Assembly (NCBI RefSeq): GCF_004135205.1
Contig: NZ_CP035490.1
Location: 434,001-498,000, forward strand
Length of the DNA: 64,000 nucleotides
Direction of reading: 5' to 3'
Source: Hahella sp. KA22
GTDB lineage: Bacteria > Pseudomonadota > Gammaproteobacteria > Pseudomonadales > Oleiphilaceae
Both the position numbers and the translations under genes were made by a program. Shown here one piece after another: positions 1 to 64,000 of this stretch. The notes beneath the pieces are model-generated. The model did no database searches. It was given only the letters and a program-made list of their open reading frames with translations, and was not told the DNA's origin. How positions within the stretch are numbered: the stretch's first letter is position 1; each line of letters begins with the position of its first letter.

Positions 1-491
1 CCGTATATCTGGTTCCCGCTTTTACTGGACTGGGCGCGCCCTATTGGGAACCCAACGCTCGCGGCGCCATCGTCGGTCTGACCCGGGATACCGGCATCGC
101 CGAGATTGTCACGGCGGGCCTGCAGTCTGTGGCTTATCAGACTCGCGATTTGCTTGAAGCGATGAAATCGGATGGCGTGGAAAGCCTGGCGGCTTTACGC
201 GTAGACGGCGGCATGGTGGTGAACAACTGGGCCATGCAGTTCCTCGCGGATATTCTGGACGTGCGTGTGGATCGTCCCTTCGTTACCGAGACAACCGCAC
301 TGGGCGCAGCGTTTCTAGCGGGTCTGAAAGCTGGCGTTTACTCTTCACTGGAAGAGGTGCAGGAACTTTGGCAATGCGAAAAGACGTTCCCACCTAGCAT
401 GGAGGAAGCGGTCGCCGACCGCCTCTACAAAGGCTGGCTCAACTCCGTGGAAGGCGTCCGCAATATGGCCAAGGCCGCCCACAAGAAATAG
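1..491 (+). CDS. glpK: Glycerol kinase, C-terminal part (gene cut by window start)
   Basis: The reading frame is open from base 3 to the TAG at 489-491, so this is the last ~162 residues of a protein that begins outside the window. The fragment has the FGGY-kinase C-terminal signatures of glycerol kinase: [11 protein letters not shown] near the start, [20 protein letters not shown], and [17 protein letters not shown] followed by [10 protein letters not shown]. Glycerol kinase phosphorylates glycerol to sn-glycerol-3-phosphate in the cytoplasm. Its position next to a glycerol-type ABC importer and a sigma-54 activator supports a glycerol-use locus. The identity is secure; only the N-terminal phosphate-binding half is missing. 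Confidence 0.96.
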
Positions 492-521
492 CTTTCTGCG
501 ACAGCATCCGCCGGGCGCAGC

Positions 522-2459
522 CTAGCGGATGTATTTATACACGGTGTTGCGACTGACGCCCGCCGCCTTGGCGGTCTGGCTGACGTTGCCGCCGTATTCT
601 CGATATAACCTCACGATTTTCGCTTCCAGTTCTTCTTTCGGATTGCGCATCGCCGGTCCATCACCGAAGCCATCGACATCTTCATTCAGGCTGTCTCCGT
701 CCGGTTCCGCCAGACCAAGACCATTGAGGTCGTCATAAAAATCATCTGGGATGTGCCAGTCTTCAATCGGATCGCCATCCGCCATCGCCAGCGCCACGCT
801 TAGAATGCTTATCAACTGGCGCACGTTGCCCGGCCAGGGGTGGTCCACCAGCATGGCGAGCACGTCAGCACTCAATGGATGATAGGTTTCCCCGGCGCTG
901 CGAGTCAGTCTTCCATGCACGTACTCGATCAGTCTGGCTTTATCCGCACGCTCCCGTAATGGCGGCAACTCCAGATTAAGACCGGAAATACGGTAATACA
1001 GGTCTTCTCTAAACGCGCCCCGTTTAACTTCTTCTTTCAGTACACGGTTAGTGGCGGAAATGAGCTTGATGTCCACTGGGAAGGTTTCTGTGGAGCCCAG
1101 CGGCGTTACGCGGCGCTCCTGCAACACTCGCAGCAGACGGGCTTGCACTTTGAGGGGCATTTCACCGATCTCATCCAAAAACAATGTGCCTCGGTGCGCC
1201 TTACGGATCAGTCCGATTGAGCCTTTGTTGCTGGCGCCAGTAAACGCGCCTTTTTCATATCCAAACAATTCAGACTCCACCAACTCCGCCGGAATCGCCG
1301 CGCAGTTCACCGCCACCAGCGGAAACGCCTTGCGGGAACTGTGGTAATGCAGTGAGCGTACGAAAATTTCTTTACCGCTACCGGTCTCGCCATGGATCAG
1401 AATGGGAATGTCTTTTTCCATGATGCGGTTGGCCTGTTTCGCCATCCGCGCCACCCGTTCATCGCCATGCTCCAGTTCATGAAAGGGAATAACATCGTCC
1501 GGCAGTTCTTCCTCCACTATTACCGGCGCAGGCTTTTCCTTCTTACGATAATCTGGAGCGATTATCGCCGCCTGAGGGGGACGTTTAATCATCAGATGCA
1601 TGCGGTACTTGCCCAACGCGGAGACCTCCATCGGCATTCCCTCTGGATGATGCCGCAGTTCCCTCAGCTTGCAATTGAAGATGTCTTCGATGTTCGCCAG
1701 AGCCAGATCATGCGCCAGCATCACTTCCGCGCGACGGTTGGCGGAAATAATGCGACCATCTTCATCGATCACGACTAACCCTGACCACGGGCTTTCCAAC
1801 GCGGCGATATTCGTGTTGAAGGTGATCAACAGGTGTTCACGCTGGAAGGCGTTGTGAATCAACCGGTTCTCTACACTCAGGGTCATCAGCTTGACCATCC
1901 CCAGGGTATGGTCCTGAGGCAGGTAGGCGTCAGAAGAAATGTCTAACACTCCCACCATCTCTTTCTGCGTGTTGAATATCGGCGCCGCGGAGCCGACCAT
2001 GAAACGATTGGCGCGCAAGAAATGCTCATCCCTGCCTACCTGCACCGCCGCGCCCGTGGCGATTGCGGTGCCAATAGCGTTAGTGCCCGCCCCAACCTCC
2101 GTCCAGCGGTTGCCCACCACCAGGCCATGCGCGCACTCCAACGGCGTAAAGCGCTGTTCGCCCCAGGTGTTCAACACATGGCCGCGCCGATCCGCCAATA
2201 CGATCAAGCAGTTGGAGTTGGACAAAATGTGGTCGTAATAAGGCAACACCTCTTTCTGCGTGGTGTTCACCAATAACTGATGCTCTTCCAACAGCGCCGA
2301 CACGTCGCCTCTTCTCAAAGCGCCGTATTGCGGGACGCTGTTATGAGTCAGCCCGTACTCTTTACAGCGACGCCAGGAATCCTCGATCAACTCCCTATGA
2401 GTTCGCGCCGTCCCCTCAGCGGCGAAGACTGATGCGTTTTTATTTTCATCTGAGTCCAT
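522..2459 (-). CDS. Sigma-54-dependent activator, AcoR/DhaR type
   Basis: A 645-residue enhancer-binding protein. Visible parts are an N-terminal GAF-like sensor (about residues 60-205), a PAS-like stretch (about 220-290), and an AAA+ domain with Walker A GETGSGKE (357-364), the sigma-54 contact loop GAFTGA (404-409) and Walker B LFLDEIGEM. The C-terminal Fis-type helix-turn-helix (about 622-645) ends GVSRNTVYKYIR. This order is that of AcoR and of DhaR, the dihydroxyacetone-kinase regulator. It is transcribed away from glpS, and a -24/-12 promoter plus repeated TGTTCA boxes lie between the two genes, so it very likely activates the importer. The ligand is not evident; glycerol or a derivative is an inference. 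Confidence 0.9.
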   Translation of the reverse strand: MDSDENKNASVFAAEGTARTHRELIEDSWRRCKEYGLTHNSVPQYGALRRGDVSALLEEHQLLVNTTQKEVLPYYDHILSNSNCLIVLADRRGHVLNTWGEQRFTPLECAHGLVVGNRWTEVGAGTNAIGTAIATGAAVQVGRDEHFLRANRFMVGSAAPIFNTQKEMVGVLDISSDAYLPQDHTLGMVKLMTLSVENRLIHNAFQREHLLITFNTNIAALESPWSGLVVIDEDGRIISANRRAEVMLAHDLALANIEDIFNCKLRELRHHPEGMPMEVSALGKYRMHLMIKRPPQAAIIAPDYRKKEKPAPVIVEEELPDDVIPFHELEHGDERVARMAKQANRIMEKDIPILIHGETGSGKEIFVRSLHYHSSRKAFPLVAVNCAAIPAELVESELFGYEKGAFTGASNKGSIGLIRKAHRGTLFLDEIGEMPLKVQARLLRVLQERRVTPLGSTETFPVDIKLISATNRVLKEEVKRGAFREDLYYRISGLNLELPPLRERADKARLIEYVHGRLTRSAGETYHPLSADVLAMLVDHPWPGNVRQLISILSVALAMADGDPIEDWHIPDDFYDDLNGLGLAEPDGDSLNEDVDGFGDGPAMRNPKEELEAKIVRLYREYGGNVSQTAKAAGVSRNTVYKYIR

Positions 2460-2496
2460 AGGACCCTCGTCTTTCTGAATGGTGAGCTCGCATGAG

Positions 2497-2765
2497 TGTT
2501 CAAATCGGTGTTCAGGACAGTGTTCAACTGTTCACAAAACAGTCAACCTGTTCAATCATTGTTGTTAAGTGTGAACAGTTGTCAACACTTTTCGAAATGG
2601 AAAATTGTTGTCCAAGCGTTACCTTTCTTTCTCAGCGGCGACATTCGCCTCTGCAAATCATTGTTATATCTATCTAATTTGTTCAATCAGCGACAAGCGG
2701 GCGATTTGCAAAAAAGTTGGCCCGATGTTTGTATATATACCTACTCGAAAAAAACAAATTGTTCA
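2497..2765. promoter_or_regulatory. Cluster of TGTTCA boxes (candidate activator-binding sites)
   Basis: TGTTCA occurs at 2497, 2509, 2521, 2529, 2549, 2680 and 2760, with the reverse form TGAACA at 2572. The first three are exactly 12 bp apart. The copies at 2549 and 2572 form an inverted pair (CTGTTCA...TGAACAG) across a 17-bp spacer. The cluster lies between the sigma-54 activator and glpS, mostly upstream of the -24/-12 promoter, which is where enhancer sites of such an activator are expected. Binding by the neighbouring regulator is inferred. Confidence 0.6.
2718..2733 (+). promoter_or_regulatory. Candidate sigma-54 (-24/-12) promoter of the glp importer
   Basis: TGGCCCGATGTTTGTA matches the sigma-54 pattern TGGCACG-N4-TTGCW. 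The GG at 2719-2720 is followed after ten bases by GT at 2731-2732, where the consensus has GC. It lies about 85 bp before the glpS start and downstream of most of the TGTTCA boxes. The divergent neighbour encodes a sigma-54 activator, which fits. Confidence 0.6.
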
Positions 2766-2816
2766 AAAGAACATTTACGAACATATTCAAACAAGAACAA
2801 AGGTGGGATTAGCAAA

Positions 2817-3905
2817 ATGTCCCTTGAGCTTAGAAATGTCAGTCGTATTGTTGACGGCGAAACCTGGATTAACGATGTGAACCTCACATTAAAACCGGGC
2901 TCCTTCAACGTACTCCTAGGCCGCACCCTCGCCGGTAAAACCACCCTCATGCGTTTGATGGCGGGGTTGGATAAACCCAGCAGCGGCAAAATCTTCATGA
3001 ACGGCGTAGACGTTACCGGCGTGCCGGTAAAAGACCGCAATATCTCCATGGTCTACCAGCAGTTCATCAACTATCCCAACCTGACCGTCTACGAAAACAT
3101 CGCGTCTCCTTTGCGTCTCGCCAATATGAGCGAAGCGAAAATCAAAGAGCGGGTGCGTGAGACGGCGTCGATGCTGCATATAGAGCCCTACCTGGACCGG
3201 CTGCCTCTGGCGCTTTCCGGCGGTCAGCAGCAGCGTACGGCGATGGCGCGCGCCCTGGTCAAAGACGCCAATATGGTTCTGTTTGACGAGCCGCTGGTGA
3301 ACCTTGACTACAAGCTGCGCGAAGAGCTGCGTCAGGAATTGCGCGAGCTGTTCAAAGAGCGCAACACCATCGCTGTCTACGCCACCACTGAGCCCAACGA
3401 AGCCCTGGCTCTGGGCGGCACGACGACAGTTATCCATGAAGGGCGTGTTCTCCAACACGGTCCGACCGCGGAAGTTTACCACCGTCCGCAGGATATTCTC
3501 ACTGCGGAAATGTTCAGCGAGCCGCCTATCAACGTGGTTGAAGGCCTGGTGACCGATGAAGAAGTCACCTTCGACGAAACTGTTCATTTCCCGTTGAATC
3601 AGGACTTGCGCACCCTGAAGCCAGGACGTTACAAGTTCGGCGTCAGAGCCTCCCATATTGGGCTGGTGCCGCAGAACGACGATGACCTGGAGTTATCCGT
3701 CAATGTCGATCTGGCTGAAATCAGTGGTTCTGAAACCTTCCTGCACGTTCGCAACGACCATATGAGCCTAGTGATGCACCTGTCCGGCGTACACGCTTAC
3801 GACGTGGATGAGAGCATCAATATCTATTTCCCCACTCATAAATTGTATGCGTTCGATATGAGCGGACATCTGGTGCAAGCGCCGGTAAGACGCGTTGGAG
3901 TTTAA
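2817..3905 (+). CDS. glpS: Glycerol ABC importer, ATP-binding subunit GlpS
   Basis: A 362-residue MalK-type ATPase of the GlpSTPQUV glycerol importer described in Rhizobium leguminosarum. The start chosen is the ATG at 2817 (MSLELRNVS), 9 bases after AAGGTGG; the frame is open further upstream, but that stretch is promoter DNA. Walker A is unusual (GRTLAGKTT, about residue 40), the signature LSGGQQQR is intact, and Walker B is VLFDEPL. The H-loop histidine is absent: the segment reads YATTEPNEA where THD/THE is usual. A C-terminal MalK-like regulatory domain follows. The gene is separated by 3 bases from glpT, with which it presumably forms a heterodimer. Confidence 0.88.
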   Translation: MSLELRNVSRIVDGETWINDVNLTLKPGSFNVLLGRTLAGKTTLMRLMAGLDKPSSGKIFMNGVDVTGVPVKDRNISMVYQQFINYPNLTVYENIASPLRLANMSEAKIKERVRETASMLHIEPYLDRLPLALSGGQQQRTAMARALVKDANMVLFDEPLVNLDYKLREELRQELRELFKERNTIAVYATTEPNEALALGGTTTVIHEGRVLQHGPTAEVYHRPQDILTAEMFSEPPINVVEGLVTDEEVTFDETVHFPLNQDLRTLKPGRYKFGVRASHIGLVPQNDDDLELSVNVDLAEISGSETFLHVRNDHMSLVMHLSGVHAYDVDESINIYFPTHKLYAFDMSGHLVQAPVRRVGV

Positions 3906-3908
3906 GCC

Positions 3909-5006
3909 ATGGCAGAAATCAGACTATCTCAGTTGGCGCACTCCTATGCGCCGGTCCCCCAAAGCGACGACGACTACGCCATCCGCAAGATGGACCACGT
4001 CTGGGAGCAAGGGGGCGCTTTCGCGCTGCTAGGCCCTTCCGGCTGCGGCAAGAGCACCCTGTTGAATATTATTTCCGGACTGCTGGCGCCTTCCGACGGC
4101 GACGTGCTGTTCGACGGCAAACGCGTTAACACGCTGCCGCCGGAAGCCCGTAACATCGCTCAGGTTTTCCAGTTCCCGGTGATTTACGACACCATGACTG
4201 TGTTCGATAACCTGGCGTTTCCACTGCGCAACGTGAAAACGCCGGAACACAAGGTCAAAAGCAAAGTTCATGAGATCGCGTCCATTCTGGATCTGACTCC
4301 ATTGCTGGATAAGAAAGCCAAGGGTCTGACCGCGGACGAGAAACAGAAAGTCTCCATGGGACGCGGCCTGGTGCGGGACGATGTATCCGCCATCCTGTTC
4401 GACGAGCCCCTGACGGTAATCGACCCGCACTTGAAGTGGAAACTGCGCCGCAAGCTGAAGCAGATTCACGAGCAGTTCAATATCACCATGGTGTACGTCA
4501 CCCACGACCAGTTGGAGGCGTCCACTTTCGCCGACAAAATCGCGGTGATGTATGAAGGCCAGATCGTACAGTTCGGCACGCCCCGCGACCTGTTTGAAGC
4601 GCCTAACCACACCTTCGTCGGATTTTTTATCGGCAGCCCGGGCATGAATCTGGTCAGCGTGGAGCTGACGGAAAACGGCGTCACGTTCGGCGGTGTCGAA
4701 CTGCCCCTGCGGCCGAAGCTGATGGAGCGTTTGAAACAGATCCGCAGCAACAACATCAAAATCGGCATCCGCCCCGAATTCGTCCATGTCTGGGATGAAG
4801 CCAACGACGAAGCCATGCAGGTCAACGTCAGGTTTGTGGAAGATCTGGGCACCTACAAAATCATGACCTTTTACCTCGGCGGCGTGGAAATGAAAGCGCG
4901 CCTGCAGGAAGACCAGAAAGTACCGCAAGGCGTCGCTTTCATCAGCTTCCCGGATCAGTGGCTCAAGGTTTATGTGGATGAATTCCTGCTGGAGGGCGAC
5001 CAATGA
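3909..5006 (+). CDS. glpT: Glycerol ABC importer, ATP-binding subunit GlpT
   Basis: A 365-residue ABC ATPase, the partner of GlpS. Walker A is canonical (GPSGCGKST, about residues 38-46), Walker B is ILFDEPL, and the H-loop has its histidine (YVTHDQLEA). The signature is degenerate: LTADEKQKVSMGRGL replaces LSGGQ. The defects are complementary to those of GlpS, so the dimer should have one intact and one degenerate ATP site. Its stop overlaps the glpP start as ATGA, which indicates translational coupling. This GlpT is an ATPase and is unrelated to the E. coli glycerol-3-phosphate antiporter of the same name. Confidence 0.88.
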   Translation: MAEIRLSQLAHSYAPVPQSDDDYAIRKMDHVWEQGGAFALLGPSGCGKSTLLNIISGLLAPSDGDVLFDGKRVNTLPPEARNIAQVFQFPVIYDTMTVFDNLAFPLRNVKTPEHKVKSKVHEIASILDLTPLLDKKAKGLTADEKQKVSMGRGLVRDDVSAILFDEPLTVIDPHLKWKLRRKLKQIHEQFNITMVYVTHDQLEASTFADKIAVMYEGQIVQFGTPRDLFEAPNHTFVGFFIGSPGMNLVSVELTENGVTFGGVELPLRPKLMERLKQIRSNNIKIGIRPEFVHVWDEANDEAMQVNVRFVEDLGTYKIMTFYLGGVEMKARLQEDQKVPQGVAFISFPDQWLKVYVDEFLLEGDQ

Positions 5007-5872
5007 ACAAGGTAGAAAACAATAAGGCCTGGTTTCTGGTATTACCGGTATTCCTGATTGTAGCTTTCTCCGCCATCATTCCCTTGATGACGGTGGTCAA
5101 CTATTCCGTGCAGGACATTTTTGACCAGAACACAGCTTATTTCGTCGGCGTCGAATGGTTCAAGCAAATGATGAACGACGCCCGTTTACATGACGCGCTG
5201 GTGCGTCAGTTCCTGTTTTCCTTCGCTGTATTGTTGATTGAAATCCCATTGGGCGTGGGCGTGGCGCTACTGATGCCGACCAAAGGCAAAGCCGCTTCTC
5301 TGAGCCTGATTCTTATCGCCCTGCCACTGTTGATTCCCTGGAACGTGGTAGGCACCATCTGGCAGATTTTCGGTCGCGCTGATATCGGTCTGTTCGGCTG
5401 GGGTATTAACGCCATGGGTATCGACTATAACTATGCTGGCGACCCGGTGGACGCATGGTTGACGGTATTGCTGATGGATGTCTGGCACTGGACGCCGCTG
5501 GTTGCGTTGCTGTGCTACTCCGGCCTGCGCGCCATTCCCGAAGTATATTACCAGGCTGCGCGCATTGACCGCGCCTCCCGCTGGGCGGTGTTCCGCTTCA
5601 TTCAATTGCCGAAGCTCACCAATGTGCTGATCATTGGCGTTCTGTTGCGGTTCATGGACTCCTTCATGATCTACACCGAGCCGTTCGTATTGACCGGCGG
5701 CGGCCCCGGCAACGCCACCACCTTCCTGAGTCAGTCATTGACCAAAATGGCGGTCGGACAGTTTGACCTGGGACCTGCGGCGGCGTTCTCACTGATCTAC
5801 TTCCTCATCATCCTGCTGGTTTGCTGGTTGTTCTACACCACCATCATGCATATCAGCCGCGACGACCGTTAA
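5003..5872 (+). CDS. glpP: Glycerol ABC importer permease GlpP
   Basis: A 289-residue inner-membrane permease of the MalF/UgpA class with about six hydrophobic segments. The first follows NNKAWFLVLPVFLIVAF near the N-terminus. The EAA-type cytoplasmic loop that contacts the ATPases is seen as YYQAARIDRASRWAVFRFIQLPKL (about residues 182-205, key residues A185, A186 and D189). The start overlaps the glpT stop and the gene is followed 13 bases later by glpQ. It should form the membrane pore with GlpQ, carrying glycerol delivered by GlpV to GlpK. Confidence 0.88.
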   Translation: MNKVENNKAWFLVLPVFLIVAFSAIIPLMTVVNYSVQDIFDQNTAYFVGVEWFKQMMNDARLHDALVRQFLFSFAVLLIEIPLGVGVALLMPTKGKAASLSLILIALPLLIPWNVVGTIWQIFGRADIGLFGWGINAMGIDYNYAGDPVDAWLTVLLMDVWHWTPLVALLCYSGLRAIPEVYYQAARIDRASRWAVFRFIQLPKLTNVLIIGVLLRFMDSFMIYTEPFVLTGGGPGNATTFLSQSLTKMAVGQFDLGPAAAFSLIYFLIILLVCWLFYTTIMHISRDDR

Positions 5873-5885
5873 TGAGGAGCAGGTA

Positions 5886-6776
5886 ATGAGTCAACAAAAC
5901 GTAAACCTGGCGGCCAACGTGACCGCCGACACAGGCGCAAAGGACTCCGCCAACGCAAGCAAAGGGGTAATGTCTATGTTCAGTCGCAGCAAATTTGGAT
6001 TGGTGGCCTACATCGCCTTCGTGCTGCTGCCGATCTACTGGCTTCTCAATATGTCCCTCAAGACCAATGCGGAAATACTGGGCGGCCTGAGCCTGTTTCC
6101 ACAGGACATCACTTTTGACAACTACGTCAAAATCTTCACGGATCCAAGCTGGTACATGGGATACGTAAACTCCATTACCTATGTCTCCCTGAACATGATC
6201 ATGAGCCTGTTGATCGCGCTGCCAGCGGCGTACGCCTTCAGCCGTTACAAATTCATCGGCGACAAACATATGTTCTTCTGGCTGTTGTCCAACCGGATGG
6301 CGCCGCCCGCCGTATTCCTGCTGCCTTTCTTCCAGCTGTATTCCTCTGTCGGCCTTTTCGACACTCATCTCGCCGTCGCGTTGGCGCACTGTTTGTTCAA
6401 CGTGCCGCTGGCGGTGTGGATTCTGGAAGGCTTCATGAGCGGAGTGCCTCGCGAAATTGACGAAACCGCCTATATTGATGGGTACAGTTTTCCGAAATTC
6501 TTCATCAAAATCTTCATCCCCATGATCCGTTCCGGCATTGGCGTCACAGCATTCTTCTGCTTCATGTTCTCATGGGTGGAGCTGCTTCTGGCGCGTACGC
6601 TGACCTCTGTGGACGCCAAACCCATCGCAGCCGTCATGACGCGGACCGTGTCCGCATCAGGTATCGACTGGGGCGTGCTCGCAGCCGCAGGCGTTCTCAC
6701 TATTGTTCCTGGCGTATTGGTGATCTGGTTCGTCCGTAACCATGTCGCCAAAGGCTTTGCTTTGGGTCGTGTGTAA
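5886..6776 (+). CDS. glpQ: Glycerol ABC importer permease GlpQ
   Basis: A 296-residue MalG/UgpE-class permease with an N-terminal cytoplasmic extension of about 35 residues, then six hydrophobic segments. The EAA loop is EIDETAYIDGYSFPKFFIKI (about residues 185-204). A ribosome-binding site (GAGGAG) precedes the ATG. It is the second membrane subunit of the importer, cotranscribed with glpP and glpU. The name follows the rhizobial glpSTPQUV nomenclature and does not refer to the E. coli phosphodiesterase GlpQ. Confidence 0.88.
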   Translation: MSQQNVNLAANVTADTGAKDSANASKGVMSMFSRSKFGLVAYIAFVLLPIYWLLNMSLKTNAEILGGLSLFPQDITFDNYVKIFTDPSWYMGYVNSITYVSLNMIMSLLIALPAAYAFSRYKFIGDKHMFFWLLSNRMAPPAVFLLPFFQLYSSVGLFDTHLAVALAHCLFNVPLAVWILEGFMSGVPREIDETAYIDGYSFPKFFIKIFIPMIRSGIGVTAFFCFMFSWVELLLARTLTSVDAKPIAAVMTRTVSASGIDWGVLAAAGVLTIVPGVLVIWFVRNHVAKGFALGRV

Positions 6777-6787
6777 GAGGGTTTTGT

Positions 6788-7060
6788 ATGAACTGGATGG
6801 CGTGGACTGTACCAACGGCTAGCTTCTTTACCACCATCGTGCTCATTCTGATTGCGATGACAGTTTGGGAGCTGAAGTCACCAAGTATTGAACGTAGAGG
6901 TTTTCTGCCGCTTTTGACCACCCGTGGCGACCGTCTCTTTATCGGGTTGCTCGGCAGCGCCTATATCCACCTGGCCTTTGTGGGCTTCACCAGCATGGCG
7001 GTGTGGATAGCGACGATCATTTCCCTTCTTTGGATGGGAATTGTAATGAGGTGGGGGTAA
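6788..7060 (+). CDS. glpU: Small membrane protein of the glycerol importer (DUF2160, GlpU)
   Basis: A 90-residue protein with two hydrophobic helices (about residues 11-29 and 53-87) separated by a charged loop containing ELKSPSIERRGF and TTRGDRLF, the hallmarks of the DUF2160 family. It lies between the second permease and the binding protein, the usual place of glpU in glpSTPQUV operons. Its role is not known from the sequence; an accessory membrane subunit is a reasonable guess. The ATG follows a GAGGG ribosome-binding site. Confidence 0.8.
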   Translation: MNWMAWTVPTASFFTTIVLILIAMTVWELKSPSIERRGFLPLLTTRGDRLFIGLLGSAYIHLAFVGFTSMAVWIATIISLLWMGIVMRWG

Positions 7061-7134
7061 ACCGCCCCCTACGTCATAGGGATTCAAAAGGACTTTGCAT
7101 GGAAGCCAACCAACTAACAATTAGAGAGGTAGAC

Positions 7135-8895
7135 ATGAAAAAAAATAATAAGGTTAAACTGCCCACCGGACCAATGAAGCTACGGCTGGCCAGCTTAGCT
7201 GCGGCAGTGGCGATGGTCTCAAGTAGTGCGAGCTGGGCGGACCAGTATAGTGACGCAGCGAAGAAATGGGTGGATAGCGAGTTCACCGCTTCAACGCTGT
7301 CGAAAGAAGAACAGATGAAAGAAATGGCGTGGTTCACCGAGGCGGCGAAACGTTTCCGCGGTATGGAAATCAATGTTGCTTCCGAAACCATCACCACGCA
7401 CGAGTACGAATCCAAAGTACTTGCGAAAGCATTTTATGAAATCACCGGCATCAAGATTAACCACGACCTGATTCAGGAAGGCGACGTGGTCGAAAAACTG
7501 CAGACTCAGATGCAGTCCGGCCGCAACATCTATGATGGTTACATCAACGATTCCGACTTGATCGGCACTCACTTCCGCTACGGAAAAGCCGTGCCCATCT
7601 CAGACATGATGGAAGGCGACGGCAAAGACCTGACCCTGCCGACACTGGACCTGCAAGACTTCATCGGCCTGTCCTTCACCACCGGGCCAGACGGTAAAAT
7701 CTATCAGCTTCCAGACCAACAGTTCGCCAATTTGTACTGGTTCCGTTATGACTGGTTCCAGCGCGACGACCTGAAGAAAAAGTTCAAGGAAATCTACGGC
7801 TATGAGCTGGGGGTACCCAAGAACTGGTCGGCCTATGAGGACATCGCTGAGTTCTTTACCGACAAGGTCAAAAACATCGACGGTCAGCGCGTTTACGGCC
7901 ACATGGATTACGGCAAGAAAGACCCCTCCCTGGGCTGGCGTTTCACTGACGCCTGGTTCTCCATGGCGGGGGCAGGCGATAAAGGTCTGCCAAACGGCAT
8001 ACCTGTCGACGAATGGGGTATTCGCGTCGACGGTTGTCGTCCAGTGGGCTCCAGCGTAGAACGCGGCGGCGCCACCAATGGCCCGGCTGCAGTTTACGCC
8101 ACCACCAAATACGTAGATTGGCTGCGTAAGTACGCGCCGCCTGAAGCACAGGGCATGACCTTCTCTGAAGCCGGTCCGGTTCCTGCGCAAGGCAACGTCG
8201 CTCAGCAGATCTTCTGGTACACCGCATTTACCGCGGACATGACCAAACCTGGTCTGCCAGTGGTCAATGCAGACGGCACGCCGAAGTGGCGGATGGCGCC
8301 CTCTCCCAGAGGACCTTACTGGGAAGACGGCATGAAGCTGGGCTATCAGGACACCGGCTCCTGGACTTTCCTGAAGTCCACTCCGGATGATCGCCGTCTG
8401 GCGGCATGGTTGTATGCGCAGTTCACTGTAGCCAAAACCGTTTCTCTGAAGAAAACGCTGGTGGGTCTGACTCCTATTCGTGAGTCTGACATTCTGTCTG
8501 AAGAAATGACTGCTGTGGCGCCCAAACTGGGCGGTCTGGTCGAGTTCTATCGCAGCCCGGCCCGCACTCAGTGGACGCCTACCGGCACCAACGTGCCTGA
8601 CTATCCGAAACTGGCCCAGTTGTGGTGGCAGTTCATTGCGGAGGCCGCCAACGGCGAGAAGACTCCGCAGCAAGCCTTGGACGGTTTGGCGGAAGCACAA
8701 GACCGAGTACTGCAGCGCCTCGAACGCGCCAATGTACAGGGCGAGTGCGGTCCCAAGCTGAACGAGAAGAAGGACCCGAGCTATTGGCTGAGTCAGCCTG
8801 GTTCTCCGAAAGCCAAACTGGCTAACGAGAAGCCCAAAGGCGAGACCGTCAGCTATGACGCTCTGATCAAGTCCTGGGAGGACGCACGCAAGTAA
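7135..8895 (+). CDS. glpV: Periplasmic glycerol-binding protein GlpV
   Basis: A 586-residue solute-binding protein, long for its class, with a signal peptide (KKNNK basic start, hydrophobic core, cleavage after SASWA near residue 33). The start is the ATG at 7135 behind AGAGGT; upstream in-frame codons overlap glpU and are not used. The mature part has the family-1 extracellular binding-protein layout (VASETITTHEYESKVLAKAF near the N-terminus). It should capture glycerol in the periplasm and hand it to GlpPQ. It is the last gene of the operon, with a strong terminator 40 bases downstream. Confidence 0.88.
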   Translation: MKKNNKVKLPTGPMKLRLASLAAAVAMVSSSASWADQYSDAAKKWVDSEFTASTLSKEEQMKEMAWFTEAAKRFRGMEINVASETITTHEYESKVLAKAFYEITGIKINHDLIQEGDVVEKLQTQMQSGRNIYDGYINDSDLIGTHFRYGKAVPISDMMEGDGKDLTLPTLDLQDFIGLSFTTGPDGKIYQLPDQQFANLYWFRYDWFQRDDLKKKFKEIYGYELGVPKNWSAYEDIAEFFTDKVKNIDGQRVYGHMDYGKKDPSLGWRFTDAWFSMAGAGDKGLPNGIPVDEWGIRVDGCRPVGSSVERGGATNGPAAVYATTKYVDWLRKYAPPEAQGMTFSEAGPVPAQGNVAQQIFWYTAFTADMTKPGLPVVNADGTPKWRMAPSPRGPYWEDGMKLGYQDTGSWTFLKSTPDDRRLAAWLYAQFTVAKTVSLKKTLVGLTPIRESDILSEEMTAVAPKLGGLVEFYRSPARTQWTPTGTNVPDYPKLAQLWWQFIAEAANGEKTPQQALDGLAEAQDRVLQRLERANVQGECGPKLNEKKDPSYWLSQPGSPKAKLANEKPKGETVSYDALIKSWEDARK

Positions 8896-8934
8896 TTGAA
8901 ACCTGCCCTCAGCGTTTCAATATCCTGGGAGTTT

Positions 8935-8966
8935 GCCGCTTCTCACTTTGAGAAGCGGCTTTTTTT
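8935..8966 (+). terminator. Rho-independent terminator of the glp operon
   Basis: A perfect 10-bp stem, GCCGCTTCTC / GAGAAGCGGC, with an ACTTT loop and seven T residues. It begins 40 bases after the glpV stop. It overlaps the last codons of the convergent binding-protein gene, whose stop is at 8943. Confidence 0.92.
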
Positions 8967-9833
8967 CGTGCTAAGGGAGGAAATTTCTGAGATATCAATG
9001 GCTGTGGCCTGTTTGCGCCATAGCGTCATATAACGCTCCACCAGACTCTCCGGCGCTTTTTTATCCACCAGCTCACGCAATCGCTTATTGAGAAAATCGA
9101 TCAACTCCTGGTTATGGCAGGGTGATTTCTTCGACACGGTATAATAAAGCCCTTCAGAGCTGATAGGCGTGGGCAAGTGTTCAATTTCGCCTTTGAAGCC
9201 TCGGACCTCGCCGATGGCGTAGCCCTGATACAACTCATAAATCACATAATCGGTGCGCCCCAGTAGCAAGCGCTCAAACGCAAACTCAATCGAACGCACT
9301 TCTTCAATGCTCAATTGGCGCTCGGCGAATTCGTCAAATTCTTGCCCAAAGCTGTTGTTGATCAAAGTATCGCCATGGCGATCCTTAAGGTCCAGCCAGC
9401 TGTTCATCGGAAAAGCTTTGCCTTTTTTTACAAAAATAACATTGGGCATGATCATCATGGGCGGCTTGATATAGTCCATATAAGTCTGCCGCTCTTCCGT
9501 AATGAAGGCGCCGGTGAGCATATCCACCCGTCCCAATTGCGCCTCCACCTGGGCCCGGGACCATGGGCCGACGTAACGAGATTCAACAGTGATGTTTTCC
9601 GGTTCCAGCGCTATCTCCAGCAACCTTACGGCTACTCCGATAAGCTGATCCGGGTTGTCGCGATCCCGCCATAAGAATGGCGGATACTCGGGATTGCCGG
9701 TCACATTCAGCGTATCGCACACTCCCACTGAGGCGGCGGAGGCTGACGTGGCGGACAACAACAGCGCTAACGCCAGACCGGCAAGGCTACGAGGCGTACG
9801 GCTATAGCGGTGAAAACGAGGTGGTGCGCCCAT
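8943..9833 (-). CDS. Family-3 periplasmic solute-binding protein
   Basis: A 296-residue protein with an N-terminal export signal (LAGLALALLLSATSASA, cleavage near residue 33) and a family-3 binding-protein fold as in amino-acid ABC transporters. Evidence is the core GNPEYPPFLW, then a first lobe with VGPWSRAQVEAQLGRVDMLTGAFITEERQTYMDY and a second lobe ending in KSPCHNQELIDFLNKRL. No permease or ATPase genes are beside it, so it may be an orphan binding protein or sensor-like relative. The ligand is unknown. Its final codons overlap the glp terminator on the other strand. Confidence 0.75.
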   Translation of the reverse strand: MGAPPRFHRYSRTPRSLAGLALALLLSATSASAASVGVCDTLNVTGNPEYPPFLWRDRDNPDQLIGVAVRLLEIALEPENITVESRYVGPWSRAQVEAQLGRVDMLTGAFITEERQTYMDYIKPPMMIMPNVIFVKKGKAFPMNSWLDLKDRHGDTLINNSFGQEFDEFAERQLSIEEVRSIEFAFERLLLGRTDYVIYELYQGYAIGEVRGFKGEIEHLPTPISSEGLYYTVSKKSPCHNQELIDFLNKRLRELVDKKAPESLVERYMTLWRKQATAIDISEISSLSTKKSRFSK

Positions 9834-9955
9834 AATTCCCCAGATAAAGCCTTGATGATTTACTTAAATAGTAGTCGATAAATGCCATTCCCGCGTCAGA
9901 CCTGCTTGAACCCGCAAGAGAACATTTCAACGATATCGTCGCCTCAGCTACTTAT

Positions 9956-9970
9956 TGATAATCATTTTCA
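9956..9970. promoter_or_regulatory. Fur box upstream of exbB-exbD-tonB
   Basis: TGATAATCATTTTCA matches the 7-1-7 Fur consensus TGATAATnATTATCA at 14 of its 15 positions (centre free). A second AT-rich TATGATTATTG follows. It lies about 110 bp before the exbB start. Iron repression of the TonB operon is inferred from this site. Confidence 0.8.
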
Positions 9971-10078
9971 TTTGTGTATGATTATTGTTTTTCGTCATTG
10001 ATCCCCAAATTAGTCTTGCAGCCCGGCGATCCACTCCATCGCAACAGCGTTTCAGCGCCGGACGCAAAGGGAGGCGTA

Positions 10079-10537
10079 GTGGAATTTCTTTCTGAATACC
10101 TTGATCTCACCATTTTCGGCATCCTGGGCCTGATGAGCTTCACTGTCGTCTGGCTATCCATCGAACGCTGGCTGTTCATGCGCGCCCTGTCGCTACCGGA
10201 TTACCAAAATTTCGATCGACTCACTGTCGACCTGACCAAACACCTCACCACTATTTCCAGCATCGGCGCCAACGCCCCTTATGTTGGCCTGTTGGGCACC
10301 GTCGCCGGCATTCTGCTGACCTTTTATCAGATCGGCCAAAGCGGCAATGTGGAAGTGGGCGCCATCATGAGCGGCCTGGCGCTGGCGCTGAAAGCCACCG
10401 CCCTGGGCCTGCTGGTGGCGATCCCCACCCTGATGATTTACAACGCGCTGACCCGCAAAGTAGAAGTCACACAGGCGCTTTGGCGCGCCGATAGAGATAC
10501 CCGCCAGGGAAGCCAGGCCCACTATGAAAAAGTTTGA
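10079..10537 (+). CDS. exbB: TonB-system proton channel subunit ExbB
   Basis: About 152 residues of the MotA/TolQ/ExbB family, the short form of ExbB. The chosen start is GTG 10079 (VEFLSEYLDL) just behind GGGAGG; an in-frame ATG lies upstream at 9974 but inside the Fur-box promoter region. Three hydrophobic helices are visible. The conserved core is NAPYVGLLGTVAGILLTFYQIG, then GLALALKATALGLLVAIP, which forms the proton path. Together with ExbD it energises TonB. The gene overlaps exbD by 14 bases. Confidence 0.9.
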   Translation: MEFLSEYLDLTIFGILGLMSFTVVWLSIERWLFMRALSLPDYQNFDRLTVDLTKHLTTISSIGANAPYVGLLGTVAGILLTFYQIGQSGNVEVGAIMSGLALALKATALGLLVAIPTLMIYNALTRKVEVTQALWRADRDTRQGSQAHYEKV

Positions 10538-10904
10538 TCAGATCAACGTCATTCCGTTTATCGACATCATGCTGGTGCTCCTGGCCATTGTGCTGACCAC
10601 CGCCACCTTCGTGGTGCAGGGCAAAATCCCCATTGAGTTGCCCAGTGCGGAAAACGTTTCCAACAAATCCGCGCCGGAACACGCGGTCAATATCGTTATC
10701 GACAAGGAAAATCTTTACTACTACCAGGATGAAGCCGCGTCTCTGGAACAATTGGAAGGTCGCCTGAAAGCGCTGGGAAAATCCAGCCCGATCACTCTCA
10801 AGGTCGACAGTCAGGCGGATTTCAAAAGCTTTGTAGCGGTCGCCGACCTGCTGCAGAAATATTCATTGACCAATTTCTCCGTACTCGCCAGTCGTAACCA
10901 ATGA
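10524..10904 (+). CDS. exbD: TonB-system subunit ExbD
   Basis: A 126-residue ExbD/TolR protein: a short cytoplasmic N-terminus (KKFDQINVIPFIDIMLVLL) with the essential membrane aspartate in the FIDIMLVLL helix, then a periplasmic domain. It couples proton flow through ExbB to TonB. The start overlaps exbB and the stop overlaps tonB by 4 bases (ATGA), so the three genes are one translationally coupled operon. Confidence 0.92.
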   Translation: MKKFDQINVIPFIDIMLVLLAIVLTTATFVVQGKIPIELPSAENVSNKSAPEHAVNIVIDKENLYYYQDEAASLEQLEGRLKALGKSSPITLKVDSQADFKSFVAVADLLQKYSLTNFSVLASRNQ

Positions 10905-11737
10905 AACGCCATATCATCGGAATCACCGTCGCCCTGTGCCTGCATGTTTCGCTCGCAGTCTGGCTGATATCCGGCGTCTCATCGCCAGCGCCGGCTCCCA
11001 TCGCCGCCGCGCCAGTGTCCCTGGTGCTGTCGCAAATGCGCATCGTCGAGCAACAGATCGAGGCGAAGCAACCGGAAGCGGAGCCAGCGCCGGAAGTGGA
11101 AGAGGTGGTGGAAGCCGAACAGCCGGTCATTGAAGAGCCCGAGCCTGAAATCGTAGAGGAAACGCCTAAACCGGTGGAGACGCCTCCCGAGCCCAAGCCG
11201 GAGGTGGCCAAGGTGGAAAAGCCGATAGAGCCTAAACAGCCCGTCAAGAAAAAGCCTGAGCCGAAAAAAGTCGTCGAAAAGGTGAAGACGCCGCAGCCGA
11301 CCAAGAAAGAAGAAGTCGCCAAAGTCGACCCTGAACCCAACAAGGAAATGGCGGAAAAACCCGTTCCTTCGCCAGACCCGCGAACAGAAATATCCTCAGC
11401 GCCGGCCATTGCGGAGCAGCCGCAGCTAAGCTCAGCGCAAATCGTTAATATTGAACAGGCCTATATCAATGCGTTGCAATTGGCCCTGGAGAAGAACAAG
11501 AGGTACCCGCTGAGCGCCAAGCGCCGCCGCCAGGAAGGCACCAGCACGGTGGAGTTCACGATTACGAAAAGCGGCGATATTGCGGAAGTGCGCTTGCGGG
11601 ACAGCTCCGGTATTTCCCGTCTGGACGAAGCCGCCGTCAAAGCGTTGGTCACCTTGGCCCAGTTCCAGCCTATCCCAGATGAGCTTGAGCGCACCCATTG
11701 GAAAATGGCGGTGCCGATTCGGTTTCAGTTGAATTGA
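10901..11737 (+). CDS. tonB: Energy transducer TonB
   Basis: A 278-residue TonB with an N-terminal membrane anchor (IIGITVALCLHVSLAVWLISG, residues 4-24). A long Pro/Glu/Lys-rich periplasmic spacer (about residues 48-165) follows, then the C-terminal TonB domain with RYPLSAKRRRQEGTSTVEFTI and LDEAAVKAL. It delivers energy to outer-membrane siderophore or vitamin receptors. No receptor gene is adjacent. A Fur box in front of the operon suggests iron regulation. Confidence 0.93.
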   Translation: MKRHIIGITVALCLHVSLAVWLISGVSSPAPAPIAAAPVSLVLSQMRIVEQQIEAKQPEAEPAPEVEEVVEAEQPVIEEPEPEIVEETPKPVETPPEPKPEVAKVEKPIEPKQPVKKKPEPKKVVEKVKTPQPTKKEEVAKVDPEPNKEMAEKPVPSPDPRTEISSAPAIAEQPQLSSAQIVNIEQAYINALQLALEKNKRYPLSAKRRRQEGTSTVEFTITKSGDIAEVRLRDSSGISRLDEAAVKALVTLAQFQPIPDELERTHWKMAVPIRFQLN

Positions 11738-11749
11738 TTTGGCGTGATA

Positions 11750-11785
11750 AAAAATAAGGTGGAGCCGGCTATCGCCGTCCACCTT
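11750..11785 (-). terminator. Hairpin terminator between tonB and the GntR gene
   Basis: Stem AAGGTGGA / TCCACCTT (11756-11763 and 11778-11785). On the minus strand it is followed by ATTTTTTATC, so it best serves leftward transcripts from the GntR regulator and its operon after they cross the repeat element. It may also stop tonB transcripts. Confidence 0.6.
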
Positions 11786-11803
11786 ACTTCCATTCTGACT
11801 AAG

Positions 11804-11953
11804 TTATTAATATGGCAATGATATTGGCATGTTAATAACTAGGCGCATGGATGCGCCTGCGCGGCGGCTAGCCTCGGGAGACAGGGCCTGACCTGTGCAG
11901 GCCCTGTCGTTGCAGACAAATAGAAGGAAGCTATTTGACTGCCTGATTAATAA
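11804..11953 (+). repeat. 150-bp hairpin-rich element, copy 1
   Basis: Bounded by TTATTAA and TTAATAA. It contains four back-to-back stem-loops: an AT-rich palindrome around TGGCAATGATATTGGCA, AGGCGCATGGATGCGCCT, ACAGGGCCTG...CAGGCCCTGT, and CAAATAG...CTATTTG. It differs from copy 2 (23429-23578) at a single base in 150. It has no coding capacity and sits 20 bases past the stop of the GntR gene, in a convergent gap. Confidence 0.92.
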
Positions 11954-11973
11954 TACGACCCGACTCAGCGCGC

Positions 11974-12792
11974 TCAGTCCTCGTCGTCTTCCTCAACGCC
12001 ATCTGACTTGTGAAAGCCCATTGGCGCGTAGTGAGACACATTGCGAATCTCCGCGACGAAGTCATAGGCGTCGCCAGGGAAATAAGAACGCGTGAATTCG
12101 ATGGGAACGCCATCTTCCAACAAGCCCAAGCGCTCGATATAGAGAACGGCGCTGTCCACAGGAATATCCAACAGCTTGGCGCGGGTCTCATCAATGGAAA
12201 TAGCCCGCAAACGCTGCAGCGCCTTGACCGGACGCAACCCCTTTTCCGCCAGCGCTTCATACAGCGACCCGGTGACTTCAAACGGATTATCCAGAAACTG
12301 TCGCGGTATCGTCGCCACTTCCAGCCCCATGGGTTTATCATCCGCCAGACGCAGACGATGGAAACGCACCACTTCACTATCCACCGCCAGCTTCAGCGCA
12401 ACGCGTTCATCTTCGTGAGGCACGCCGACGGAACGGTCCAGCCAGCGAGAGCCCGGCTTCTTGCCGCGCTCCTGCATGATCTCAGAGAAACTCTTGAGAT
12501 AGTTCAGCGGCTGTTCCACGCGCTCGGTCACAAATGTTCCCGCGCCCTGACGTTGGGTCAGCAGGCCTTCTTCCACCAGATCGTCGATAGCGCGCCTGAC
12601 AGTGACGCGGGAAACTTTCATGGCGGCGGCGATTTCACGCTCCGCGGGCACCACATCGCCGGCGCGCAACACGCCAGCGTCCACCGCCTCGCGGATCTTG
12701 GTCTGCAACTGCAGATACAACGGCGCGGAATGCCGCGAGATTTGCTCCGGAATTCCGAAGATTTTAGTAATCAGACTGTCTGGTTTGCTCAT
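11974..12792 (-). CDS. nagR: GntR/UTRA transcriptional regulator of amino-sugar use
   Basis: About 272 residues from ATG 12792 (MSKPDSLITKIFG); in-frame ATGs at 12855 and 12888 would add an N-terminal tail and overlap the ATPase gene. The winged helix-turn-helix lies at about residues 30-85 (AGDVVPAEREIAAAMKVSRVTVRRAI). It is followed by a UTRA effector domain of the HutC/NagR (YvoA) type, ending in a very acidic tail. It is last in the amino-sugar importer operon, and GGTATT/AATACC boxes lie between that operon and nagB, so control of both by GlcN6P or GlcNAc6P is likely. The symbol is by family and context. Confidence 0.8.
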   Translation of the reverse strand: MSKPDSLITKIFGIPEQISRHSAPLYLQLQTKIREAVDAGVLRAGDVVPAEREIAAAMKVSRVTVRRAIDDLVEEGLLTQRQGAGTFVTERVEQPLNYLKSFSEIMQERGKKPGSRWLDRSVGVPHEDERVALKLAVDSEVVRFHRLRLADDKPMGLEVATIPRQFLDNPFEVTGSLYEALAEKGLRPVKALQRLRAISIDETRAKLLDIPVDSAVLYIERLGLLEDGVPIEFTRSYFPGDAYDFVAEIRNVSHYAPMGFHKSDGVEEDDED

Positions 12793-12874
12793 AGCGTCTT
12801 GACGTAGGTTCTTAGCAGTAGATTTGCTTTTTGAGCTGCGAGAAGACGCTAGCATAGCAGAAACTTGAATAAAG

Positions 12875-14026
12875 TCAGGTATTTCCACCGGCTGCCTGCC
12901 TAATCATGGCAGCCGCCGGCGCATCGGCTTCCGCTGCCGTTAATCGTTTGAAAGCCAGTCCCTGCGCATTGAATACATGAACATTCTGCGGTTGATAGTC
13001 AGCGTATATCTCGTCGCCCACTTTCACTTCCGTTTCGCCGTCTCCACGCACGACAACTTCAGATCCATCCGTCAATGTCATGTATATATAACTGACTTCA
13101 CCCAAATGCTCGACCAGGTTAATTTTTCCTTTTAACCGGCCTTCGCCGTGAAGGCTTTCCTGCAAATGTTCAGGTCGCACGCCGACCGTCACTTCTTCGC
13201 CAACAGCAATGGCGCCGCTTTCCACGCGGGCTTCCACTTCAACGCCGTCAGCCAGTTTCACATAAATGGCGCCCTCTGCTTTCACCGAGACTTTGCCTTT
13301 CATGAAATTCATTTTCGGCGAACCGATGAAGCCCGCGACAAACTGCGTGCGAGGATGACGATACAGCTCCAGGGGCGAACCGCATTGCTCCACCCTGCCC
13401 TTGTTCATCACCACGATCTTATCGCCCAGGGTCATGGCCTCGACCTGATCATGGGTAACGTAGATGATGGTTGCGTCCAGGTCTTTATGCAGCTTGCCGA
13501 TCTCTACCCGGGTCTGCACCCGCAGCGCGGCGTCCAGATTGGAGAGCGGTTCGTCGAACAGAAACACATTGGGATCGCGCACGATCGCGCGCCCTATCGC
13601 CACCCGCTGACGCTGGCCGCCGGACAATTCCCGGGGCAAACGCTCCAACAGATGATCGATCTGCAGGATCTTGGCGGCGTGCTCCACTTTTTCCCGCACG
13701 TAGTTCTTGTCCTTGCCGGAGATTTTCAGGCCAAAAGCCATGTTTTTGAACACTGACATATGCGGGTACAGAGCGTAGGACTGAAACACCATGGCGATGC
13801 CGCGCTTGGCGGGGGGCTGATGATTCACCACTTTATTGTCGATCAGCAGTTCGCCGCCGCTAATGTCCTCTAAACCGGCGATCAGACGCAGCAAGGTGGA
13901 CTTGCCGCATCCAGACGCGCCCACCAGCACCACAAACTCGCCGTGCTTGATGTCCAGATCTATGCCGTGCAGGACATTGACCTGGCCGTAACTCTTCTTG
14001 ATCTGTTTAAGTTGTACGTCAGCCAT
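12875..14026 (-). CDS. Carbohydrate ABC importer ATPase (MalK/UgpC/MsmX type)
   Basis: A 383-residue ABC ATPase with all motifs intact: Walker A GASGCGKST (about 36-44), LSGGQRQRVAIGRAI, Walker B VFLFDEPLSNLD and YVTHDQVEA. The C-terminal TOBE/OB regulatory domain starts near residue 235 (GSPKMNFMKGKV). The start follows AGAGGTG. It powers the neighbouring permease pair. In the leftward operon the order is binding protein, two permeases, ATPase, regulator. Alone it cannot be told from other MalK-type proteins; the nag context suggests GlcNAc or chitooligosaccharide uptake. Confidence 0.88.
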   Translation of the reverse strand: MADVQLKQIKKSYGQVNVLHGIDLDIKHGEFVVLVGASGCGKSTLLRLIAGLEDISGGELLIDNKVVNHQPPAKRGIAMVFQSYALYPHMSVFKNMAFGLKISGKDKNYVREKVEHAAKILQIDHLLERLPRELSGGQRQRVAIGRAIVRDPNVFLFDEPLSNLDAALRVQTRVEIGKLHKDLDATIIYVTHDQVEAMTLGDKIVVMNKGRVEQCGSPLELYRHPRTQFVAGFIGSPKMNFMKGKVSVKAEGAIYVKLADGVEVEARVESGAIAVGEEVTVGVRPEHLQESLHGEGRLKGKINLVEHLGEVSYIYMTLTDGSEVVVRGDGETEVKVGDEIYADYQPQNVHVFNAQGLAFKRLTAAEADAPAAAMIRQAAGGNT

Positions 14027-14096
14027 TATTCACCTCTTGTCCGACATAGCCCCGCCGGTGCGCCGGAACGCAGGCCACGAATATAGATTACGCCGC

Positions 14097-14981
14097 TCAT
14101 TTCACCGCTCCCGCCGTCAGGCCTCGGATCAATTGGCGTGAAAATACCAGATACAGCACCAGCACCGGCGCAATCGCCAGCGTCAGAGAGGACAACACCG
14201 CATTCCAGTCCGTCACGAACTGACCGATAAACTGCTGCACGCCCAGTGTAATGGTTTGCGTGCTTTCGCCCGGGGCCAGAATCAGCGGGAACCACAAATC
14301 GTTCCAGATAGGAATCATGGTAAATACCGCCACTGTCGCCATCGCAGGACGAATCAAGGGCAGCACGATCTGGAAGAAGATTTTGTACTCGCTGACATTA
14401 TCGCAGCGAGCCGCCTCTTTCAGCTCTTTCGGAATGGTGCGAATAAACTCTGACAGGATATACACCGCCAGCGGCAGCCCCTGCGCAATATACACGAGCA
14501 CGAGAGATGTCCGCGTGTTCACCAGATCAAGATCCACCATCAATTGCAGGATGCTCACCGTGCCCAGACGAATTGGAATCATGATGCCCATGGCGAATAG
14601 CGCCGCGATAAACAGCGCGCCGCGAAAGCGGTACTCCGTCAACGCCCAGGCCGCCATGGCGCCGAACAACAACACGAAGAACAGCGACAACACTGTCACG
14701 ATCAGGCTGTTGAAGAAAAATACATCGAATGAGGAGCGCGCCAGCACTTCCTCAAAACCGACCAGCGTGAAACTGCTCGCGTCCGGCAACCCGAGAGGGT
14801 CGTTAAAGATCGCCTTACGGGTTTTGAATGAGTTGATCAGAATCACCAGAATCGGGAACAAAGCGATGACGGTGTAGGTCAGCAACACTGCGTGCACCAT
14901 CAACTTTTTACCGAGATCCGGTTTTAACGTCAGTTTATTCATACCACTCCAAGGCATAGCCAGCGTCATCTTGTTTAGCAT
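14097..14981 (-). CDS. Carbohydrate ABC importer permease (MalG type)
   Basis: A 294-residue permease with six hydrophobic segments. The EAA loop IPKELKEAARCDNVSEYKIF sits at about residues 178-197. GGGGAGG precedes the ATG at 14981. It forms the membrane channel with the MalF-type partner encoded 14 bases upstream in the same operon. The substrate is inferred from the divergent nagB-kinase-nagA genes. Confidence 0.86.
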   Translation of the reverse strand: MLNKMTLAMPWSGMNKLTLKPDLGKKLMVHAVLLTYTVIALFPILVILINSFKTRKAIFNDPLGLPDASSFTLVGFEEVLARSSFDVFFFNSLIVTVLSLFFVLLFGAMAAWALTEYRFRGALFIAALFAMGIMIPIRLGTVSILQLMVDLDLVNTRTSLVLVYIAQGLPLAVYILSEFIRTIPKELKEAARCDNVSEYKIFFQIVLPLIRPAMATVAVFTMIPIWNDLWFPLILAPGESTQTITLGVQQFIGQFVTDWNAVLSSLTLAIAPVLVLYLVFSRQLIRGLTAGAVK

Positions 14982-14995
14982 AGTTCGCCTCCCCG

Positions 14996-15925
14996 TTACA
15001 GTTGGAAGCGCTGGATGCGCCGTTGTACGAAGAACAGGTAAATCGCCACGCCGATAAGGATAATCAGGAACATCAGCGTCGCCACCGCCGCGCCCATAGT
15101 GGGGCTGCCCTGCTGCAGCTGGAAGCCGAAGAAGGTGCGGTAGAACAAGGTGCCCATGATGTCCGTGGAGAAATTGGGGCCCGCCAGCGCGCCTTTCACT
15201 GCATATATCAGTTCAAAAGCGTTGAAGTTGGCGACGAAGGTCAGTATCGACACCATGCTGATGGTAGGCAGCAATAAAGGCAGTTTGATATTCCAGAAGA
15301 TCTGCCAGCTGTTGGCGCCATCCACCACACCGGCGTCATTGAGATCCTCAGGAATATTCAGTAGTGCGGCGTAAATCAGCATCATGGGAATGCCGACGAA
15401 CTGCCACACGGAAATCAACGACAGCGTCACTAACGCCGTGCCTTCTTTCCCAAGCCAGGCGTCGAAGTAATCGCCCAGTCCGATGTTGTACATGAAGTCT
15501 TCGGAAATCCCCCAAAGCGGGCTCAGCAATAACTGCCACACGAAGCCGACAATCACCACCGACAACATGGTCGGCATGAACAGCAAAGTGCGGTAGGTTC
15601 CACTCAGGCGCAAGCGCGGAGAACTCAGTAACAGCGCCAGCAGCAGACCAATCGGGTTCTGCAGCAACATGTGGATAACGAAGAACTTGAGATTGTTTTT
15701 CAGGGCGTTCCAGAACGGTTCTGACCATACCTCGCTAAACAGGAGATTGGCGTAGTTCTGCATACCGACAAAAAAGGTGGCGCCGCTTTCGTCTTCACTG
15801 AAAAAGCCCAGCCTTAGCGTATCCAGCAACGGGTATACGCTGACAGTCAGATAAATCAGCAGTCCCGGCGCTAGAAAGACCAGGATATGCCAGGGAAAAG
15901 GTTTGCGTATATCAGAGTGAGTCAT
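14996..15925 (-). CDS. Carbohydrate ABC importer permease (MalF type)
   Basis: A 309-residue permease: an N-terminal helix (WHILVFLAPGLLIYLTVSVYP), five further helices, and the EAA loop IPEDLNDAGVVDGANSWQIF (about residues 190-209). It pairs with the MalG-type permease downstream. The gene follows the binding protein by about 145 bases; that gap shows no clear terminator. The expected role is inner-membrane import of an amino sugar or its oligomer. Confidence 0.86.
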   Translation of the reverse strand: MTHSDIRKPFPWHILVFLAPGLLIYLTVSVYPLLDTLRLGFFSEDESGATFFVGMQNYANLLFSEVWSEPFWNALKNNLKFFVIHMLLQNPIGLLLALLLSSPRLRLSGTYRTLLFMPTMLSVVIVGFVWQLLLSPLWGISEDFMYNIGLGDYFDAWLGKEGTALVTLSLISVWQFVGIPMMLIYAALLNIPEDLNDAGVVDGANSWQIFWNIKLPLLLPTISMVSILTFVANFNAFELIYAVKGALAGPNFSTDIMGTLFYRTFFGFQLQQGSPTMGAAVATLMFLIILIGVAIYLFFVQRRIQRFQL

Positions 15926-16069
15926 AATCGCTACACCAAGCCGGTGAGAGACGGAAGTCCGCCCCGGTTTGCCTTTGCACAGGCGATAAAGCGTCTGCGG
16001 CTGTATTTATTATGCGCCCGGGCGCTCCTTATCACAGAGCGCCGGGCCAGGATCTTCGCTAGCGGAAGA

Positions 16070-17344
16070 TTACATGTGCGGCTGATACCAGGTTTTCAGG
16101 CCTTTTTCGACTTCTTCCGCCGCCGCTTTAGGCGCCATGGAGCCATTCAGTACCTGCACAGTCACGTTCCAAAGCTGGTTTTCCATATTGGGCGTGCCGC
16201 GAGACAGAATCTGGTAGGAGTTGCGAATGGTCTGTTCGCACTGGCCGCGCCAGCTCAGGAATTCGCTCGCCACAGGATCTTTGATGGAAATCTTGTGGTT
16301 GCCCAGCGGAAAGAAACCTGGCAACTGGTTAGCATACAACTCTGCGAACTCCGGACCTGCCATCCAGGATAGGAAAATACGGGCTTCCTTCTTGTTGGCG
16401 GAAGACGCATTCAGGCCCATGCCGATATCAGTGTGATCGCTGATGTAGCAGGTTTTCTGACCATCGGGCGTTGGCGGAGGAAAGGCGCCGAATTCAAAGT
16501 CGGCCTGCTCATTGAAGGTGGTGATATCCCAGGAGCCAGCGGGATAGATAGCGCCGCGACCCAGGGTGAACAGGTTCTGCGAATCCGCATATTTCTGCGC
16601 TTGATAGCCACGGCCCAGGAAGGGTTTCCATTTCGCCAGATGCTCCCACACCTTCACGTACTCGGGGTCGGTCAGCTTTTCTTTGCCGTCGATCAGGGCC
16701 TTGCGTCCTTCTTCCCCTTTCCAGTAATTGGGACCGACATTCTGGAAGCCCATGGTGGCGGCTTCCCACTGGTCCGCAGTGCCCATTACCAGCGGCGTAT
16801 AACGGGATTCATCCTTGATCTTCTCCAGTACCTTGAAGAAATCGGATTCCGTCTTAGGCACAGACAGACCAAGCTCTTTGAAAATTTCCTTATTGTAGAT
16901 ATAACCATGAATGACCGAGGCCATTGGCAGGCAGAACACATCTTTACCGTCGTCAGTGGACCATGCGGTTTTGGCGACCTCAGGGAAGTTATTCATGCCA
17001 TCAAGATCGTTCAACTTCTCCAGATTGCCCTTCTGATAAAGAGCCAGGGATACATCAAACGGGCGGCAGGTGATCAGATCGCCAGCCGTGCCCGCCTGAA
17101 GCTTAGCCTGTAGAGCCGAGTTGTAATCTGCGGGAGGTGTGGGGGTAAAAGTAACTTTGATATCGGGGTGACTTTTATTGAAGGCGGGAATGATGACGTC
17201 GTTCCAGACTTTGGCGTCGTCGTTGCGCCAGCTTTCGATGACCAGCTTGTCGCCGGCTTCTGCAGTTAATGTCGTCAGGGCGAAAACGCCCAACCCGATC
17301 TTCGCCGCATGGCGAAACGCACCCTTTATTGTTAAAAAGCTCAT
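16070..17344 (-). CDS. Sugar ABC importer periplasmic binding protein
   Basis: A 424-residue family-1 binding protein. The signal peptide (residues 1-30, core IGLGVFALTTLTAEAG) has no lipobox. Family-1 features are KLVIESWRNDDAKVWNDVIIPAFNK near the start of the mature part, PPADYNSALQAKLQAGTAGDLI, and a second-lobe GRGAIYPAGSWDI. The ATG lies behind GGGAGAA. It is first in the leftward importer operon and reads away from nagB. The AATACC/GGTATT boxes just upstream suggest control by the GntR regulator. Likely ligands are GlcNAc, glucosamine or chitobiose. Confidence 0.85.
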   Translation of the reverse strand: MSFLTIKGAFRHAAKIGLGVFALTTLTAEAGDKLVIESWRNDDAKVWNDVIIPAFNKSHPDIKVTFTPTPPADYNSALQAKLQAGTAGDLITCRPFDVSLALYQKGNLEKLNDLDGMNNFPEVAKTAWSTDDGKDVFCLPMASVIHGYIYNKEIFKELGLSVPKTESDFFKVLEKIKDESRYTPLVMGTADQWEAATMGFQNVGPNYWKGEEGRKALIDGKEKLTDPEYVKVWEHLAKWKPFLGRGYQAQKYADSQNLFTLGRGAIYPAGSWDITTFNEQADFEFGAFPPPTPDGQKTCYISDHTDIGMGLNASSANKKEARIFLSWMAGPEFAELYANQLPGFFPLGNHKISIKDPVASEFLSWRGQCEQTIRNSYQILSRGTPNMENQLWNVTVQVLNGSMAPKAAAEEVEKGLKTWYQPHM

Positions 17345-17406
17345 CGCTTGTTTCTCCCATAGAGGTTGTTAGTGATTCAACAGCTCGTACTCAATACCGG
17401 AGAATA

Positions 17407-17577
17407 ATTGGTATTTTTATTTGACAATACCAATATAAACCCATTGCAAAGTGGTAATCAAGCCTTCATAGCGCTGAAATTTAATACCTTTGTCCAAAAA
17501 TGGCGCCTTTATCTAAATTTGGGGCTGTTATTCGTCCGCATGTGCGCTTATTATATTAATGGTATTAAAAAGGTATT
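17407..17577. promoter_or_regulatory. Operator region between the sugar importer and nagB
   Basis: A perfect inverted repeat ATTGGTATT / AATACCAAT (17407-17415 and 17426-17434, 10-bp spacer) stands before the importer operon. Further half-sites are AATACC at 17483, GGTATT at 17561 and GGTATT at 17572; the last two are 11 bp apart, about one helical turn. Repeated palindromic boxes in this divergent promoter fit a dimeric GntR-family repressor. Which half-sites are occupied is unknown. Confidence 0.65.
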
Positions 17578-17636
17578 GTCTTGATCGAACGTCCCGGATG
17601 CTTGCTTCAGAGGGCGTTGAATCAGCAGGAGATCTT

Positions 17637-18422
17637 ATGCGCGTCATCATCGCAGATTCCCCGGAAGCAGTGGCCCGGATGGGCGCCGAACAGTGCATTC
17701 GTTTATTACAGGACAAACCGGCTGCGGTCCTGGGTCTCGCCACTGGCAGCACGCCCATTGCATTGTATGCACACTTGATTCAGCGGCGCCAGCAGGGAGA
17801 GGTGAGCTTCCGTCAGGTACGCACCTTTAATCTGGACGAGTACATTGGTATTGCTCCGCAACATCCGCAGAGCTACCGTAGCTTCATGCAGAAGCAGTTA
17901 TTCGACCACATTGATATTCTTCCCGAGAACACTCATATCCCTAGCGGCATGGGCGATCCCGTTGCGGAGTCCCGCGCCTATGAAGATAAAATCCATAGCG
18001 CCGGCGGCATTGATCTGCAGATACTGGGGCTTGGCCGCAATGGTCATATCGGTTTTAATGAGCCCACTTCCAGCCTGAGCTCTCGCACCCGCGCGAAAAC
18101 CCTGACCCAGGAAACCATTCGCGATAACAGCCGCTTTTTTTCCGCTGACGAAGAGCAGCCGCATCTGGCCATCACCATGGGCATTGGTACGATCCTCGAT
18201 GCGCGCAAAGTCATGCTGCTGGCGGCGGGCGCCGCTAAAGCGGATGCGGTCAAAGCCATGGTGGAAGGGCCAATCAGCGCCATGCACCCAGCTTCCGCCT
18301 TGCAAATGCATCCGTCCGCGCTGGTGATCGTGGATACGGACGCCGCCTCCAAACTGGAGCTGATCGACTATTATCGTTGGGTGCAGAGCGAAACTTTACG
18401 CGTACAGGGGGCCTATTTGTGA
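17637..18422 (+). CDS. nagB: Glucosamine-6-phosphate deaminase
   Basis: About 261 residues from ATG 17637 (MRVIIADSPEAV) behind CAGGAG; the frame is open earlier but has no ribosome-binding site there. Family marks are LGLATGSTPIALYAHL (phosphate loop), FNLDEYIG with the catalytic Asp, a GRNGHIGFNEP loop with the catalytic His, and SRTRAKTLTQETI. It converts glucosamine-6-phosphate to fructose-6-phosphate and ammonia. The length matches NagB enzymes. Its stop overlaps the GTG of the kinase gene (GTGA), and nagA follows, forming a nagB-kinase-nagA operon. Confidence 0.94.
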   Translation: MRVIIADSPEAVARMGAEQCIRLLQDKPAAVLGLATGSTPIALYAHLIQRRQQGEVSFRQVRTFNLDEYIGIAPQHPQSYRSFMQKQLFDHIDILPENTHIPSGMGDPVAESRAYEDKIHSAGGIDLQILGLGRNGHIGFNEPTSSLSSRTRAKTLTQETIRDNSRFFSADEEQPHLAITMGIGTILDARKVMLLAAGAAKADAVKAMVEGPISAMHPASALQMHPSALVIVDTDAASKLELIDYYRWVQSETLRVQGAYL

Positions 18423-19303
18423 CGCAGCAACCTATGTATCTCGGCGTCGACGGCGGCGGCACCTCCTGTCGCGCCCGACTCTGCGCCGCCGATGGCCGCC
18501 TCCTCGGCGAAGGCTTCGCAGGCGGCGCCAATCCGCGCCTGGGCCTTGACTTCGCCTACGCCAATATTATGCTGGCCACCCGCCAGGCGCTGACGGCGGC
18601 GAATCTGGATGACGAGGCGCTGCCTTATATTCACGCGGGCTTTGGTCTGGCGGGGGTCGCGCAGAAGAAAGAACGGGAACTGGTATTGAACCATCCTCAC
18701 CCGTTCGCGGATCTGGCCCTGCTTACCGACGCTCATACCGCCTGTCTGGGAGCCTTCAACGGCGCTAACGGCGGCATATTAATCATGGGCACCGGCTCCT
18801 GCGCCGTAGCCACCATAGATCATGAATTTCATATACTGGGCGGCTGGGGTTTCCCGGTATCGGATTGCGGCAGCGGCGCCTGGCTCGGCCTGAACACGCT
18901 GCGTCACTCCCTGCTGGCGTTCGAAAGACTGCAGCCGGCCTCGGCGCTGACCGACGCCGTCATGCAGCGCTTCGACAACAACCAGGAAAACGTCGTGGCC
19001 TGGATGGATCAGGCCAAACCCAGAGATTACGCCGCTTTCGTTCCACTGGTGTTCGAGCACGCCCGCCTGGATGACCCCGTCGCTACGCAGTTATTGGCGA
19101 AAACCGCCGATGAAGCGGCGTTGATGATTCGCGGCCTGATTAATCTGGGCGCGCCCGCCGTCTGCATCATGGGGGGCCTGAGCGAAGCCATTGTCCCCTG
19201 GTTGCCGCGGGATATTACGCCTTACCTGACCTCTCCTTTGGGGGACGCGCTGGACGGCGCCATCTTACTGATCAAACAGAAGTCCGAGATAAGCGAATGC
19301 TAA
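18419..19303 (+). CDS. BadF/BcrA-family amino-sugar kinase (GlcN/GlcNAc kinase)
   Basis: About 294 residues from GTG 18419, which overlaps the nagB stop. ASKHA-fold marks are the phosphate-1 loop YLGVDGGGTSCRA, a second phosphate loop LIMGTGSCAV, and an adenosine-binding CIMGGLSEAI near the C-terminus. The BadF/BadG family includes eukaryotic GlcNAc kinase and the Vibrio glucosamine kinase. Between nagB and nagA it most likely phosphorylates GlcNAc or glucosamine taken up unphosphorylated by the ABC importer. Which of the two is preferred cannot be read from the sequence. Confidence 0.86.
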   Translation: MTQQPMYLGVDGGGTSCRARLCAADGRLLGEGFAGGANPRLGLDFAYANIMLATRQALTAANLDDEALPYIHAGFGLAGVAQKKERELVLNHPHPFADLALLTDAHTACLGAFNGANGGILIMGTGSCAVATIDHEFHILGGWGFPVSDCGSGAWLGLNTLRHSLLAFERLQPASALTDAVMQRFDNNQENVVAWMDQAKPRDYAAFVPLVFEHARLDDPVATQLLAKTADEAALMIRGLINLGAPAVCIMGGLSEAIVPWLPRDITPYLTSPLGDALDGAILLIKQKSEISEC

Positions 19304-20436
19304 CAGCCTTAACTGATGGCCGGATTTTTACCGGCGAGACCCTACTCTCGCAACAAGCGTTAATCATCGAAGGCGGACGCATTCACAGCATCACGCCCGA
19401 ACATCAAATTCCCGCAGATGCGGTCCGTCTCTCTCTGAATGGAATGTTGTTGGCCCCAGGATATATCGATGTTCAGGTCAACGGCGGCGGCGGCGCGTTG
19501 TTCAATGACAACCCCAGCCCGGCTGTGCTGCGGGAAATGGGCGCCGCTCATCGGCGCTACGGCACTACCGCTTTCATGCCGACGCTGATCACTGACACCC
19601 GCGACAAAATGGATGCCGCGGTGCGTGCGGTGGATGCCGCATTGCGCGAGGGCGCGCCGGGTATACTCGGCATTCATTTGGAAGGCCCTTACCTGAACGT
19701 AGCCCGCAAAGGCGTTCATCGAGAAGCCGTCATTCGCGAGCCAGAAGCCGACGCCCTGCAATTGCTCAGCAGCCTGGGCGATATCGGCGTCACCATCGTC
19801 ACCCTGGCGCCGGAGAAAGTGCCAGAGGGTTTTGTCCGCAAGCTAAGGGAACGCGGCGTCCATGTTTGCCTGGGGCATACGGCCGCCAGCTACGAGCAAG
19901 TGCATCAGGCGCTGGCGGAAGGGGCGACAGGTTTTACTCACCTGTTCAACGCCATGACGCCGCTGCGCAATCGCGATCCTGGCGTCGTCGGCGCTGCGCT
20001 GGATGACGCTGACAGCTGGTGTGGCCTGATCGCGGACAATCATCATGTGCATCCAGCCACCATGCGTATCGCCCTGCGCGCCAAGGCTCAGGGAAAAATC
20101 ATGCTAGTCACCGACGCCATGCATTCTGTCGGTATGCCGGGTGAAGAATTCGAGTTGCTGGGCGAAAAACTGGTGCGCTGTAACGGTCGACTGGCGACAG
20201 AGCAAGGCGTACTGGCGGGATCAGACCTGGATATGGCCACCGCTGTGCGTAATACGGTCAGCGCCATTGGCCTCGACGTAGAGGAAGCGCTACGTATGGC
20301 TTCGCTGTATCCCGCGCAATTCCTGGGGATTGATGACGAGTACGGCCGTATTGCGCCGGGATATCGCGCTGATTTGGTATTGTTGAATGACCAATTAGAG
20401 GTCGAGGGAACCTGGATAGGCGGGGTGAAAGACTAA
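19297..20436 (+). CDS. nagA: N-acetylglucosamine-6-phosphate deacetylase
   Basis: A 379-residue amidohydrolase, normal for NagA. Motifs are APGYIDVQVNGGGG (about 52-65), the metal glutamate in GIHLEGPYLN, metal histidines in CLGHTAAS and GFTHLFNAMTP, substrate loop LIADNHHVHP, and the catalytic Asp in MLVTDAM. It removes acetate from GlcNAc-6-phosphate to give the NagB substrate. The start overlaps the kinase stop by 7 bases. No terminator is visible in the 60 bases before glsA. Confidence 0.94.
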   Translation: MLTALTDGRIFTGETLLSQQALIIEGGRIHSITPEHQIPADAVRLSLNGMLLAPGYIDVQVNGGGGALFNDNPSPAVLREMGAAHRRYGTTAFMPTLITDTRDKMDAAVRAVDAALREGAPGILGIHLEGPYLNVARKGVHREAVIREPEADALQLLSSLGDIGVTIVTLAPEKVPEGFVRKLRERGVHVCLGHTAASYEQVHQALAEGATGFTHLFNAMTPLRNRDPGVVGAALDDADSWCGLIADNHHVHPATMRIALRAKAQGKIMLVTDAMHSVGMPGEEFELLGEKLVRCNGRLATEQGVLAGSDLDMATAVRNTVSAIGLDVEEALRMASLYPAQFLGIDDEYGRIAPGYRADLVLLNDQLEVEGTWIGGVKD

Positions 20437-20497
20437 ATACCTGGAGCGCCCCGCTGACGCCCCTTACCACCCATGTAGACTCTCAGGATGAGTGACG

Positions 20498-21424
20498 TCA
20501 GAAGATAGAACTGCTGGTGTAATGAGTGAGTAACTCCAGCGCCTTCTGGCCCAGCACCGAGTTACCATAACTATCCAGTTCCGGCGACCACACCGCCACG
20601 GAGAAATAGCCAGGCAGCACCGCCACAATACCTCCGCCCACACCGCTCTTAGCCGGCAATCCCACCTGATAAGCAAAGTTACCAGCGGCGTCGTAAAGCC
20701 CACAGGTCAGCATCAGTGCGTTGACTCGCTTGTCCATGCGTTCGCCATGAAACTGAGTGCGGAAACTGGATTTGCCTTTATTGGCCAGACTCTCGGTGGC
20801 CCGCGCCAGATCAAGACAGCTCATGGTCATGGAGCACTGCTTGTAATAGCTGTCGAGCACCACATCCACTTCACCTTCCAAGTTGCCCAGCGCCTTGAGC
20901 AAGTTGGCGATGGCGGCGTTGCGATAACCCGTGCGCGCTTCCGCCGCATAGACTTCCGGGTCGTACCGGTTGAACATATTACCGGAAAGCGACGCCATGA
21001 ATTGCTCCAGCCGTTTCACCGGCGACGCGCTGTGATTAACGATGGTGTCGGTCACCACAATGGCGCCGGCGTTGATAAAAGGATTGCGCGGAATGCCGTT
21101 TTCATTCTCCAGCTGCAACAACGAGTTGAAGCGCATACCGGAAGGTTCGCGTCCCACCCGCTTCCACAAGTCATCGCCCACAATATCCAGGGCCAGCATG
21201 AGGGCGAACAGTTTGGAGATACTCTGAATGGAAAAAGGCGTGGAGGCCTGGCCAACCGTGAACTCATCGCCATCGACAAAGCGAATCGCCATACCGAACT
21301 GGCGCGGATTCACCCTCGACAGCGGAGGAATATAATCCGCCGTCTTACCTACGCCATACAAAGGCGTCACCTCAGAATAAATACGCTCAAGCAATGCAGG
21401 GAGTTCGGACTTCTGTAACTTCAT
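20498..21424 (-). CDS. glsA: Glutaminase
   Basis: A 308-residue serine-dependent glutaminase of the beta-lactamase-like fold. Marks are the catalytic S-x-x-K in FSIQSISKLFAL (about residues 64-75), NPFINAGAIV, NYSA-like VNHSAS, and the C-terminal VGGGIVAVLPG with SGVGGGI. It hydrolyses glutamine to glutamate and ammonia. It converges with nagA. Nothing in the flanks links it to the nag genes apart from shared ammonia release. Confidence 0.93.
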   Translation of the reverse strand: MKLQKSELPALLERIYSEVTPLYGVGKTADYIPPLSRVNPRQFGMAIRFVDGDEFTVGQASTPFSIQSISKLFALMLALDIVGDDLWKRVGREPSGMRFNSLLQLENENGIPRNPFINAGAIVVTDTIVNHSASPVKRLEQFMASLSGNMFNRYDPEVYAAEARTGYRNAAIANLLKALGNLEGEVDVVLDSYYKQCSMTMSCLDLARATESLANKGKSSFRTQFHGERMDKRVNALMLTCGLYDAAGNFAYQVGLPAKSGVGGGIVAVLPGYFSVAVWSPELDSYGNSVLGQKALELLTHYTSSSIF

Positions 21425-21577
21425 GGACTCAGCAATGTCAGGTTAATGTGCCGGGCCGAAAAATATAGGCGCCGTCGCCAGCCCAGACAATGCGCGGATG
21501 TACGCAGTGCCGGGCGCTTAACTTATGCTAGGTCCCAGGCTGAGTCATTGCCAGTCCCTGGCGGCAAATCCTATCAG

Positions 21578-22606
21578 TTAAACTTTTTGGTCTTGCTGCT
21601 CCGTCTGTACTGCAACGTCTGCTGTAGACGGCTTGGGCGGTTCTGCAAAGTGAAGTCTGGCGCCATGCAAGGTCTTCTCTTTGCCCGTTGACCCGTATTT
21701 AGAGTCAGACAATATTTCCGTCTGATTGCCCGAATAAGAAGAAAGCCTGGATGTTTCCGCTAGATAGCTTTCTTTGATGTCGCCGATAGCGCCCAGCCAG
21801 CCATATGAGGTATCGGAACCGGCGCGCTGCGTCGCCACTGCGTCCTGGTTATAAAATATATCTGACTCGATTTTGACGCCCTTTGTCTCCAAGTGAGCTT
21901 TCAGAGAGACAGTGAACGCTTCCAGGCGCCCTTTACAACCATCACAGGGCCCCTCGTTGCCATGAAACTCCAAGCGAACGACATCTCCCTTTTCTAAATT
22001 GCCGCTGCCAATAATCTTGCTCTTCACCAGATCTTGCATCTGCGACAGCATCAACGCCTCAGCGTCTTGTTTGGAGACATTAGCTTCAAATGAGGGAGTG
22101 TTGGGGGCGTTATTCCCTTTATGAATATCTCCTCGTCCCGTTCCCCAGGCATCCTCTTTTGTGAGCGCCGTATTACCCTTAACCTGATCTTTGGTGTAAG
22201 TCTTGGCCGGACTATCCGACGAACCGCCAGCATCCCACATTTTAGTTTTGGTCTGCCCCCGTTCAGAAATCTTCTCCATGACTTGCGTATGAGCAACCGA
22301 CTTCTGCAGTTCCGCGCCATTTCTAATGACGCTGACTCTGCCTTGCGACGTTATTCCCACGCCCTGGGAATGAGATTTTTCCAAATGACTCAGTTCCATC
22401 GAGTCTGAACGGCGCAGAGTGGGTAAAAGGTTATTCAGCGAGGTTTGACTCATTGACCCGGCATTATCCGGAGCCGTGTTGGCGCTGGGTTGCGAGGCGC
22501 TCAAGCCGGCATAAGGGTGTGAGGCCTTTGTAGTGGCGTGAGTTACTACTTCCGGAGTCGCCCCGGTTTGGGTCTGAACAGATTGCGTTGAATGACTGAC
22601 TTGCAT
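21578..22606 (-). CDS. Putative type III effector with deaminase-like C-terminal domain
   Basis: A 342-residue protein. Residues 1-100 are Ser/Thr/Gln-rich and low in structure, as in type III secretion signals and chaperone-binding regions. The C-terminal half carries DAEALMLSQ (181-189), then VVRLEFHGNEGPCDGCKGRLEAF with PCDGC at 220-224. This order, an acidic-x-E helix and about 35 residues later a beta strand ending in PCxxC, matches the zinc site of bacterial toxin deaminases, with DAE in place of the more common HAE. It lies 21 bases after a CesT-type chaperone gene and has a TGGAGG ribosome-binding site. Seen: motif and operon. Inferred: secretion and base-deaminase activity. Confidence 0.6.
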   Translation of the reverse strand: MQVSHSTQSVQTQTGATPEVVTHATTKASHPYAGLSASQPSANTAPDNAGSMSQTSLNNLLPTLRRSDSMELSHLEKSHSQGVGITSQGRVSVIRNGAELQKSVAHTQVMEKISERGQTKTKMWDAGGSSDSPAKTYTKDQVKGNTALTKEDAWGTGRGDIHKGNNAPNTPSFEANVSKQDAEALMLSQMQDLVKSKIIGSGNLEKGDVVRLEFHGNEGPCDGCKGRLEAFTVSLKAHLETKGVKIESDIFYNQDAVATQRAGSDTSYGWLGAIGDIKESYLAETSRLSSYSGNQTEILSDSKYGSTGKEKTLHGARLHFAEPPKPSTADVAVQTEQQDQKV

Positions 22607-22627
22607 AGCTTTACGCCTCCAGAACGC

Positions 22628-23095
22628 TTAAAAACGTTGGTAAAACATGGGTGGCTTATGCTCTGGCGCAGCCGTTTCCGCAAAAAAGTTATCCTGAAGC
22701 TCCTTATAGCTGTGGGTCGCATAGGTAATGAAATTATTCAGGATATTGGCGAACAGATCCCTGTCTAGAAATGCGACGGGAAAACTGTACTGCAGATATA
22801 TCCGGTCCTCCCGGGTATCCAGACTAAATACGGCGCCGAGATTGTTATGAAAGTAGAAGTTCCCTTCCAGCAGATGCTGCTGCAATTCCCGACGCTGATC
22901 ATTCAGTTTAGGCATGAACTGCATTGGACTGGCGATAAACACCAGAGCGCTGTGCTCAGGAGCTTCAATTAGAAATTTAACGCCTTCAGAGTTTTCAAAA
23001 GCGCATATTCCATTTTCATTCAGTTTCAGAAACGACAGATTCAACTGGCTGGCGAGATCTGACAGTAATGCGTTGACGGTTTCCCAGGTAGACAT
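22628..23095 (-). CDS. CesT-family type III secretion chaperone
   Basis: A 155-residue acidic protein. Its layout is that of class I chaperones (Tir/CesT, SicP, SycE): an N-terminal amphipathic helix (VNALLSDLASQLNLSF), LNENGICAFENSEGVKFLIE, a beta strand ending at SALVFIASP, QQHLLEGNFYFHNNLGAVFSLDTREDRIYLQYSF, and a final helix LFANILNNFITYATHSYKELQDNF. It should bind the N-terminal part of the effector encoded immediately downstream and keep it secretion-competent. No secretion-apparatus genes are in the window. Confidence 0.8.
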   Translation of the reverse strand: MSTWETVNALLSDLASQLNLSFLKLNENGICAFENSEGVKFLIEAPEHSALVFIASPMQFMPKLNDQRRELQQHLLEGNFYFHNNLGAVFSLDTREDRIYLQYSFPVAFLDRDLFANILNNFITYATHSYKELQDNFFAETAAPEHKPPMFYQRF

Positions 23096-23350
23096 AGTAG
23101 TGATCCTGTAGGTTGTATGAATATGAAGATCAAGAAATTCAGGTGACAGTCTTAGCGGCTGTCATTGCGACTTTCTTGTGTTCTTCTCCCACGGTAGGTC
23201 CATCTACAACGCACATGATTGGAAGCACATGCGGACTAATAACCAGTAAGAAACATCTTGCAGGGCAAAGTTGCGCGCTTGAAAACGCGATGGAAAGATG
23301 ACAGGCAGCTTGAATCGCTATCTCAATTTATCGATTGAAAAATGAAAGAA

Positions 23351-23384
23351 AAAAGGAGTCCGGAATAACTCCGGGCTCCTTTTG
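23351..23384 (-). terminator. Rho-independent terminator downstream of the EF-G gene
   Basis: Stem GGAGCCCGGA / TCCGGACTCC with one G-T pair, loop GTTAT. On the minus strand a TTTTTT tract follows. It lies about 170 bases past the EF-G stop, after the repeat element, and is oriented to end leftward transcription before the chaperone-effector pair. Confidence 0.75.
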
Positions 23385-23428
23385 AGAGTGACACACAGTT
23401 CGCACTGGGTGATTAAGATCAATCGACG

Positions 23429-23578
23429 TTATTAATATGGCAATGATATTGGCATGTTAATAACTAGGCGCATGGATGCGCCTGCGCGGCGGCTAGCCTC
23501 GGGAGACAGGGCCTGACCTGTGCAGGCCCTGTCGTTGCAGTCAAATAGAAGGAAGCTATTTGACTGCCTGATTAATAA
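23429..23578 (+). repeat. 150-bp hairpin-rich element, copy 2
   Basis: Same ends (TTATTAA ... TTAATAA) and four stem-loops as copy 1, from which it differs at one base. Its right end overlaps the EF-G coding sequence: the last six codons and the stop of EF-G (23556-23576) are element DNA. Confidence 0.92.
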
Positions 23579-25601
23579 GTACCGAGTCGGCGACTCCCTG
23601 TGGCGTTTCCGCGTAGTGCGAGAACGTCATGGAGAAGCTGGCTCGTCCTGCTGTCATAGTGCGCAGGTCGCCGATATAGCCGAACATTTCCGCCAGCGGC
23701 GCTGCCGCGTTGATGACGCAGGCGTCGCCTCGGTCCGCCTGGTCGAGGATCGAACCGCGACGTCGCATGAGGTCGCCAATACAGTCGCCGACGTGGTCGC
23801 GAGGCGTCACAATCTCAACCGCCATCACGGGCTCCAACAGTCTGGGCGCCGCCTGCGCCATGGCTTCCTTGAAGGCTTCCCGTCCGGCAACGCTGAACGC
23901 CAGCTGCGACGAATCCTGCGCGTGGTAGGAGCCGTCCAGCAACACCGCCTTGAAGCCGCCACTGGGATAACCGCCCAATACGCCAGAGCGCGCAGCCTGT
24001 CTGACGCCATCTTCCACAGCGGGAATATATTCCCGTGGGATGGCGGCGCCGACGATCTGGCTTTCAAACTCAATGCCGTCGCCGTCGATGGGTTCGAAGC
24101 GCATGCGCACTTCCGCGAACTGACCGGGTCCGCCTTTTTGCTTCTTGTAGACATAGTCTACGTTCGCCGATTGTGTGATCGTCTCCCGATACGCCACTTG
24201 CGGACGTCCAACAGTCACAGCAATGTCAAAGTCCGTTTGTAGCCGATCCACCACAATTTCCAGATGCAGCTCGCCCATGCCTGACACCAGCGTTTCTCCC
24301 GCTGCGCCTGTACTCAAACGCAGGCTGGGATCTTCGCCGACAATGGCGCGCAAAGCTTCACCCAGACGATCCTGGTCCTGTCTGGATTTAGGCTCGATCA
24401 CGATATCCATAACCGGTTCCGGCGCACTGATGCGCTCCAACACCAGAGGCGCTTCCGGGGCGCACAACGTATCACCGGTCTGCGTGTGCTTCATGCCAAC
24501 CAGCGCCACGATATCGCCGGCGCCGATACGATCACGCGCCACTTTACGGTCGGCGTGCATTTCGTATATGCGGCCAATACGTTCATATTGACCGACATTG
24601 GCGTTCAACACCCTTGAGCCTGCTGCAAGCGACCCCCGATAAACCCGTGCATACGTCAAAGCGCCATGTTTATCGTTCACCACTTTAAAGGCCAATGCAG
24701 CAAATGCGCCTTCGATGTCCGCTTCCACAACCTGAGCGCCATCGACGGTTTCCACGCCTTTCACATCCTGCGGCGAAGGCAGATAGTCGACCACCGCGTC
24801 CAGCACCATCTGCACGCCTTTGTTCTTAAATGCAGACGCGCACAACACAGGAACGAATGCGCCACTGACAACGCCCTGACGAATCAGTCGTCGCAGATCA
24901 TCCGTCTGTAAGGCGGCGCCATTGAACCAGCCTTCCAGGAGTTCATCATCCAGCTCAACCAGTGTTTCTTCCAGTTGCGCCCGATATTGCGCAGCCTGTT
25001 CCTGATACTCAGGCGTAATGTCTTCGGACGAATATTTCCAGCCGTCATCCGTGTTCCAGCGATGCAGGGTCATAGTCGTCAAATCGATCAAACCGACATA
25101 GATTTCTTCGATGAACACCGGCAAGTGAACCACCAGCGGTCTGGCGCCAAGCCGTTCGCGAATCATATTCGCCACGCGCAAATAATCAGCGCCGATGCGG
25201 TCCATTTTATTGACCAGACATATGCGCGGCACGCCATACTGATCCGCCAATCGCCAGTTGGTTTCCGATTGCGGCTCAACGCCGGCGACGGAGTCGAAAA
25301 CCACCACCGCGCCGTCCAGTACGCGCAACGAGCGATTCACTTCGATGTTGAAATCGATGTGACCAGGCGTATCAATAATATTGATGCGATGATCCCGCCA
25401 GCCCACTGTAACCGCCGCGCTGGCGATAGTGATGCCTCGTTGGCGTTCCTGAACCATGTGATCGGTGACGGTCCCGCCATGATGCACTTCGCCCATGCTG
25501 TGCAGGGCGCCAGTGAAGTGCAGCAACCTTTCGGTCAGGGTGGTTTTGCCTGCGTCAACGTGAGCGATGATGCCGATATTTCTTAACTTTTGAAGTTTCA
25601 T
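23556..25601 (-). CDS. fusA2: Elongation factor G paralogue
   Basis: A 681-residue translational GTPase, slightly shorter than housekeeping EF-G. Motifs are P-loop AHVDAGKTT (14-22), switch I ERQRGITIASAA, DTPGHIDF and NKMD, followed by EF-G domains II-V with DLTTMTLHRW, GELHLEIVVDRL and PREYIPAVEDGVRQA. No rpsL, rpsG or tuf is nearby, so it is a solitary second EF-G. The protein ends ...ADSVL-INQAVK, and the INQAVK tail and stop codon come from repeat copy 2. An AGAGGT ribosome-binding site precedes the ATG. A role in ribosome recycling or stress is possible but not shown. Confidence 0.88.
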   Translation of the reverse strand: MKLQKLRNIGIIAHVDAGKTTLTERLLHFTGALHSMGEVHHGGTVTDHMVQERQRGITIASAAVTVGWRDHRINIIDTPGHIDFNIEVNRSLRVLDGAVVVFDSVAGVEPQSETNWRLADQYGVPRICLVNKMDRIGADYLRVANMIRERLGARPLVVHLPVFIEEIYVGLIDLTTMTLHRWNTDDGWKYSSEDITPEYQEQAAQYRAQLEETLVELDDELLEGWFNGAALQTDDLRRLIRQGVVSGAFVPVLCASAFKNKGVQMVLDAVVDYLPSPQDVKGVETVDGAQVVEADIEGAFAALAFKVVNDKHGALTYARVYRGSLAAGSRVLNANVGQYERIGRIYEMHADRKVARDRIGAGDIVALVGMKHTQTGDTLCAPEAPLVLERISAPEPVMDIVIEPKSRQDQDRLGEALRAIVGEDPSLRLSTGAAGETLVSGMGELHLEIVVDRLQTDFDIAVTVGRPQVAYRETITQSANVDYVYKKQKGGPGQFAEVRMRFEPIDGDGIEFESQIVGAAIPREYIPAVEDGVRQAARSGVLGGYPSGGFKAVLLDGSYHAQDSSQLAFSVAGREAFKEAMAQAAPRLLEPVMAVEIVTPRDHVGDCIGDLMRRRGSILDQADRGDACVINAAAPLAEMFGYIGDLRTMTAGRASFSMTFSHYAETPQGVADSVLINQAVK

Positions 25602-25916
25602 AACAAACCTCTGAAAACCTGAAATCCTTCTTCCGGACAGGCTTTTCTGAGTACGCCCGGAAGTGTTTACTCCCAGGGCGCAAGAGGCGTCATGGGAGCG
25701 TTAAGTTGTTTCCCGGTCTTTTGGCGTTCCACGCATACCCTGAAGAGAGGCAGGATAAACAAGCGTGGAAAAAGTGGAAGCACCAAGGGATAGGCGCGAG
25801 AACTCCGGCCCTTGGGCTGGGACTATTGCTGCGATGTACTTGTCGTAAGTTCTCATAACGAAACCATTTCTTGGCGATGTTGAGTATGCGTCCGAACTTT
25901 TTCGGAACCGAAAACG
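25602..25916. other. Gap between EF-G and the attenuator-like hairpin
   Basis: A 315-base stretch. It holds a 51-codon minus-strand reading frame (25701-25856, MRTYDKYIAA) just after the attenuator-like terminator. I do not recognise the peptide, and no ribosome-binding site is convincing. A weak hairpin (CGGTTCCGAAAAAGTTCGGAC region near 25900) is the only other structure seen. Confidence 0.3.
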
Positions 25917-25949
25917 AAAAAACCCCGGGAGGCGGAGGCCTACCGGGGT
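25917..25949 (-). terminator. Attenuator-like terminator hairpin
   Basis: On the minus strand CCCCGG / CCGGGG encloses a GC-rich loop and is followed by TTTTTT. An upstream segment (25965-25974, AGGCCTCCGG when read leftward) can pair instead with the terminator's 5' part (25935-25946, CCGGTAGGCCT), giving a competing hairpin. It lies 53 bases after the stop of a Thr/Ile-rich leader peptide. Confidence 0.6.
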
Positions 25950-26001
25950 CTTTTCATACTGCAACCGGAGGCCTATACGCCCCCGCCAGCTTTAGCGAAG
26001 G

Positions 26002-26091
26002 CTATGACTTCAATACCAAAATGCACGCGCTGTCGCGAGCGATAGTGATCGCTCCGACACGGCCGCTGATGTTGGTAGTGGTGAATGTCAT
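26002..26091 (-). CDS. Candidate Thr/Ile-rich leader peptide
   Basis: A 29-codon frame, MTFTTTNISG then RVGAITIARD and a tail with ILVL, starting at ATG 26091 and ending at TAG 26002. It has five threonines and four isoleucines, concentrated in TFTTTNI and AITIA. It precedes a mutually exclusive antiterminator/terminator pair (25917-25974), as in gammaproteobacterial amino-acid operon leaders. An upstream TTGAAT-16-TTAATA pair could be its promoter. No Thr/Ile biosynthetic gene follows. Only the arrangement supports this call; the peptide itself is not one I recognise. Confidence 0.45.
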   Translation of the reverse strand: MTFTTTNISGRVGAITIARDSACILVLKS

Positions 26092-26196
26092 AACCTTGCT
26101 CTTCAGATAAATTCGTTTAGTGGGCGCGGATATTAACAAGCCTTTGTTTAGTATTCAATCAGCTTTTATCGAGAATATTGCAGCGCCCAGAAACGC

Positions 26197-26224
26197 AAAA
26201 AACGGAGCCGGAAGACCGACTCCG
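26197..26224 (-). terminator. Rho-independent terminator after the NAMPT gene
   Basis: Minus-strand stem CGGAGTCGG / CCGGCTCCG with a TCTT loop followed by six T residues. It starts 14 bases past the nicotinamide phosphoribosyltransferase stop. Confidence 0.85.
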
Positions 26225-26237
26225 CCGCAGGACAGGA

Positions 26238-27617
26238 TTATTGCGCTGCGTTGGCCCTAACTTCGTCGAAAGTCCATTCCTTCATCAGGTCGCCATTGCG
26301 GAAGACGGTAACCAGTTGATCTTCCCGATTGCCCAGATCCTGCCGGCGCACTGTCTGAAAGCCGCCATCCAGATCTTTAACCAGCGCCAGAAGTCCTTTC
26401 TTAGAACGCTTGCCCTGATCGGTGATGGGGTCTTTGTAAACATCTCTCCAGATGCCTTTCACGCATATCGCAGACGCTTTCATGGCGAACTTCAACGTAT
26501 CCCGGTTCACCTTCTGCAGCAGCTCTCCACCCATGCCGAAAGCAATATTTTCAGCGCTTTGCTTGCGCGCTTTCATCGCCGCCAGAATAGCTTCGATCGT
26601 GTGTAAAGAGATGCCGTCGCCTTGAATCACCCGGATGCACGCCGGCAATACCCGATATCCTTTGCTGTTGACGGTGAAGCCGAATTTCCGCATCAGTCGT
26701 TCGATAGTTTCGGTCACAATCGCTACAGGATCGCCACTGTCAGGACGCACCACCAAGGTGCCGCCGCTGCGCTCAATCTTGGTTTTCAACGCTTCGCCCC
26801 AGAGGTTGTCGATAGCGTTCCACAAGTCATAAGAGTCGCTGACTACCGCCACCAGTTTGCCGGGCTCGGCGAACTGCTCCAGCATGTTGGCGTAGGCGTC
26901 CACTTCCGCTTCTTTGCCCCAGCTGGTAATGGTGCTGTGCTCCGCCGCAGGGATTGAAAAGCCCGCCATATCAGCGCCGTAGTAACGTCTCGCCGCCATA
27001 ATGCCGCTAACAGTGTCAGTGCCCATGAAGTTCACCAAGTGAGCGGCCCCGCCAATCGCTGCGGTTTCTTCAGAACTCGCGCCGCGAGCGCCAAAGTCGT
27101 GCAGTTTAAATGGCAATCCTTCGATAGTGTCCGCCGTTTCTTCCAGGTAACGCTTGATGATGTTGCGGCAGCTCCAGGATACGGTGGCGACCGTGGTCGG
27201 ATACCAAACCGCTCTCAACAAAGCCGTTTCCACATAGCTGGTCAACCAGGCGCAGTTGCGGTCAGTGTTGATCACCTGCACCATCACGTTTTTCACATCC
27301 ATGACAGTCCCTTCCGGCGCAGCCTGGATTTCTATCGGCAGATAACCCTCGTGTTTATCCAGAATATAGCGCCAGCCTTCTTCATTGAAGGGAACGCCGT
27401 GGGCTTGATACACCAGCTTGGCTTCTTCGATATCGTCCGCGGTAATCGGCTTGGTCAGGTACTCTTTGATGAACATCTGCAGACCGAAGAACACTGCTTT
27501 TTCAAACGCGCCGCCGCGTGATTCGATGTAGCTGGAAACCTGCGTGGCGCCAGCTGGGTACTGCAGGTAGTGAGAGGTTTTATAAGAATCTACGTTTAAG
27601 ATAATGCTGTTTTTCAT
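26238..27617 (-). CDS. nadV: Nicotinamide phosphoribosyltransferase (NAMPT)
   Basis: A 459-residue enzyme that makes NMN from nicotinamide and PRPP. It aligns by eye along its length with human NAMPT: HDFGARGASSEETAAIGGAAHLVNFMGTD (from about 173; D174 is the nicotinamide-selecting aspartate of the HDFG motif), AEHSTITSWG with the phosphorylated histidine at 227, VVSDSYD, VVRPDSGDP and VIQGDG. It lies downstream of nadM in a leftward operon (gap 81 bases) and ends in a terminator. The NrtR-type operator before nadM should regulate both. The same NAMPT plus NMN adenylyltransferase pair occurs in large phages such as Vibrio phage KVP40. Confidence 0.95.
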   Translation of the reverse strand: MKNSIILNVDSYKTSHYLQYPAGATQVSSYIESRGGAFEKAVFFGLQMFIKEYLTKPITADDIEEAKLVYQAHGVPFNEEGWRYILDKHEGYLPIEIQAAPEGTVMDVKNVMVQVINTDRNCAWLTSYVETALLRAVWYPTTVATVSWSCRNIIKRYLEETADTIEGLPFKLHDFGARGASSEETAAIGGAAHLVNFMGTDTVSGIMAARRYYGADMAGFSIPAAEHSTITSWGKEAEVDAYANMLEQFAEPGKLVAVVSDSYDLWNAIDNLWGEALKTKIERSGGTLVVRPDSGDPVAIVTETIERLMRKFGFTVNSKGYRVLPACIRVIQGDGISLHTIEAILAAMKARKQSAENIAFGMGGELLQKVNRDTLKFAMKASAICVKGIWRDVYKDPITDQGKRSKKGLLALVKDLDGGFQTVRRQDLGNREDQLVTVFRNGDLMKEWTFDEVRANAAQ

Positions 27618-27698
27618 GACGGAAATCCTCCGGTCAATGTTTGGGTAAAGGGTGTTGCGGTCTATCCGCGTCCCTCGTTTGTCTTAATAATTTTCCGG

Positions 27699-28772
27699 TT
27701 AGATGCCGGTCATTTCCTGAATGATGAAGTAGTGATCTTCATATAATTTGCCTGGGTCCAGTTCCGCCAGCGGCACCCACATGGCCTGTCTGGCGTCATC
27801 GCCGCCTTTCACTTTCGGCAGCTCGCTGCTTGGCTCCAGCTCAATGTGAAATGCATGAGTGATAGTGCGTCCTCTGGCTGAACGATGAGGATCATCGAAC
27901 ACTTGCTGCGCCTTGATTGAGCCCCTCAACACCGGCGCTGGCACTTTCAGTCGGGTTTCCTCCCGCAACTCTCTCAGGCATGCATCCAGTAATTTTTCAT
28001 TCTGATCTACGAAGCCTCCCGGTAACGCTAACAACCCTTTACCGGGACGCGATTTGCGCTCCACCAGCAGCACATGTCCGCTTTGCACGATAACTGCATC
28101 GACCGTTACGAAAGTGGGCGCGTAGGGCGCTGCGCTCCAGGCGCGTTTGTACTTGGCGATGAAATCATGTTCGTATTTGATTTCCTCATAGTCTTCGCTG
28201 AGACAGAATTTCGCCAGTTTCTCCCGCACCGCCGCTGGCAGCGCCAGATCTGCGTCACTGCTTTCCAGGTAATTCATACCGCCGCGACGATCCGTCTGGT
28301 TAACGCCGAAAATCGCTTCTCTTACCGGCGTGGCGCTGATACCGTCCACATTCTCAACTTCAACGCTTCCCCATTGAGGGAACAGCTTCAGGTAGAAAGA
28401 GCTGTGGTCCTTGCTGTGGCCAATCAAACCCACCTTGGCGGATTTGTGCGGCATACCGTGATGCGCGGTTACCAGCCCCTGAACCGTGGACTGTACGTTT
28501 CTGACCCAGATCTCATCGTTGTAGACAATGTCCATCAGCGGCGCGATATGTACGCGTTGGTTATCTTCTTTGCTGAGGGCGCTGCGCACCATGTCTTCGC
28601 GTTCGTTGACGCTCCAGGGGTTGCGTGTGGAGCGGGGCTGATGCGCCGATCCGCACAAGACAATCATTTGACGCGCTTTGCGCAGTCCCTGTTCAATCAC
28701 CGCAAGGTGACCGCGATGAAAGGGTTGGAAACGTCCGATAAATACTAAAAAGTCGTATTCGAAATTTTGCAT
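27699..28772 (-). CDS. nadM: Bifunctional NMN adenylyltransferase / Nudix hydrolase
   Basis: About 357 residues from ATG 28772 behind AAGGAG; an upstream in-frame ATG at 28859 lacks a ribosome-binding site. The N-terminal domain is a nucleotidyltransferase with GRFQPFHRGH (13-22) and ISATPVREAI. It should join NMN and ATP to NAD+. The C-terminal domain has a Nudix box GGFVDQNEKLLDACLRELREET, with threonine where the G of EExG is usual, typical of ADP-ribose pyrophosphatases. The same fusion is known from Synechocystis slr0787 and Francisella NadM. It feeds on NMN from the downstream NAMPT and may degrade ADP-ribose, the signal for NrtR. Confidence 0.93.
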   Translation of the reverse strand: MQNFEYDFLVFIGRFQPFHRGHLAVIEQGLRKARQMIVLCGSAHQPRSTRNPWSVNEREDMVRSALSKEDNQRVHIAPLMDIVYNDEIWVRNVQSTVQGLVTAHHGMPHKSAKVGLIGHSKDHSSFYLKLFPQWGSVEVENVDGISATPVREAIFGVNQTDRRGGMNYLESSDADLALPAAVREKLAKFCLSEDYEEIKYEHDFIAKYKRAWSAAPYAPTFVTVDAVIVQSGHVLLVERKSRPGKGLLALPGGFVDQNEKLLDACLRELREETRLKVPAPVLRGSIKAQQVFDDPHRSARGRTITHAFHIELEPSSELPKVKGGDDARQAMWVPLAELDPGKLYEDHYFIIQEMTGI

Positions 28773-28879
28773 ATCAGCAATCTCCTTGCTGTGGTTGACG
28801 GGAACCCGGTCTTTCCAGGTCCGCTTAAAACTTTTTCTCCGTGGATTCATGAGTCCCATGAACCCTGTCGATGGATATA

Positions 28880-28898
28880 TAGTGGCATAATGACACTA
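28880..28898. promoter_or_regulatory. NrtR operator upstream of nadM
   Basis: TAGTGGCATAATGACACTA, an imperfect 19-bp palindrome, lies 108 bases before the nadM start. It shares 7-bp-type arms (TAGTGnC ... GnCACTA) with the palindrome in front of nrtR at 30618-30636. It stands between a TTGACC hexamer and a TATATAT run on the minus strand, a position suited to blocking transcription. Confidence 0.82.
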
Positions 28899-28916
28899 AG
28901 TGGTCAAGCGCTATTT

Positions 28917-29918
28917 TCAGACACCCTCTAAAGCATTTGTAACCTGCCTGATGCGCGCTTCAACATCGCCCTTCAGCAGCGCGTACTCTATGTTTCTGCG
29001 CTCCAGCTCCGCGATGATCTCCTGCTGGAAATCCGTGCGATTCACCTCCCCTGAGCGATCCCAGGTATCCTCATAGGGGATGTCGTCGTCGCACAGAAAC
29101 ACATGGTCATAGCGCTGCGTCGCGGCATCCGCCAGACACTCCAGTTCCGGCAATGCGAAGCCATGATAGTAATGAGCGAAATGCCGCGTCGTCAGCGCAT
29201 TGGTGTCCACGAACAAGTAGCGATCACTATCCAGCAAAAGTTTTTCTTCGCGCTCCAGATGGCCTTGTGCGATTTCCACCAGCTGCTCGGGAGCCAGACG
29301 TCGCTCAATCTGATTTTCCTCCCAGTATTCCCGTCCGTACTCCGGCATCCATTGCGTATTAAAGCGCGCCGCCATCGCCTGCGCTAACGTGGTTTTACCG
29401 GTAGACGGGGCTCCCAAAAACACCACTTTCTTTACCAGGTCCCGGTACACCAGCGGATGCACCCAGTCTCTGGCGGCGAAGGGATTTTTGCGCACCTGAG
29501 TAGCGGAGATGGGTACAATCTTTCTGGCTTCATCCACTCGACAGTCCTGCGCGTTGAGATAACGACTGACATGATCGCCATAAAATTCACTGGAGAAGAA
29601 ATGGGTCACCCGCCTGCCAGCCAGACATTGCCCAATGTAGTCCTCCTGCAGCCGACATATCTCCGGCGTATCTCCCACTTCCTGGGGTCCATCCGGGGCC
29701 AGAATTACCTCTGCGTCCGGGTAAAGCGCTTTAATCCAGGACGCCCGCCGTTCCAGTGGAACCTCTATGACATCCGGGCAGTCATAGATCATCACCAGCA
29801 GGTGATCCACCTGCTCCAGTGCTTGTTCGATCATATACTGATGACCTTTATGCAGCGGCGCGAACTTCCCTAACGTCAGACCAACCTTGCGCGGCGCATC
29901 ATACTCAGGCTTTCGCAT
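28917..29918 (-). CDS. nadR: NadR-type NMN adenylyltransferase / nicotinamide riboside kinase
   Basis: A 333-residue bifunctional enzyme. The N-terminal nucleotidyltransferase has GKFAPLHKGH (17-26) and ISATQVR (137-143). The C-terminal kinase has P-loop GAPSTGKT (169-176) and PEYGREYWE. Unlike E. coli NadR it has no N-terminal DNA-binding domain, so it is an enzyme only. It should phosphorylate nicotinamide riboside brought in by PnuC and adenylate NMN to NAD+. Its start overlaps the pnuC stop by 14 bases. With nadM it gives this locus two NMN adenylyltransferases. Confidence 0.92.
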   Translation of the reverse strand: MRKPEYDAPRKVGLTLGKFAPLHKGHQYMIEQALEQVDHLLVMIYDCPDVIEVPLERRASWIKALYPDAEVILAPDGPQEVGDTPEICRLQEDYIGQCLAGRRVTHFFSSEFYGDHVSRYLNAQDCRVDEARKIVPISATQVRKNPFAARDWVHPLVYRDLVKKVVFLGAPSTGKTTLAQAMAARFNTQWMPEYGREYWEENQIERRLAPEQLVEIAQGHLEREEKLLLDSDRYLFVDTNALTTRHFAHYYHGFALPELECLADAATQRYDHVFLCDDDIPYEDTWDRSGEVNRTDFQQEIIAELERRNIEYALLKGDVEARIRQVTNALEGV

Positions 29919-30534
29919 AGTCCGCCTTTATCTCCAGCGTCTGGGTTTGATAACGACGCAGCCATACAAGCAGACCCGCACTCGCCATGACCAGGAAAGT
30001 CGCATACAAAACGGTGGTGGGATACAGACCTTTCTGCCAATACACGCCAATGGCGACGATGTCCACGGCAATCCAGAAGCCCCAGTTGATCAGCTGGCGT
30101 CTGGATAGCAGCCATTGCGCCACCAGACTGGCGACCGTGGTGAATGCATCCGGATAAGGGAGTGAGGCGTCGGTATAGGTGGACATGACATAACCCAGAG
30201 CAAAACTGCCGATAACGGCGACCGCCACCCACAGCAGCGTCATCGTTGGCGGGGTGGGCAACACCACTAAATCATCGTCGCGCCCCCTACCCTGCAGCCA
30301 ATACCACCAGCCATAAAACTGCATCACCACATAAATGCCATGGAGTATGAAGTCGGAATACAGCTTGGCGTCATAAAACACGATCATGTACAGCGCCACC
30401 TGCACCAGCCCGACAGGCCAGCACCAGATATTGCGCCGGATGATCAGGAAAACGCAGATAAAGCCCGCCAGGGAGGCGATGATTTCGATAGCGGAGCCGC
30501 CGAAAAAGCCGACCAAAAAGGATTGTATTTCCAT
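29905..30534 (-). CDS. pnuC: Nicotinamide riboside transporter PnuC
   Basis: A 209-residue membrane protein with about seven helices. The PnuC family pattern is visible in IRRNIWCWPVGLVQVALYMIVFYDAKLYSDFILHGIYVVMQFYGWWYW (about 33-80) and in LINWGFWIAVDIVAIGVYWQKGLYPTTVLY. It admits nicotinamide riboside, trapped by the kinase encoded by the overlapping nadR. It faces nrtR across a shared operator, so it is probably derepressed together with nrtR when NrtR leaves the DNA. Confidence 0.92.
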   Translation of the reverse strand: MEIQSFLVGFFGGSAIEIIASLAGFICVFLIIRRNIWCWPVGLVQVALYMIVFYDAKLYSDFILHGIYVVMQFYGWWYWLQGRGRDDDLVVLPTPPTMTLLWVAVAVIGSFALGYVMSTYTDASLPYPDAFTTVASLVAQWLLSRRQLINWGFWIAVDIVAIGVYWQKGLYPTTVLYATFLVMASAGLLVWLRRYQTQTLEIKADYAKA

Positions 30535-30588
30535 GGTATTACTCTGGAGTTTGGATATGCTTTTATGAATAGATTAAGGGCGTCAGTT

Positions 30589-30617
30589 TTGACACCTCTG
30601 TTCTAGGTCGCTAATAT
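30589..30617 (+). promoter_or_regulatory. Promoter of nrtR (-35/-10)
   Basis: TTGACA (30589-30594) and TAATAT (30612-30617) are separated by exactly 17 bases. The -10 box is inside the NrtR palindrome. On the other strand TTGCAT-16-TAATAT (30637-30664) could be the pnuC promoter, with its -10 in the opposite arm. Confidence 0.75.
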
Positions 30618-30643
30618 TAGTGGCCTAATGCCACTAATATTAG
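30611..30643. promoter_or_regulatory. NrtR operator between pnuC and nrtR
   Basis: A perfect palindrome with 14-bp arms (CTAATATTAGTGGC and its complement) and a 5-bp centre CTAAT. Its core TAGTGGCCTAATGCCACTA (30618-30636) matches the site before nadM. The arms contain the -10 boxes of both divergent promoters, so binding would shut off nrtR and pnuC-nadR together. Confidence 0.88.
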
Positions 30644-30658
30644 TATGTTTTTCAGGTT

Positions 30659-31399
30659 ATGCAAGATCACGCCTCAGAAAAAGACTTTCTCGCCGCTTAC
30701 AACATTCATGACTACGAAGTGCCTCTCACTTCCGTGGACATGGCGATATTCAAGCTCAGGGAGCAGCAACTCGAAGTGTTGCTGGTGAAGCGCTCGCAAC
30801 ACCCCGCCAAAGATACGTGGGCGCTGCCGGGAGGCTTTATTGATCTGCAAAAAGACAATGTCCTTGAAGACACCGCTCATCGGAAGTTAGTGGAAAAAAC
30901 CGGGGTAAAAAGCCCCTATCTGGAGCAGGTCGCCACCTTCGGCGGTAAGCAAAGGGACCCTCGCGGCTGGTCAGTGACAGTGGTGTACTTCGCCCTGGTC
31001 GCCCATGAGGAGATCGATGTCGACCCCAAAGGCGCCAAAGAGGAAACACACTGGGTTCCAGTAACCGAAGCCCTGCGCGACTATAGACTGGCGTTTGATC
31101 ACAACGAGATTCTGCGCCTGTGCCGCGAACGGCTGACCAGCAAGGTGCAATACACAGCGCTGCCGATTCACTTGCTGCCTGAGGAGTTTACACTGACGGA
31201 GCTGCAGAAAGTATTCGAAGTGATTCTGGGCAACGAGGTAGAGAAAAAATCCTTCCGTCGCCGCATCCTGGATGCGGATATTCTGGAGGAAAGCGGCGCC
31301 ATGCGCACCGGCAGCAACCGACCTGCAAAACTGTATCGACTCAAGCGCGGCGTGGAGAATCATTTTTTCCCCAGAACCATCGAAGGACCGCGCAGTTAA
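30659..31399 (+). CDS. nrtR: Nudix-related transcriptional regulator NrtR
   Basis: A 246-residue protein: an N-terminal Nudix-fold domain (LTSVDMAIFKLREQQLEVLLVKR, WALPGGFIDL) and a C-terminal winged-helix domain (LTELQKVFEVILGNEVEKKSFRRRIL, then GSNRPAKLYRL). The Nudix box is degenerate: AHRKLVEKTGV replaces the catalytic REUxEExGU, so it should sense rather than hydrolyse. NrtR repressors of NAD metabolism bind ADP-ribose and release DNA. Two TAGTGnC palindromes, one overlapping its own promoter, support this. NADAR follows after 15 bases. Confidence 0.92.
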   Translation: MQDHASEKDFLAAYNIHDYEVPLTSVDMAIFKLREQQLEVLLVKRSQHPAKDTWALPGGFIDLQKDNVLEDTAHRKLVEKTGVKSPYLEQVATFGGKQRDPRGWSVTVVYFALVAHEEIDVDPKGAKEETHWVPVTEALRDYRLAFDHNEILRLCRERLTSKVQYTALPIHLLPEEFTLTELQKVFEVILGNEVEKKSFRRRILDADILEESGAMRTGSNRPAKLYRLKRGVENHFFPRTIEGPRS

Positions 31400-31414
31400 C
31401 GTCGGAGAGATGTA

Positions 31415-31894
31415 ATGACTGAGAAGAAAACCATTAACTTTTACCTGGCCAACGGCGAATACGGATGCTTTTCCAATTTCTCCCGCGATCCGGTTTACTT
31501 GAAAGACAAGCGCTGGCCTACGTGCGAACATTATTTTCAGGCGCAGAAATTCGCAGGCACTGAACACGAAGAAGCCGTGCGCATGGCGTCAAAACCCATG
31601 GAGGCCGCCAATATGGGACGTGAACGCACGCGCCCTTTGCGGCCGGATTGGGAAGCAGTCAAAGACGACATCATGCGCGAAGCGGTCATGGCCAAATTCG
31701 TTCAGCATGAAAAGCTGACTTCTATACTGTTGGAAACCGGCGACGCCGAGTTGGTCGAGCATACCGCCAATGACCGTTACTGGGCGGATGGCGGCGACGG
31801 TAGCGGCCTGAATATGCTGGGTAAAATTCTGATGGAAGTGCGCGAAGCCATTCGACAAGGTAAGAGCAAATATGAAAACGGTCACTTTATTTAG
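31415..31894 (+). CDS. NADAR-family N-glycosidase (YbiA-like)
   Basis: A 159-residue protein with the NADAR pattern: INFYLANGEYGCFSNFS (7-23), WPTCEHYFQAQKF (34-46), a central KPMEAANMGRERTRPLRPDWE, and a C-terminal GGDGSGLNMLGKILMEVRE. Family members act on riboflavin intermediates (YbiA) or remove ADP-ribose from guanine in DNA (antitoxins of DarT1 systems). Being between NrtR and an ADP-ribosylglycohydrolase gene favours an ADP-ribose role. The next gene begins inside its 3' end (23-base overlap), so the two are translationally coupled. Confidence 0.88.
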   Translation: MTEKKTINFYLANGEYGCFSNFSRDPVYLKDKRWPTCEHYFQAQKFAGTEHEEAVRMASKPMEAANMGRERTRPLRPDWEAVKDDIMREAVMAKFVQHEKLTSILLETGDAELVEHTANDRYWADGGDGSGLNMLGKILMEVREAIRQGKSKYENGHFI

Positions 31895-32219
31895 ACCCAC
31901 AGGCCCGAATGAGCTGGCGCTGGTGGAAGCCAGCGGTTTTAAGCGCTGGCCGCCGCGTTTACCGGAACAACCCATTTTCTACCCGGTTTGCAACGAGGAC
32001 TACGCCCGTCAAATCGCCCGGGACTGGAACGTCAAAGACTCCGGCGTGGGTTACGTCACCCGTTTCGACGTGGATGCGGAATACCTCAGCCAATTCGACG
32101 TCAAAGTCGTCGGCGGTAAGGAACATGCCGAATACTGGATTCCAGCGGAGCAACTGGAAGAATTCAACGATCATATCATCGGCGATATTGAAGTCATCGC
32201 CACGTATAGAGACGAATAG
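31872..32219 (+). CDS. Small conserved-looking protein coupled to NADAR, function unknown
   Basis: A 115-residue protein starting inside the NADAR gene (ATG 31872). Visible features are VTLFRPTGPNELALVEASGF at the start, PPRLPEQPIFYPV, a helix YARQIARDWN, GYVTRFDVD, YWIPAEQLEEFNDHII and a final beta strand VIATYRDE. I recall similar proteins being labelled with ADP-ribosylation terms in databases, but cannot verify this. The R-x-x-G-x-x-E and FYPV elements could belong to a mini ADP-ribosyltransferase-like fold; this is speculative. The overlap with a NADAR gene resembles toxin-antitoxin or enzyme-partner arrangements. Confidence 0.5.
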   Translation: MKTVTLFRPTGPNELALVEASGFKRWPPRLPEQPIFYPVCNEDYARQIARDWNVKDSGVGYVTRFDVDAEYLSQFDVKVVGGKEHAEYWIPAEQLEEFNDHIIGDIEVIATYRDE

Positions 32220-32306
32220 ACAAAAAACCTACCATGCGAATCCACTACGGGCGTTCTTGCAGGCTCGTCATTTTATATAAATGTTTGTTAAAGGTAGTGA
32301 GTTCGC

Positions 32307-35300
32307 ATGTTGGTAAAGGAAAGCCTGATAGTCAAAGAGCTTGGGAGCACCTATTTTGAGCGGGGCGTAAAATATTTTAAGCAACGACGCGTCACTCTGG
32401 TGGAATATGGCGAAGATCACTCCACAGCAACAGTGCGGGGTTCTGGTAACAGTGTTTACCAGGTCTTGGTAACACTTGAAAATGACGCCTATGGCCTGAG
32501 AATAGAAGGGGAATGCTCATGCCCTATTGGCTATAACTGTAAACACGTTGCAGCCACACTGCTCGCCGTGAATGAAAAAAGCCAGATTCCAGCGCAAAAA
32601 GATACTTGGTCTGACCATAACTCGTCTCACCACCCAGATGTAACGCTGGACCTTGACGTCAGGCGCTGGCTTGACCAGTTGGTCGACACAGCAACAGAGG
32701 AAGCAACTCCCGATAGCGCTAATCAGGTTAGTGTGCTCTATTTGCTGAAGCACAACCAAATGAACGGCAATGTCTGCGTCAACGTTATCCAGGCGCGCAC
32801 TCTAAAGTCCGGCGAATACTCCACAAAAACCCAGCGTTACAATATTAGCGCGGCCTTTAACCAGAGTAAGCCAGCCGCCTTCCTGACCAAAGCTGACCTG
32901 GCGATCTTCAAACGCCTGTTATGGTCGCAATGGGGCTCTGACCTACCGTTAACGGAAGAAAGCGGAGCTGACGCCCTTCAGCGCATACTGGCGACGGGAC
33001 GCGCGTACTGGGAAACCCCACAAGGACCAAAGTTATTCAAAGGCGCGCCAGCGCAGGCGGAGTTTGAGTGGCGAGTGGATATGGAGGGCGAACAAACCCT
33101 GAAAATGGTCCCATCACATCTGATAATGGTCGCCACTGATCCGATCTACTGTATCAATACCCACACCGGAGAATGTGGCCAGCTGCATAGTGAACTGCCG
33201 CCGTCCATGCTGATGACGCTTAATCGCGCGCCCAGGTTATCCCCAGTGCAGGCGGGAAAAGTACGCTCGCTTCTGGAGCAACGACTCCCCGGCGCACGAC
33301 TTCCCAAACCCAAAGAGATCGCCGTCGAGAAGGACAGCAAAGTCAAGCCGCAGGTTCATCTTAGCCTTGGGGCGGCAAGCCCTTCTCAAACTGGCTATTT
33401 TCCATATAGAACGAGTCAAGCCGATGTTCCCTACGCCAGGCTGGAGTTTTCCTATCACGATATCCGCGTATCTTATGACTCCGATATTCAGCAAGTGACA
33501 ACGGTCAAAGACAATACCCATCTCATCATTCCCCGGGATTTTCTTGTTGAAGAAACAGCCCTGCGCAAACTAAGAACTCTGGATATGCGCCCGCTCAATA
33601 CCATCGAAACCTATCCGCTCGTCGATGAGGCGCATCAAATGGACCTGAGCTTTGCAAGCGTCGGAGAGTGGCATGGGTTCGCCCAATACGGCATCCCCCT
33701 GTTAGAGAAACAGGGATGGAGTATTACCATTGAGGAGGACTTCCCCTTTCAGTACCTCAATACAGAGGCCGAAGAGCTCTCCTGGTATTCCAATCTCGAT
33801 GAGAGCGACAGCGACTGGTTTGATTTCGACCTCGGCGTGGAAGTCAACGGCGAGCGCATTAACTTGTTACCTGTCCTCTACAACCTGATTAAAGACGCGC
33901 CGGAGGAGTGGGAGCTTCAGACACTGGCCGATTATCCCGGAGATAGCGATGTTCTGCTCCAGGTCGCCCCTGGCCGGTGGATCAAGCTGGATGTCGAGAG
34001 AGTCAGAAACCTGTTAGGCAGTCTCATCGAGCTGTACGACCATGATCCTCTGGTGAACGATAAATTCCGCCTGGAACGAGGACAGGTTGGCCAGCTTCTG
34101 CCGCTCAACGAGGCCATGGCTTCAGTCGGCCTGCGCTGGCTGGGCGCTGATAAACTGACGCGCTTGATTGATCGACTGAAACAGCAGGAGCAAATGAGCC
34201 ATGTCTTCCCCCCCGACTGGTTCAACGCCACCCTCAGAGACTACCAACAAGAGGGACTGAACTGGCTTGGCTTCCTTAGAGAAATCGAAATGGGCGGCAT
34301 CCTGGCGGATGACATGGGATTGGGCAAAACCATACAGACTCTCGCCCTGCTCTCGGTGGAAAAAGCCCAGGGGCGGATGGATCGGCCCTGCCTGATCGTC
34401 GCGCCCACCAGCTTAATGAGCAACTGGCGTAAGGAAGCGGAAAAGTTCGCACCAGAACTGAAAGTACTCGTTCTGCACGGCCCCCATCGCACCGAGCGTT
34501 TCGAACATATAGCCGACAACGACCTGGTTTTGACGACCTATCCGCTACTGCCGCGCGACAGCGAATATCTGCTAAAGCAGGATTACCATTATCTTATTTT
34601 GGATGAAGCGCAAACCATCAAGAATCCAAAGGCGCAGGCTACCCAACTGGTACACAGGCTACAGGCTCGACATCGGCTGTGTCTGACTGGGACGCCGATG
34701 GAAAATCATCTGGGCGAGCTGTGGTCGTTGTTTAACTTCCTCACGCCGGGGCTGCTTGGCGACGATAGAAAGTTCAAAACCCTGTTCCGCACTCCTATCG
34801 AAAAACAGGGCGATCTTGAACGGCAACGCTTGTTATCTAGACGCATCAAGCCGTTTATGTTGCGCCGCACTAAACAAGAGGTCGCGACGGAGCTGCCGGA
34901 GAAAACAGAAATACAACGTACTGTTTTGTTGGAAGGAAAACAGCGGGACCTTTATGAAAGTATTCGCGTCGCCATGGATAAGAAGATTCGTGACGCTATC
35001 GCCAAGAAGGGCGTTAAACGTTCTCATATAGAGATTCTGGACGCATTACTGAAGCTGCGCCAAGTCTGTTGCGACCCATCGCTGCTGAAACTGGACAGTG
35101 CGCGTAAAGTGAAAAACAGCGCCAAGCTGGAAACGCTGATGTCCATGTTGCCCAGCCTGCTTGAGGAAGGCCGCAAAATACTGTTGTTTTCCCAGTTCAC
35201 TTCTATGCTTGGATTGATCGAAGCGCAACTGGACAAAGCCGGTATAGAGTACGTAAAACTGACAGGCGCGACAAAAGACAGAGATACGCCTGTCAGTCGC

Positions 35301-35627
35301 TTTCAAAGCGGAGAGGTCTCTTTGTTTCTGATTAGCCTTAAAGCAGGCGGCGTGGGTTTAAATCTAACCGCAGCGGATACCGTCATCCATTATGACCCCT
35401 GGTGGAATCCCGCCGTTGAAAACCAGGCGACCGACCGCGCCTACCGTATCGGCCAGGATAAGCCTGTGTTCGTTTACAAGTTGATCACCGAAGGAACCGT
35501 GGAAGAAAAAATCGTCGAATTACAAAAGCAGAAACAAGCGCTGGCGGATAATCTACTTGCAGACAAGGCTGAAAAGTTCACCTTCGATGAAGAAGAGCTG
35601 CGTAAGCTATTCGCCCCGGTTGAATAG
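32307..35627 (+). CDS. SWIM zinc-finger SNF2-family ATPase
   Basis: An 1106-residue protein. The N-terminus has a SWIM zinc finger (C70-x-C72-x5-C78-x-H80). The C-terminal half is a full SNF2 helicase core: DDMGLGKTIQT (Walker A), IVAPTSLMSNWRKE, LVLTTYPLL, Walker B LILDEAQTIKN, LTGTPMENHLGELWSLF, LLFSQFTSML and QATDRAYRIGQ. Such HepA/RapA-like proteins remodel protein-nucleic acid complexes and are frequent in phage-defence and repair islands. It follows the small NADAR-coupled gene by 87 bases and precedes the glycohydrolase gene by 11. Its specific target is unknown. Confidence 0.88.
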   Translation: MLVKESLIVKELGSTYFERGVKYFKQRRVTLVEYGEDHSTATVRGSGNSVYQVLVTLENDAYGLRIEGECSCPIGYNCKHVAATLLAVNEKSQIPAQKDTWSDHNSSHHPDVTLDLDVRRWLDQLVDTATEEATPDSANQVSVLYLLKHNQMNGNVCVNVIQARTLKSGEYSTKTQRYNISAAFNQSKPAAFLTKADLAIFKRLLWSQWGSDLPLTEESGADALQRILATGRAYWETPQGPKLFKGAPAQAEFEWRVDMEGEQTLKMVPSHLIMVATDPIYCINTHTGECGQLHSELPPSMLMTLNRAPRLSPVQAGKVRSLLEQRLPGARLPKPKEIAVEKDSKVKPQVHLSLGAASPSQTGYFPYRTSQADVPYARLEFSYHDIRVSYDSDIQQVTTVKDNTHLIIPRDFLVEETALRKLRTLDMRPLNTIETYPLVDEAHQMDLSFASVGEWHGFAQYGIPLLEKQGWSITIEEDFPFQYLNTEAEELSWYSNLDESDSDWFDFDLGVEVNGERINLLPVLYNLIKDAPEEWELQTLADYPGDSDVLLQVAPGRWIKLDVERVRNLLGSLIELYDHDPLVNDKFRLERGQVGQLLPLNEAMASVGLRWLGADKLTRLIDRLKQQEQMSHVFPPDWFNATLRDYQQEGLNWLGFLREIEMGGILADDMGLGKTIQTLALLSVEKAQGRMDRPCLIVAPTSLMSNWRKEAEKFAPELKVLVLHGPHRTERFEHIADNDLVLTTYPLLPRDSEYLLKQDYHYLILDEAQTIKNPKAQATQLVHRLQARHRLCLTGTPMENHLGELWSLFNFLTPGLLGDDRKFKTLFRTPIEKQGDLERQRLLSRRIKPFMLRRTKQEVATELPEKTEIQRTVLLEGKQRDLYESIRVAMDKKIRDAIAKKGVKRSHIEILDALLKLRQVCCDPSLLKLDSARKVKNSAKLETLMSMLPSLLEEGRKILLFSQFTSMLGLIEAQLDKAGIEYVKLTGATKDRDTPVSRFQSGEVSLFLISLKAGGVGLNLTAADTVIHYDPWWNPAVENQATDRAYRIGQDKPVFVYKLITEGTVEEKIVELQKQKQALADNLLADKAEKFTFDEEELRKLFAPVE

Positions 35628-35638
35628 GATAAAAGTAC

Positions 35639-36574
35639 ATGACTGGACAACCAGATAGAAACAATCTCGATAAATACCAGGGCTGCCTGCTGGGCCTGGC
35701 GGTGGGCGACGCCGTGGGCACGACGTTGGAGTTCCGTCCGCGTGGCTCCTTCGAGCCGATCGACGACATGGTCGGCGGCGGTCCATTCGGACTGAAGCCG
35801 GGACAGTGGACCGATGATACTTCCATGGCGTTATGTCTGGCGGAGTCCCTGCTAACCAAACAGGGTTTTGACGCGGCGGATCAGATGACCCGCTATAGCA
35901 ACTGGTGGCAGTGGGGCTATTTCAGTAGCACCGGAAACTGCTTTGATATCGGCAATACGGTGCGCGGCGCTCTCCAGCGCTTTCTGGACAGCGGCGAGCC
36001 TTACTCCGGCTCACTGGACGCCCATAGCGCCGGCAACGGCTCCATCATGCGCCTGGCGCCGGTCGCTATGTACTACAGCCCCCGCATTGAGCAAGTAGTC
36101 AAGTATTGTGGTGAAAGTTCGCGCACCACTCACGGCGCTGACGAATGCGTGGACGCCTGCCGCTTGATGGGCGTTATCCTGCATCAATTACTCGTCGGCG
36201 ACGCCAAAGAGGACGTGCTGGAAGACCCCATGTACGTGCCCTACACGGACAAAGTCGCCCAGATTTCCATGGGGGATTACCTGAATAAAAGCGAAAGCGA
36301 AGTGCGCGGGACTGGCTACGTGATTGACGCGCTCGAAGCCGCCCTGTGGTGCTTCGCCCATACGGATAACTTCCAGGACGCGGTGCTGAAGGCGTCAAAC
36401 CTTGGCGACGACGCCGACACTACCGCCGCCATCGTCGGCCAGATCGCCGGCGCATACTATGGCGTCAACGGTATTCGCCAGGACTGGCTGGATAAACTGC
36501 ATATGCGCGACGACATCGCCGCCATGGCGGAGCAGTTGCACGCAGCGCAGCCGGCGAAAGAACCGCAGGCATAA
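35639..36574 (+). CDS. ADP-ribosylglycohydrolase (DraG type)
   Basis: A 311-residue all-helical hydrolase. Metal-binding signatures of the DraG/ARH family are GLAVGDAVGTTLEF (19-32), WTDDTSMA (57-64), HSAGNGSIMRLAP, THGADECVDA and GDDADTTAAIVGQIAGAYYG near the C-terminus. It should cleave ADP-ribose from modified proteins or nucleic acids. It is tightly linked (11 bases) to the SNF2 gene and lies in the NrtR island. With NADAR it gives the locus two different ADP-ribose-removing enzymes. Confidence 0.92.
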   Translation: MTGQPDRNNLDKYQGCLLGLAVGDAVGTTLEFRPRGSFEPIDDMVGGGPFGLKPGQWTDDTSMALCLAESLLTKQGFDAADQMTRYSNWWQWGYFSSTGNCFDIGNTVRGALQRFLDSGEPYSGSLDAHSAGNGSIMRLAPVAMYYSPRIEQVVKYCGESSRTTHGADECVDACRLMGVILHQLLVGDAKEDVLEDPMYVPYTDKVAQISMGDYLNKSESEVRGTGYVIDALEAALWCFAHTDNFQDAVLKASNLGDDADTTAAIVGQIAGAYYGVNGIRQDWLDKLHMRDDIAAMAEQLHAAQPAKEPQA

Positions 36575-36602
36575 CGTCCGACATCTATACAAGGAGTTTA
36601 GA

Positions 36603-37367
36603 ATGCCACATCCCATGCAGGATCGCTGGTTCATGCCCGCCCCCCAGGCGGGCAAAGCGATCAGACTATTCTGCTTTCCCTACGCCGGCGGCAGTCCCAA
36701 TGCTTTTCGAAGCTGGGTGAAGCGTTTTCCAGGCGACATTGATGTCGTGGTGGTGCGTCTGCCCGGTCGAGAAAATCGCATCAGCGAGGCGCCTTTCAGC
36801 GAATGGCCGCCATTAGTGGAAGCCGTGCTGCAAGCGATTGTACCCTATCTGAACCAGCCTTTCGCTTTCTTTGGCCACAGCCTCGGCGGCCGCGTTATCT
36901 TCGAATTGACCCGACGCCTGCAATCCTATGGCGCGCCCTTGCCTGAACATATGTTTATTTCCGGCTGTCGCTGTCCTCATCTGAGCAGTAGCCAGCCGTT
37001 CATACACCAGCTGCCAATGGAAGGGCTGATAGAAAGAATCCGCCAAATGAACGGAGCCCCGGAGGCGGCGCTACAGGACCAGCAATTGATGGCGCTGTTA
37101 GAGCCCATGTTGCGTGCGGACTTCAAGCTTTCCGAGTGTTGGAGCGGCGACAAATCACAGACATTACGGGTTCCCATCACCGCTCTAAGCGGGCAGGACG
37201 ACCCTATCGACGCGCCCGCGCGCATGCATGAGTGGGAAGATTACACCAGCAGTCGGTTTCAATTGCGCACGTTCCCCGGGGACCACTTTTTCATCCGCAG
37301 CAGCGAACAGGAAGTCACAGCCTTTATCAGCCAGGTACTCTTGGAAAACGCATTGCTTCCGGCTTAA
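36603..37367 (+). CDS. Type II thioesterase (GrsT-like)
   Basis: A 254-residue alpha/beta hydrolase from ATG 36603 behind AAGGAG. Features are RLFCFPYAGGSPNAFRSWVKRF (21-42), the nucleophile elbow GHSLGG with Ser93, ALSGQDDPID with the acid residue, and FPGDHFFI with the catalytic His. Such enzymes clear misprimed acyl groups from nonribosomal peptide or polyketide synthases. No synthase is in the window, so it looks out of place between ADP-ribose and RNA-repair genes, although its spacing (28 bases) suggests cotranscription with the glycohydrolase gene. Confidence 0.85.
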   Translation: MPHPMQDRWFMPAPQAGKAIRLFCFPYAGGSPNAFRSWVKRFPGDIDVVVVRLPGRENRISEAPFSEWPPLVEAVLQAIVPYLNQPFAFFGHSLGGRVIFELTRRLQSYGAPLPEHMFISGCRCPHLSSSQPFIHQLPMEGLIERIRQMNGAPEAALQDQQLMALLEPMLRADFKLSECWSGDKSQTLRVPITALSGQDDPIDAPARMHEWEDYTSSRFQLRTFPGDHFFIRSSEQEVTAFISQVLLENALLPA

Positions 37368-37636
37368 GGCTGGACGCATGCGTCAATCCCTACTGGAACC
37401 TTTGTCTCAACGCCGCTAAACTTTTGCGTTTTCCACATCAGGTTTACCCAGTTCACCTCGGATACGGTCATGTAATGGCGATCGCACCCTCAATATCAGC
37501 TTTTGCTACGGCGTCTTAACTGACGACAGTATTGCTTCGTCTCTTCTTCAGCGCATAGCAAGCTGACTCTTTTGAATCTCCGCAAGACGTTTTCCTGTGG
37601 AGGAATCAATACGGATTTTGTTTTTGAGGAGGCGGT

Positions 37637-38506
37637 ATGTTTATCCGCAAATATCCCCGCACGCCCCACCTGCAAGGGTCGCGGCTACAGCCGGGGGACA
37701 GCGCATCGGATCAGGTTCCCTATTCGCAACTGGCCGGACGTTATCTGGTCATCGAAGAAAAACTCGACGGCGCCAATGCCGGCGTCAGTTTCGACGCATC
37801 CGGCGCATTGCGTCTGCAAAGTCGCGGGCATGTGCTGACCGGCGGCGGTCGCGAGTCGCAGTTCGCGCAGTTTAAGTCCTGGGCCACAGTGCATCAGGAG
37901 CGTTTGTTCGAAATTCTGGGAACCCGTTACACCCTGTACGGGGAATGGATGGCGTCGAAGCACACGGTGTTTTATGACCGCTTGCCGCATCTATTTGCTG
38001 AATTCGATATTCTCGACACCGAGACGGGCGAATTTCTCTCCACGTCGGCGCGTCGACGCATGCTAAAGGATTCACCGGTGCTTTCCGTTCCGGTCTTATA
38101 TGCCGGACTGGCGCCCAAGCGCTTGGCGGAACTGCAAAAACTGGTGCGCCCATCGCTGGCGAAAACCACACAATGGCGCAACAGCCTGGAGCAGGTCGCA
38201 CATCAGGAAGCGCTGGATTTTGATCTGGTTAAACGACAGACCGACAACTCGGATTTGTCCGAAGGACTGTATATAAAAATCGAAGAAAACGGACGTACCG
38301 TCGGCCGTTTGAAATGGGTGAGACATGACTTTATTCAGGCCATTCTGGATAGCGGCAGCCATCACCTGAACCGTCCTATCTTTCCCAATCAGCTGGCGCG
38401 GGGCGTGGATATGTACGCCTCACAGCTTACCTTGAAGTGGGAGGACCTCGGCCACGATGAGCCGGATTCTCAGGAGCCGGGCGCCACAGAGGAGGCATGC
38501 TCATGA
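37637..38506 (+). CDS. RNA ligase (Rnl2-like nucleotidyltransferase)
   Basis: A 289-residue ATP-dependent ligase. Motif I is EEKLDGANAG with the AMP-accepting Lys42, motif Ia LQSRGH, motif III LYGEWMA and LFAEFDIL, motif IV SEGLYIKIEE, and motif V GRLKWVR. It should seal 5'-phosphate to 3'-hydroxyl RNA ends. The ATG follows GAGGAGG. The stop overlaps the start of the HD-Pnk gene as ATGA, so ligase and end-healing enzyme are coproduced. The ~270 bases upstream show no recognised site. Confidence 0.88.
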   Translation: MFIRKYPRTPHLQGSRLQPGDSASDQVPYSQLAGRYLVIEEKLDGANAGVSFDASGALRLQSRGHVLTGGGRESQFAQFKSWATVHQERLFEILGTRYTLYGEWMASKHTVFYDRLPHLFAEFDILDTETGEFLSTSARRRMLKDSPVLSVPVLYAGLAPKRLAELQKLVRPSLAKTTQWRNSLEQVAHQEALDFDLVKRQTDNSDLSEGLYIKIEENGRTVGRLKWVRHDFIQAILDSGSHHLNRPIFPNQLARGVDMYASQLTLKWEDLGHDEPDSQEPGATEEACS

Positions 38507-39645
38507 TCAGCTACCAGCAACTCCAAAACTGGATGCCCGCCGATGGCGCCGAGCCGGACTGGCGCGCACTGTGGGAAGGCCTGCCTGATCTGCAGCCTTT
38601 GGCGAGCACGCCCCAGGACCCGTATTACCATGCGGAAGGGGACGTGTGGACGCACACCAAAATGGTAGTGAATGAGCTGTTGGCGGGGGAAACCTATCAG
38701 CAGGCGGATGCGGAACAGCGCTTTGTGCTGTTCTACGCCGCCCTGTTGCATGACATCGCCAAACCGGCCACCACTATCGTGCGCCCGGACGGCGGCGTCG
38801 GCAGTCCCCGACACTCCCGACGCGGCGCAGTGGACGCCCGGATACTGCTGTGGCGAGCCGGCGTTCCTTTTGCCTTGCGGGAACGCATTTGTCGCATTAT
38901 CGCTCAGCATCAGGTTCCGTTTTTCATCTTCGACGATCGTGCGCAACGACGTCCGGAATTTCTGGCGCATCGTATGTCCTGGGAAGTTAGTCTGCAGGAA
39001 CTGTATGCGGTGGCGCTGGCGGACATGAGCGGCAGAACCTACGAGAAGAAAGACGACAGCATCGCGGACATCGCGCTATTCAGGGAGTTAGCGGTGCAGG
39101 AAGCCTGTTGGCGACAACCGCGCGCGTTTCCTGACGCAGTGATTCGCCAGCAGTATTTCCGCTCCGACGGCGCCACAGCGGCGGATTATGGATACCAGCA
39201 ACCGGAAGGCTCCGAGGTGGTCTTGTTATGCGGACTGCCCGCCTCCGGCAAAAACACCTGGGCGAGCCGACATCGACCTGACTGGCCTACCGTCTCCTAC
39301 GACGACGCCCGTGAGGAGATGGGCCTCAAGTACGGCCAGAACGAAGGCAGAGTCGCGCATCACGCCACCGATATGGCTAAAGAGCACTTGCGGCGCAAGC
39401 AGCCCTTTGTGTGGAACGCCACGCATCTGTCACAGGAAATGCGCAGTAATGCTTTGGACCTGTTGTACGCCTACCATGCGAAAATCCGCATCGTCTATCT
39501 GGAAGCTGGAGAGAAAACCTTGCGCGCCCGCAATCGCAAACGGGATAGCACGGTCACCGATAAAGTGATCGACCGACTGCTGTACCGCTGGGAAATCCCG
39601 TTGCCGAGCGAAGCGCATTGGGTGGAGTACGTGGTAGAGGATTGA
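38503..39645 (+). CDS. HD phosphohydrolase-polynucleotide kinase (HD-Pnk), RNA end-healing
   Basis: About 380 residues from ATG 38503, which overlaps the ligase stop and has AGAGGAGG at a good distance; an ATG 6 bases earlier is less well spaced. The N-terminal HD domain has H51, HD at 83-84 (LLHDIAKP) and HQVPF. The C-terminal kinase has P-loop GLPASGKNTW (244-253), SYDDAREEMG and VWNATHLSQEMR. The same architecture is the Runella slithyformis HD-Pnk, which removes 2',3'-cyclic or 3'-phosphate and phosphorylates 5'-OH ends. Together with the upstream ligase it makes a complete heal-and-seal RNA repair pair. Confidence 0.87.
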   Translation: MISYQQLQNWMPADGAEPDWRALWEGLPDLQPLASTPQDPYYHAEGDVWTHTKMVVNELLAGETYQQADAEQRFVLFYAALLHDIAKPATTIVRPDGGVGSPRHSRRGAVDARILLWRAGVPFALRERICRIIAQHQVPFFIFDDRAQRRPEFLAHRMSWEVSLQELYAVALADMSGRTYEKKDDSIADIALFRELAVQEACWRQPRAFPDAVIRQQYFRSDGATAADYGYQQPEGSEVVLLCGLPASGKNTWASRHRPDWPTVSYDDAREEMGLKYGQNEGRVAHHATDMAKEHLRRKQPFVWNATHLSQEMRSNALDLLYAYHAKIRIVYLEAGEKTLRARNRKRDSTVTDKVIDRLLYRWEIPLPSEAHWVEYVVED

Positions 39646-39666
39646 TAGCGGCCAAATAAGTCCAAT

Positions 39667-39697
39667 CAATGCATCCCGTTTATCGCCGGATGCATTG
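39667..39697. terminator. Hairpin between convergent HD-Pnk and ABC exporter genes
   Basis: A perfect 10-bp stem CAATGCATCC / GGATGCATTG with an 11-base loop. No clear T tract follows on either strand, so termination is likely but not certain. Confidence 0.5.
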
Positions 39698-39713
39698 AGT
39701 CAGACCCATGAGG

Positions 39714-41561
39714 TTAGGTAACGAGCTCCCCCTCTTCAATCCCCAAAAAACCGCCGGTCTGATGCGCCCATAGCTGGGCGTAGATACCGCCGCTATTGAT
39801 CAAATCCTGGTGTGGGCCCTGTTCGATGATGGCGCCTTCGTCGAGCACAATCAGGCGATCCATGGCGGCAATGGTGGAAAGACGATGCGCAATGGCGATA
39901 ACGGTTTTACCTTCCATCAGTTCATACAGGCTGCGCTGTATCGCCGCTTCCGCTTCGGAGTCGAGCGCAGAAGTGGCTTCATCCAGAATCAGGATCGGCG
40001 CATCTTTCAACAGGACGCGGGCGATGGCGATACGTTGACGCTGTCCGCCTGAGAGTTTCACTCCGCGCTCGCCGACCTGGGCGTCGTAGCCTCTTCGGCC
40101 CTGGGGATCAGACAAAGTCTGAATAAAATCATGCGCCTCCGCCTTTTTCGCGGCGGCGATCATCTCTTCTTCCGTGGCGTCAGGACGACCGTAAAGGATG
40201 TTATCTCGCACGGAACGATGCAGCAGTGACGTGTCCTGCGTCACCATCCCGATATGCTCGCGCAGGCTTTCCTGGCTGACTTCGCTGATATTCTGGCCGT
40301 CAATAAGAATCCGTCCCTGCTCCAGGTCGTAAAAACGCAGCAGCAGATTCACCAGAGTGGATTTACCCGCGCCGGAACGCCCCACCAGACCGACTTTTTC
40401 GCCGGGCTTGATATCCAGGGTTAGTTGTTCGATGACGCCCTCGCCTTTGCCGTAGTGAAAGCCGATTTTGTCGAATCTGATATGCCCCTTGGACGCCTGC
40501 AGTTGTCGCGCATCGGGCCGGTCCGTCACTTCCTGCGGCTTGGACAAGGTATTGATGCCGTCCGCCACGGTGCCGATATTTTCAAACAATGCGCTGACTT
40601 CCCACATGATCCACTGCGCCATGCCGTTCAGCCGTAAAGTAAGACTCACTGCGATGGCGATAGCGCCCACCGTGATCGCGCCCTGGGTCCACAGCCAGAT
40701 CGCCAACGCCGTAATCACAAACGTCAGCAGATAATTCAGGGTATGCACGCTGACGTTAACGCCCGTCACTAATCGCATCTGTCGCCTGACTGTCTTTAGA
40801 AACCCCTCCATGCTCTCTTGCGCATAATCCGCTTCCCGCTGGGTATGGGAGAAGAGTTTTACGGTAGTGATATTGGTGTAGCTATCGACGATGCGGCCCG
40901 TCATTGCTGCGCGAGCATCCGCGTTTTTCATCGAGTTACGCTTGAGCTTGGGAACAAAGTAAAGCTGCAGACAGACATAAGCGCCCAGCCAAACCATCAT
41001 GGGAATCAACAAGCGCGAATCCGCATTGCCAATCATCACCAGCATGGTGCTGAAATACACCAGCACATACACCATGATGTCCAGCAGCTTCATCACGGTT
41101 TCCCGCACCGCCAGGGAGGTTTGCAGCACCTTGGTGGCGATGCGGCCGGCGAAGTCATTCTGATAGAAAGATACGCTCTGCTTTAGCAAATAACGATGCG
41201 CCTTCCAGCGAATCTGCATGGGATAATTCGCCAGCAATGTCTGATGAATCAACAGCGCCCGGAATAAAACCCCAATAGGCAGGCCCACCAGCACCACCAC
41301 CGTCATGATCAGCAAGCGGCCGCCCTCCTCCTGAAACAACGTCTCAGGATTCTTGTCCACCAGCCAATCCACCAACTGCCCCATGAACCCAAACAGAGAG
41401 ACCTCCAAAAACGCCAGAAACGCGGAGGTCAGCGACATCAGGACTAACGGAATCTCCATTCCCCGCGTGTAATAACGGCAAAACGCGAACAACCCGGCAG
41501 GCGGCTGCTCCGGTTCCTCAGGGGGAAAGGGCTTAATAAACTTTTCAAACAAACTCAGCAT
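39714..41561 (-). CDS. ABC exporter, fused membrane and ATPase domains (MsbA type)
   Basis: About 615 residues from ATG 41561 (MLSLFEKFIK); an ATG 27 bases upstream is possible and neither has a strong ribosome-binding site. The N-terminal half has six membrane helices of the type I exporter fold. The C-terminal ATPase has GRSGAGKST, VSQESLREHIGMVTQD, LSGGQRQRIAIARVLL, LILDEATSALD and AIAHRLST. It acts as a homodimer or heterodimer in the inner membrane exporting lipid, peptide or drug; the substrate is unknown. It converges on the RNA-repair operon and is probably unrelated to it. Confidence 0.9.
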   Translation of the reverse strand: MLSLFEKFIKPFPPEEPEQPPAGLFAFCRYYTRGMEIPLVLMSLTSAFLAFLEVSLFGFMGQLVDWLVDKNPETLFQEEGGRLLIMTVVVLVGLPIGVLFRALLIHQTLLANYPMQIRWKAHRYLLKQSVSFYQNDFAGRIATKVLQTSLAVRETVMKLLDIMVYVLVYFSTMLVMIGNADSRLLIPMMVWLGAYVCLQLYFVPKLKRNSMKNADARAAMTGRIVDSYTNITTVKLFSHTQREADYAQESMEGFLKTVRRQMRLVTGVNVSVHTLNYLLTFVITALAIWLWTQGAITVGAIAIAVSLTLRLNGMAQWIMWEVSALFENIGTVADGINTLSKPQEVTDRPDARQLQASKGHIRFDKIGFHYGKGEGVIEQLTLDIKPGEKVGLVGRSGAGKSTLVNLLLRFYDLEQGRILIDGQNISEVSQESLREHIGMVTQDTSLLHRSVRDNILYGRPDATEEEMIAAAKKAEAHDFIQTLSDPQGRRGYDAQVGERGVKLSGGQRQRIAIARVLLKDAPILILDEATSALDSEAEAAIQRSLYELMEGKTVIAIAHRLSTIAAMDRLIVLDEGAIIEQGPHQDLINSGGIYAQLWAHQTGGFLGIEEGELVT

Positions 41562-41831
41562 AGAAACAATCCACATCCATCGGATCAAACAACAGGGTTA
41601 TCAGTGTGCAAAGCAGCGAAGAACAAAGAGCGATCGGAGCATGCATAGCGCCCGAAAAGTGCGGCGAAAAGCCAGAGACAAATCAGATTAACCAAGGATG
41701 GAGGGAAATGTAAGGCGGGTTATTGCTTACCGTTATAAACAAAAAGTACGCCTTTGGTCAGGACTGACGCTATCTTATGATATTAACCATGTCATAGCCT
41801 CGCTGTCCTCGTTATTCCGCGACAAAAAGTA

Positions 41832-42410
41832 ATGATGAAACAACTCTCCTCTACTGATTTCTACAACCTCAATAGCGAGCAATTGTTTCATCAATATCAA
41901 AGTCTGTCCTTCGAACAAGTGCATGCAGCCTGGCTGGATTACCTGCCAGCAACTCCCGGGCGCGCCTTGGACGTCGGCGCGGGTTCCGGCCGCGATGCAG
42001 GATGGTTGGCGAATAACGGATGGTCCGTCACCGCCATTGAACCTTCGGACAAACTTCTCGCTAAGGCCATAGCACGACACAGTGAGAGCCAGATCCAATG
42101 GTTGTCGGATACTCTTCCTGATTTGGAGAGGCTACAAGAAAGTAACAGCTACCATCTTATTCTGGTCAGCGCAGTCTGGATGCACCTCACACCTGCGCAG
42201 CAGACTCAAAGCTTGCAAAGACTAAGGCGGCTGCAAGCGCCAGATGGCGTGATAGTCATCACATGGCGAAATCTCGCCGATGAGCAAGAGCGGCGTTTTT
42301 ATCCGATCGAAATGAAAAACTTTAAAAACGCCCAAATTTATTCAACGACCGATATCGGGCTACGCGCCAACGTTGAGTGGACAACCGCCGTGCTCAGGAA
42401 TACCCCATGA
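41832..42410 (+). CDS. Class I SAM-dependent methyltransferase
   Basis: A 192-residue protein with SAM motif I ALDVGAGSGRDAGWLA (45-60), motif II VTAIEPSDKLL, and SAVWMHLTPAQQTQSLQRL after strand 4, as in small-molecule methyltransferases. No DNA-methyltransferase (N/D)PP(Y/W) motif is seen. The stop overlaps the start of the next gene (ATGA), so it is coupled to a DUF3883-type nuclease-like protein. The substrate is unknown. Confidence 0.8.
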   Translation: MMKQLSSTDFYNLNSEQLFHQYQSLSFEQVHAAWLDYLPATPGRALDVGAGSGRDAGWLANNGWSVTAIEPSDKLLAKAIARHSESQIQWLSDTLPDLERLQESNSYHLILVSAVWMHLTPAQQTQSLQRLRRLQAPDGVIVITWRNLADEQERRFYPIEMKNFKNAQIYSTTDIGLRANVEWTTAVLRNTP

Positions 42411-43714
42411 GTCTGGCCTATTACGAAGCAAAGTTCGGCGAGCTGAATCCTAACCGTAGAAAAGGCGCGACCAGCCCACATAAAATCGCTATGTTGCTGG
42501 CGGTAATGGCGCTGATCGAGAAAGGCGAGCTACAAGAAAACCGCATCTATTTTGACGCTACGCTGACTGAAGCGTTTACCCGTCAGTTTGACAAACTAAA
42601 GACCAGCACAGACCGCAATAACCCTCATTGGCCTTATCTTCACCTGCGTAGCAGTGGAATTTGGCATCATCATCCAAAGCCCGGGCAAAGAGAGAACTGC
42701 GCCAAGATGGCCCTCTCCGGACCAGGAGCGATCCATAAACATATCGCCTTTGTTACTTTGGATGACGAACTGTTCGAATTACTGCAAAGTAGTTTCGTCC
42801 GGGAGCTACTAAAAGCAGCTCTTGAGAAGAATTTCACGATTGACGCCAGCAGCAGGAAAAGCATTCTACGTGAGGGCGATGGTTGGGACTGGCTGGAACG
42901 AGAGGCCGTCGTTCAGGATTACTTTGCTATGCTCAACAAGGAGCTGAGGTCTGAACCCTATACCAAAGCAGCCCACCGTAGATTACTGCAAAGCAAGCTC
43001 GATAACCGCTCAGAGGGCGCCATTGAATTTAAACATCAAAATATAAGCGCGGTTCTAGTGGAACTTGGCTTGCCCTATATCCTCGGCTACAAACCGGCGT
43101 TTAATTATCAAAAGTCTCTGAAAACCACCATTCTGGCCCATCTTGCAGGCAACCAAACGGAAATAGATATCCTCAACCAGTCCGCAGAAGCTGAGCCCAA
43201 CTCCAATACCAACATCATCGACTGGGGTTCGGTGCTGGATCACGATATTCCAGAGAAAGTGCGCGCAGCCGCAGAGCAGGCACGCCCGTATCTAGCCTGC
43301 AAACCTAACTACGCCGCCAAAGAAGCAAATAATCGCAGGCTGGGAGAACAAGGGGAGGAATTCGCGCTGCAATTTGAACAATATCGTCTTACGAAGCTGG
43401 GACGGCCGGATCTCGCTAAAAAAGTAGAATGGACCAGCAGAGAACAAGGCGACGGTTTGGGCTTTGATATTCTCAGCTTCGATCCTGTGGAGAACAAAGA
43501 ATTATATGTTGAAGTGAAAACGACCAGCTCAGGCAAGTATCAGCCGTTTTATATTAGCGACCGTGAACTTACGTTTTCCCAAGAGATGGCGGCGTCTTAT
43601 AAGCTCTATCGCGTTTATGAGTGGCGTATGAAGCCCCGGCTCTTCATTTTGTCCGGGGCGGTGGATGATTACGTCAGTTTGCGGGCCCGAAGTTACGAGG
43701 CCAGGTTTAGTTAG
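42407..43714 (+). CDS. DUF3883-type protein with nuclease-like C-terminal domain
   Basis: About 435 residues from ATG 42407. The N-terminal region (YYEAKFGELNPNRRKGATSPHKIAMLLAVMALIEKGE) resembles domains found at the start of McrA/HNH-type restriction proteins. The C-terminal ~130 residues carry RRLGEQGEEFALQFEQYRL, GLGFDILSFD and LYVEVKTTSSGK, the GxDI...ExK pattern of DUF3883 and of PD-(D/E)xK nucleases. No HNH motif is visible. It is translationally coupled to the methyltransferase. DUF3883 proteins are common in defence loci, so a restriction-like role is plausible but unproven. Confidence 0.68.
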   Translation: MSLAYYEAKFGELNPNRRKGATSPHKIAMLLAVMALIEKGELQENRIYFDATLTEAFTRQFDKLKTSTDRNNPHWPYLHLRSSGIWHHHPKPGQRENCAKMALSGPGAIHKHIAFVTLDDELFELLQSSFVRELLKAALEKNFTIDASSRKSILREGDGWDWLEREAVVQDYFAMLNKELRSEPYTKAAHRRLLQSKLDNRSEGAIEFKHQNISAVLVELGLPYILGYKPAFNYQKSLKTTILAHLAGNQTEIDILNQSAEAEPNSNTNIIDWGSVLDHDIPEKVRAAAEQARPYLACKPNYAAKEANNRRLGEQGEEFALQFEQYRLTKLGRPDLAKKVEWTSREQGDGLGFDILSFDPVENKELYVEVKTTSSGKYQPFYISDRELTFSQEMAASYKLYRVYEWRMKPRLFILSGAVDDYVSLRARSYEARFS

Positions 43715-43754
43715 CCCCACAAGCCGCTTCCAGGATATCTCTCAGATAAGTAGA

Positions 43755-43784
43755 AAAAGGGGTAGAACTCAGTCTCCCCCTTTT
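43755..43784. terminator. Bidirectional terminator between convergent genes
   Basis: AAAAGGGG (43755-43762) pairs with CCCCTTTT (43777-43784) around a 14-base loop, so both strands end in a GC stem followed by T residues. It separates the DUF3883 gene from the convergent RNA ligase gene. Confidence 0.72.
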
Positions 43785-43789
43785 GCCCA

Positions 43790-44950
43790 TCAACTAAACT
43801 CCGTCCCACCCTTCCGGCACAAGTACGCGGCGCTCACGGATTTCAGACAAACGCGGCCGAGTTCCGGGTCGCGTCTTTCTTTGGTCGGTGTGATGACGAT
43901 ACCTTCACGGATGTGATCGGCGTCGAGTTCGGTGGCGCCGTCGGTGAATGCTTGCATGACGTCCTGTGAGAAGGGACCGCGGTAGAGAACGGGAACGGTT
44001 TGTACTCCGAGTTGCTCCGCCATCGCCTGCAGTGCGTCGAAGTCGTGGTAGCGTTGGGCGCCGCGGTAGCCGCTGGCGAGGGCGAACAGGCGGAAGCCGA
44101 GTTCTTTGCCATACGCCAGATCCTGAACGCCTGGACCGAATGTTTCACCCAGGATAAACAAGGGCTCATCTTCCACCTGCAATTCGCCGCTCGCCAGCAA
44201 GGCGTCAATCACCGCCACCATGCCGGTAGTGGCGCGTACGTATACATTCGCGCTGTTGCCGTCGGTATTCGCAAGCACCAGGCCTTTGGCGCCGAGACCT
44301 TTGGAAAAAATCAACACGTTGCGTTTAACGCCGAACGCCTCTTGGTGAGCGTCTTTTTCTGGCAAGATAGCGACGCCGGTGAATGTGCCGTGCAGCTTTT
44401 CGGTGAACACGACTTCTTCGCCGTCCTGCAAAACATCCGGATAGGACTTCCAGTTTTCCACATCAAAATGGACGGTTAAACGCTGCCCGGCGTTAAAGAT
44501 ATCGCCCGCCATGGAGGTAGGAATCGGCGGTTCATATTTTTGTACGCCCAATAGCTCTGCGACGCACTGGCCTTCTTCCACCGGACTCAAGCGCGTCAGT
44601 TCGGAGTCCCCGTCGCTGTGTTCAATCACGGCGGTGTCGCCTTCCATACGCACGGGATAGCAGACGCCCTGGCTCAGTTCACCGCGCAGTTTGATGGCGG
44701 TGATGCGATTGCCGTCTTTGCCGTTCAGGCGTCCAACGCCTTTCTCGGCGTTCCAGAAATTCAGCTTTTTCAATAGCCACTGCGGCAGCAGCGAGGCCTC
44801 TGGGATGTAGGCGATCAAGTCCCCGGATTGGAACTCGCCTTTTTTAACGATGGAGCGATAGCCGTCAATCACGGCGAACTCAATAGCGTCCGCATTCGGG
44901 TGCGGTTCAATGTTGCGAATGCGTTTTATAGGTACGGAAAATTTAGACAT
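43790..44950 (-). CDS. RNA ligase of the Deinococcus Rnl (DRB0094/Rnl5) type
   Basis: A 386-residue protein with the two-part architecture of Deinococcus radiodurans RNA ligase. The N-terminal OB-like module (about 1-140, MSKFSVPIKRIRNIEPHPNAD) is tRNA-synthetase/EMAP-like. The C-terminal adenylyltransferase has motif I TEKLHGTFTG with nucleophile Lys185, LFILGETFG (motif III), EGIVITP (motif IV) and VCLKSVS (motif V). The Deinococcus enzyme seals nicked duplexes with an RNA 3'-OH strand. It is a second, unrelated ligase within 6 kb of the Rnl2-like/HD-Pnk pair, suggesting broad RNA-repair capacity. Confidence 0.88.
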   Translation of the reverse strand: MSKFSVPIKRIRNIEPHPNADAIEFAVIDGYRSIVKKGEFQSGDLIAYIPEASLLPQWLLKKLNFWNAEKGVGRLNGKDGNRITAIKLRGELSQGVCYPVRMEGDTAVIEHSDGDSELTRLSPVEEGQCVAELLGVQKYEPPIPTSMAGDIFNAGQRLTVHFDVENWKSYPDVLQDGEEVVFTEKLHGTFTGVAILPEKDAHQEAFGVKRNVLIFSKGLGAKGLVLANTDGNSANVYVRATTGMVAVIDALLASGELQVEDEPLFILGETFGPGVQDLAYGKELGFRLFALASGYRGAQRYHDFDALQAMAEQLGVQTVPVLYRGPFSQDVMQAFTDGATELDADHIREGIVITPTKERRDPELGRVCLKSVSAAYLCRKGGTEFS

Positions 44951-45219
44951 AAAGTAAGCGTGCCTGCTTCATTCCCGCCGGGTGACACGGGCGGCGGGAT
45001 ACTAATAATCGATAAGTTTTTTGTGTTTTTTTAATCGCAATGCGTGAATTGCGCCCAGCATTGTATGCGTTACGCCGGAAATCTTCTAACTAATACTGTG
45101 ATAGGCTATTCGATTCCGACAGGAAAATACGACCCGAGCAAGTCGGACGCCCCACTTTCATGCACGCCGCCAACAGGAGTAGACTTGTTCCTTTTGGGGA
45201 TCAGGCAGAGGCTTTTTCA

Positions 45220-46536
45220 ATGAGTGATTCGGCATATCAAAACCATTTATCCATCCTGCGTAAGCGCTTTGATCAGGCTCTGCTTGAGACGGACTTCGAC
45301 GGCGTCATCCTGGCGTCAGGTCGCTTGACCTATTATTTTGGCGATGACCACTCCCACCCTTTTCATCCTTACGCCATGGCGCAACAGTGGGCGCCTTTCG
45401 ACTTGATGCCGGATGTGTTTATCCACCTTCAGCGTGGTGAAACGCCGCGCCTGTTATGGCCGGCGAAACAGGATTTCTGGCATGTGGTGCACGCTGTTCC
45501 AGAGGGCGGTTGGAGCGATCAATGGCGCATAGAGCCTGTGAGTTCCCTACAGGAATGGCTGCCGCAGATCAGCGGCAAAACCGCCTGGATCGGCCCGGAA
45601 TATAACGAGGCGCCGGGACTTAATCCGAATCTGAGCGTCAACCCGGAAGCACTGCTGCATAGACTGAATTATCAGCGCGCCTATAAAACCGAGTTTGAAA
45701 TAGACTGTTTGTGGCGCGCCAACCAGGCCGGCGCAGCGGGACACAAAGCGGCGCAGGCCGCGTTCCTGGCGGGGAAAAGCGAGTGCGACGTCTATCGCGA
45801 CTTTCTCGCCGCCAGCGGTCAGTTATCCAATCAGGAGCCCTATCCCGGCATCGTGGCGCTGAATGAAAACGCGGCAGTGCTGCATTACGAGAAGAAAAAC
45901 CCTCTAAAGCCTGACGCCATGCGTACGCTATTGATCGACGCCGGCGCCGCATACGGCGGCTACGCCAGCGACATCACCCGTACTTACACCGCGGCTAGCG
46001 GCTTGTTCGCCGAGCTGATCGAGCGCGTCAACACGCTGCAACTGTCCATCGCCGCTCAGGCCGTGCATGGCAAAGCCTTCAGCGAATTGCATCAGGCCAC
46101 GCTGGCGGGCGTCGCCAATATCCTGCATGAGACTCGCATTTGTTCTTTAAGCGTTGAAGCGCAGTTGGACAAGCGCATCCCACAGGTGTTTTTCCCTCAT
46201 GGCCTGGGACACCTGCTGGGATTGCAGGTGCATGACGTTGGCGGTCATCAGCAGGATCAGACAGGGACTTTGCGCAAACCGGACGAGTCCGCGCCATTCC
46301 TGCGCCTGACCCGCACCCTCGAAAAAGATATGGTGATCACCATCGAGCCGGGCCTGTATTTCATTCCCATGCTGCTCGACAACATGGTGAAAAATATCTC
46401 CGGCCACAGCTGCGACCTGGAACTGATAGAAACACTGAAGCCCTATGGCGGCATTCGTATCGAAGACAATGTGGTGGTGCAGGAAGGACGCAGCCGCAAC
46501 CTGACTCGCGAGGCGTTCTCCGAGCTTCTGGCTTAA
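45220..46536 (+). CDS. pepQ: Xaa-Pro dipeptidase (prolidase)
   Basis: About 438 residues from ATG 45220 behind AGAGGC (the frame extends upstream without a ribosome-binding site). It follows E. coli PepQ: N-terminal [13 protein letters not shown], then creatinase-fold metal ligands in [19 protein letters not shown] (two Asp), [18 protein letters not shown] (His), [11 protein letters not shown] (Glu) and [11 protein letters not shown] (Glu). It splits X-Pro dipeptides, and PepQ-type enzymes also hydrolyse some organophosphates. It appears monocistronic and divergent from the Rnl5-type ligase gene. Confidence 0.93.
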
Positions 46537-46564
46537 CCCCCGCTGCTAACGGATTCGTCAGCGC

Positions 46565-47326
46565 TCAGCGCGCGTCGGTTTTCTCCCGCTTCGGCAAGGG
46601 GAATAACATACCGACGCGCCGCCTGTAATCCAGATAGGTCCGCCCGAATTCGCGGACCAGATCCCGCTCCTCAAAGTACAGTCCAATCAAGATATAGAGC
46701 GTCATGCCGCTGGCGAAAACACAGTGCCCCAGAGTAGCGACCGAGGTGGACCACATGCCCACCAGGATGCCGCTTTGAATAGGGTGACGCACCACACGAT
46801 AGAATTGAGTGACGCGAAACTCCGACGCCGGCGTCGATTGCCCCCGGAATTTGCGCCACGGCTGGCGCAGGCCAAACAGTTCAAAATGATCGAGCATGAA
46901 GGTGGCGAGAAACATCACGCCCCATCCGGCGAAGGCCAGAGTCAGAAAAAACACTCTGGCCGACTCTCCCTCTATCGACCAGACTACTGAGGGCAGCGGC
47001 GCCCAAAAATAGAAAACCGCGGCTAAAACCAGCGTGGTGGCCAAACAATATGTCGCACGTTCAATTGCAGGAGAAATACGACGCGTCAGCCAGCCTTTGA
47101 ATGACCGCCGCGCCATCAGACTGTGTTGAATTCCAAACAGCGCCATCAGACCTATATCAATAAACAGAGCGGTCGGGGTATCCAGCAAGGGACCGTCATT
47201 GATCGCTTTAGGGACCGGCAGCCCATTGATGAAGCCGATGAAATAGAGCATCGCCCCCACCCCGGCAAGATAGCAAACGGAGGCGTACGCCAGCTCCGCC
47301 ATGACGATGATGCGAGCGTTTTTCAT
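46565..47326 (-). CDS. NnrU/isoprenylcysteine-type membrane methyltransferase (MddA-like)
   Basis: A 253-residue protein with about five membrane helices. A C-terminal SAM-binding region (RVVRHPIQSGILVGMW, then YFEERDLVREFGRTYLDYRRRV) is typical of the ICMT/NnrU superfamily. The N-terminus (VCYLAGVGAMLYFIGFINGLPVPKAI) is close to that of MddA, the methanethiol S-methyltransferase that makes dimethyl sulfide. This specific assignment is probable rather than proven. It stands alone, downstream of repeat copy 3. Confidence 0.7.
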   Translation of the reverse strand: MKNARIIVMAELAYASVCYLAGVGAMLYFIGFINGLPVPKAINDGPLLDTPTALFIDIGLMALFGIQHSLMARRSFKGWLTRRISPAIERATYCLATTLVLAAVFYFWAPLPSVVWSIEGESARVFFLTLAFAGWGVMFLATFMLDHFELFGLRQPWRKFRGQSTPASEFRVTQFYRVVRHPIQSGILVGMWSTSVATLGHCVFASGMTLYILIGLYFEERDLVREFGRTYLDYRRRVGMLFPLPKREKTDAR

Positions 47327-47440
47327 AACGGACCTGGCTCCCTGGCGCGTTTGGTTTAGAAAAGTATGCGCCGACTATTGTGACCGGCGCGCGACTCAGG
47401 AAACAGGGCGAGAATTACCGGTAAGCTGACTGCCTCCTAC

Positions 47441-47589
47441 TATTAATCAGGCAGACAAATAGCTTCCTTCTATTTGTCTGCAACGACAGGGCCTGCACAT
47501 GTCAGGCCCTGTCTCCCGCGGCTTAACGCCGCGCAGGCGCGTCCATGCGCCTGATGATTAACATGCCAATATCATTGCCATGTTAATAA
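47441..47589 (-). repeat. 150-bp hairpin-rich element, copy 3 (inverted)
   Basis: The same element in reverse orientation and more diverged (the third hairpin core reads GGCGTTAAGCC instead of GGCTAGCC). The right end (TTAATAA, 47583-47589) overlaps the HD-domain gene: its TAA stop and the preceding TAT codon begin inside the element. Confidence 0.9.
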
Positions 47590-48113
47590 TGCATCAGAGC
47601 CGGCGAGTAATACCCTCGCTCCGCCGCTTCCTGCAGAAACCACGTCAGCGCTTTATTGGCGGTCCAGCCGCCGGGACAGTCCACGCGATCCGCAATCATG
47701 AACAGACACAGCAATTGCATGTCCACCTTCGACGCCATCTTCCGCCAGGCTTTGTCGCTGGGCGGTTGTCCCTTGGTTTTGGATATATACCAGGGCAAAT
47801 TGATGTCGTGGTACTTCACCAGATTAACGAAACGCTCTTCAAACTCGCCGTATAAAGCCAAGTTTTTCAGCGACTCCTCTGGATTGGCGGAGCCGTTGAT
47901 CTTGCCAATATCGTGCACTCTGGCCAGGGCCTCCAGGATATTCTTCTCCGTCTCCGTGCAGCCGTTCAGATCCGCCAGCTGCAACGCCCGGGACGCCACC
48001 ATTTCACAGTGGACCAATGCGTTATCCGCCGTATGCCTTTCAGGATTAAGCGTCACATTGGCCAGTTGTGCGTAATCCCGCTGGAACGCGTGGGTATTCA
48101 ACGCCGCAAACAT
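47583..48113 (-). CDS. HD-domain metal-dependent hydrolase
   Basis: A 176-residue HD-superfamily protein: N-terminal HTADNALVHCEMVASRAL (27-44), LARVHDIGKING with the HD pair at 67-68, LVKYHDINLP, and a final Asp in FMIADRVD. It is probably a phosphohydrolase acting on a nucleotide or RNA end. The start follows GAGGAG and lies 30 bases after the HAD-like gene. The stop codon is supplied by repeat copy 3. The C-terminus ...SPALMHY may be altered by that insertion. The substrate is unknown. Confidence 0.78.
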   Translation of the reverse strand: MFAALNTHAFQRDYAQLANVTLNPERHTADNALVHCEMVASRALQLADLNGCTETEKNILEALARVHDIGKINGSANPEESLKNLALYGEFEERFVNLVKYHDINLPWYISKTKGQPPSDKAWRKMASKVDMQLLCLFMIADRVDCPGGWTANKALTWFLQEAAERGYYSPALMHY

Positions 48114-48143
48114 TTGATGTCTCCTCTTGTTCTTTTAAACCAG

Positions 48144-48659
48144 TTAATCCAGTGATTTAGAAATCGCAGAAAGCGCTTCTCGCCAGTTCAACGCAGGTTC
48201 AACCCAGTCAGGCGCAGGCTGTGATTTAAGCTGCTCGCCGAACAGGTACAGATGCGGCGCCAGCCCATGCAGATGTCGCAGGACATCCAGTCGATCATCG
48301 ACAAAATGAGTCAGACCCAAGTCCGCGCAATGCCCTGCTTTTTCATGCCGCTTAAAGCAAAACCGCAAATGATGGCCTGGTATGCCGGTTCGTTCAAAAA
48401 ACCGGTGATGCGCCAACCACAACCGTGTTTTGTGCTGGGTGTTCTTACCTGCTTTGGACACCAGCCAGACTCGCCCTTCGAACACCTCGACCAAGCGAGT
48501 CAGGCTTTCAATCGCCCCTTCCGCCGGCGGCGTCTGCAGCGCCTGTTCAATGCCTCCCGATAAAAACGCCGTGTCCGACTTCCCATCTTTCACTGGAGAG
48601 ATAATTACTCGGCCGATATCGACCCCTAATTTGTGTATATGTTCTATTCTCGTATTCAT
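48144..48659 (-). CDS. HAD-like phosphatase, function unknown
   Basis: A 171-residue protein with HAD-fold features: N-terminal KLGVDIGRVI (10-19), where the nucleophile Asp is followed by I-G rather than the usual x-D, VWLVSKAGKN for motif II, KRHEKAGHC around the motif III lysine, and LTHFVDDRLDVL for motif IV. The missing second Asp suggests phosphotransfer or a non-phosphatase role, as in some sugar or nucleotide HAD enzymes. It is cotranscribed with the HD hydrolase gene downstream. Family specificity cannot be read. Confidence 0.65.
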   Translation of the reverse strand: MNTRIEHIHKLGVDIGRVIISPVKDGKSDTAFLSGGIEQALQTPPAEGAIESLTRLVEVFEGRVWLVSKAGKNTQHKTRLWLAHHRFFERTGIPGHHLRFCFKRHEKAGHCADLGLTHFVDDRLDVLRHLHGLAPHLYLFGEQLKSQPAPDWVEPALNWREALSAISKSLD

Positions 48660-48798
48660 GTGGAAATCATATCGGCGCAGACTCTAGACAAGAACTATTG
48701 TTTATGTAACGACTATATAAATAAGTTATAGTTGGCCATTTATTCCGAACCCTAACGCCAGCCACATTAATGAGCAGCGCCCTGAATAAAATGGAACT

Positions 48799-49683
48799 AT
48801 GAAAAGCGACTGGATTGAGTCTTTTTTAGTGTTTAGTGAGTGCATGAACTTCACTCACGCAGCCGAACGCCTACACATCTCTCAGCCCGCATTGCACGTG
48901 AAAATAAAGAAGTTATCCGAGCAGTTGCAGACGCCGCTCTATCGCAAGTCCGGCAAGGAACTGGTGCTGACGGAGGAAGGCAAAAAAGTGCAGACCTTCG
49001 CCAGAGAAATACGCGATCGCTCCAGCACCTTCTTTGAAGAGCTTCGCCATGGCGGTTCAGCGCAGCCCGTTGTACTCGCCGCCGGGGAAGGCGCTTTCCT
49101 GTATTTGCTGGGCATGGCAATTCAGGATTTCAAAAACATAAGTGAGCACCCACTACGTCTAATCACCTCAGACAAAGCGGCGACCATCAGCGCCGTGGAG
49201 GATGGTTCGGCGCATCTCGGCGTCGCCGCCCTGAGTGCAAAACCAGAGGGGCTGGAACTAACCTTGCTGACGGAAGTGGAGCAGACACTGGCTGTCCCCA
49301 CGTCTCACCGGCTGGCGAAACGACGTCACCTCAGCCTCAAGGATCTGAACGGAGAGAAGCTGATTCTGCCGCCACCAGGCATGCCGCAACGCATGGCGAT
49401 AGAGCAGGCGTTGATGAATAACGACGTCGCCTGGACGCCCTCTGTGGAAGCGCGCGGATGGGAGCTGATGCTGCACTTCGTAAAGCTGGGCGTGGGCGTC
49501 AGCATCGTCAACGGCTGCTGCAACATCCCCTCCGCCCTGACCGCCATACCCATCCAGGACCTACCGAAAATCTCTTACTACATCATCGAACGCAAAGGCC
49601 GGTGGAAAACCACCGGCGCGCAGGAGTTAAAAAGCTGCCTGTTGAAGCACAAGGGAGACTGGCGGGAGCGGCGTGGGGGCTAG
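48799..49683 (+). CDS. LysR-family transcriptional regulator
   Basis: A 294-residue LysR protein: N-terminal helix-turn-helix (FLVFSECMNFTHAAERLHISQPALHVKIKKLSEQL, about 10-44), then the periplasmic-binding-like effector domain starting at AQPVVLAAGEGAFLY. It diverges from the HAD-HD pair with a 139-base spacer, so it may regulate those genes or itself. It ends tail to tail with the CPBP protease gene, overlapping by 4 bases. The inducer is unknown. Confidence 0.9.
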   Translation: MKSDWIESFLVFSECMNFTHAAERLHISQPALHVKIKKLSEQLQTPLYRKSGKELVLTEEGKKVQTFAREIRDRSSTFFEELRHGGSAQPVVLAAGEGAFLYLLGMAIQDFKNISEHPLRLITSDKAATISAVEDGSAHLGVAALSAKPEGLELTLLTEVEQTLAVPTSHRLAKRRHLSLKDLNGEKLILPPPGMPQRMAIEQALMNNDVAWTPSVEARGWELMLHFVKLGVGVSIVNGCCNIPSALTAIPIQDLPKISYYIIERKGRWKTTGAQELKSCLLKHKGDWRERRGG

Positions 49684-51995
49684 AGCGTTACCTCATGAAC
49701 GATTGGTTTTCCTTCACGATAAAGCTGTAACTGCTTTTCCATATTTTCGAGGGCCTCTTTAGCATCCAAGTTGTCTTCCCTGAGCTTTTCTATGGCCGAC
49801 TTTTGCATGGACACCGCCGTGTCATAACGTCCGTCGCTGGCATAGGCTGCAGCTAACGTATCAAGCACTGCACTATTTCGCATTTCACTTGGAATACCTT
49901 CCACTATGGCGATCGCCCGCTTTCCATCGCGAATGGATGAATTACTCGACGTCGCCAACAGCCACGCAAAATTATTTCGAATACGCTCATCCCCTCCTTC
50001 TAGAGCGCGTTCATACCACGAATAGGACTCCTTAAGGTTTCTAACAACAAATTTTTCCGTGAGATATAAGTCCGCAACGAAGCCTTGCGCTTCAGCGTCA
50101 CCTTGCAGCGCGGCAGGGAAACAGCTTAAAAATGCCTTTTCAGGCTGCGCATTCTGCACGCCTTGTTCACATTCCAGCAGCGCCTGAGATTTGACGCCGT
50201 TATCAGCAACTACGCCGACAACCAATGTTGTCACAGCAATAAAATTAACAGCCATATGCATCAGGATTGGCGCATAGAGGCCTCCAATATAGCGATACAA
50301 GATCGCAGCGATAAACCCTAAAACAAAGTAATACGGATAGAGGCTTTGGTTACTATGCATCGACATAAAAATCGCGGCCTGGATTATGTTAGCGAACCAA
50401 AAGCCGACATAACGCTGGGTAGCGTTGAGGATCACTCCCCGACATAGAATTTCTTCATATATTGGAACCATGACGCCGAACAGCAGCAGGCTGACGGCTA
50501 ATCCATAGGCCTCATAAGTGGACTTGATATAGTCGTTGACATCTGCGATCACGATTAATTTCAGATCAGGAAGACACAGTATCGGCGTCATAAACAACAG
50601 CCCTGCCGCTAACGCTAAGGGCGTCACAATTCCAAGTAAAACGTGGCGATAGCTGTGGAATATTCCTCTGCGTAAAGTTCTCCCCGTCACACAAATGACG
50701 CTGACAAACATAACCAGAACAAAGATCACCATATAATTCGGACCATTGCCGCTGGGCGCCTGCATCACATTCTTTTGGCTGGTCGCTCCGGGATAGAAGT
50801 ACTCATATAAAACGCTGGAAACCACCAACACCAGTCCCAGTAAAAACCACGCCAGACCCAAGCCCCACCCACTAAATATTGGCTCATTCGGTGAGTTTAG
50901 GAACTTGTTCCTGCGCATCCGCCATAGCCCTATGTAGTGAACTGGTAAGAAAATGCACAACGGCGCTAGAGCCAGAGCCAAATAACGACAAAGGCTATAT
51001 AAAAGTACTTGAGGATTTTCGACGAATATTTGTGCGGCCGCTCCAGGATACTTTATCGCCAGGTCGAACCAATACAGCAAAAAGGGGTCTCTCGAGTAAT
51101 GACCGACCGCAAAGGCGCGATAGGCTTTGACAGCATTCTCTTCATCGCCGGATTCAAGCTCGTATTCGAGCCAAAAAGCGCTAAGTTCGGGACTCTTACT
51201 GTGGTAGGCGCTATCGAGTTTCTCTTGCATCAACTCACGTAACGCGCCACTTTCCTTGAGGTGCGCCAACAACCTGGCGTGCGATAAAGCGTGTAGATTT
51301 CCTCGCTTTTCTTCATCAGTATTAGAGAATATTTTCGCGGCTTCTTCGAGCAAGTCGGCTTTAACGAAAATTTTAATCGCCAATGTTCTTTCTTCTTCAG
51401 AAAAGCTCATCGGTATGATTTTTTCCGCAAAAAGCTTTGCATGCTCTACTTCATTGTTCTTTGCGTAATAATCAACAATCGCCTCCGCCAGCCGCACACT
51501 GGGCTTTTTTTGAAAGGTGGACACGGCATAAACAACTGATTGAGCCTTATATTCCTTGTCATAACGAAGGGAGTACGCCAGTTGCTCATACAGCTTGGAG
51601 ATATCCGTAGCATCCCAATCTTCAAGCGCAATTCTGTTTAGCTCCACAGCCTTATCCAATAGAGATTCGCCATACTCGCTTTCCAATAGATACAACTGAG
51701 TGACGGGCTCCGAAGAGTATCGGGACGATAGTTCATCCAGGCACTTGGAGTAATCTTCCTCCGCGGGCTCAATGTAGAGGTCTTCAAGGTAGGTCGCGTT
51801 TTCTATGAACTGGCAAAGCGCAATCAAGTCCTCTGCGCGCTTAAACGTAGATGTATCGAGGCTGGATAAAGACGCCACCTCTTTCTGATAAAGACGCGTT
51901 ACTTCCTTTTCAAAATCTGCAAAGTCGGGAGTCGCGCCAAAGGTGGAGCCGGCGTAGAGGAACACGCCCAGCAGCAGGGAGAGTAAAACTTTCAT
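49680..51995 (-). CDS. CPBP-family membrane protease with TPR-like and Sel1-like repeats
   Basis: A 771-residue protein. After a signal sequence (KVLLSLLLGVFLYAGSTFGA) comes a helical repeat region (about 25-330), then an eight-helix membrane block holding the CAAX/Abi (CPBP) motifs: IYEEILCRGVI (glutamate pair and arginine), IFMSMHSN and ILMHMAVNFIAV (histidine and asparagine). The C-terminus has Sel1-type repeats (AEAQGFVADLYLTEK, SYSWYERALEGGDERIRNNFAWLLA). This sandwich is larger than typical CPBP proteases (200-300 residues). It may process membrane proteins or confer self-immunity; the substrate is unknown. Confidence 0.78.
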   Translation of the reverse strand: MKVLLSLLLGVFLYAGSTFGATPDFADFEKEVTRLYQKEVASLSSLDTSTFKRAEDLIALCQFIENATYLEDLYIEPAEEDYSKCLDELSSRYSSEPVTQLYLLESEYGESLLDKAVELNRIALEDWDATDISKLYEQLAYSLRYDKEYKAQSVVYAVSTFQKKPSVRLAEAIVDYYAKNNEVEHAKLFAEKIIPMSFSEEERTLAIKIFVKADLLEEAAKIFSNTDEEKRGNLHALSHARLLAHLKESGALRELMQEKLDSAYHSKSPELSAFWLEYELESGDEENAVKAYRAFAVGHYSRDPFLLYWFDLAIKYPGAAAQIFVENPQVLLYSLCRYLALALAPLCIFLPVHYIGLWRMRRNKFLNSPNEPIFSGWGLGLAWFLLGLVLVVSSVLYEYFYPGATSQKNVMQAPSGNGPNYMVIFVLVMFVSVICVTGRTLRRGIFHSYRHVLLGIVTPLALAAGLLFMTPILCLPDLKLIVIADVNDYIKSTYEAYGLAVSLLLFGVMVPIYEEILCRGVILNATQRYVGFWFANIIQAAIFMSMHSNQSLYPYYFVLGFIAAILYRYIGGLYAPILMHMAVNFIAVTTLVVGVVADNGVKSQALLECEQGVQNAQPEKAFLSCFPAALQGDAEAQGFVADLYLTEKFVVRNLKESYSWYERALEGGDERIRNNFAWLLATSSNSSIRDGKRAIAIVEGIPSEMRNSAVLDTLAAAYASDGRYDTAVSMQKSAIEKLREDNLDAKEALENMEKQLQLYREGKPIVHEVTL

Positions 51996-52066
51996 GGGAT
52001 AGACTGCGTTGGTTCAGGGAACCGGCAATCTACTCCAGCAAAGAACGGGAAACCAGCTCGTTTGTG

Positions 52067-53182
52067 TTACTCGTCCCTGATGACGAAAGCCTGAATCCCA
52101 TTTTGATAGAGAATGTGCGCGGCGACGTCGTTGCGACGGCCGCCTTCCTGCGACAGGTAGTAGATAGCGGACTTATCCAGCCCGGAAATCTTGTCGCGCA
52201 AATCCGCCAGAGGCACATGCAGACACTTGGGCAGAGGTGAGTGTTCAAACTCTGCGGTGGAGCGTATGTCCAGCAGAGTGGACTTGGAATCTTCCGCCGC
52301 CCGTTTGCGATATTCAGTCAGAGACACATAATTCACCAGCGGGTCATGCAGCAGGCTTTGGAAAGACTTCTTATCCAGGCGCGCCAGCACGCCGTCTTCG
52401 CTCATGATAATCGTGGCGGAACGCACGGTATCGGACACCAGCGCTTCCTCACCGAAATACGAGCCCTTGCTGACGCGAATGGGCTTACTTTCATCGCCGC
52501 CAATGAGCACGCGCGCGCCGCCGTCGATGAGCAAGTAGAAATAATCGCCCTCATCCCCTTCTTTGATAATGACCTGGCCTTTCTTGACTTCAATTCTTTC
52601 AAAGCGGGCGAATACTTTCTCCACATTGGCGGGCGGCAGGTTGAAGAACAACGGAAACTCCAACAGGCTGGCCATCCAGTCGAAGTAGGCTTCGTCAAAA
52701 TCCGCGCCGTCCTCTTCAACAACTTCCGCTACGTCTTCCTCTTGTTCCACTTGCAGCTTCTGTTGCTGGACTTTCTCCGCCTTCGCCGCCTTTTCCTCCT
52801 GGTCCTGCCTGGCTTCCGCTTCCGTCCACGCCAGGGCGCGATCCAGGAATACGCCGTCCACCGCCAGCATGTGGCCCGGCTCCTGCGCGGTTACCGTCAC
52901 GCCCTCAGGCATCTTGCCATTCAAGGGAAACAGGCAATCCGGATCAGCGCTGTCGATGGTAGTGGAGGAAAGAATATTCTTCTTAATTTTCAACGCGCCC
53001 TTGAGCAGATAGTAAGTATCGGTGCGCTTGGCGGATTTATCGAAAACGACCTCTCCACCGCCAAAGGTCATGACTTTGCTGCGCTTGATCACTTGATTCA
53101 GGTATTTCTTGGATAGCTGACTTAACGGGGAGTACCTGGACATCAACTGATCGGTGATGTTCATACTGGCGTGTAGCGACAT
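52067..53182 (-). CDS. Cyclic-nucleotide-binding protein with degenerate rhodanese domain
   Basis: A 371-residue protein. It has a weak first cNMP-binding-like module (about 20-120), an acidic coiled coil (about 122-160, rich in E/K/Q), a good cNMP domain (about 170-285, IIKEGDEGDYFYLLIDGGARVLIG and SYFGEEALVSDTVRSATI), and a C-terminal rhodanese domain (about 295-371, LLDIRSTAEFEHSPLP). The rhodanese active-site loop reads LSQEGGRR, with serine in place of the catalytic cysteine, so it is probably a binding rather than a sulfurtransferase module. There is no helix-turn-helix. It lies between two CPBP protease genes. Confidence 0.8.
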   Translation of the reverse strand: MSLHASMNITDQLMSRYSPLSQLSKKYLNQVIKRSKVMTFGGGEVVFDKSAKRTDTYYLLKGALKIKKNILSSTTIDSADPDCLFPLNGKMPEGVTVTAQEPGHMLAVDGVFLDRALAWTEAEARQDQEEKAAKAEKVQQQKLQVEQEEDVAEVVEEDGADFDEAYFDWMASLLEFPLFFNLPPANVEKVFARFERIEVKKGQVIIKEGDEGDYFYLLIDGGARVLIGGDESKPIRVSKGSYFGEEALVSDTVRSATIIMSEDGVLARLDKKSFQSLLHDPLVNYVSLTEYRKRAAEDSKSTLLDIRSTAEFEHSPLPKCLHVPLADLRDKISGLDKSAIYYLSQEGGRRNDVAAHILYQNGIQAFVIRDE

Positions 53183-53303
53183 GGGGACTACTCAACTTAT
53201 AGGTGAATCAATGTTGTCTACAGAATTAAAAATAGCATCAAACTCAGGCAACCGTTAACCTGCGTTTCTCGCGCCCCGCTCTATTACGGAGATCAACTCT
53301 GAC

Positions 53304-54188
53304 ATGGTTTCGTTCACCCTGACGCCGGCGGTTATCTGGGTCTTCAGCCTCTACGCCCTGTCACTGGCCAGCTTGATGGCGACGCGCTCCAGCCGGCTTC
53401 CCGCTTATGCCTGGACGCTTCCCGCCGCAGCGTCGCTGGGAGTCGCATTTTATTTCGGTCTTGCAACCTGGATCGCACTATTGCCTTTGGCGGCGTTATG
53501 GGCTGCTGGAGTGGCTATGCTGAAGCTGTCCGGCTGGAAAAAAGCCCTCGCCTGGCTGGCGACGGCAGTGCTGTCTTTGGCGTTAGCGCTGCATCTGGCT
53601 CCGGGGTTCGCGCATCAGACGCTGATTCCCACTCTTCATCTCGGCGCCGCCACTTTGCCGTTCGCACTGAGCGCCAAACTGGACAAAGCGCTGGCCGGAC
53701 TGCTGCTGGTCGCACTTTTTCTTCCCTATCTCCCCACATTACGACAAACCGGCGCCGACCTGCGTCGCCATTGGCCTCTGCTTGTCGCTTCCCTGGGAGT
53801 TATATTCGGGATCGGCGCGCTACTGGGCGTCGATCTGGACCCCAAGACCGGAAGTTATATCCTGGTCTTCGCATTCTTTAATCTTTTGGTGACCTGCATC
53901 GCCGAAGAGACTTTTTTCAGGCTGTTAGTGCAACGCAGTTTTGTATCCTGCTTTCACAATCTGAACAAAGCGGGACTGTGGGGCGTGTGGGTGGCGGGAA
54001 CGCTGTTTGGGCTGGCCCACTTCCATACAGGTCCGGGCGCAGCGCTACGTATGGCGCTGATTACCCTGGCCGGCTACTGCTACGCCTGGGTTTACTACAA
54101 AACGCAAAATTTCTGGCTATCGGTGTTGCTGCATTTCCTGGTGAATATCATTCATATCAGTCTGTTCGTATACCCTGCGGATTTTTAG
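53304..54188 (+). CDS. CPBP-family intramembrane metalloprotease
   Basis: A 294-residue, very hydrophobic protein with about eight helices. CPBP motifs are CIAEETFFRLLVQRSF (about 200-215), LFGLAHFHTG and VLLHFLVNIIHIS. Bacterial members process peptides or protect against bacteriocins. It diverges from the cNMP/rhodanese gene and is followed 10 bases later by the lipoprotein gene, probably in one operon. It is a smaller relative of the protease at 49.7-52 kb. Confidence 0.84.
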   Translation: MVSFTLTPAVIWVFSLYALSLASLMATRSSRLPAYAWTLPAAASLGVAFYFGLATWIALLPLAALWAAGVAMLKLSGWKKALAWLATAVLSLALALHLAPGFAHQTLIPTLHLGAATLPFALSAKLDKALAGLLLVALFLPYLPTLRQTGADLRRHWPLLVASLGVIFGIGALLGVDLDPKTGSYILVFAFFNLLVTCIAEETFFRLLVQRSFVSCFHNLNKAGLWGVWVAGTLFGLAHFHTGPGAALRMALITLAGYCYAWVYYKTQNFWLSVLLHFLVNIIHISLFVYPADF

Positions 54189-54198
54189 GAGTGAACTC

Positions 54199-54612
54199 AT
54201 GTCTCCACGCCTGCTCTCTGTATTATCGCCCATGTTGCTGTGGCTCTCAGCCTGCACCGCCGATACTGCGCTTATCCGCCCCCAGGAGAACACGACTTTT
54301 TCCGACCTGCGCCTACAGCCGAAGATCACCGACCTGAATGGCTTGCAGTGCGGCCCCGTTAATCCCGAAGAGTTACAACACATACTGCAAACCGGCGAAT
54401 TCGTCACTCATCGCCAAATACACGATGAATATTCTATCTCCGGCTGCTCCATAACGGGCGCCCTGAAACTCAATGGCGTTTCCACTCCCTTCAGCTTCGA
54501 CTACAGCGGCATTTTCTATTTTGCGGACGGGCGCATACTCGCCTGCGGCCAAGCCTGCTGCGACGCGGGTTTCGAGCATTGCGGCTGGTATGATCCAGAG
54601 ACGTTGGAGTAG
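54199..54612 (+). CDS. Small lipoprotein, function unknown
   Basis: A 137-residue protein with a lipoprotein signal: hydrophobic core LLSVLSPMLLWL then lipobox LSAC (Cys19). The mature part has several cysteines (ISGCSITG, ILACGQACCDAGFEHCGWYD) that could form disulfides in the periplasm. No known domain is recognised. The 10-base gap to the CPBP protease gene suggests a shared transcript; it might be its substrate or partner, but that is a guess. Confidence 0.7.
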   Translation: MSPRLLSVLSPMLLWLSACTADTALIRPQENTTFSDLRLQPKITDLNGLQCGPVNPEELQHILQTGEFVTHRQIHDEYSISGCSITGALKLNGVSTPFSFDYSGIFYFADGRILACGQACCDAGFEHCGWYDPETLE

Positions 54613-54721
54613 AGATAAGCATTTGGATTTGAAGCAAAAAAACAACAAATTTCCGCGCCATAATTCGCCACTTTTCTGCCATAATGCGCCCCCTTTCATT
54701 TTGAAATGCAGGTTATACTCA

Positions 54722-54871
54722 TTATTAACATGGCAATGATAATGGCCCGTTAATAATCAGGCGCATGGATGCGTCTGCGCGGCGGCTTGCCGCGGGAGAC
54801 AGGACCTGACATGTGCAGGCCCTGTCGTGGCGGACAAATAAAAGGAAGCGATTTGTCTGCCTGATTAATGA
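54722..54871 (+). repeat. 150-bp hairpin-rich element, copy 4
   Basis: It starts TTATTAACATGGCAATGAT and ends CTGATTAATGA, so the terminal TTAATAA is degenerate. It is the most diverged copy (for example ACAGGACCTG, and CTTGCCGC in the third hairpin), but all four stem-loops are recognisable. It lies 109 bases past the lipoprotein stop and 155 bases before the macroglobulin gene. The rest of the 414-base gap holds nothing else recognised. Confidence 0.88.
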
Positions 54872-55026
54872 TTTATAGGGGCATTTAACGCCTGCAGCTA
54901 ACATTCCGGCGCTTCATCCGTAGTATGTTTTCACATCATCTGCGCCTCACTACGACTGAAGGGTTTGGAGGCTCGGCACACACCTAACATTGTCGCTCAC
55001 GCGTCTTCCGGGGGTTTTACAAGGAC

Positions 55027-58000
55027 ATGACAAGCGCAAGATCCGGTTTCCTATTTCTACTCGCTATTAGCGGCAGCGGCCTGTCCTGGGCCGGTCAACC
55101 CAGCTTCGATTGCGCCAAGGCGTCGCAGCAGGTGGAACATATTATCTGCGACTCGGAGCCCCTGGCCGCCCAAGACGCCAAGCTCGCCAAGCTGTATGGC
55201 AATGTCATGAAAGGCCTGGACGAAAGCGCCAAGGACAAACTGAAGTCCGAACAAAGGGAATGGTTAAGAAACCGCAACCGGGATTGCGACTTGAATGGCG
55301 ACGCTGGCGAATCCTGCCTGCTTGGCCGTTATCGGCAGCGCAACGCGGAACTGTCGGCGATGCTCGCTTTTGATTCCTCCAACCAGCCTGCTGACGGCGA
55401 ACTTCGCATCATGCGCATCACGCCCAGCGGCGCGGATGTCCCCGCCGCGCAGCAACTGGTGTTTCAGTTCGACCGCCCCGTGGTCCCGATTGGCCGTATG
55501 GAGCGGGACAGCAAAGATATTCCCGTCACCATCACTCCCGCGCTCAAATGCGAATGGCGCTGGCTCAATACCAGCGCGCTGGCCTGCCAACTGCGCAATG
55601 AAGATAAAATGCAGCAGGCGACCTATTACGAAATCACCATGCGCCCCGGCATCAAGACTGTTACTGGCGCGCAGCTGAAACAGCCTGTGGAGCACAGCTT
55701 CACTACCGCTCGTCCCAAAGTCACCTACGAGCGGTTCGTCAACTGGCTGTCGCCTGGCGCGCCGATGATTCAGGTCACGTTTAACCAGCCGGTCACCAAG
55801 TCGTCCGTGGAAAAAACCTTGACCATGAGCGCAGAAAGCACCGGCCTGCCTCCCGTTAACGTCATCGCCTATCCGGATAACCTTCCGCGCCAACAACCCT
55901 GGTGGATGGCGATCGCCAACGACGAAGAGCAGCCCAAGGTCAACGACCAACTCACCCAGTTAGATGGCGACGAAGCCCGCTCCGTCTGGGTCATTGAGCC
56001 GAAAAAAGAATTGCCGCTGGATCAGGACATCACCTTGCAGATCAAGCCTGGCCTGGTTTCCAGCGAAGGTTCTGAGCCTGGCGCGGAAAACCGGATATTG
56101 GAGCGCTTCGACACCTACCCGGACTTTCGTTTTGTCGGCATTCGCTGCACCCCCAAGGGCGCCAACGAAGCGATGGACATAGACCTGGACCTTTTGCTCA
56201 CCATGCGAGAAGGCTATGAGGAGTTTATCCAGTGCGCCCCGCTGCGCTCAGTGGCGCTGCTGTTCACCTCGCCAGTGACGAATTCCATGGTGCGGGACCA
56301 GGTGACTTTCGAGCCGCCTTTAAATGGGGGTCGTAAGGATTATGATCCTTGGGAAAATACTCAGGATTGGACTCACCTGACGTCTCCCCATCGCAACGGA
56401 CGTTTTTATCAGGTCTGGTTGCCGGAACTACTGAAAGCGGATCAAAAGTACGCCGTTAATCTGAATATCAACGACCTGACCGACGAATTCGGACGCAAGC
56501 TGAAAAACAACGTCAAGTTCAACTTTTTCACCGGTCACCGGGAACCCAGACTGGAAGTCGCCCATGACGTGGCGGTATTGGAAAAAGGCGTGGAAAGCGA
56601 CGTGCCTTTGTACGTCACCAACCTGAACAAAATCGATATCGCCTACAATTCCCTGGGCGCTAACCAATCCGGACGCAATCAGAGAAAAGTGATTCCCGTC
56701 GCCCCTGCGGAGGACATTTCCTACGCCACTCCCATGGGCGTGAGAGATCTTCTGGGCGACGCCAGCGGCGTGCTGTTCGGCTCGCTCACACCCAGCCCGA
56801 CGCCACCGGACTGGTATTACGATCCCAAAATCTTTGCGGAAGTCACCCCTTATCAGGTGCACTTCAAACTCGGCCACTTCAACTCCATGGCCTGGGTGAC
56901 CTCGTTCAGCAGCGGCGAGCCAGTGGCTAACGCCAACGTCTCTCTGTGGTTCGGCTCATACGAAAACCTGTCCGGCCTGCGCAACCTGAACATCACCGCC
57001 AAAACCGACGCCAACGGCATGGCGTCAATGCCTGGTTTGGAGAAGATTGACCCGCAACTGGAAAGCATCTACGGCGGCAGAAGCGCAGACCGCGAAGGCT
57101 TCTTCGTGAAAGTGGAGCAGGCCGGCGATATCGCCATCGTGCCGCTGAACAGCAACTTTTCCGTATGGGATCGGGATCTGTATCCCAGCCTGCAGCGCAA
57201 AGGCGGCCACGCCCATGCCTGGGGAACCACTGCCCAGGGCGTTTACAAACTGGGCGACAAAGTACAGTTCAAAATCTACGTGCGCGAGCAAAGCAACAAG
57301 CACTGGGTTGAGCCCTACGAGTCGAACTACTCTCTGAAAGTATTCGACCCGCAGAACAAAGTCGTCTACGAACGCAACAACATCGGCCTGAACAAGTTTG
57401 GCGCCTTTGATGGCGAGTTCACCTTGCCGGAACAGGGCGCCGTCGGCTGGCACCAGTTCCAGCTCACCCTGAACGCGCCTTCCGGCAGTGAAGTGCAGGA
57501 AACATCCTGGACGCCTGTGTCTGTGTTGGTCAGCGACTTTACGCCTTCGCCATTCAAAGTGAAGACCGAACTGAACGGCGCCCTGTTCCGCGCCAATGAT
57601 TCGGTGCAAGTCACCTCTCTGGCCACCCTGCACTCCGGCGGCCCCTACACGGAAGCGGAAGTGCGTCTGACCGCAAAACTGACCCCAACAGAGTTTTCCA
57701 GCAGCAACCCGGTCGCCAAAGGCTTTACATTCGGCGGCGACGATAACGCCGGCGGCGAGAGCAACTTGCTCGATATTCGTCGCCAGCTGGATGACGCCGG
57801 CCAGTATGTAGAAGCCTTCACCCTGCCGGACAGCGGCGTGTTCTACGGTCGCCTGATGGTGGAAGCAGCGGTGAAGGATGAGCGTGGCAAGTTCGTGGCC
57901 TCCTCCACGACGGCGGATTACGCCGGCAGAACCCGCTACGTGGGCCTGCGCAATACTCAGTGGCTGTATAAAAAAGGCGAGCCCGCCCGTCTGGAAACCT

Positions 58001-61000
58001 TAGTGGTGGATCAAAGCGGCGCCCCTGTCGCCGGCGCGCCTGTGCGCATCGCTATTAATCATCGCGAGTACAAGGCTTCACGGGTGAAAGGCCCCGGCAA
58101 CGCCTACCTGACGCAAAACATCATGGAATGGGTGGAAGAAACCCAATGCGAGCTGAAGAGCGATACAACCGCCGCCACCTGCGAATTCAAACCGCAGAAG
58201 CCGGGGTATTATCAGTTCGTAGCCACCGTTAAAGACACGGAGAATCGGGACCACAGCACTACCTTATACGGCTGGGTGACCGGCAGTGGCTCCGTGGTGT
58301 GGGATCAGAGCAACGACGCCACGTTGCAGATCGTTCCCGAGCAGACCAAGTTCAAAATCGGCGATACCGCCCGTTATCTGATCAAGAACCCCTTCCCTGG
58401 CGCCAAAGCGCTGATATCAATTGAGCGTTACGGGATTCTCGATAGTTGGGTGCAAACCCTGGATTCCAGCACGCCGGTCATCGAAGTGCCGGTGAAAGCG
58501 GACTATCTGCCCGGTTTCTACCTGTCCGTCGTCGTGGTGTCGCCACGGGTGGAGAAGCCGCTGGGACCTGGCCATGTGGACCTGGGTAAACCCAGTTATC
58601 GCATGGGCTATGTCGCCGCCAAAGTAGTGGACCCGTTGAAAGAGCTGGATATCAGCGTCGCCACCGACAAAGAGGTGTATAAGCCTCGCGAGCAGGTGAA
58701 GGCGAAGATCCGCATCAACCGCAAGAAAACCGACCCAGCTGAAGGCTACGAAATTGCGGTGGCGGTTATCGACGAATCCGTTCTCGCGCTCAACCGCAGC
58801 GGCGACAACTATTACGATCCCTACGCCGGTTTTAACCGTCTTGATCAGCCTGATGTGTACAACTACAACCTGATCAGCCGCCTGGTGGGCCGTCAGAAAT
58901 TCGAGAAAAAAGGCGCCAATCCGGGCGGCGGCGGCGCGGCTTCCGCGCAACTGCGTAACGAATTCAAATTCGTGAGTTACTGGAATCCGGCCATCGAACC
59001 CGATGACAACGGCGAAGCGGAAATCGAGTTCAAAGTACCCGATAACCTCACTGGCTGGCGCATCTTCGCCTTTGCGGTGACGAAGGAGGATCGCATGGGA
59101 CTGGGCGACGTCACCTTTAAAGTGAATCGTCCGACAGAGATCCGTCCGGTCATGCCTAATCAGGTCATCGAAGGCGACCGCTTCAAAGCTGGCTTCAACG
59201 TAATGAACCGGACCGACAAAGAACGCACCATCAAAATGGATGTTCGCGTCAAAGGCCCTCTGGCGGAAGGCGCGGAACACGCTTTCACCCGCGAGCTGAA
59301 AATCGGCCCGTACAAGCGGGAAAATATCTGGCTGCCCATCGACACCAAAGGCGGCGGCGAGCTGGTTTTCATCGCCAAAGGCGGCGATCAGCTGGATACG
59401 GATGCGCTGGAGCACAAGACCATCGTCAACAAACGTCGCTCACTGGAAACAGCGGCGACCTATGGGACCACCACGGCGGCCAGCGTCAGCGAAAACGTGC
59501 AGGTTCCAGAAGGTATTTTTGAAGACGTGGGCTACATCGGCGCCGTCTTGTCGCCTTCCGTTATCGGCAATCTCGATGGAGCCTTCGCCTATATCAGAGA
59601 CTACCCCTATATGTGTTGGGAACAGCGTCTGACCAAAGCCGCGATGGCGCGTTCCTATCTGGAGCTGAAAGAGTATCTGGCGGAAGACACACAATGGCCT
59701 GAGGCGCAGAAAGATATCGACAGCGCCATGAACGCCGCCGCCAACTTCCAGGCGCCGAATGGCGGCATGGCTTACTGGGTGGCGTCCAACGCGTACGTCA
59801 GCCCTTACTTGTCCGCTTACACCGCCATGGCGTTCAACTGGATGCGCGCCAGTGGTCACGAGGCGCCCGCCGGCGTGGAACAGCGACTGCATGAGTATCT
59901 GTTGACCTTGTTGCGTCAGGACAGTTTCCCCACGTTCTACAGCAAAGGCATGTCTTCTTCCGTGCGGGCAGTTGCCCTGGCGGCGTTGGCGGAAGCTGGC
60001 AAAATCGACCAGAGCGACGTCAGCCGCTACGAACGCCACACGCCGGAAATGGACCTGTTCGGCAAAGCCCACTTCCTGCAGGCGGCGGTGCGCACCGAAC
60101 ATGTTCCGCAAACGGTGATCAGCAAGTCCATGGACGATATTCTCAGTCACGCCAGCCAGAGTGGCGGCAAGTTCCAGTTCAATGAGGCATGGGACGACAG
60201 CTACAGCTATATTCTGGCGACGCCGCTGCGCTCCAATTGCGCAGTCCTGAGCAGCCTGCTGGGAGCGCAAACGGAAGCGGGTATGGGATCAACCATCGGC
60301 GACATACCGTTCAAGCTGGTCAGAAGCATCACGCAGAGCCGCGGCTCCAGAGATCACTGGGAAAACACTCAGGAAAACGTGTTCTGTCTGAACGCGCTGG
60401 TCAACTACGCGTCGATTTATGAGAAGGAAGACCCAGCCATGAAAATCTCCGTCAGCTTTGACGGTAAGAATCTGGGATCAGCGTCCTTCAATAAGAAGTC
60501 AGACCCGATGACGACCGTCAGTCGTCCTCTGACCGCGGCCGATCCGGGCAAAGCCGCCGCTCTGACTATTCAGAAAGAAGGCGAAGGCCGGCTGTACTAC
60601 TCCGCTCGCATCGCTTACGACCTGAAAGAAGACAACGCCGCGCGCATCAACTCCGGCATCGAAATCCGCCGGGAGTACTCCGTCGAGCGCAACGGCAAGT
60701 TTGAGCTGTTGAAGAGTCCCATGCAGATCCGCCGGGGCGAGTTGGTGAAAGTGGACCTGTTCGTTTCCATTCCCACCGCACGTCACTTTGTAGTGGTGAA
60801 TGACCCGATTCCCGGAGGTCTGGAGCCAGTGAACGCCGATCTGGCCACCGCATCGCAGGTGGATGCGGATAAAGGCGAGTTCAAAGCTGCGGAAGGCTCC
60901 TGGTTCTACACCTTCTCAGACTGGTCCTACTACGGGCGCTATTTCTGGAGCTTCTATCACAAAGAGCTGCGCCATGACTCGGCCCGCTTCTACGCGGATT

Positions 61001-61149
61001 ATCTGCCGGCGGGCAACTACTTCCTCTCTTACACGGCCCAGGCAATCGCGGAAGGCGAATTCAGCGTGATGCCAGTACATGCAGAAGAGATGTACGACCC
61101 CGACGTCTACGGCAAGGGGCTGCCAGCTACGTTGAATGTAGGGGAGTAG
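55027..61149 (+). CDS. Bacterial alpha-2-macroglobulin with N-terminal lysozyme-inhibitor-like domain
   Basis: A 2040-residue periplasmic protein. The signal peptide (residues 1-22) lacks a lipobox, unlike the lipoprotein YfhM of E. coli. Residues ~28-115 are a DUF1311/LprI-type domain (FDCAKASQQVEHIICDSEPLAAQDAKLAKLY, EWLRNRNRDC), known from lysozyme inhibitors. The rest is a type 1 bacterial macroglobulin with MG repeats, a bait region before VEKPLGPGHVDLGKPSYRMGY, the A2M domain (YWNPAIEPDDNGEAEIEFKVPDNLTGWRIFA), and the thioester motif C1530-W-E-Q1533. It traps attacking proteases to protect the cell wall space. pbpC follows 9 bases later. Confidence 0.9.
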   Translation: MTSARSGFLFLLAISGSGLSWAGQPSFDCAKASQQVEHIICDSEPLAAQDAKLAKLYGNVMKGLDESAKDKLKSEQREWLRNRNRDCDLNGDAGESCLLGRYRQRNAELSAMLAFDSSNQPADGELRIMRITPSGADVPAAQQLVFQFDRPVVPIGRMERDSKDIPVTITPALKCEWRWLNTSALACQLRNEDKMQQATYYEITMRPGIKTVTGAQLKQPVEHSFTTARPKVTYERFVNWLSPGAPMIQVTFNQPVTKSSVEKTLTMSAESTGLPPVNVIAYPDNLPRQQPWWMAIANDEEQPKVNDQLTQLDGDEARSVWVIEPKKELPLDQDITLQIKPGLVSSEGSEPGAENRILERFDTYPDFRFVGIRCTPKGANEAMDIDLDLLLTMREGYEEFIQCAPLRSVALLFTSPVTNSMVRDQVTFEPPLNGGRKDYDPWENTQDWTHLTSPHRNGRFYQVWLPELLKADQKYAVNLNINDLTDEFGRKLKNNVKFNFFTGHREPRLEVAHDVAVLEKGVESDVPLYVTNLNKIDIAYNSLGANQSGRNQRKVIPVAPAEDISYATPMGVRDLLGDASGVLFGSLTPSPTPPDWYYDPKIFAEVTPYQVHFKLGHFNSMAWVTSFSSGEPVANANVSLWFGSYENLSGLRNLNITAKTDANGMASMPGLEKIDPQLESIYGGRSADREGFFVKVEQAGDIAIVPLNSNFSVWDRDLYPSLQRKGGHAHAWGTTAQGVYKLGDKVQFKIYVREQSNKHWVEPYESNYSLKVFDPQNKVVYERNNIGLNKFGAFDGEFTLPEQGAVGWHQFQLTLNAPSGSEVQETSWTPVSVLVSDFTPSPFKVKTELNGALFRANDSVQVTSLATLHSGGPYTEAEVRLTAKLTPTEFSSSNPVAKGFTFGGDDNAGGESNLLDIRRQLDDAGQYVEAFTLPDSGVFYGRLMVEAAVKDERGKFVASSTTADYAGRTRYVGLRNTQWLYKKGEPARLETLVVDQSGAPVAGAPVRIAINHREYKASRVKGPGNAYLTQNIMEWVEETQCELKSDTTAATCEFKPQKPGYYQFVATVKDTENRDHSTTLYGWVTGSGSVVWDQSNDATLQIVPEQTKFKIGDTARYLIKNPFPGAKALISIERYGILDSWVQTLDSSTPVIEVPVKADYLPGFYLSVVVVSPRVEKPLGPGHVDLGKPSYRMGYVAAKVVDPLKELDISVATDKEVYKPREQVKAKIRINRKKTDPAEGYEIAVAVIDESVLALNRSGDNYYDPYAGFNRLDQPDVYNYNLISRLVGRQKFEKKGANPGGGGAASAQLRNEFKFVSYWNPAIEPDDNGEAEIEFKVPDNLTGWRIFAFAVTKEDRMGLGDVTFKVNRPTEIRPVMPNQVIEGDRFKAGFNVMNRTDKERTIKMDVRVKGPLAEGAEHAFTRELKIGPYKRENIWLPIDTKGGGELVFIAKGGDQLDTDALEHKTIVNKRRSLETAATYGTTTAASVSENVQVPEGIFEDVGYIGAVLSPSVIGNLDGAFAYIRDYPYMCWEQRLTKAAMARSYLELKEYLAEDTQWPEAQKDIDSAMNAAANFQAPNGGMAYWVASNAYVSPYLSAYTAMAFNWMRASGHEAPAGVEQRLHEYLLTLLRQDSFPTFYSKGMSSSVRAVALAALAEAGKIDQSDVSRYERHTPEMDLFGKAHFLQAAVRTEHVPQTVISKSMDDILSHASQSGGKFQFNEAWDDSYSYILATPLRSNCAVLSSLLGAQTEAGMGSTIGDIPFKLVRSITQSRGSRDHWENTQENVFCLNALVNYASIYEKEDPAMKISVSFDGKNLGSASFNKKSDPMTTVSRPLTAADPGKAAALTIQKEGEGRLYYSARIAYDLKEDNAARINSGIEIRREYSVERNGKFELLKSPMQIRRGELVKVDLFVSIPTARHFVVVNDPIPGGLEPVNADLATASQVDADKGEFKAAEGSWFYTFSDWSYYGRYFWSFYHKELRHDSARFYADYLPAGNYFLSYTAQAIAEGEFSVMPVHAEEMYDPDVYGKGLPATLNVGE

Positions 61150-61158
61150 TTCGCGCTT

Positions 61159-63342
61159 ATGTTGAGAAAACTGATGCGCGCCAGGAAAAAGCTCGCGGCC
61201 GGCGTCGCAGTGACAGTCACCCTGTCCTGCGCCGCCCTGGCCGGGGCCACCTATTTCGCCATCAAACCTCTGCCGGAAGATCTTTCCGCCGTTATTTCAA
61301 GCGCCAGCAAGAACACCTATCTGGACCGGCGCGGCAAGCGTTTGAACATCACTTACGAGAACGAGTGGAATATCTACGACGTCAACGATTTCCACAATAT
61401 TCCCGAGTTCCTGCGGCGGGCGTTCGTCCTGTCGGAGGACAAGCGCTTTTACTCCCATGGCGGCGTGGACTGGCTGGCGCGGCTCAACGCTGCGCGCCAG
61501 AACGTCATGTCTGGCGGCGTGGTGCGCGGCGCCAGCACCATCAGCGAGCAAGTCGTGCGAATGCTGCATCCGCGTCCGCGCACGCCCTGGTCACGCTGGA
61601 TCGAAGGGTTTGAAGCCGCCAATCTGGAAGCGCAATTTTCCAAGGTCGAAATCCTTGAGTTTTATCTGAATCAGGTTCCCTACTCCGCTCGCCGCCGAGG
61701 AGTGATACAGGCGGCGCAATACTATTTCGGCCGTGATCTCTCCACTCTGAATTACAAAGAAATGCTGGCGCTGGCGGTATTGGTCAGATCACCGCGCTGG
61801 CTGGACCCGCAACGTCAACTCCGCAACCTGAATCGCGCCATCGACAACCTGCTGGATCGGCTGGACCTTGATGACGACGAGCGCGCCGCCATCGCAGCGC
61901 AGACATTGGAGTTGCAGAAAACGGACATCCACTATGATTTGTCTCACTTTATCCGGTTCGCAGAAAACCGGCTGAATGCGCAGAATCTGGAAAACGGCGC
62001 CGTCTACACCACCATCGATACGGAGCTGCAGACCAAGATCCAGCAAACCCTGGACAATCGTCTGAATAATCTCGCTTCTTACCGGGTGCAAAACGGCGCC
62101 GTCCTGGTGATTGATCACGAGAGCAACGAGATATTGTCATGGGTGGTGGGCTACGCCGGTCGCGACGATAAGCCCTTCAACCGTATCGACGCCATTACTA
62201 CGCCCCGCCAGCCGGGTTCAACGCTGAAGCCGCTGCTGTACGCCAACGCCATCCGTAAAGGCTGGACCGCCGCCACCATGCTGAATGATTCGCCGTTGCA
62301 GGAAAGCGTCGGCCTGGGGATGCATACCTATCACAACTACAGCCGAGGCTACTACGGACCGATTTCATTGCGGGAAGCCCTGGGCAACTCCCTCAATATT
62401 CCCGCCGTCCTGGCTATCCAGTACGTAGGACCGGGTGAGTTTCTGAACTTCTTGCACGATCTCGGTGTAGACAGCCTCTCCGGCCACCCCAACGTCTATG
62501 GCGATGGCTTGGCGCTGGGCAACGGCGAGATGACGCTTTTTGAGTTGGTGCAGGCGTATTCCGTTCTGGCCCGCATGGGTGACTTTAGACCTTTGTCCTT
62601 CACAGAGGGTGGACAAGGTTACCGAGGTCATCGCGTGCTGTCCGAGGATATCTCCAGCCTGGTGGCCGATATCATGTCCGACCCGGCGGCGAGAGAGAAA
62701 GAGTTTGGCTGGGATTCCGTGTTGAACTTCCCTCATCAGACCGCCGTCAAAACCGGCACCTCCAGCGATTACCGGGACGCCTGGTCGGTGGGATTCAATG
62801 ACAAGTACACCGTAGGCGTATGGATGGGCAACCTGGATTACGCGGAGATGAACAAAGTCACCGGCTCCATGGGGCCAGCGTACGTGCTGCGTTCCGTATT
62901 CAATGAGTTGAATAAAAACCGGGAAGTGAAGCCGCTTTATCTCAGCAGCAACCTGCAGAAGCTCCCTGTCTGTATCAATACCGGAGAGCTGGCCGGTAAT
63001 GGTTGTGAATCCCGGGACGAATGGTTTCTGCCAGGAACCTCACCGGGGGGCGCCAATAAGGAGACAGGCGAAGTAAGGATTCGCAAACCCAGCAAGGGCC
63101 TGCTGATGGCGATGGACCCGAGGATTCCGGATGAATCCGAATATTTCGAATTCGCCCTGACCGAGGCGGATAACATCGAAAGCGTGAAGTGGTTCATCAA
63201 TGGCGCACTGGTCGCCACCACCAATAAACCCACCTACAACTGGAAGCTCTCCAAAGGCGATTTTTCCACCAGAGCGGAAATCGCCTTTACGGACGGAGCC
63301 CAACCAGTCATCACAGAAGAAATTCAATATCGGGTAAATTAA
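61159..63342 (+). CDS. pbpC: Penicillin-binding protein 1C
   Basis: A 727-residue bifunctional cell-wall synthase. It has an N-terminal membrane anchor (about 13-36) and a glycosyltransferase domain with FVLSEDKRFYSHGGVDWLA, RGASTISEQVVRML and YLNQVPYSARRRGV. The transpeptidase domain has nucleophile S-x-x-K in RQPGSTLKPLLYA, LGNSLNIPAV (S-x-N) and KTGTSSDYRDAWSVG. A C-terminal Ig-like module (BiPBP_C) starts near 640. Linkage of pbpC to an alpha-2-macroglobulin gene is conserved widely and thought to couple wall repair to protease defence. The ribosome-binding site is GGGGAG. Confidence 0.95.
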   Translation: MLRKLMRARKKLAAGVAVTVTLSCAALAGATYFAIKPLPEDLSAVISSASKNTYLDRRGKRLNITYENEWNIYDVNDFHNIPEFLRRAFVLSEDKRFYSHGGVDWLARLNAARQNVMSGGVVRGASTISEQVVRMLHPRPRTPWSRWIEGFEAANLEAQFSKVEILEFYLNQVPYSARRRGVIQAAQYYFGRDLSTLNYKEMLALAVLVRSPRWLDPQRQLRNLNRAIDNLLDRLDLDDDERAAIAAQTLELQKTDIHYDLSHFIRFAENRLNAQNLENGAVYTTIDTELQTKIQQTLDNRLNNLASYRVQNGAVLVIDHESNEILSWVVGYAGRDDKPFNRIDAITTPRQPGSTLKPLLYANAIRKGWTAATMLNDSPLQESVGLGMHTYHNYSRGYYGPISLREALGNSLNIPAVLAIQYVGPGEFLNFLHDLGVDSLSGHPNVYGDGLALGNGEMTLFELVQAYSVLARMGDFRPLSFTEGGQGYRGHRVLSEDISSLVADIMSDPAAREKEFGWDSVLNFPHQTAVKTGTSSDYRDAWSVGFNDKYTVGVWMGNLDYAEMNKVTGSMGPAYVLRSVFNELNKNREVKPLYLSSNLQKLPVCINTGELAGNGCESRDEWFLPGTSPGGANKETGEVRIRKPSKGLLMAMDPRIPDESEYFEFALTEADNIESVKWFINGALVATTNKPTYNWKLSKGDFSTRAEIAFTDGAQPVITEEIQYRVN

Positions 63343-63362
63343 GCGGCGAAATCACGCCGCTT
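63341..63362. terminator. Hairpin between pbpC and the YopT-like gene
   Basis: AAGCGGCG / CGCCGCTT with a six-base loop, starting in the pbpC stop codon. Only short T runs follow on either strand. It separates two convergent genes. Confidence 0.55.
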
Positions 63363-63365
63363 GTT

Positions 63366-64000
63366 TCAACCTACGTGGTGAAACTGTACTTCTTTGAATG
63401 TGATATCGATAGCCGCGCCTGAGGCGGACACATAGGTGTGATACTGAGCCGTCAATTGCTTGAAGAAGTCGAGACGCTTGCCTGTCGTGCAACGGTACTC
63501 GCCTGAGTTGGGATCGAAGAACTTCATGCCGTCAGCGTCCACGTAGAGCCCGCAAACGTGGTTGGTGGAAATACCCTTGCCGCTCAAAACCATCATGACA
63601 ATGTGATGGCCAGGGTTATTGCTCAGATGCTGAAGCGCCGAGCCGTAGGTATCGTAGTTCTTTTCGATAACAACCCCGCCATGACGCATTCCCAAGGATG
63701 TCGGCGCCACAGAAGCAATACGGTCAGCGTAGGAGTGATGCTTGGTGTTATTGAAGTAACTAGCGAAGTAATCCGTATTTTTCCAGGCGATATCCGTGTT
63801 CAGATACGCAATACGATTAGCGGGCGTTTCACCGCGCTGCCGTTGATGGCGCTGTATCCAAGCGAACGATAAGCCAGTGCAACCGCCAATTTGAATATTC
63901 TTCATCTGCTGCAAAAGCGGGCGCGTCATAATCTGACGACGCTGTTTAAATTTAGCAACACGAAACTCTTTAAGTGCGGAAATGGTCTTCCAGGAAGTAA
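63366..64000 (-). CDS. YopT-like cysteine protease, putative effector (cut by window end)
   Basis: Coding is open from the window edge down to the stop at 63366, so the N-terminus lies outside; an internal ATG at 63929 could be mistaken for the start. The visible ~210 residues match the C58 (YopT/AvrPphB) papain-like fold: IGGCTGLSFAWIQ with the nucleophile Cys, then NHVCGLYVDADGMKFFDPNSGEY with the catalytic His and Asp. Such proteins are type III effectors that cleave host prenylated GTPases or kinases, or processing domains of toxins. With the chaperone-effector pair at 22 kb it supports a type III secreting host. Membership is clear; delivery is inferred. Confidence 0.75.
   Translation of the reverse strand, partial: TSWKTISALKEFRVAKFKQRRQIMTRPLLQQMKNIQIGGCTGLSFAWIQRHQRQRGETPANRIAYLNTDIAWKNTDYFASYFNNTKHHSYADRIASVAPTSLGMRHGGVVIEKNYDTYGSALQHLSNNPGHHIVMMVLSGKGISTNHVCGLYVDADGMKFFDPNSGEYRCTTGKRLDFFKQLTAQYHTYVSASGAAIDITFKEVQFHHVG

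What the first reader, a model, noticed from the sequence alone, without database searches (positions are those of the whole stretch)
26197..39645. NrtR-controlled island joining NAD+ rebuilding, ADP-ribose removal and RNA repair
Within 13 kb the sequence shows NAMPT, NadM-Nudix, NadR-type NMNAT/NR kinase, PnuC, NrtR, NADAR, a small NADAR-coupled protein, a SWIM-SNF2 ATPase, DraG-type glycohydrolase, RNA ligase and HD-Pnk. Established knowledge: NAMPT plus NadM occurs in large T4-like phages, NADAR genes were noted near NAD genes, and HD-Pnk with ligase heals RNA breaks. Inference: one response restores NAD+ after NADase or ADP-ribosyltransferase attack, strips ADP-ribose from nucleic acid or protein, and repairs cleaved tRNA. 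It could be host immunity repair or a captured phage counter-defence module.
Basis: partly seen in the sequence, partly recalled or inferred. Interest (0 to 1): 0.85.

Follow-up and report, generated by a model that had tools for sequence, protein, structure and literature searches.

The report
ADP-ribose-switched NAD rescue and repair island
In some Hahella bacteria, genes for rebuilding NAD+, for predicted removal of ADP-ribose tags and for likely mending of cut RNA lie side by side around a switch that is predicted to sense ADP-ribose, and related groupings in other Hahella species and in two bacteria of another family suggest that cells likely rebuild NAD+ and undo such damage as one response.

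Summary
The eleven named genes are real. I found the likely NrtR operator: TAGTGGC-N5-GCCACTA at 30618-30636 and a one-mismatch copy at 28880-28898, kept in four Hahella species. It likely covers nadM-NAMPT, pnuC-nadR and nrtR-NADAR-Small-(SNF2)-ARH. None lies before the ligase/HD-Pnk pair, which follows a 269-bp gap. In other NrtR-NAMPT loci an ADP-ribose eraser is again present but of varying fold: Macro (G004, G006), NADAR (G176), ARH (G819); G075 has none on a 6-kb contig; 34 NrtR loci without NAMPT show none. RNA repair is a looser partner: G176 has KptA, RtcB-PrfH and ligase-HD-Pnk, G819 has KptA, but of 80 HD-Pnk loci only 1, a Hahella, has NAD genes near. Best reading: an ADP-ribose-derepressed regulon that likely restores NAD+ and erases ADP-ribose, with RNA repair attached in some lineages and separately promoted here. 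A captured phage module is unlikely.

The parts
26238..27617 (-). NAMPT (nadV), nicotinamide phosphoribosyltransferase
   Evidence: PF04095 + PF18127; NF006629 684.9 bits
27699..28859 (-). NadM-Nudix, NMN adenylyltransferase with intact Nudix box
   Evidence: NF003786 641.6 bits; Nudix box GFVDQNEKLLDACLRELREE
28880..28898 (.). NrtR-type operator 2, TAGTGGC-N5-GACACTA, between nadR and nadM
   Evidence: 1 mismatch; kept in G001, G002, G005
28917..29918 (-). NadR-type NMN adenylyltransferase / NR kinase
   Evidence: PF01467 + PF13521; TIGR01526 197.7 bits, below its cut-off of 341
29905..30534 (-). PnuC transporter
   Evidence: PF04973 191.9 bits
30589..30617 (+). sigma-70-like promoter of nrtR, TTGACA-17-TAATAT, touching the operator
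   Evidence: among the best matches of the scan, but the scan finds 8 against 13 in shuffles, so only its position argues for it
30618..30636 (.). NrtR-type operator 1, TAGTGGC-CTAAT-GCCACTA, inside a longer dyad 30611-30643
   Evidence: 0 mismatches, the only exact one in the window; invariant in 4 species
30659..31399 (+). NrtR repressor with degenerate Nudix box
   Evidence: PF21906 + PF00293; 207 bits to 3gz5; no Nudix box match
31415..31894 (+). NADAR, YbiA class
   Evidence: PF08719; 176 bits to YbiA 2b3w; active-site spacing kept
31872..32219 (+). Small: 115-aa protein with predicted ADP-ribosyltransferase fold, overlaps NADAR by 23 bp
   Evidence: no Pfam hit; AlphaFold2 mean pLDDT 91.3; Foldseek and VIA hits to ARTs
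32307..35627 (+). SWIM-SNF2 ATPase, absent from this place in G005
   Evidence: PF00176, PF00271, PF04434; PADLOC DpdE model 847 bits; absent in L018
35639..36574 (+). ARH, Tri1-like ADP-ribosyl-glycohydrolase
   Evidence: PF03747 275.8 bits; 292 bits to 6dre; TDD and DDAD motifs
36603..37367 (+). thioesterase (start chosen by me from the frame)
   Evidence: PF00975 159 bits
37637..38506 (+). RNA ligase (called RnlA here), motif I EEKLDG
   Evidence: PF09414 115.6 bits; motifs
38497..39645 (+). HD-Pnk: HD phosphohydrolase + P-loop kinase
   Evidence: PF01966 + PF13671; motifs; profile hits T4 and other polynucleotide kinases

Best explanation
In the H. chejuensis group of Hahella, the repressor NrtR, predicted to let go of its DNA when ADP-ribose builds up, likely switches on together the genes that rebuild NAD+ and the genes that are predicted to strip ADP-ribose tags. 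Shown by sequence: two operator-like dyads (TAGTGGC-N5-GCCACTA and a one-mismatch copy) sit at the pnuC/nrtR and nadM promoters and are kept in four species; NADAR, Small and ARH follow nrtR as overlapping or close genes (in G005 the Small stop and ARH start overlap). Inferred: NADase or ADP-ribosyltransferase attack raises ADP-ribose; NrtR leaves its operators; NAMPT, NadM, NadR and PnuC refill NAD+; NADAR removes ADP-ribose from guanine and ARH from arginine, and the ADP-ribose they free keeps the switch open. Least sure: that the RNA ligase / HD-Pnk pair, behind a thioesterase and a 269-bp gap, takes part by read-through or through a promoter of its own.
For: Operators; in 64 kb the pattern GTG[GT]C-N5-G[CA]CAC, drawn from these sites, occurs only at these two places. 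In G004 and G006 two such sites lie between nrtR and nadM, so pnuC-nadR here sits between what look like once neighbouring operators. Erasers of three folds sit in NrtR-NAMPT loci: the window and G001, G002, G005 (NADAR, ARH); G004 nadM-NAMPT-Macro, 105 bp behind NAMPT; G006 the same with three ORFs between; G176 NrtR | PRPPS-NAMPT-NADAR-KptA-DUF4291, then RtcB-PrfH and ligase-HD-Pnk on the same strand; G819 NrtR | PRPPS-NAMPT-ARH-KptA. G176 and G819 each have 3 exact TGTC-N5-GACA sites, all in the nrtR-PRPPS intergenic region, against means of 0.24 and 0.29 per 20 kb in single-base shuffles (maxima 2 and 3 of 200). In the drawn sample, NrtR loci with NAMPT have an eraser in 2 of 3, those without in 0 of 34 (Fisher p = 0.0045). 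G176 and the window use HD-Pnks about 30% alike, so the pair was probably recruited twice. NrtR release by ADP-ribose is published for M. smegmatis NrtR, at 50 mM (PMC6800001, passages). P. aeruginosa raises a NADAR and an RtcB homologue under one regulatory system (PMC11888443, passage). Active-site motifs of NADAR, ARH, HD-Pnk and ligase are present.
Against: The Fisher test includes the window; without it the split is 1 of 2 against 0 of 34 (p = 0.056, hand calculation), and 18 of the 35 other fetched NrtR stretches are under 15 kb. G075 has NrtR-NAMPT-PRPPS and no eraser on its 6.3-kb contig. G176 and G819 are of one family and probably share an ancestral locus, so they count as about one recurrence. 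The four island species are 89-99% alike in most of these proteins, so their shared order is weak evidence. G003 has NAMPT-NadM without NrtR or eraser in 20 kb, and a 53% ARH elsewhere without such neighbours. 0 of 12 other ARH places and 79 of 80 HD-Pnk loci lack the NAD genes. In 7 of 9 genomes with KptA it has no NrtR or NAMPT in 4.8-20 kb. No NrtR-type site precedes the ligase. Genome-wide the 19-bp pattern at one mismatch gives 3 sites in G000 against 2 for the reversed control. No expression or binding data exist here. The thioesterase has no place in the model.
Confidence: 0.63

Rival explanations
1. Three unrelated neighbours: an ordinary NrtR NAD-salvage regulon, a NADAR/ART-fold/ARH set, and a free-standing ligase-HD-Pnk repair pair, with no common response.
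For: HD-Pnk and ligase stand together without NAD or eraser genes almost everywhere: ligase found in 64 of 80 HD-Pnk loci, NAD genes in 1 of 80. Thioesterase and 269-bp gap before the ligase. No operator there.
Against: NADAR, Small and ARH directly follow nrtR behind its operator. Erasers recur in NrtR-NAMPT loci of G004, G006, G176 and G819. KptA, Macro, Small, ligase and HD-Pnk lie together in a Tannerella MAG (L093).
Confidence: 0.28
2. A captured phage counter-defence cassette (NARP2-like NAD rebuilding plus erasers plus RNA repair).
For: NAMPT relatives in 1,910 of 50,697 phage records, up to 60% identity; ARH in 59 records, up to 50%; Serratia phage BF has ARH, a NadR-like enzyme (31%) and PnuC (32%) within 7 kb; two IMG/VR contigs hold HD-Pnk at 50-52%; jumbo phages combine NAD salvage, NADAR and RNA repair (PMC7824862, passages).
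Against: NAMPT is in 7 of 7 Hahella genomes at 71-100%, so it looks vertical; HD-Pnk is in 3 annotated phage records at about 30% while chromosomal Pseudomonas copies are 57-58%; NrtR and its operators; no tRNA in the window. No trees were made.
Confidence: 0.08
3. NADAR-Small is a YbiA-YarT-like toxin-antitoxin pair that was picked up downstream of nrtR (not exclusive with the best reading).
Against: Small has 6,968 relatives and stands without NADAR or Macro in 13 of 13 other Pseudomonadota loci (1.5 kb each side) and 17 of 17 viral loci, and without NADAR in three other Hahella species; its first conserved residue is R8 where YarT is described with His; it is about 70% identical in Actinomycetota such as Nocardioides (73%, a list of the best 120 only), unlike a typical toxin (inference).
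Confidence: 0.12
4. Plain metabolism: NrtR adjusts NAD salvage and the erasers only recycle ADP-ribose and riboflavin intermediates, without any attack.
For: YbiA also cleaves riboflavin intermediates (PMC11543638, passages); NrtR regulons of NAD genes are known.
Against: ARH is nearest to Tri1, named an ADP-ribosylarginine hydrolase; KptA, RtcB-PrfH and HD-Pnk in G176 point to damage.
Confidence: 0.2

Closest known systems
NrtR regulons of NAD metabolism (Rodionov 2008, recalled; PMC6800001 read in passages)
   Same: Nudix-WHD repressor, divergent NAD operon, palindromic operator, ADP-ribose as predicted ligand
   Different: regulon here also takes in NADAR, ARH and perhaps SPFH + NAD-kinase-like genes
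ARG-centred host systems of Iyer et al. 2022 (PMC9503650; abstract, sections 3.7.3 and 3.8 and passages read)
   Same: ARH with a Nudix transcription factor, Macro or NADAR as occasional partners; model of ADP-ribose derepression
   Different: partners there are phosphatases, chaperones and ARPP; section 3.8 names no NAD-salvage genes, RNA ligase or KptA; here an ART-fold gene lies in the operon
Phage NADAR neighbourhoods (PMC9503650 section 3.4.3, passage)
   Same: NADAR beside NAD-salvage genes such as NadM, and noted links of NADAR to RNA-repair systems
   Different: phage genomes; no NrtR named in that passage
NARP2 phage NAD+ rebuilding pathway (listed, one passage; composition recalled)
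   Same: NAMPT plus NMN adenylyltransferase
   Different: chromosomal, NrtR-linked and joined to erasers
YbiA-YarT toxin-antitoxin pair (PMC11125620, sections 2.1 and 2.2 read)
   Same: YbiA-class NADAR followed by a small ART-fold protein
   Different: Small is mostly found without NADAR and has R8 where YarT is described with His
Tri1 immunity hydrolase (6dre; function recalled)
   Same: hydrolase domain, 292 bits over residues 5-306
   Different: lacks the first 60 or so residues of 6dre; a cognate toxin was not searched for
HD-Pnk with RNA ligase (Runella and others, recalled)
   Same: adjacent, overlapping gene pair with both active-site sets
   Different: next to an NrtR regulon only in Hahella and G176 among the loci seen

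Membership tests
NrtR repressor | Nudix domain plus NrtR winged helix | tested here: met
   PF00293 and PF21906 above cut-off; below the NF050029 equivalog cut-off, 320.9 of 400 bits
NrtR repressor | Nudix hydrolase box degenerate | tested here: met
   no GX5EX7REXXE match
NrtR repressor | palindromic site at its own and NAD promoters | tested here: met
   binding itself not tested
NrtR repressor | release from DNA by ADP-ribose | not testable with these tools
   needs protein
NADAR, YbiA class | active-site Glu/Asp/Trp and Glu/Lys spacing | tested here: met
   E115, D120, W123 and E38, K45 match the spacing of E125, D130, W133 and E43, K50 in PMC11543638
Tri1-like ARH | hydrolase domain with both metal motifs | tested here: met
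Tri1-like ARH | N-terminal extension | tested here: not met
   residue 5 aligns to residue 64 of 6dre
Tri1-like ARH | cognate FtsZ-targeting toxin nearby | not tested
   no search was made for it
ART superfamily (Small) | ART fold | tested here: met
ART superfamily (Small) | catalytic residues | tested here: inconclusive
   R8 nearly invariant, E87 invariant in 43 rows; not superposed residue by residue
YbiA-YarT toxin-antitoxin | toxin gene kept together with its NADAR | tested here: not met
   Small without NADAR in 13 of 13 and 17 of 17 other loci
ARG-centred host system (Iyer 2022) | ARH with Nudix transcription factor | tested here: met
   nrtR and ARH in one direction, operator-like site upstream
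ARG-centred host system (Iyer 2022) | no ADP-ribosyltransferase coupled to the ARH | tested here: inconclusive
   Small has an ART fold but unknown activity
NARP2 | phage-encoded NAMPT + NMN adenylyltransferase | tested here: not met
   chromosomal; NAMPT in 7 of 7 Hahella genomes
HD-Pnk RNA repair | HD and P-loop motifs with adjacent RNA ligase | tested here: met
HD-Pnk RNA repair | RNA end healing and sealing | not testable with these tools
   needs assay

The most novel reading that the evidence does not exclude
NrtR is an ADP-ribose alarm: at least two bacterial lineages have each built, from different parts, an NrtR-run damage regulon that couples NAD+ rebuilding to interchangeable ADP-ribose erasers (NADAR, ARH, Macro) and to RNA-end repair (KptA, RtcB-PrfH, ligase-HD-Pnk), with the erasers' own product holding the switch open.
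Probability: 0.37. Interest if true: 0.8.

Novelty: new variant of a known kind. Interest (0 to 1): 0.6.

Why it matters
If true, ADP-ribose is not only a metabolic signal but a damage signal, and one repressor links NAD+ depletion defence, reversal of ADP-ribosylation and RNA repair. It can be tested directly: named operator sites, one known ligand, and a set of genes whose joint induction can be measured. It also places a widespread unnamed protein family (6,968 relatives) in the ADP-ribosyltransferase fold.

Tried and rejected
Rfam scan of 25600-45200: no hit. PDB sequence search for Small and for the ligase: nothing useful. tRNA scan: none. Defence-library scan of 9 proteins: the SNF2 hits DpdE and Zorya helicase models, but no other protein of those systems was among the hits of the nine, so I did not call it a Dpd or Zorya system. 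Small as an obligate NADAR partner: rejected. Relaxed operator core AGTGGC-N5-GCCACT at one mismatch: 18 in G000 against 20 for the reversed control, so useless as a genome-wide screen. A Fisher test that includes the window is circular in part; both versions are given. Viral HD-Pnk loci: 6 of 20 were scanned for neighbours, none had NAD or eraser genes. In the fold comparison no family can be excluded by its absence from the list.

Literature limits: Burroughs and Aravind 2016 (PMC5062991) and Rodionov 2008 (PMC2330246) are not held, and de Souza and Aravind 2012 was not looked up; the first and last are the likeliest places for an earlier description. That NrtR with NADAR or KptA in one bacterial locus is otherwise undescribed rests only on the searches.

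Full report
What is there. The window is 64 kb of a single 6.96-Mb contig (G000). Going left from 30.6 kb on the minus strand are pnuC, a NadR-type gene, nadM-Nudix and NAMPT; going right on the plus strand are nrtR, NADAR, Small, SNF2, ARH, a thioesterase, an RNA ligase and HD-Pnk. NADAR and Small overlap by 23 bp and ligase and HD-Pnk by 10 bp; the thioesterase ends at 37367 and the ligase starts at 37637.

Control. Between pnuC and nrtR lies a dyad of 14-bp arms, CTAATATTAGTGGC-CTAAT-GCCACTAATATTAG, whose inner 19 bp are invariant in four species; G002 has one base fewer in the outer right arm. In the more distant G004 and G006 the nrtR-nadM intergenic region holds two sites with the same core, TAGTGGC-N5-GCCACT, at up to one mismatch, which defines the operator by comparison. 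In the window a second copy, TAGTGGCATAATGACACTA, lies 20 bp before the called nadM start. It is kept in four species, and in G005 the odd base has moved to the other half. With up to three mismatches the window has only one more match, at 16753; 3 matches in all are about what shuffles give (mean 1.8), so exactness and position, not number, carry the case. A TTGACA-17-TAATAT promoter runs up to operator 1, but the scan as a whole finds fewer promoters than shuffles.

A third site. At G000:C1:4963402 a one-mismatch site and, a few bases on, a weaker one lie just before an SPFH (Band_7) gene, whose start I chose, followed by a gene weakly like NAD kinase 2 (E 2.8e-5; no Pfam hit). The pair of sites is kept in four species with small changes, and the SPFH gene is found at E <= 1e-20 in exactly those 4 of 7 Hahella genomes that have the island. 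Counts alone would not single it out: 3 sites in G000 against 2 for the reversed pattern.

How it was put together. NAMPT is in 7 of 7 Hahella genomes. In G004 and G006 nrtR stands divergent from nadM-NAMPT. In G004 a Macro-domain gene follows NAMPT after 105 bp and then a PhyH gene; in G006 the same Macro-PhyH pair lies on the same strand behind three further ORFs without Pfam hits. In G004 nadR-pnuC lies about 5 kb from NAMPT. In G003 NAMPT-NadM stands without NrtR or eraser in 20 kb, and a 53% ARH lies on another contig. In the H. chejuensis group nadR-pnuC now sits between the two operators and NADAR-Small-SNF2-ARH follows nrtR. G005 lacks SNF2 there, and its Small stop codon overlaps the ARH start, so NADAR-Small-ARH is a tight set and SNF2 an optional part. 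HD-Pnk is in 5 of 7 Hahella genomes; the G006 copy is on a different contig from its NAMPT and by position is probably the H. ganghwensis copy L108, 29% identical.

Does it recur? HD-Pnk as anchor: 4 of 369 genomes of the class have it. One of the three others, G176, carries NrtR divergent from PRPPS-NAMPT-NADAR-KptA-DUF4291, followed on the same strand by RtcB, PrfH (RF-1 domain), two small genes, RNA ligase and HD-Pnk, with RtcB-RtcA-RlaP further on; G261 and G342 have only the ligase beside it. In the larger scan 80 of 156 confirmed loci were kept; 57 have at least 19 kb. The ligase was found in 64 of 80, RtcB in 5, NAD genes only in Hahella sp. HN01 (L058 has a doubtful 21-bit NrtR hit and L059 a PRPPS hit), and KptA-Macro-Small only in a Tannerella MAG, where the order is KptA, Macro, Small, TatD, ligase, HD-Pnk. 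The Macro call there rests on solved macrodomains (5e3b, 234 bits), as Pfam gives 17 bits against a cut-off of 22.

NrtR as anchor: 35 of 274 genomes of the class, 37 places, of which 3 have NAMPT in the stretch seen (G000, G176, G075); 2 of those 3 have a NADAR or ARH, and 0 of the other 34 a NADAR, ARH or Macro; 18 of the 35 other stretches are under 15 kb. ARH as anchor: 11 of 369 genomes; in 12 other places, 5 of them at most 8 kb long, no NrtR, NADAR, NAMPT, ligase or HD-Pnk. One, in G342, lies directly beside a Macro gene, and 4 of the 12 have a WYL regulator within about 4 kb (four ORFs picked by eye, all four confirmed), as Iyer et al. describe for other ARH systems. KptA in 118 relatives of G176: 9 have it; G819 has NrtR divergent from PRPPS-NAMPT-ARH-KptA, while the other seven have no such neighbours. 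G176 and G819 each have three exact TGTC-N5-GACA sites, all between nrtR and PRPPS and none elsewhere in 20 kb; the dyad has the same layout as GTGGC-N5-GCCAC of Hahella. Taken together, 8 of the 9 genomes in which I saw NrtR with NAMPT (G000, G001, G002, G004, G005, G006, G176, G819; not G075) have an eraser on the same side or behind NAMPT, but these nine were not drawn at random and several are close kin.

How it likely works. NrtR of M. smegmatis leaves DNA in 50 mM ADP-ribose and showed no hydrolase activity (PMC6800001, passages); the window's NrtR has a degenerate Nudix box and matches the structure 3gz5 at 207 bits. NADARs remove ADP-ribose from guanine (PMC11125620 sections 2.1-2.2, PMC11543638 passages) and from guanosine in RNA (PMC11833690, abstract only). 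The ARH is nearest to Tri1, an ADP-ribosylarginine hydrolase by NCBI's name. So the most likely chain is attack, ADP-ribose, NrtR release, NAD+ refill plus de-ADP-ribosylation. Every step after the operators is inferred. RNA repair in the window has neither an NrtR-type site nor tight spacing; its claim rests on G176, G819 (KptA only) and the Tannerella MAG (no NAD genes seen). A NADAR and an RtcB homologue are both raised by one defence regulator in P. aeruginosa (PMC11888443, passage).

Known or new? Iyer et al. 2022 (PMC9503650; sections 3.7.3 and 3.8 read; other parts in passages) predicted ARH systems run by Nudix transcription factors that sense ADP-ribose, with Macro and NADAR as occasional partners, and noted phage NADARs beside NAD-salvage genes and NADARs linked to RNA repair. 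PMC11543638 says that NADAR was named for its links to NAD+ metabolism and RNA processes (passage). That covers much of this. Section 3.8 names no NAD-salvage genes, KptA or ligase. Papers found with both NrtR and NADAR: 1, the same paper. Two likely earlier sources could not be read. What I could not find described is the joining of all three arms under NrtR in a bacterial genome; I therefore call it a new variant of a known kind.

Noticed in passing
G000:C1:4962369-4963450 (L205, L225): SPFH/Band_7 gene with a NAD-kinase-2-like neighbour behind a tandem NrtR-type operator; present in the same 4 of 7 Hahella genomes as the island.
   Followed up: partly
L037:315-19676 (G176): RtcB-RtcA-RlaP, ligase-HD-Pnk, RtcB-PrfH, KptA, DUF4291, NADAR, NAMPT and NrtR within 20 kb.
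   Followed up: partly
L150:10668-11883 (G004) and L151:5831-7039 (G006): Macro-domain gene with a PhyH-type dioxygenase gene behind NAMPT on the same strand.
   Followed up: partly
L093:1022-11080 (Tannerella MAG): RtcB, PrfH-like, KptA, Macro, Small, TatD, ligase and HD-Pnk all on one strand.
   Followed up: partly
L236, L237, L235, L241: WYL-type regulators within about 4 kb of ARH genes.
   Followed up: no
21578-23095 -: CesT-type chaperone gene (PF05932) beside a 342-aa protein with a weak deaminase-like match (Pput2613-deam E 0.02, below cut-off), perhaps a secreted effector.
   Followed up: no
43790-44950 -: DRB0094-type RNA ligase (TIGR02306 221 bits) 4 kb from the island, also seen in G001 and G005.
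   Followed up: no
42377-43714 +: NO VEIN C-terminal protein that matches candidate defence family PDC-S36 (313 bits).
   Followed up: no
L239:8662-10197 - (G342): ARH directly beside a Macro-domain gene, another eraser pair.
   Followed up: no
32220-32306: Gap between Small and SNF2 holds a short inverted repeat (CATGCGAA ... TTCGCATG) at the edge of the optional SNF2 gene.
   Followed up: no
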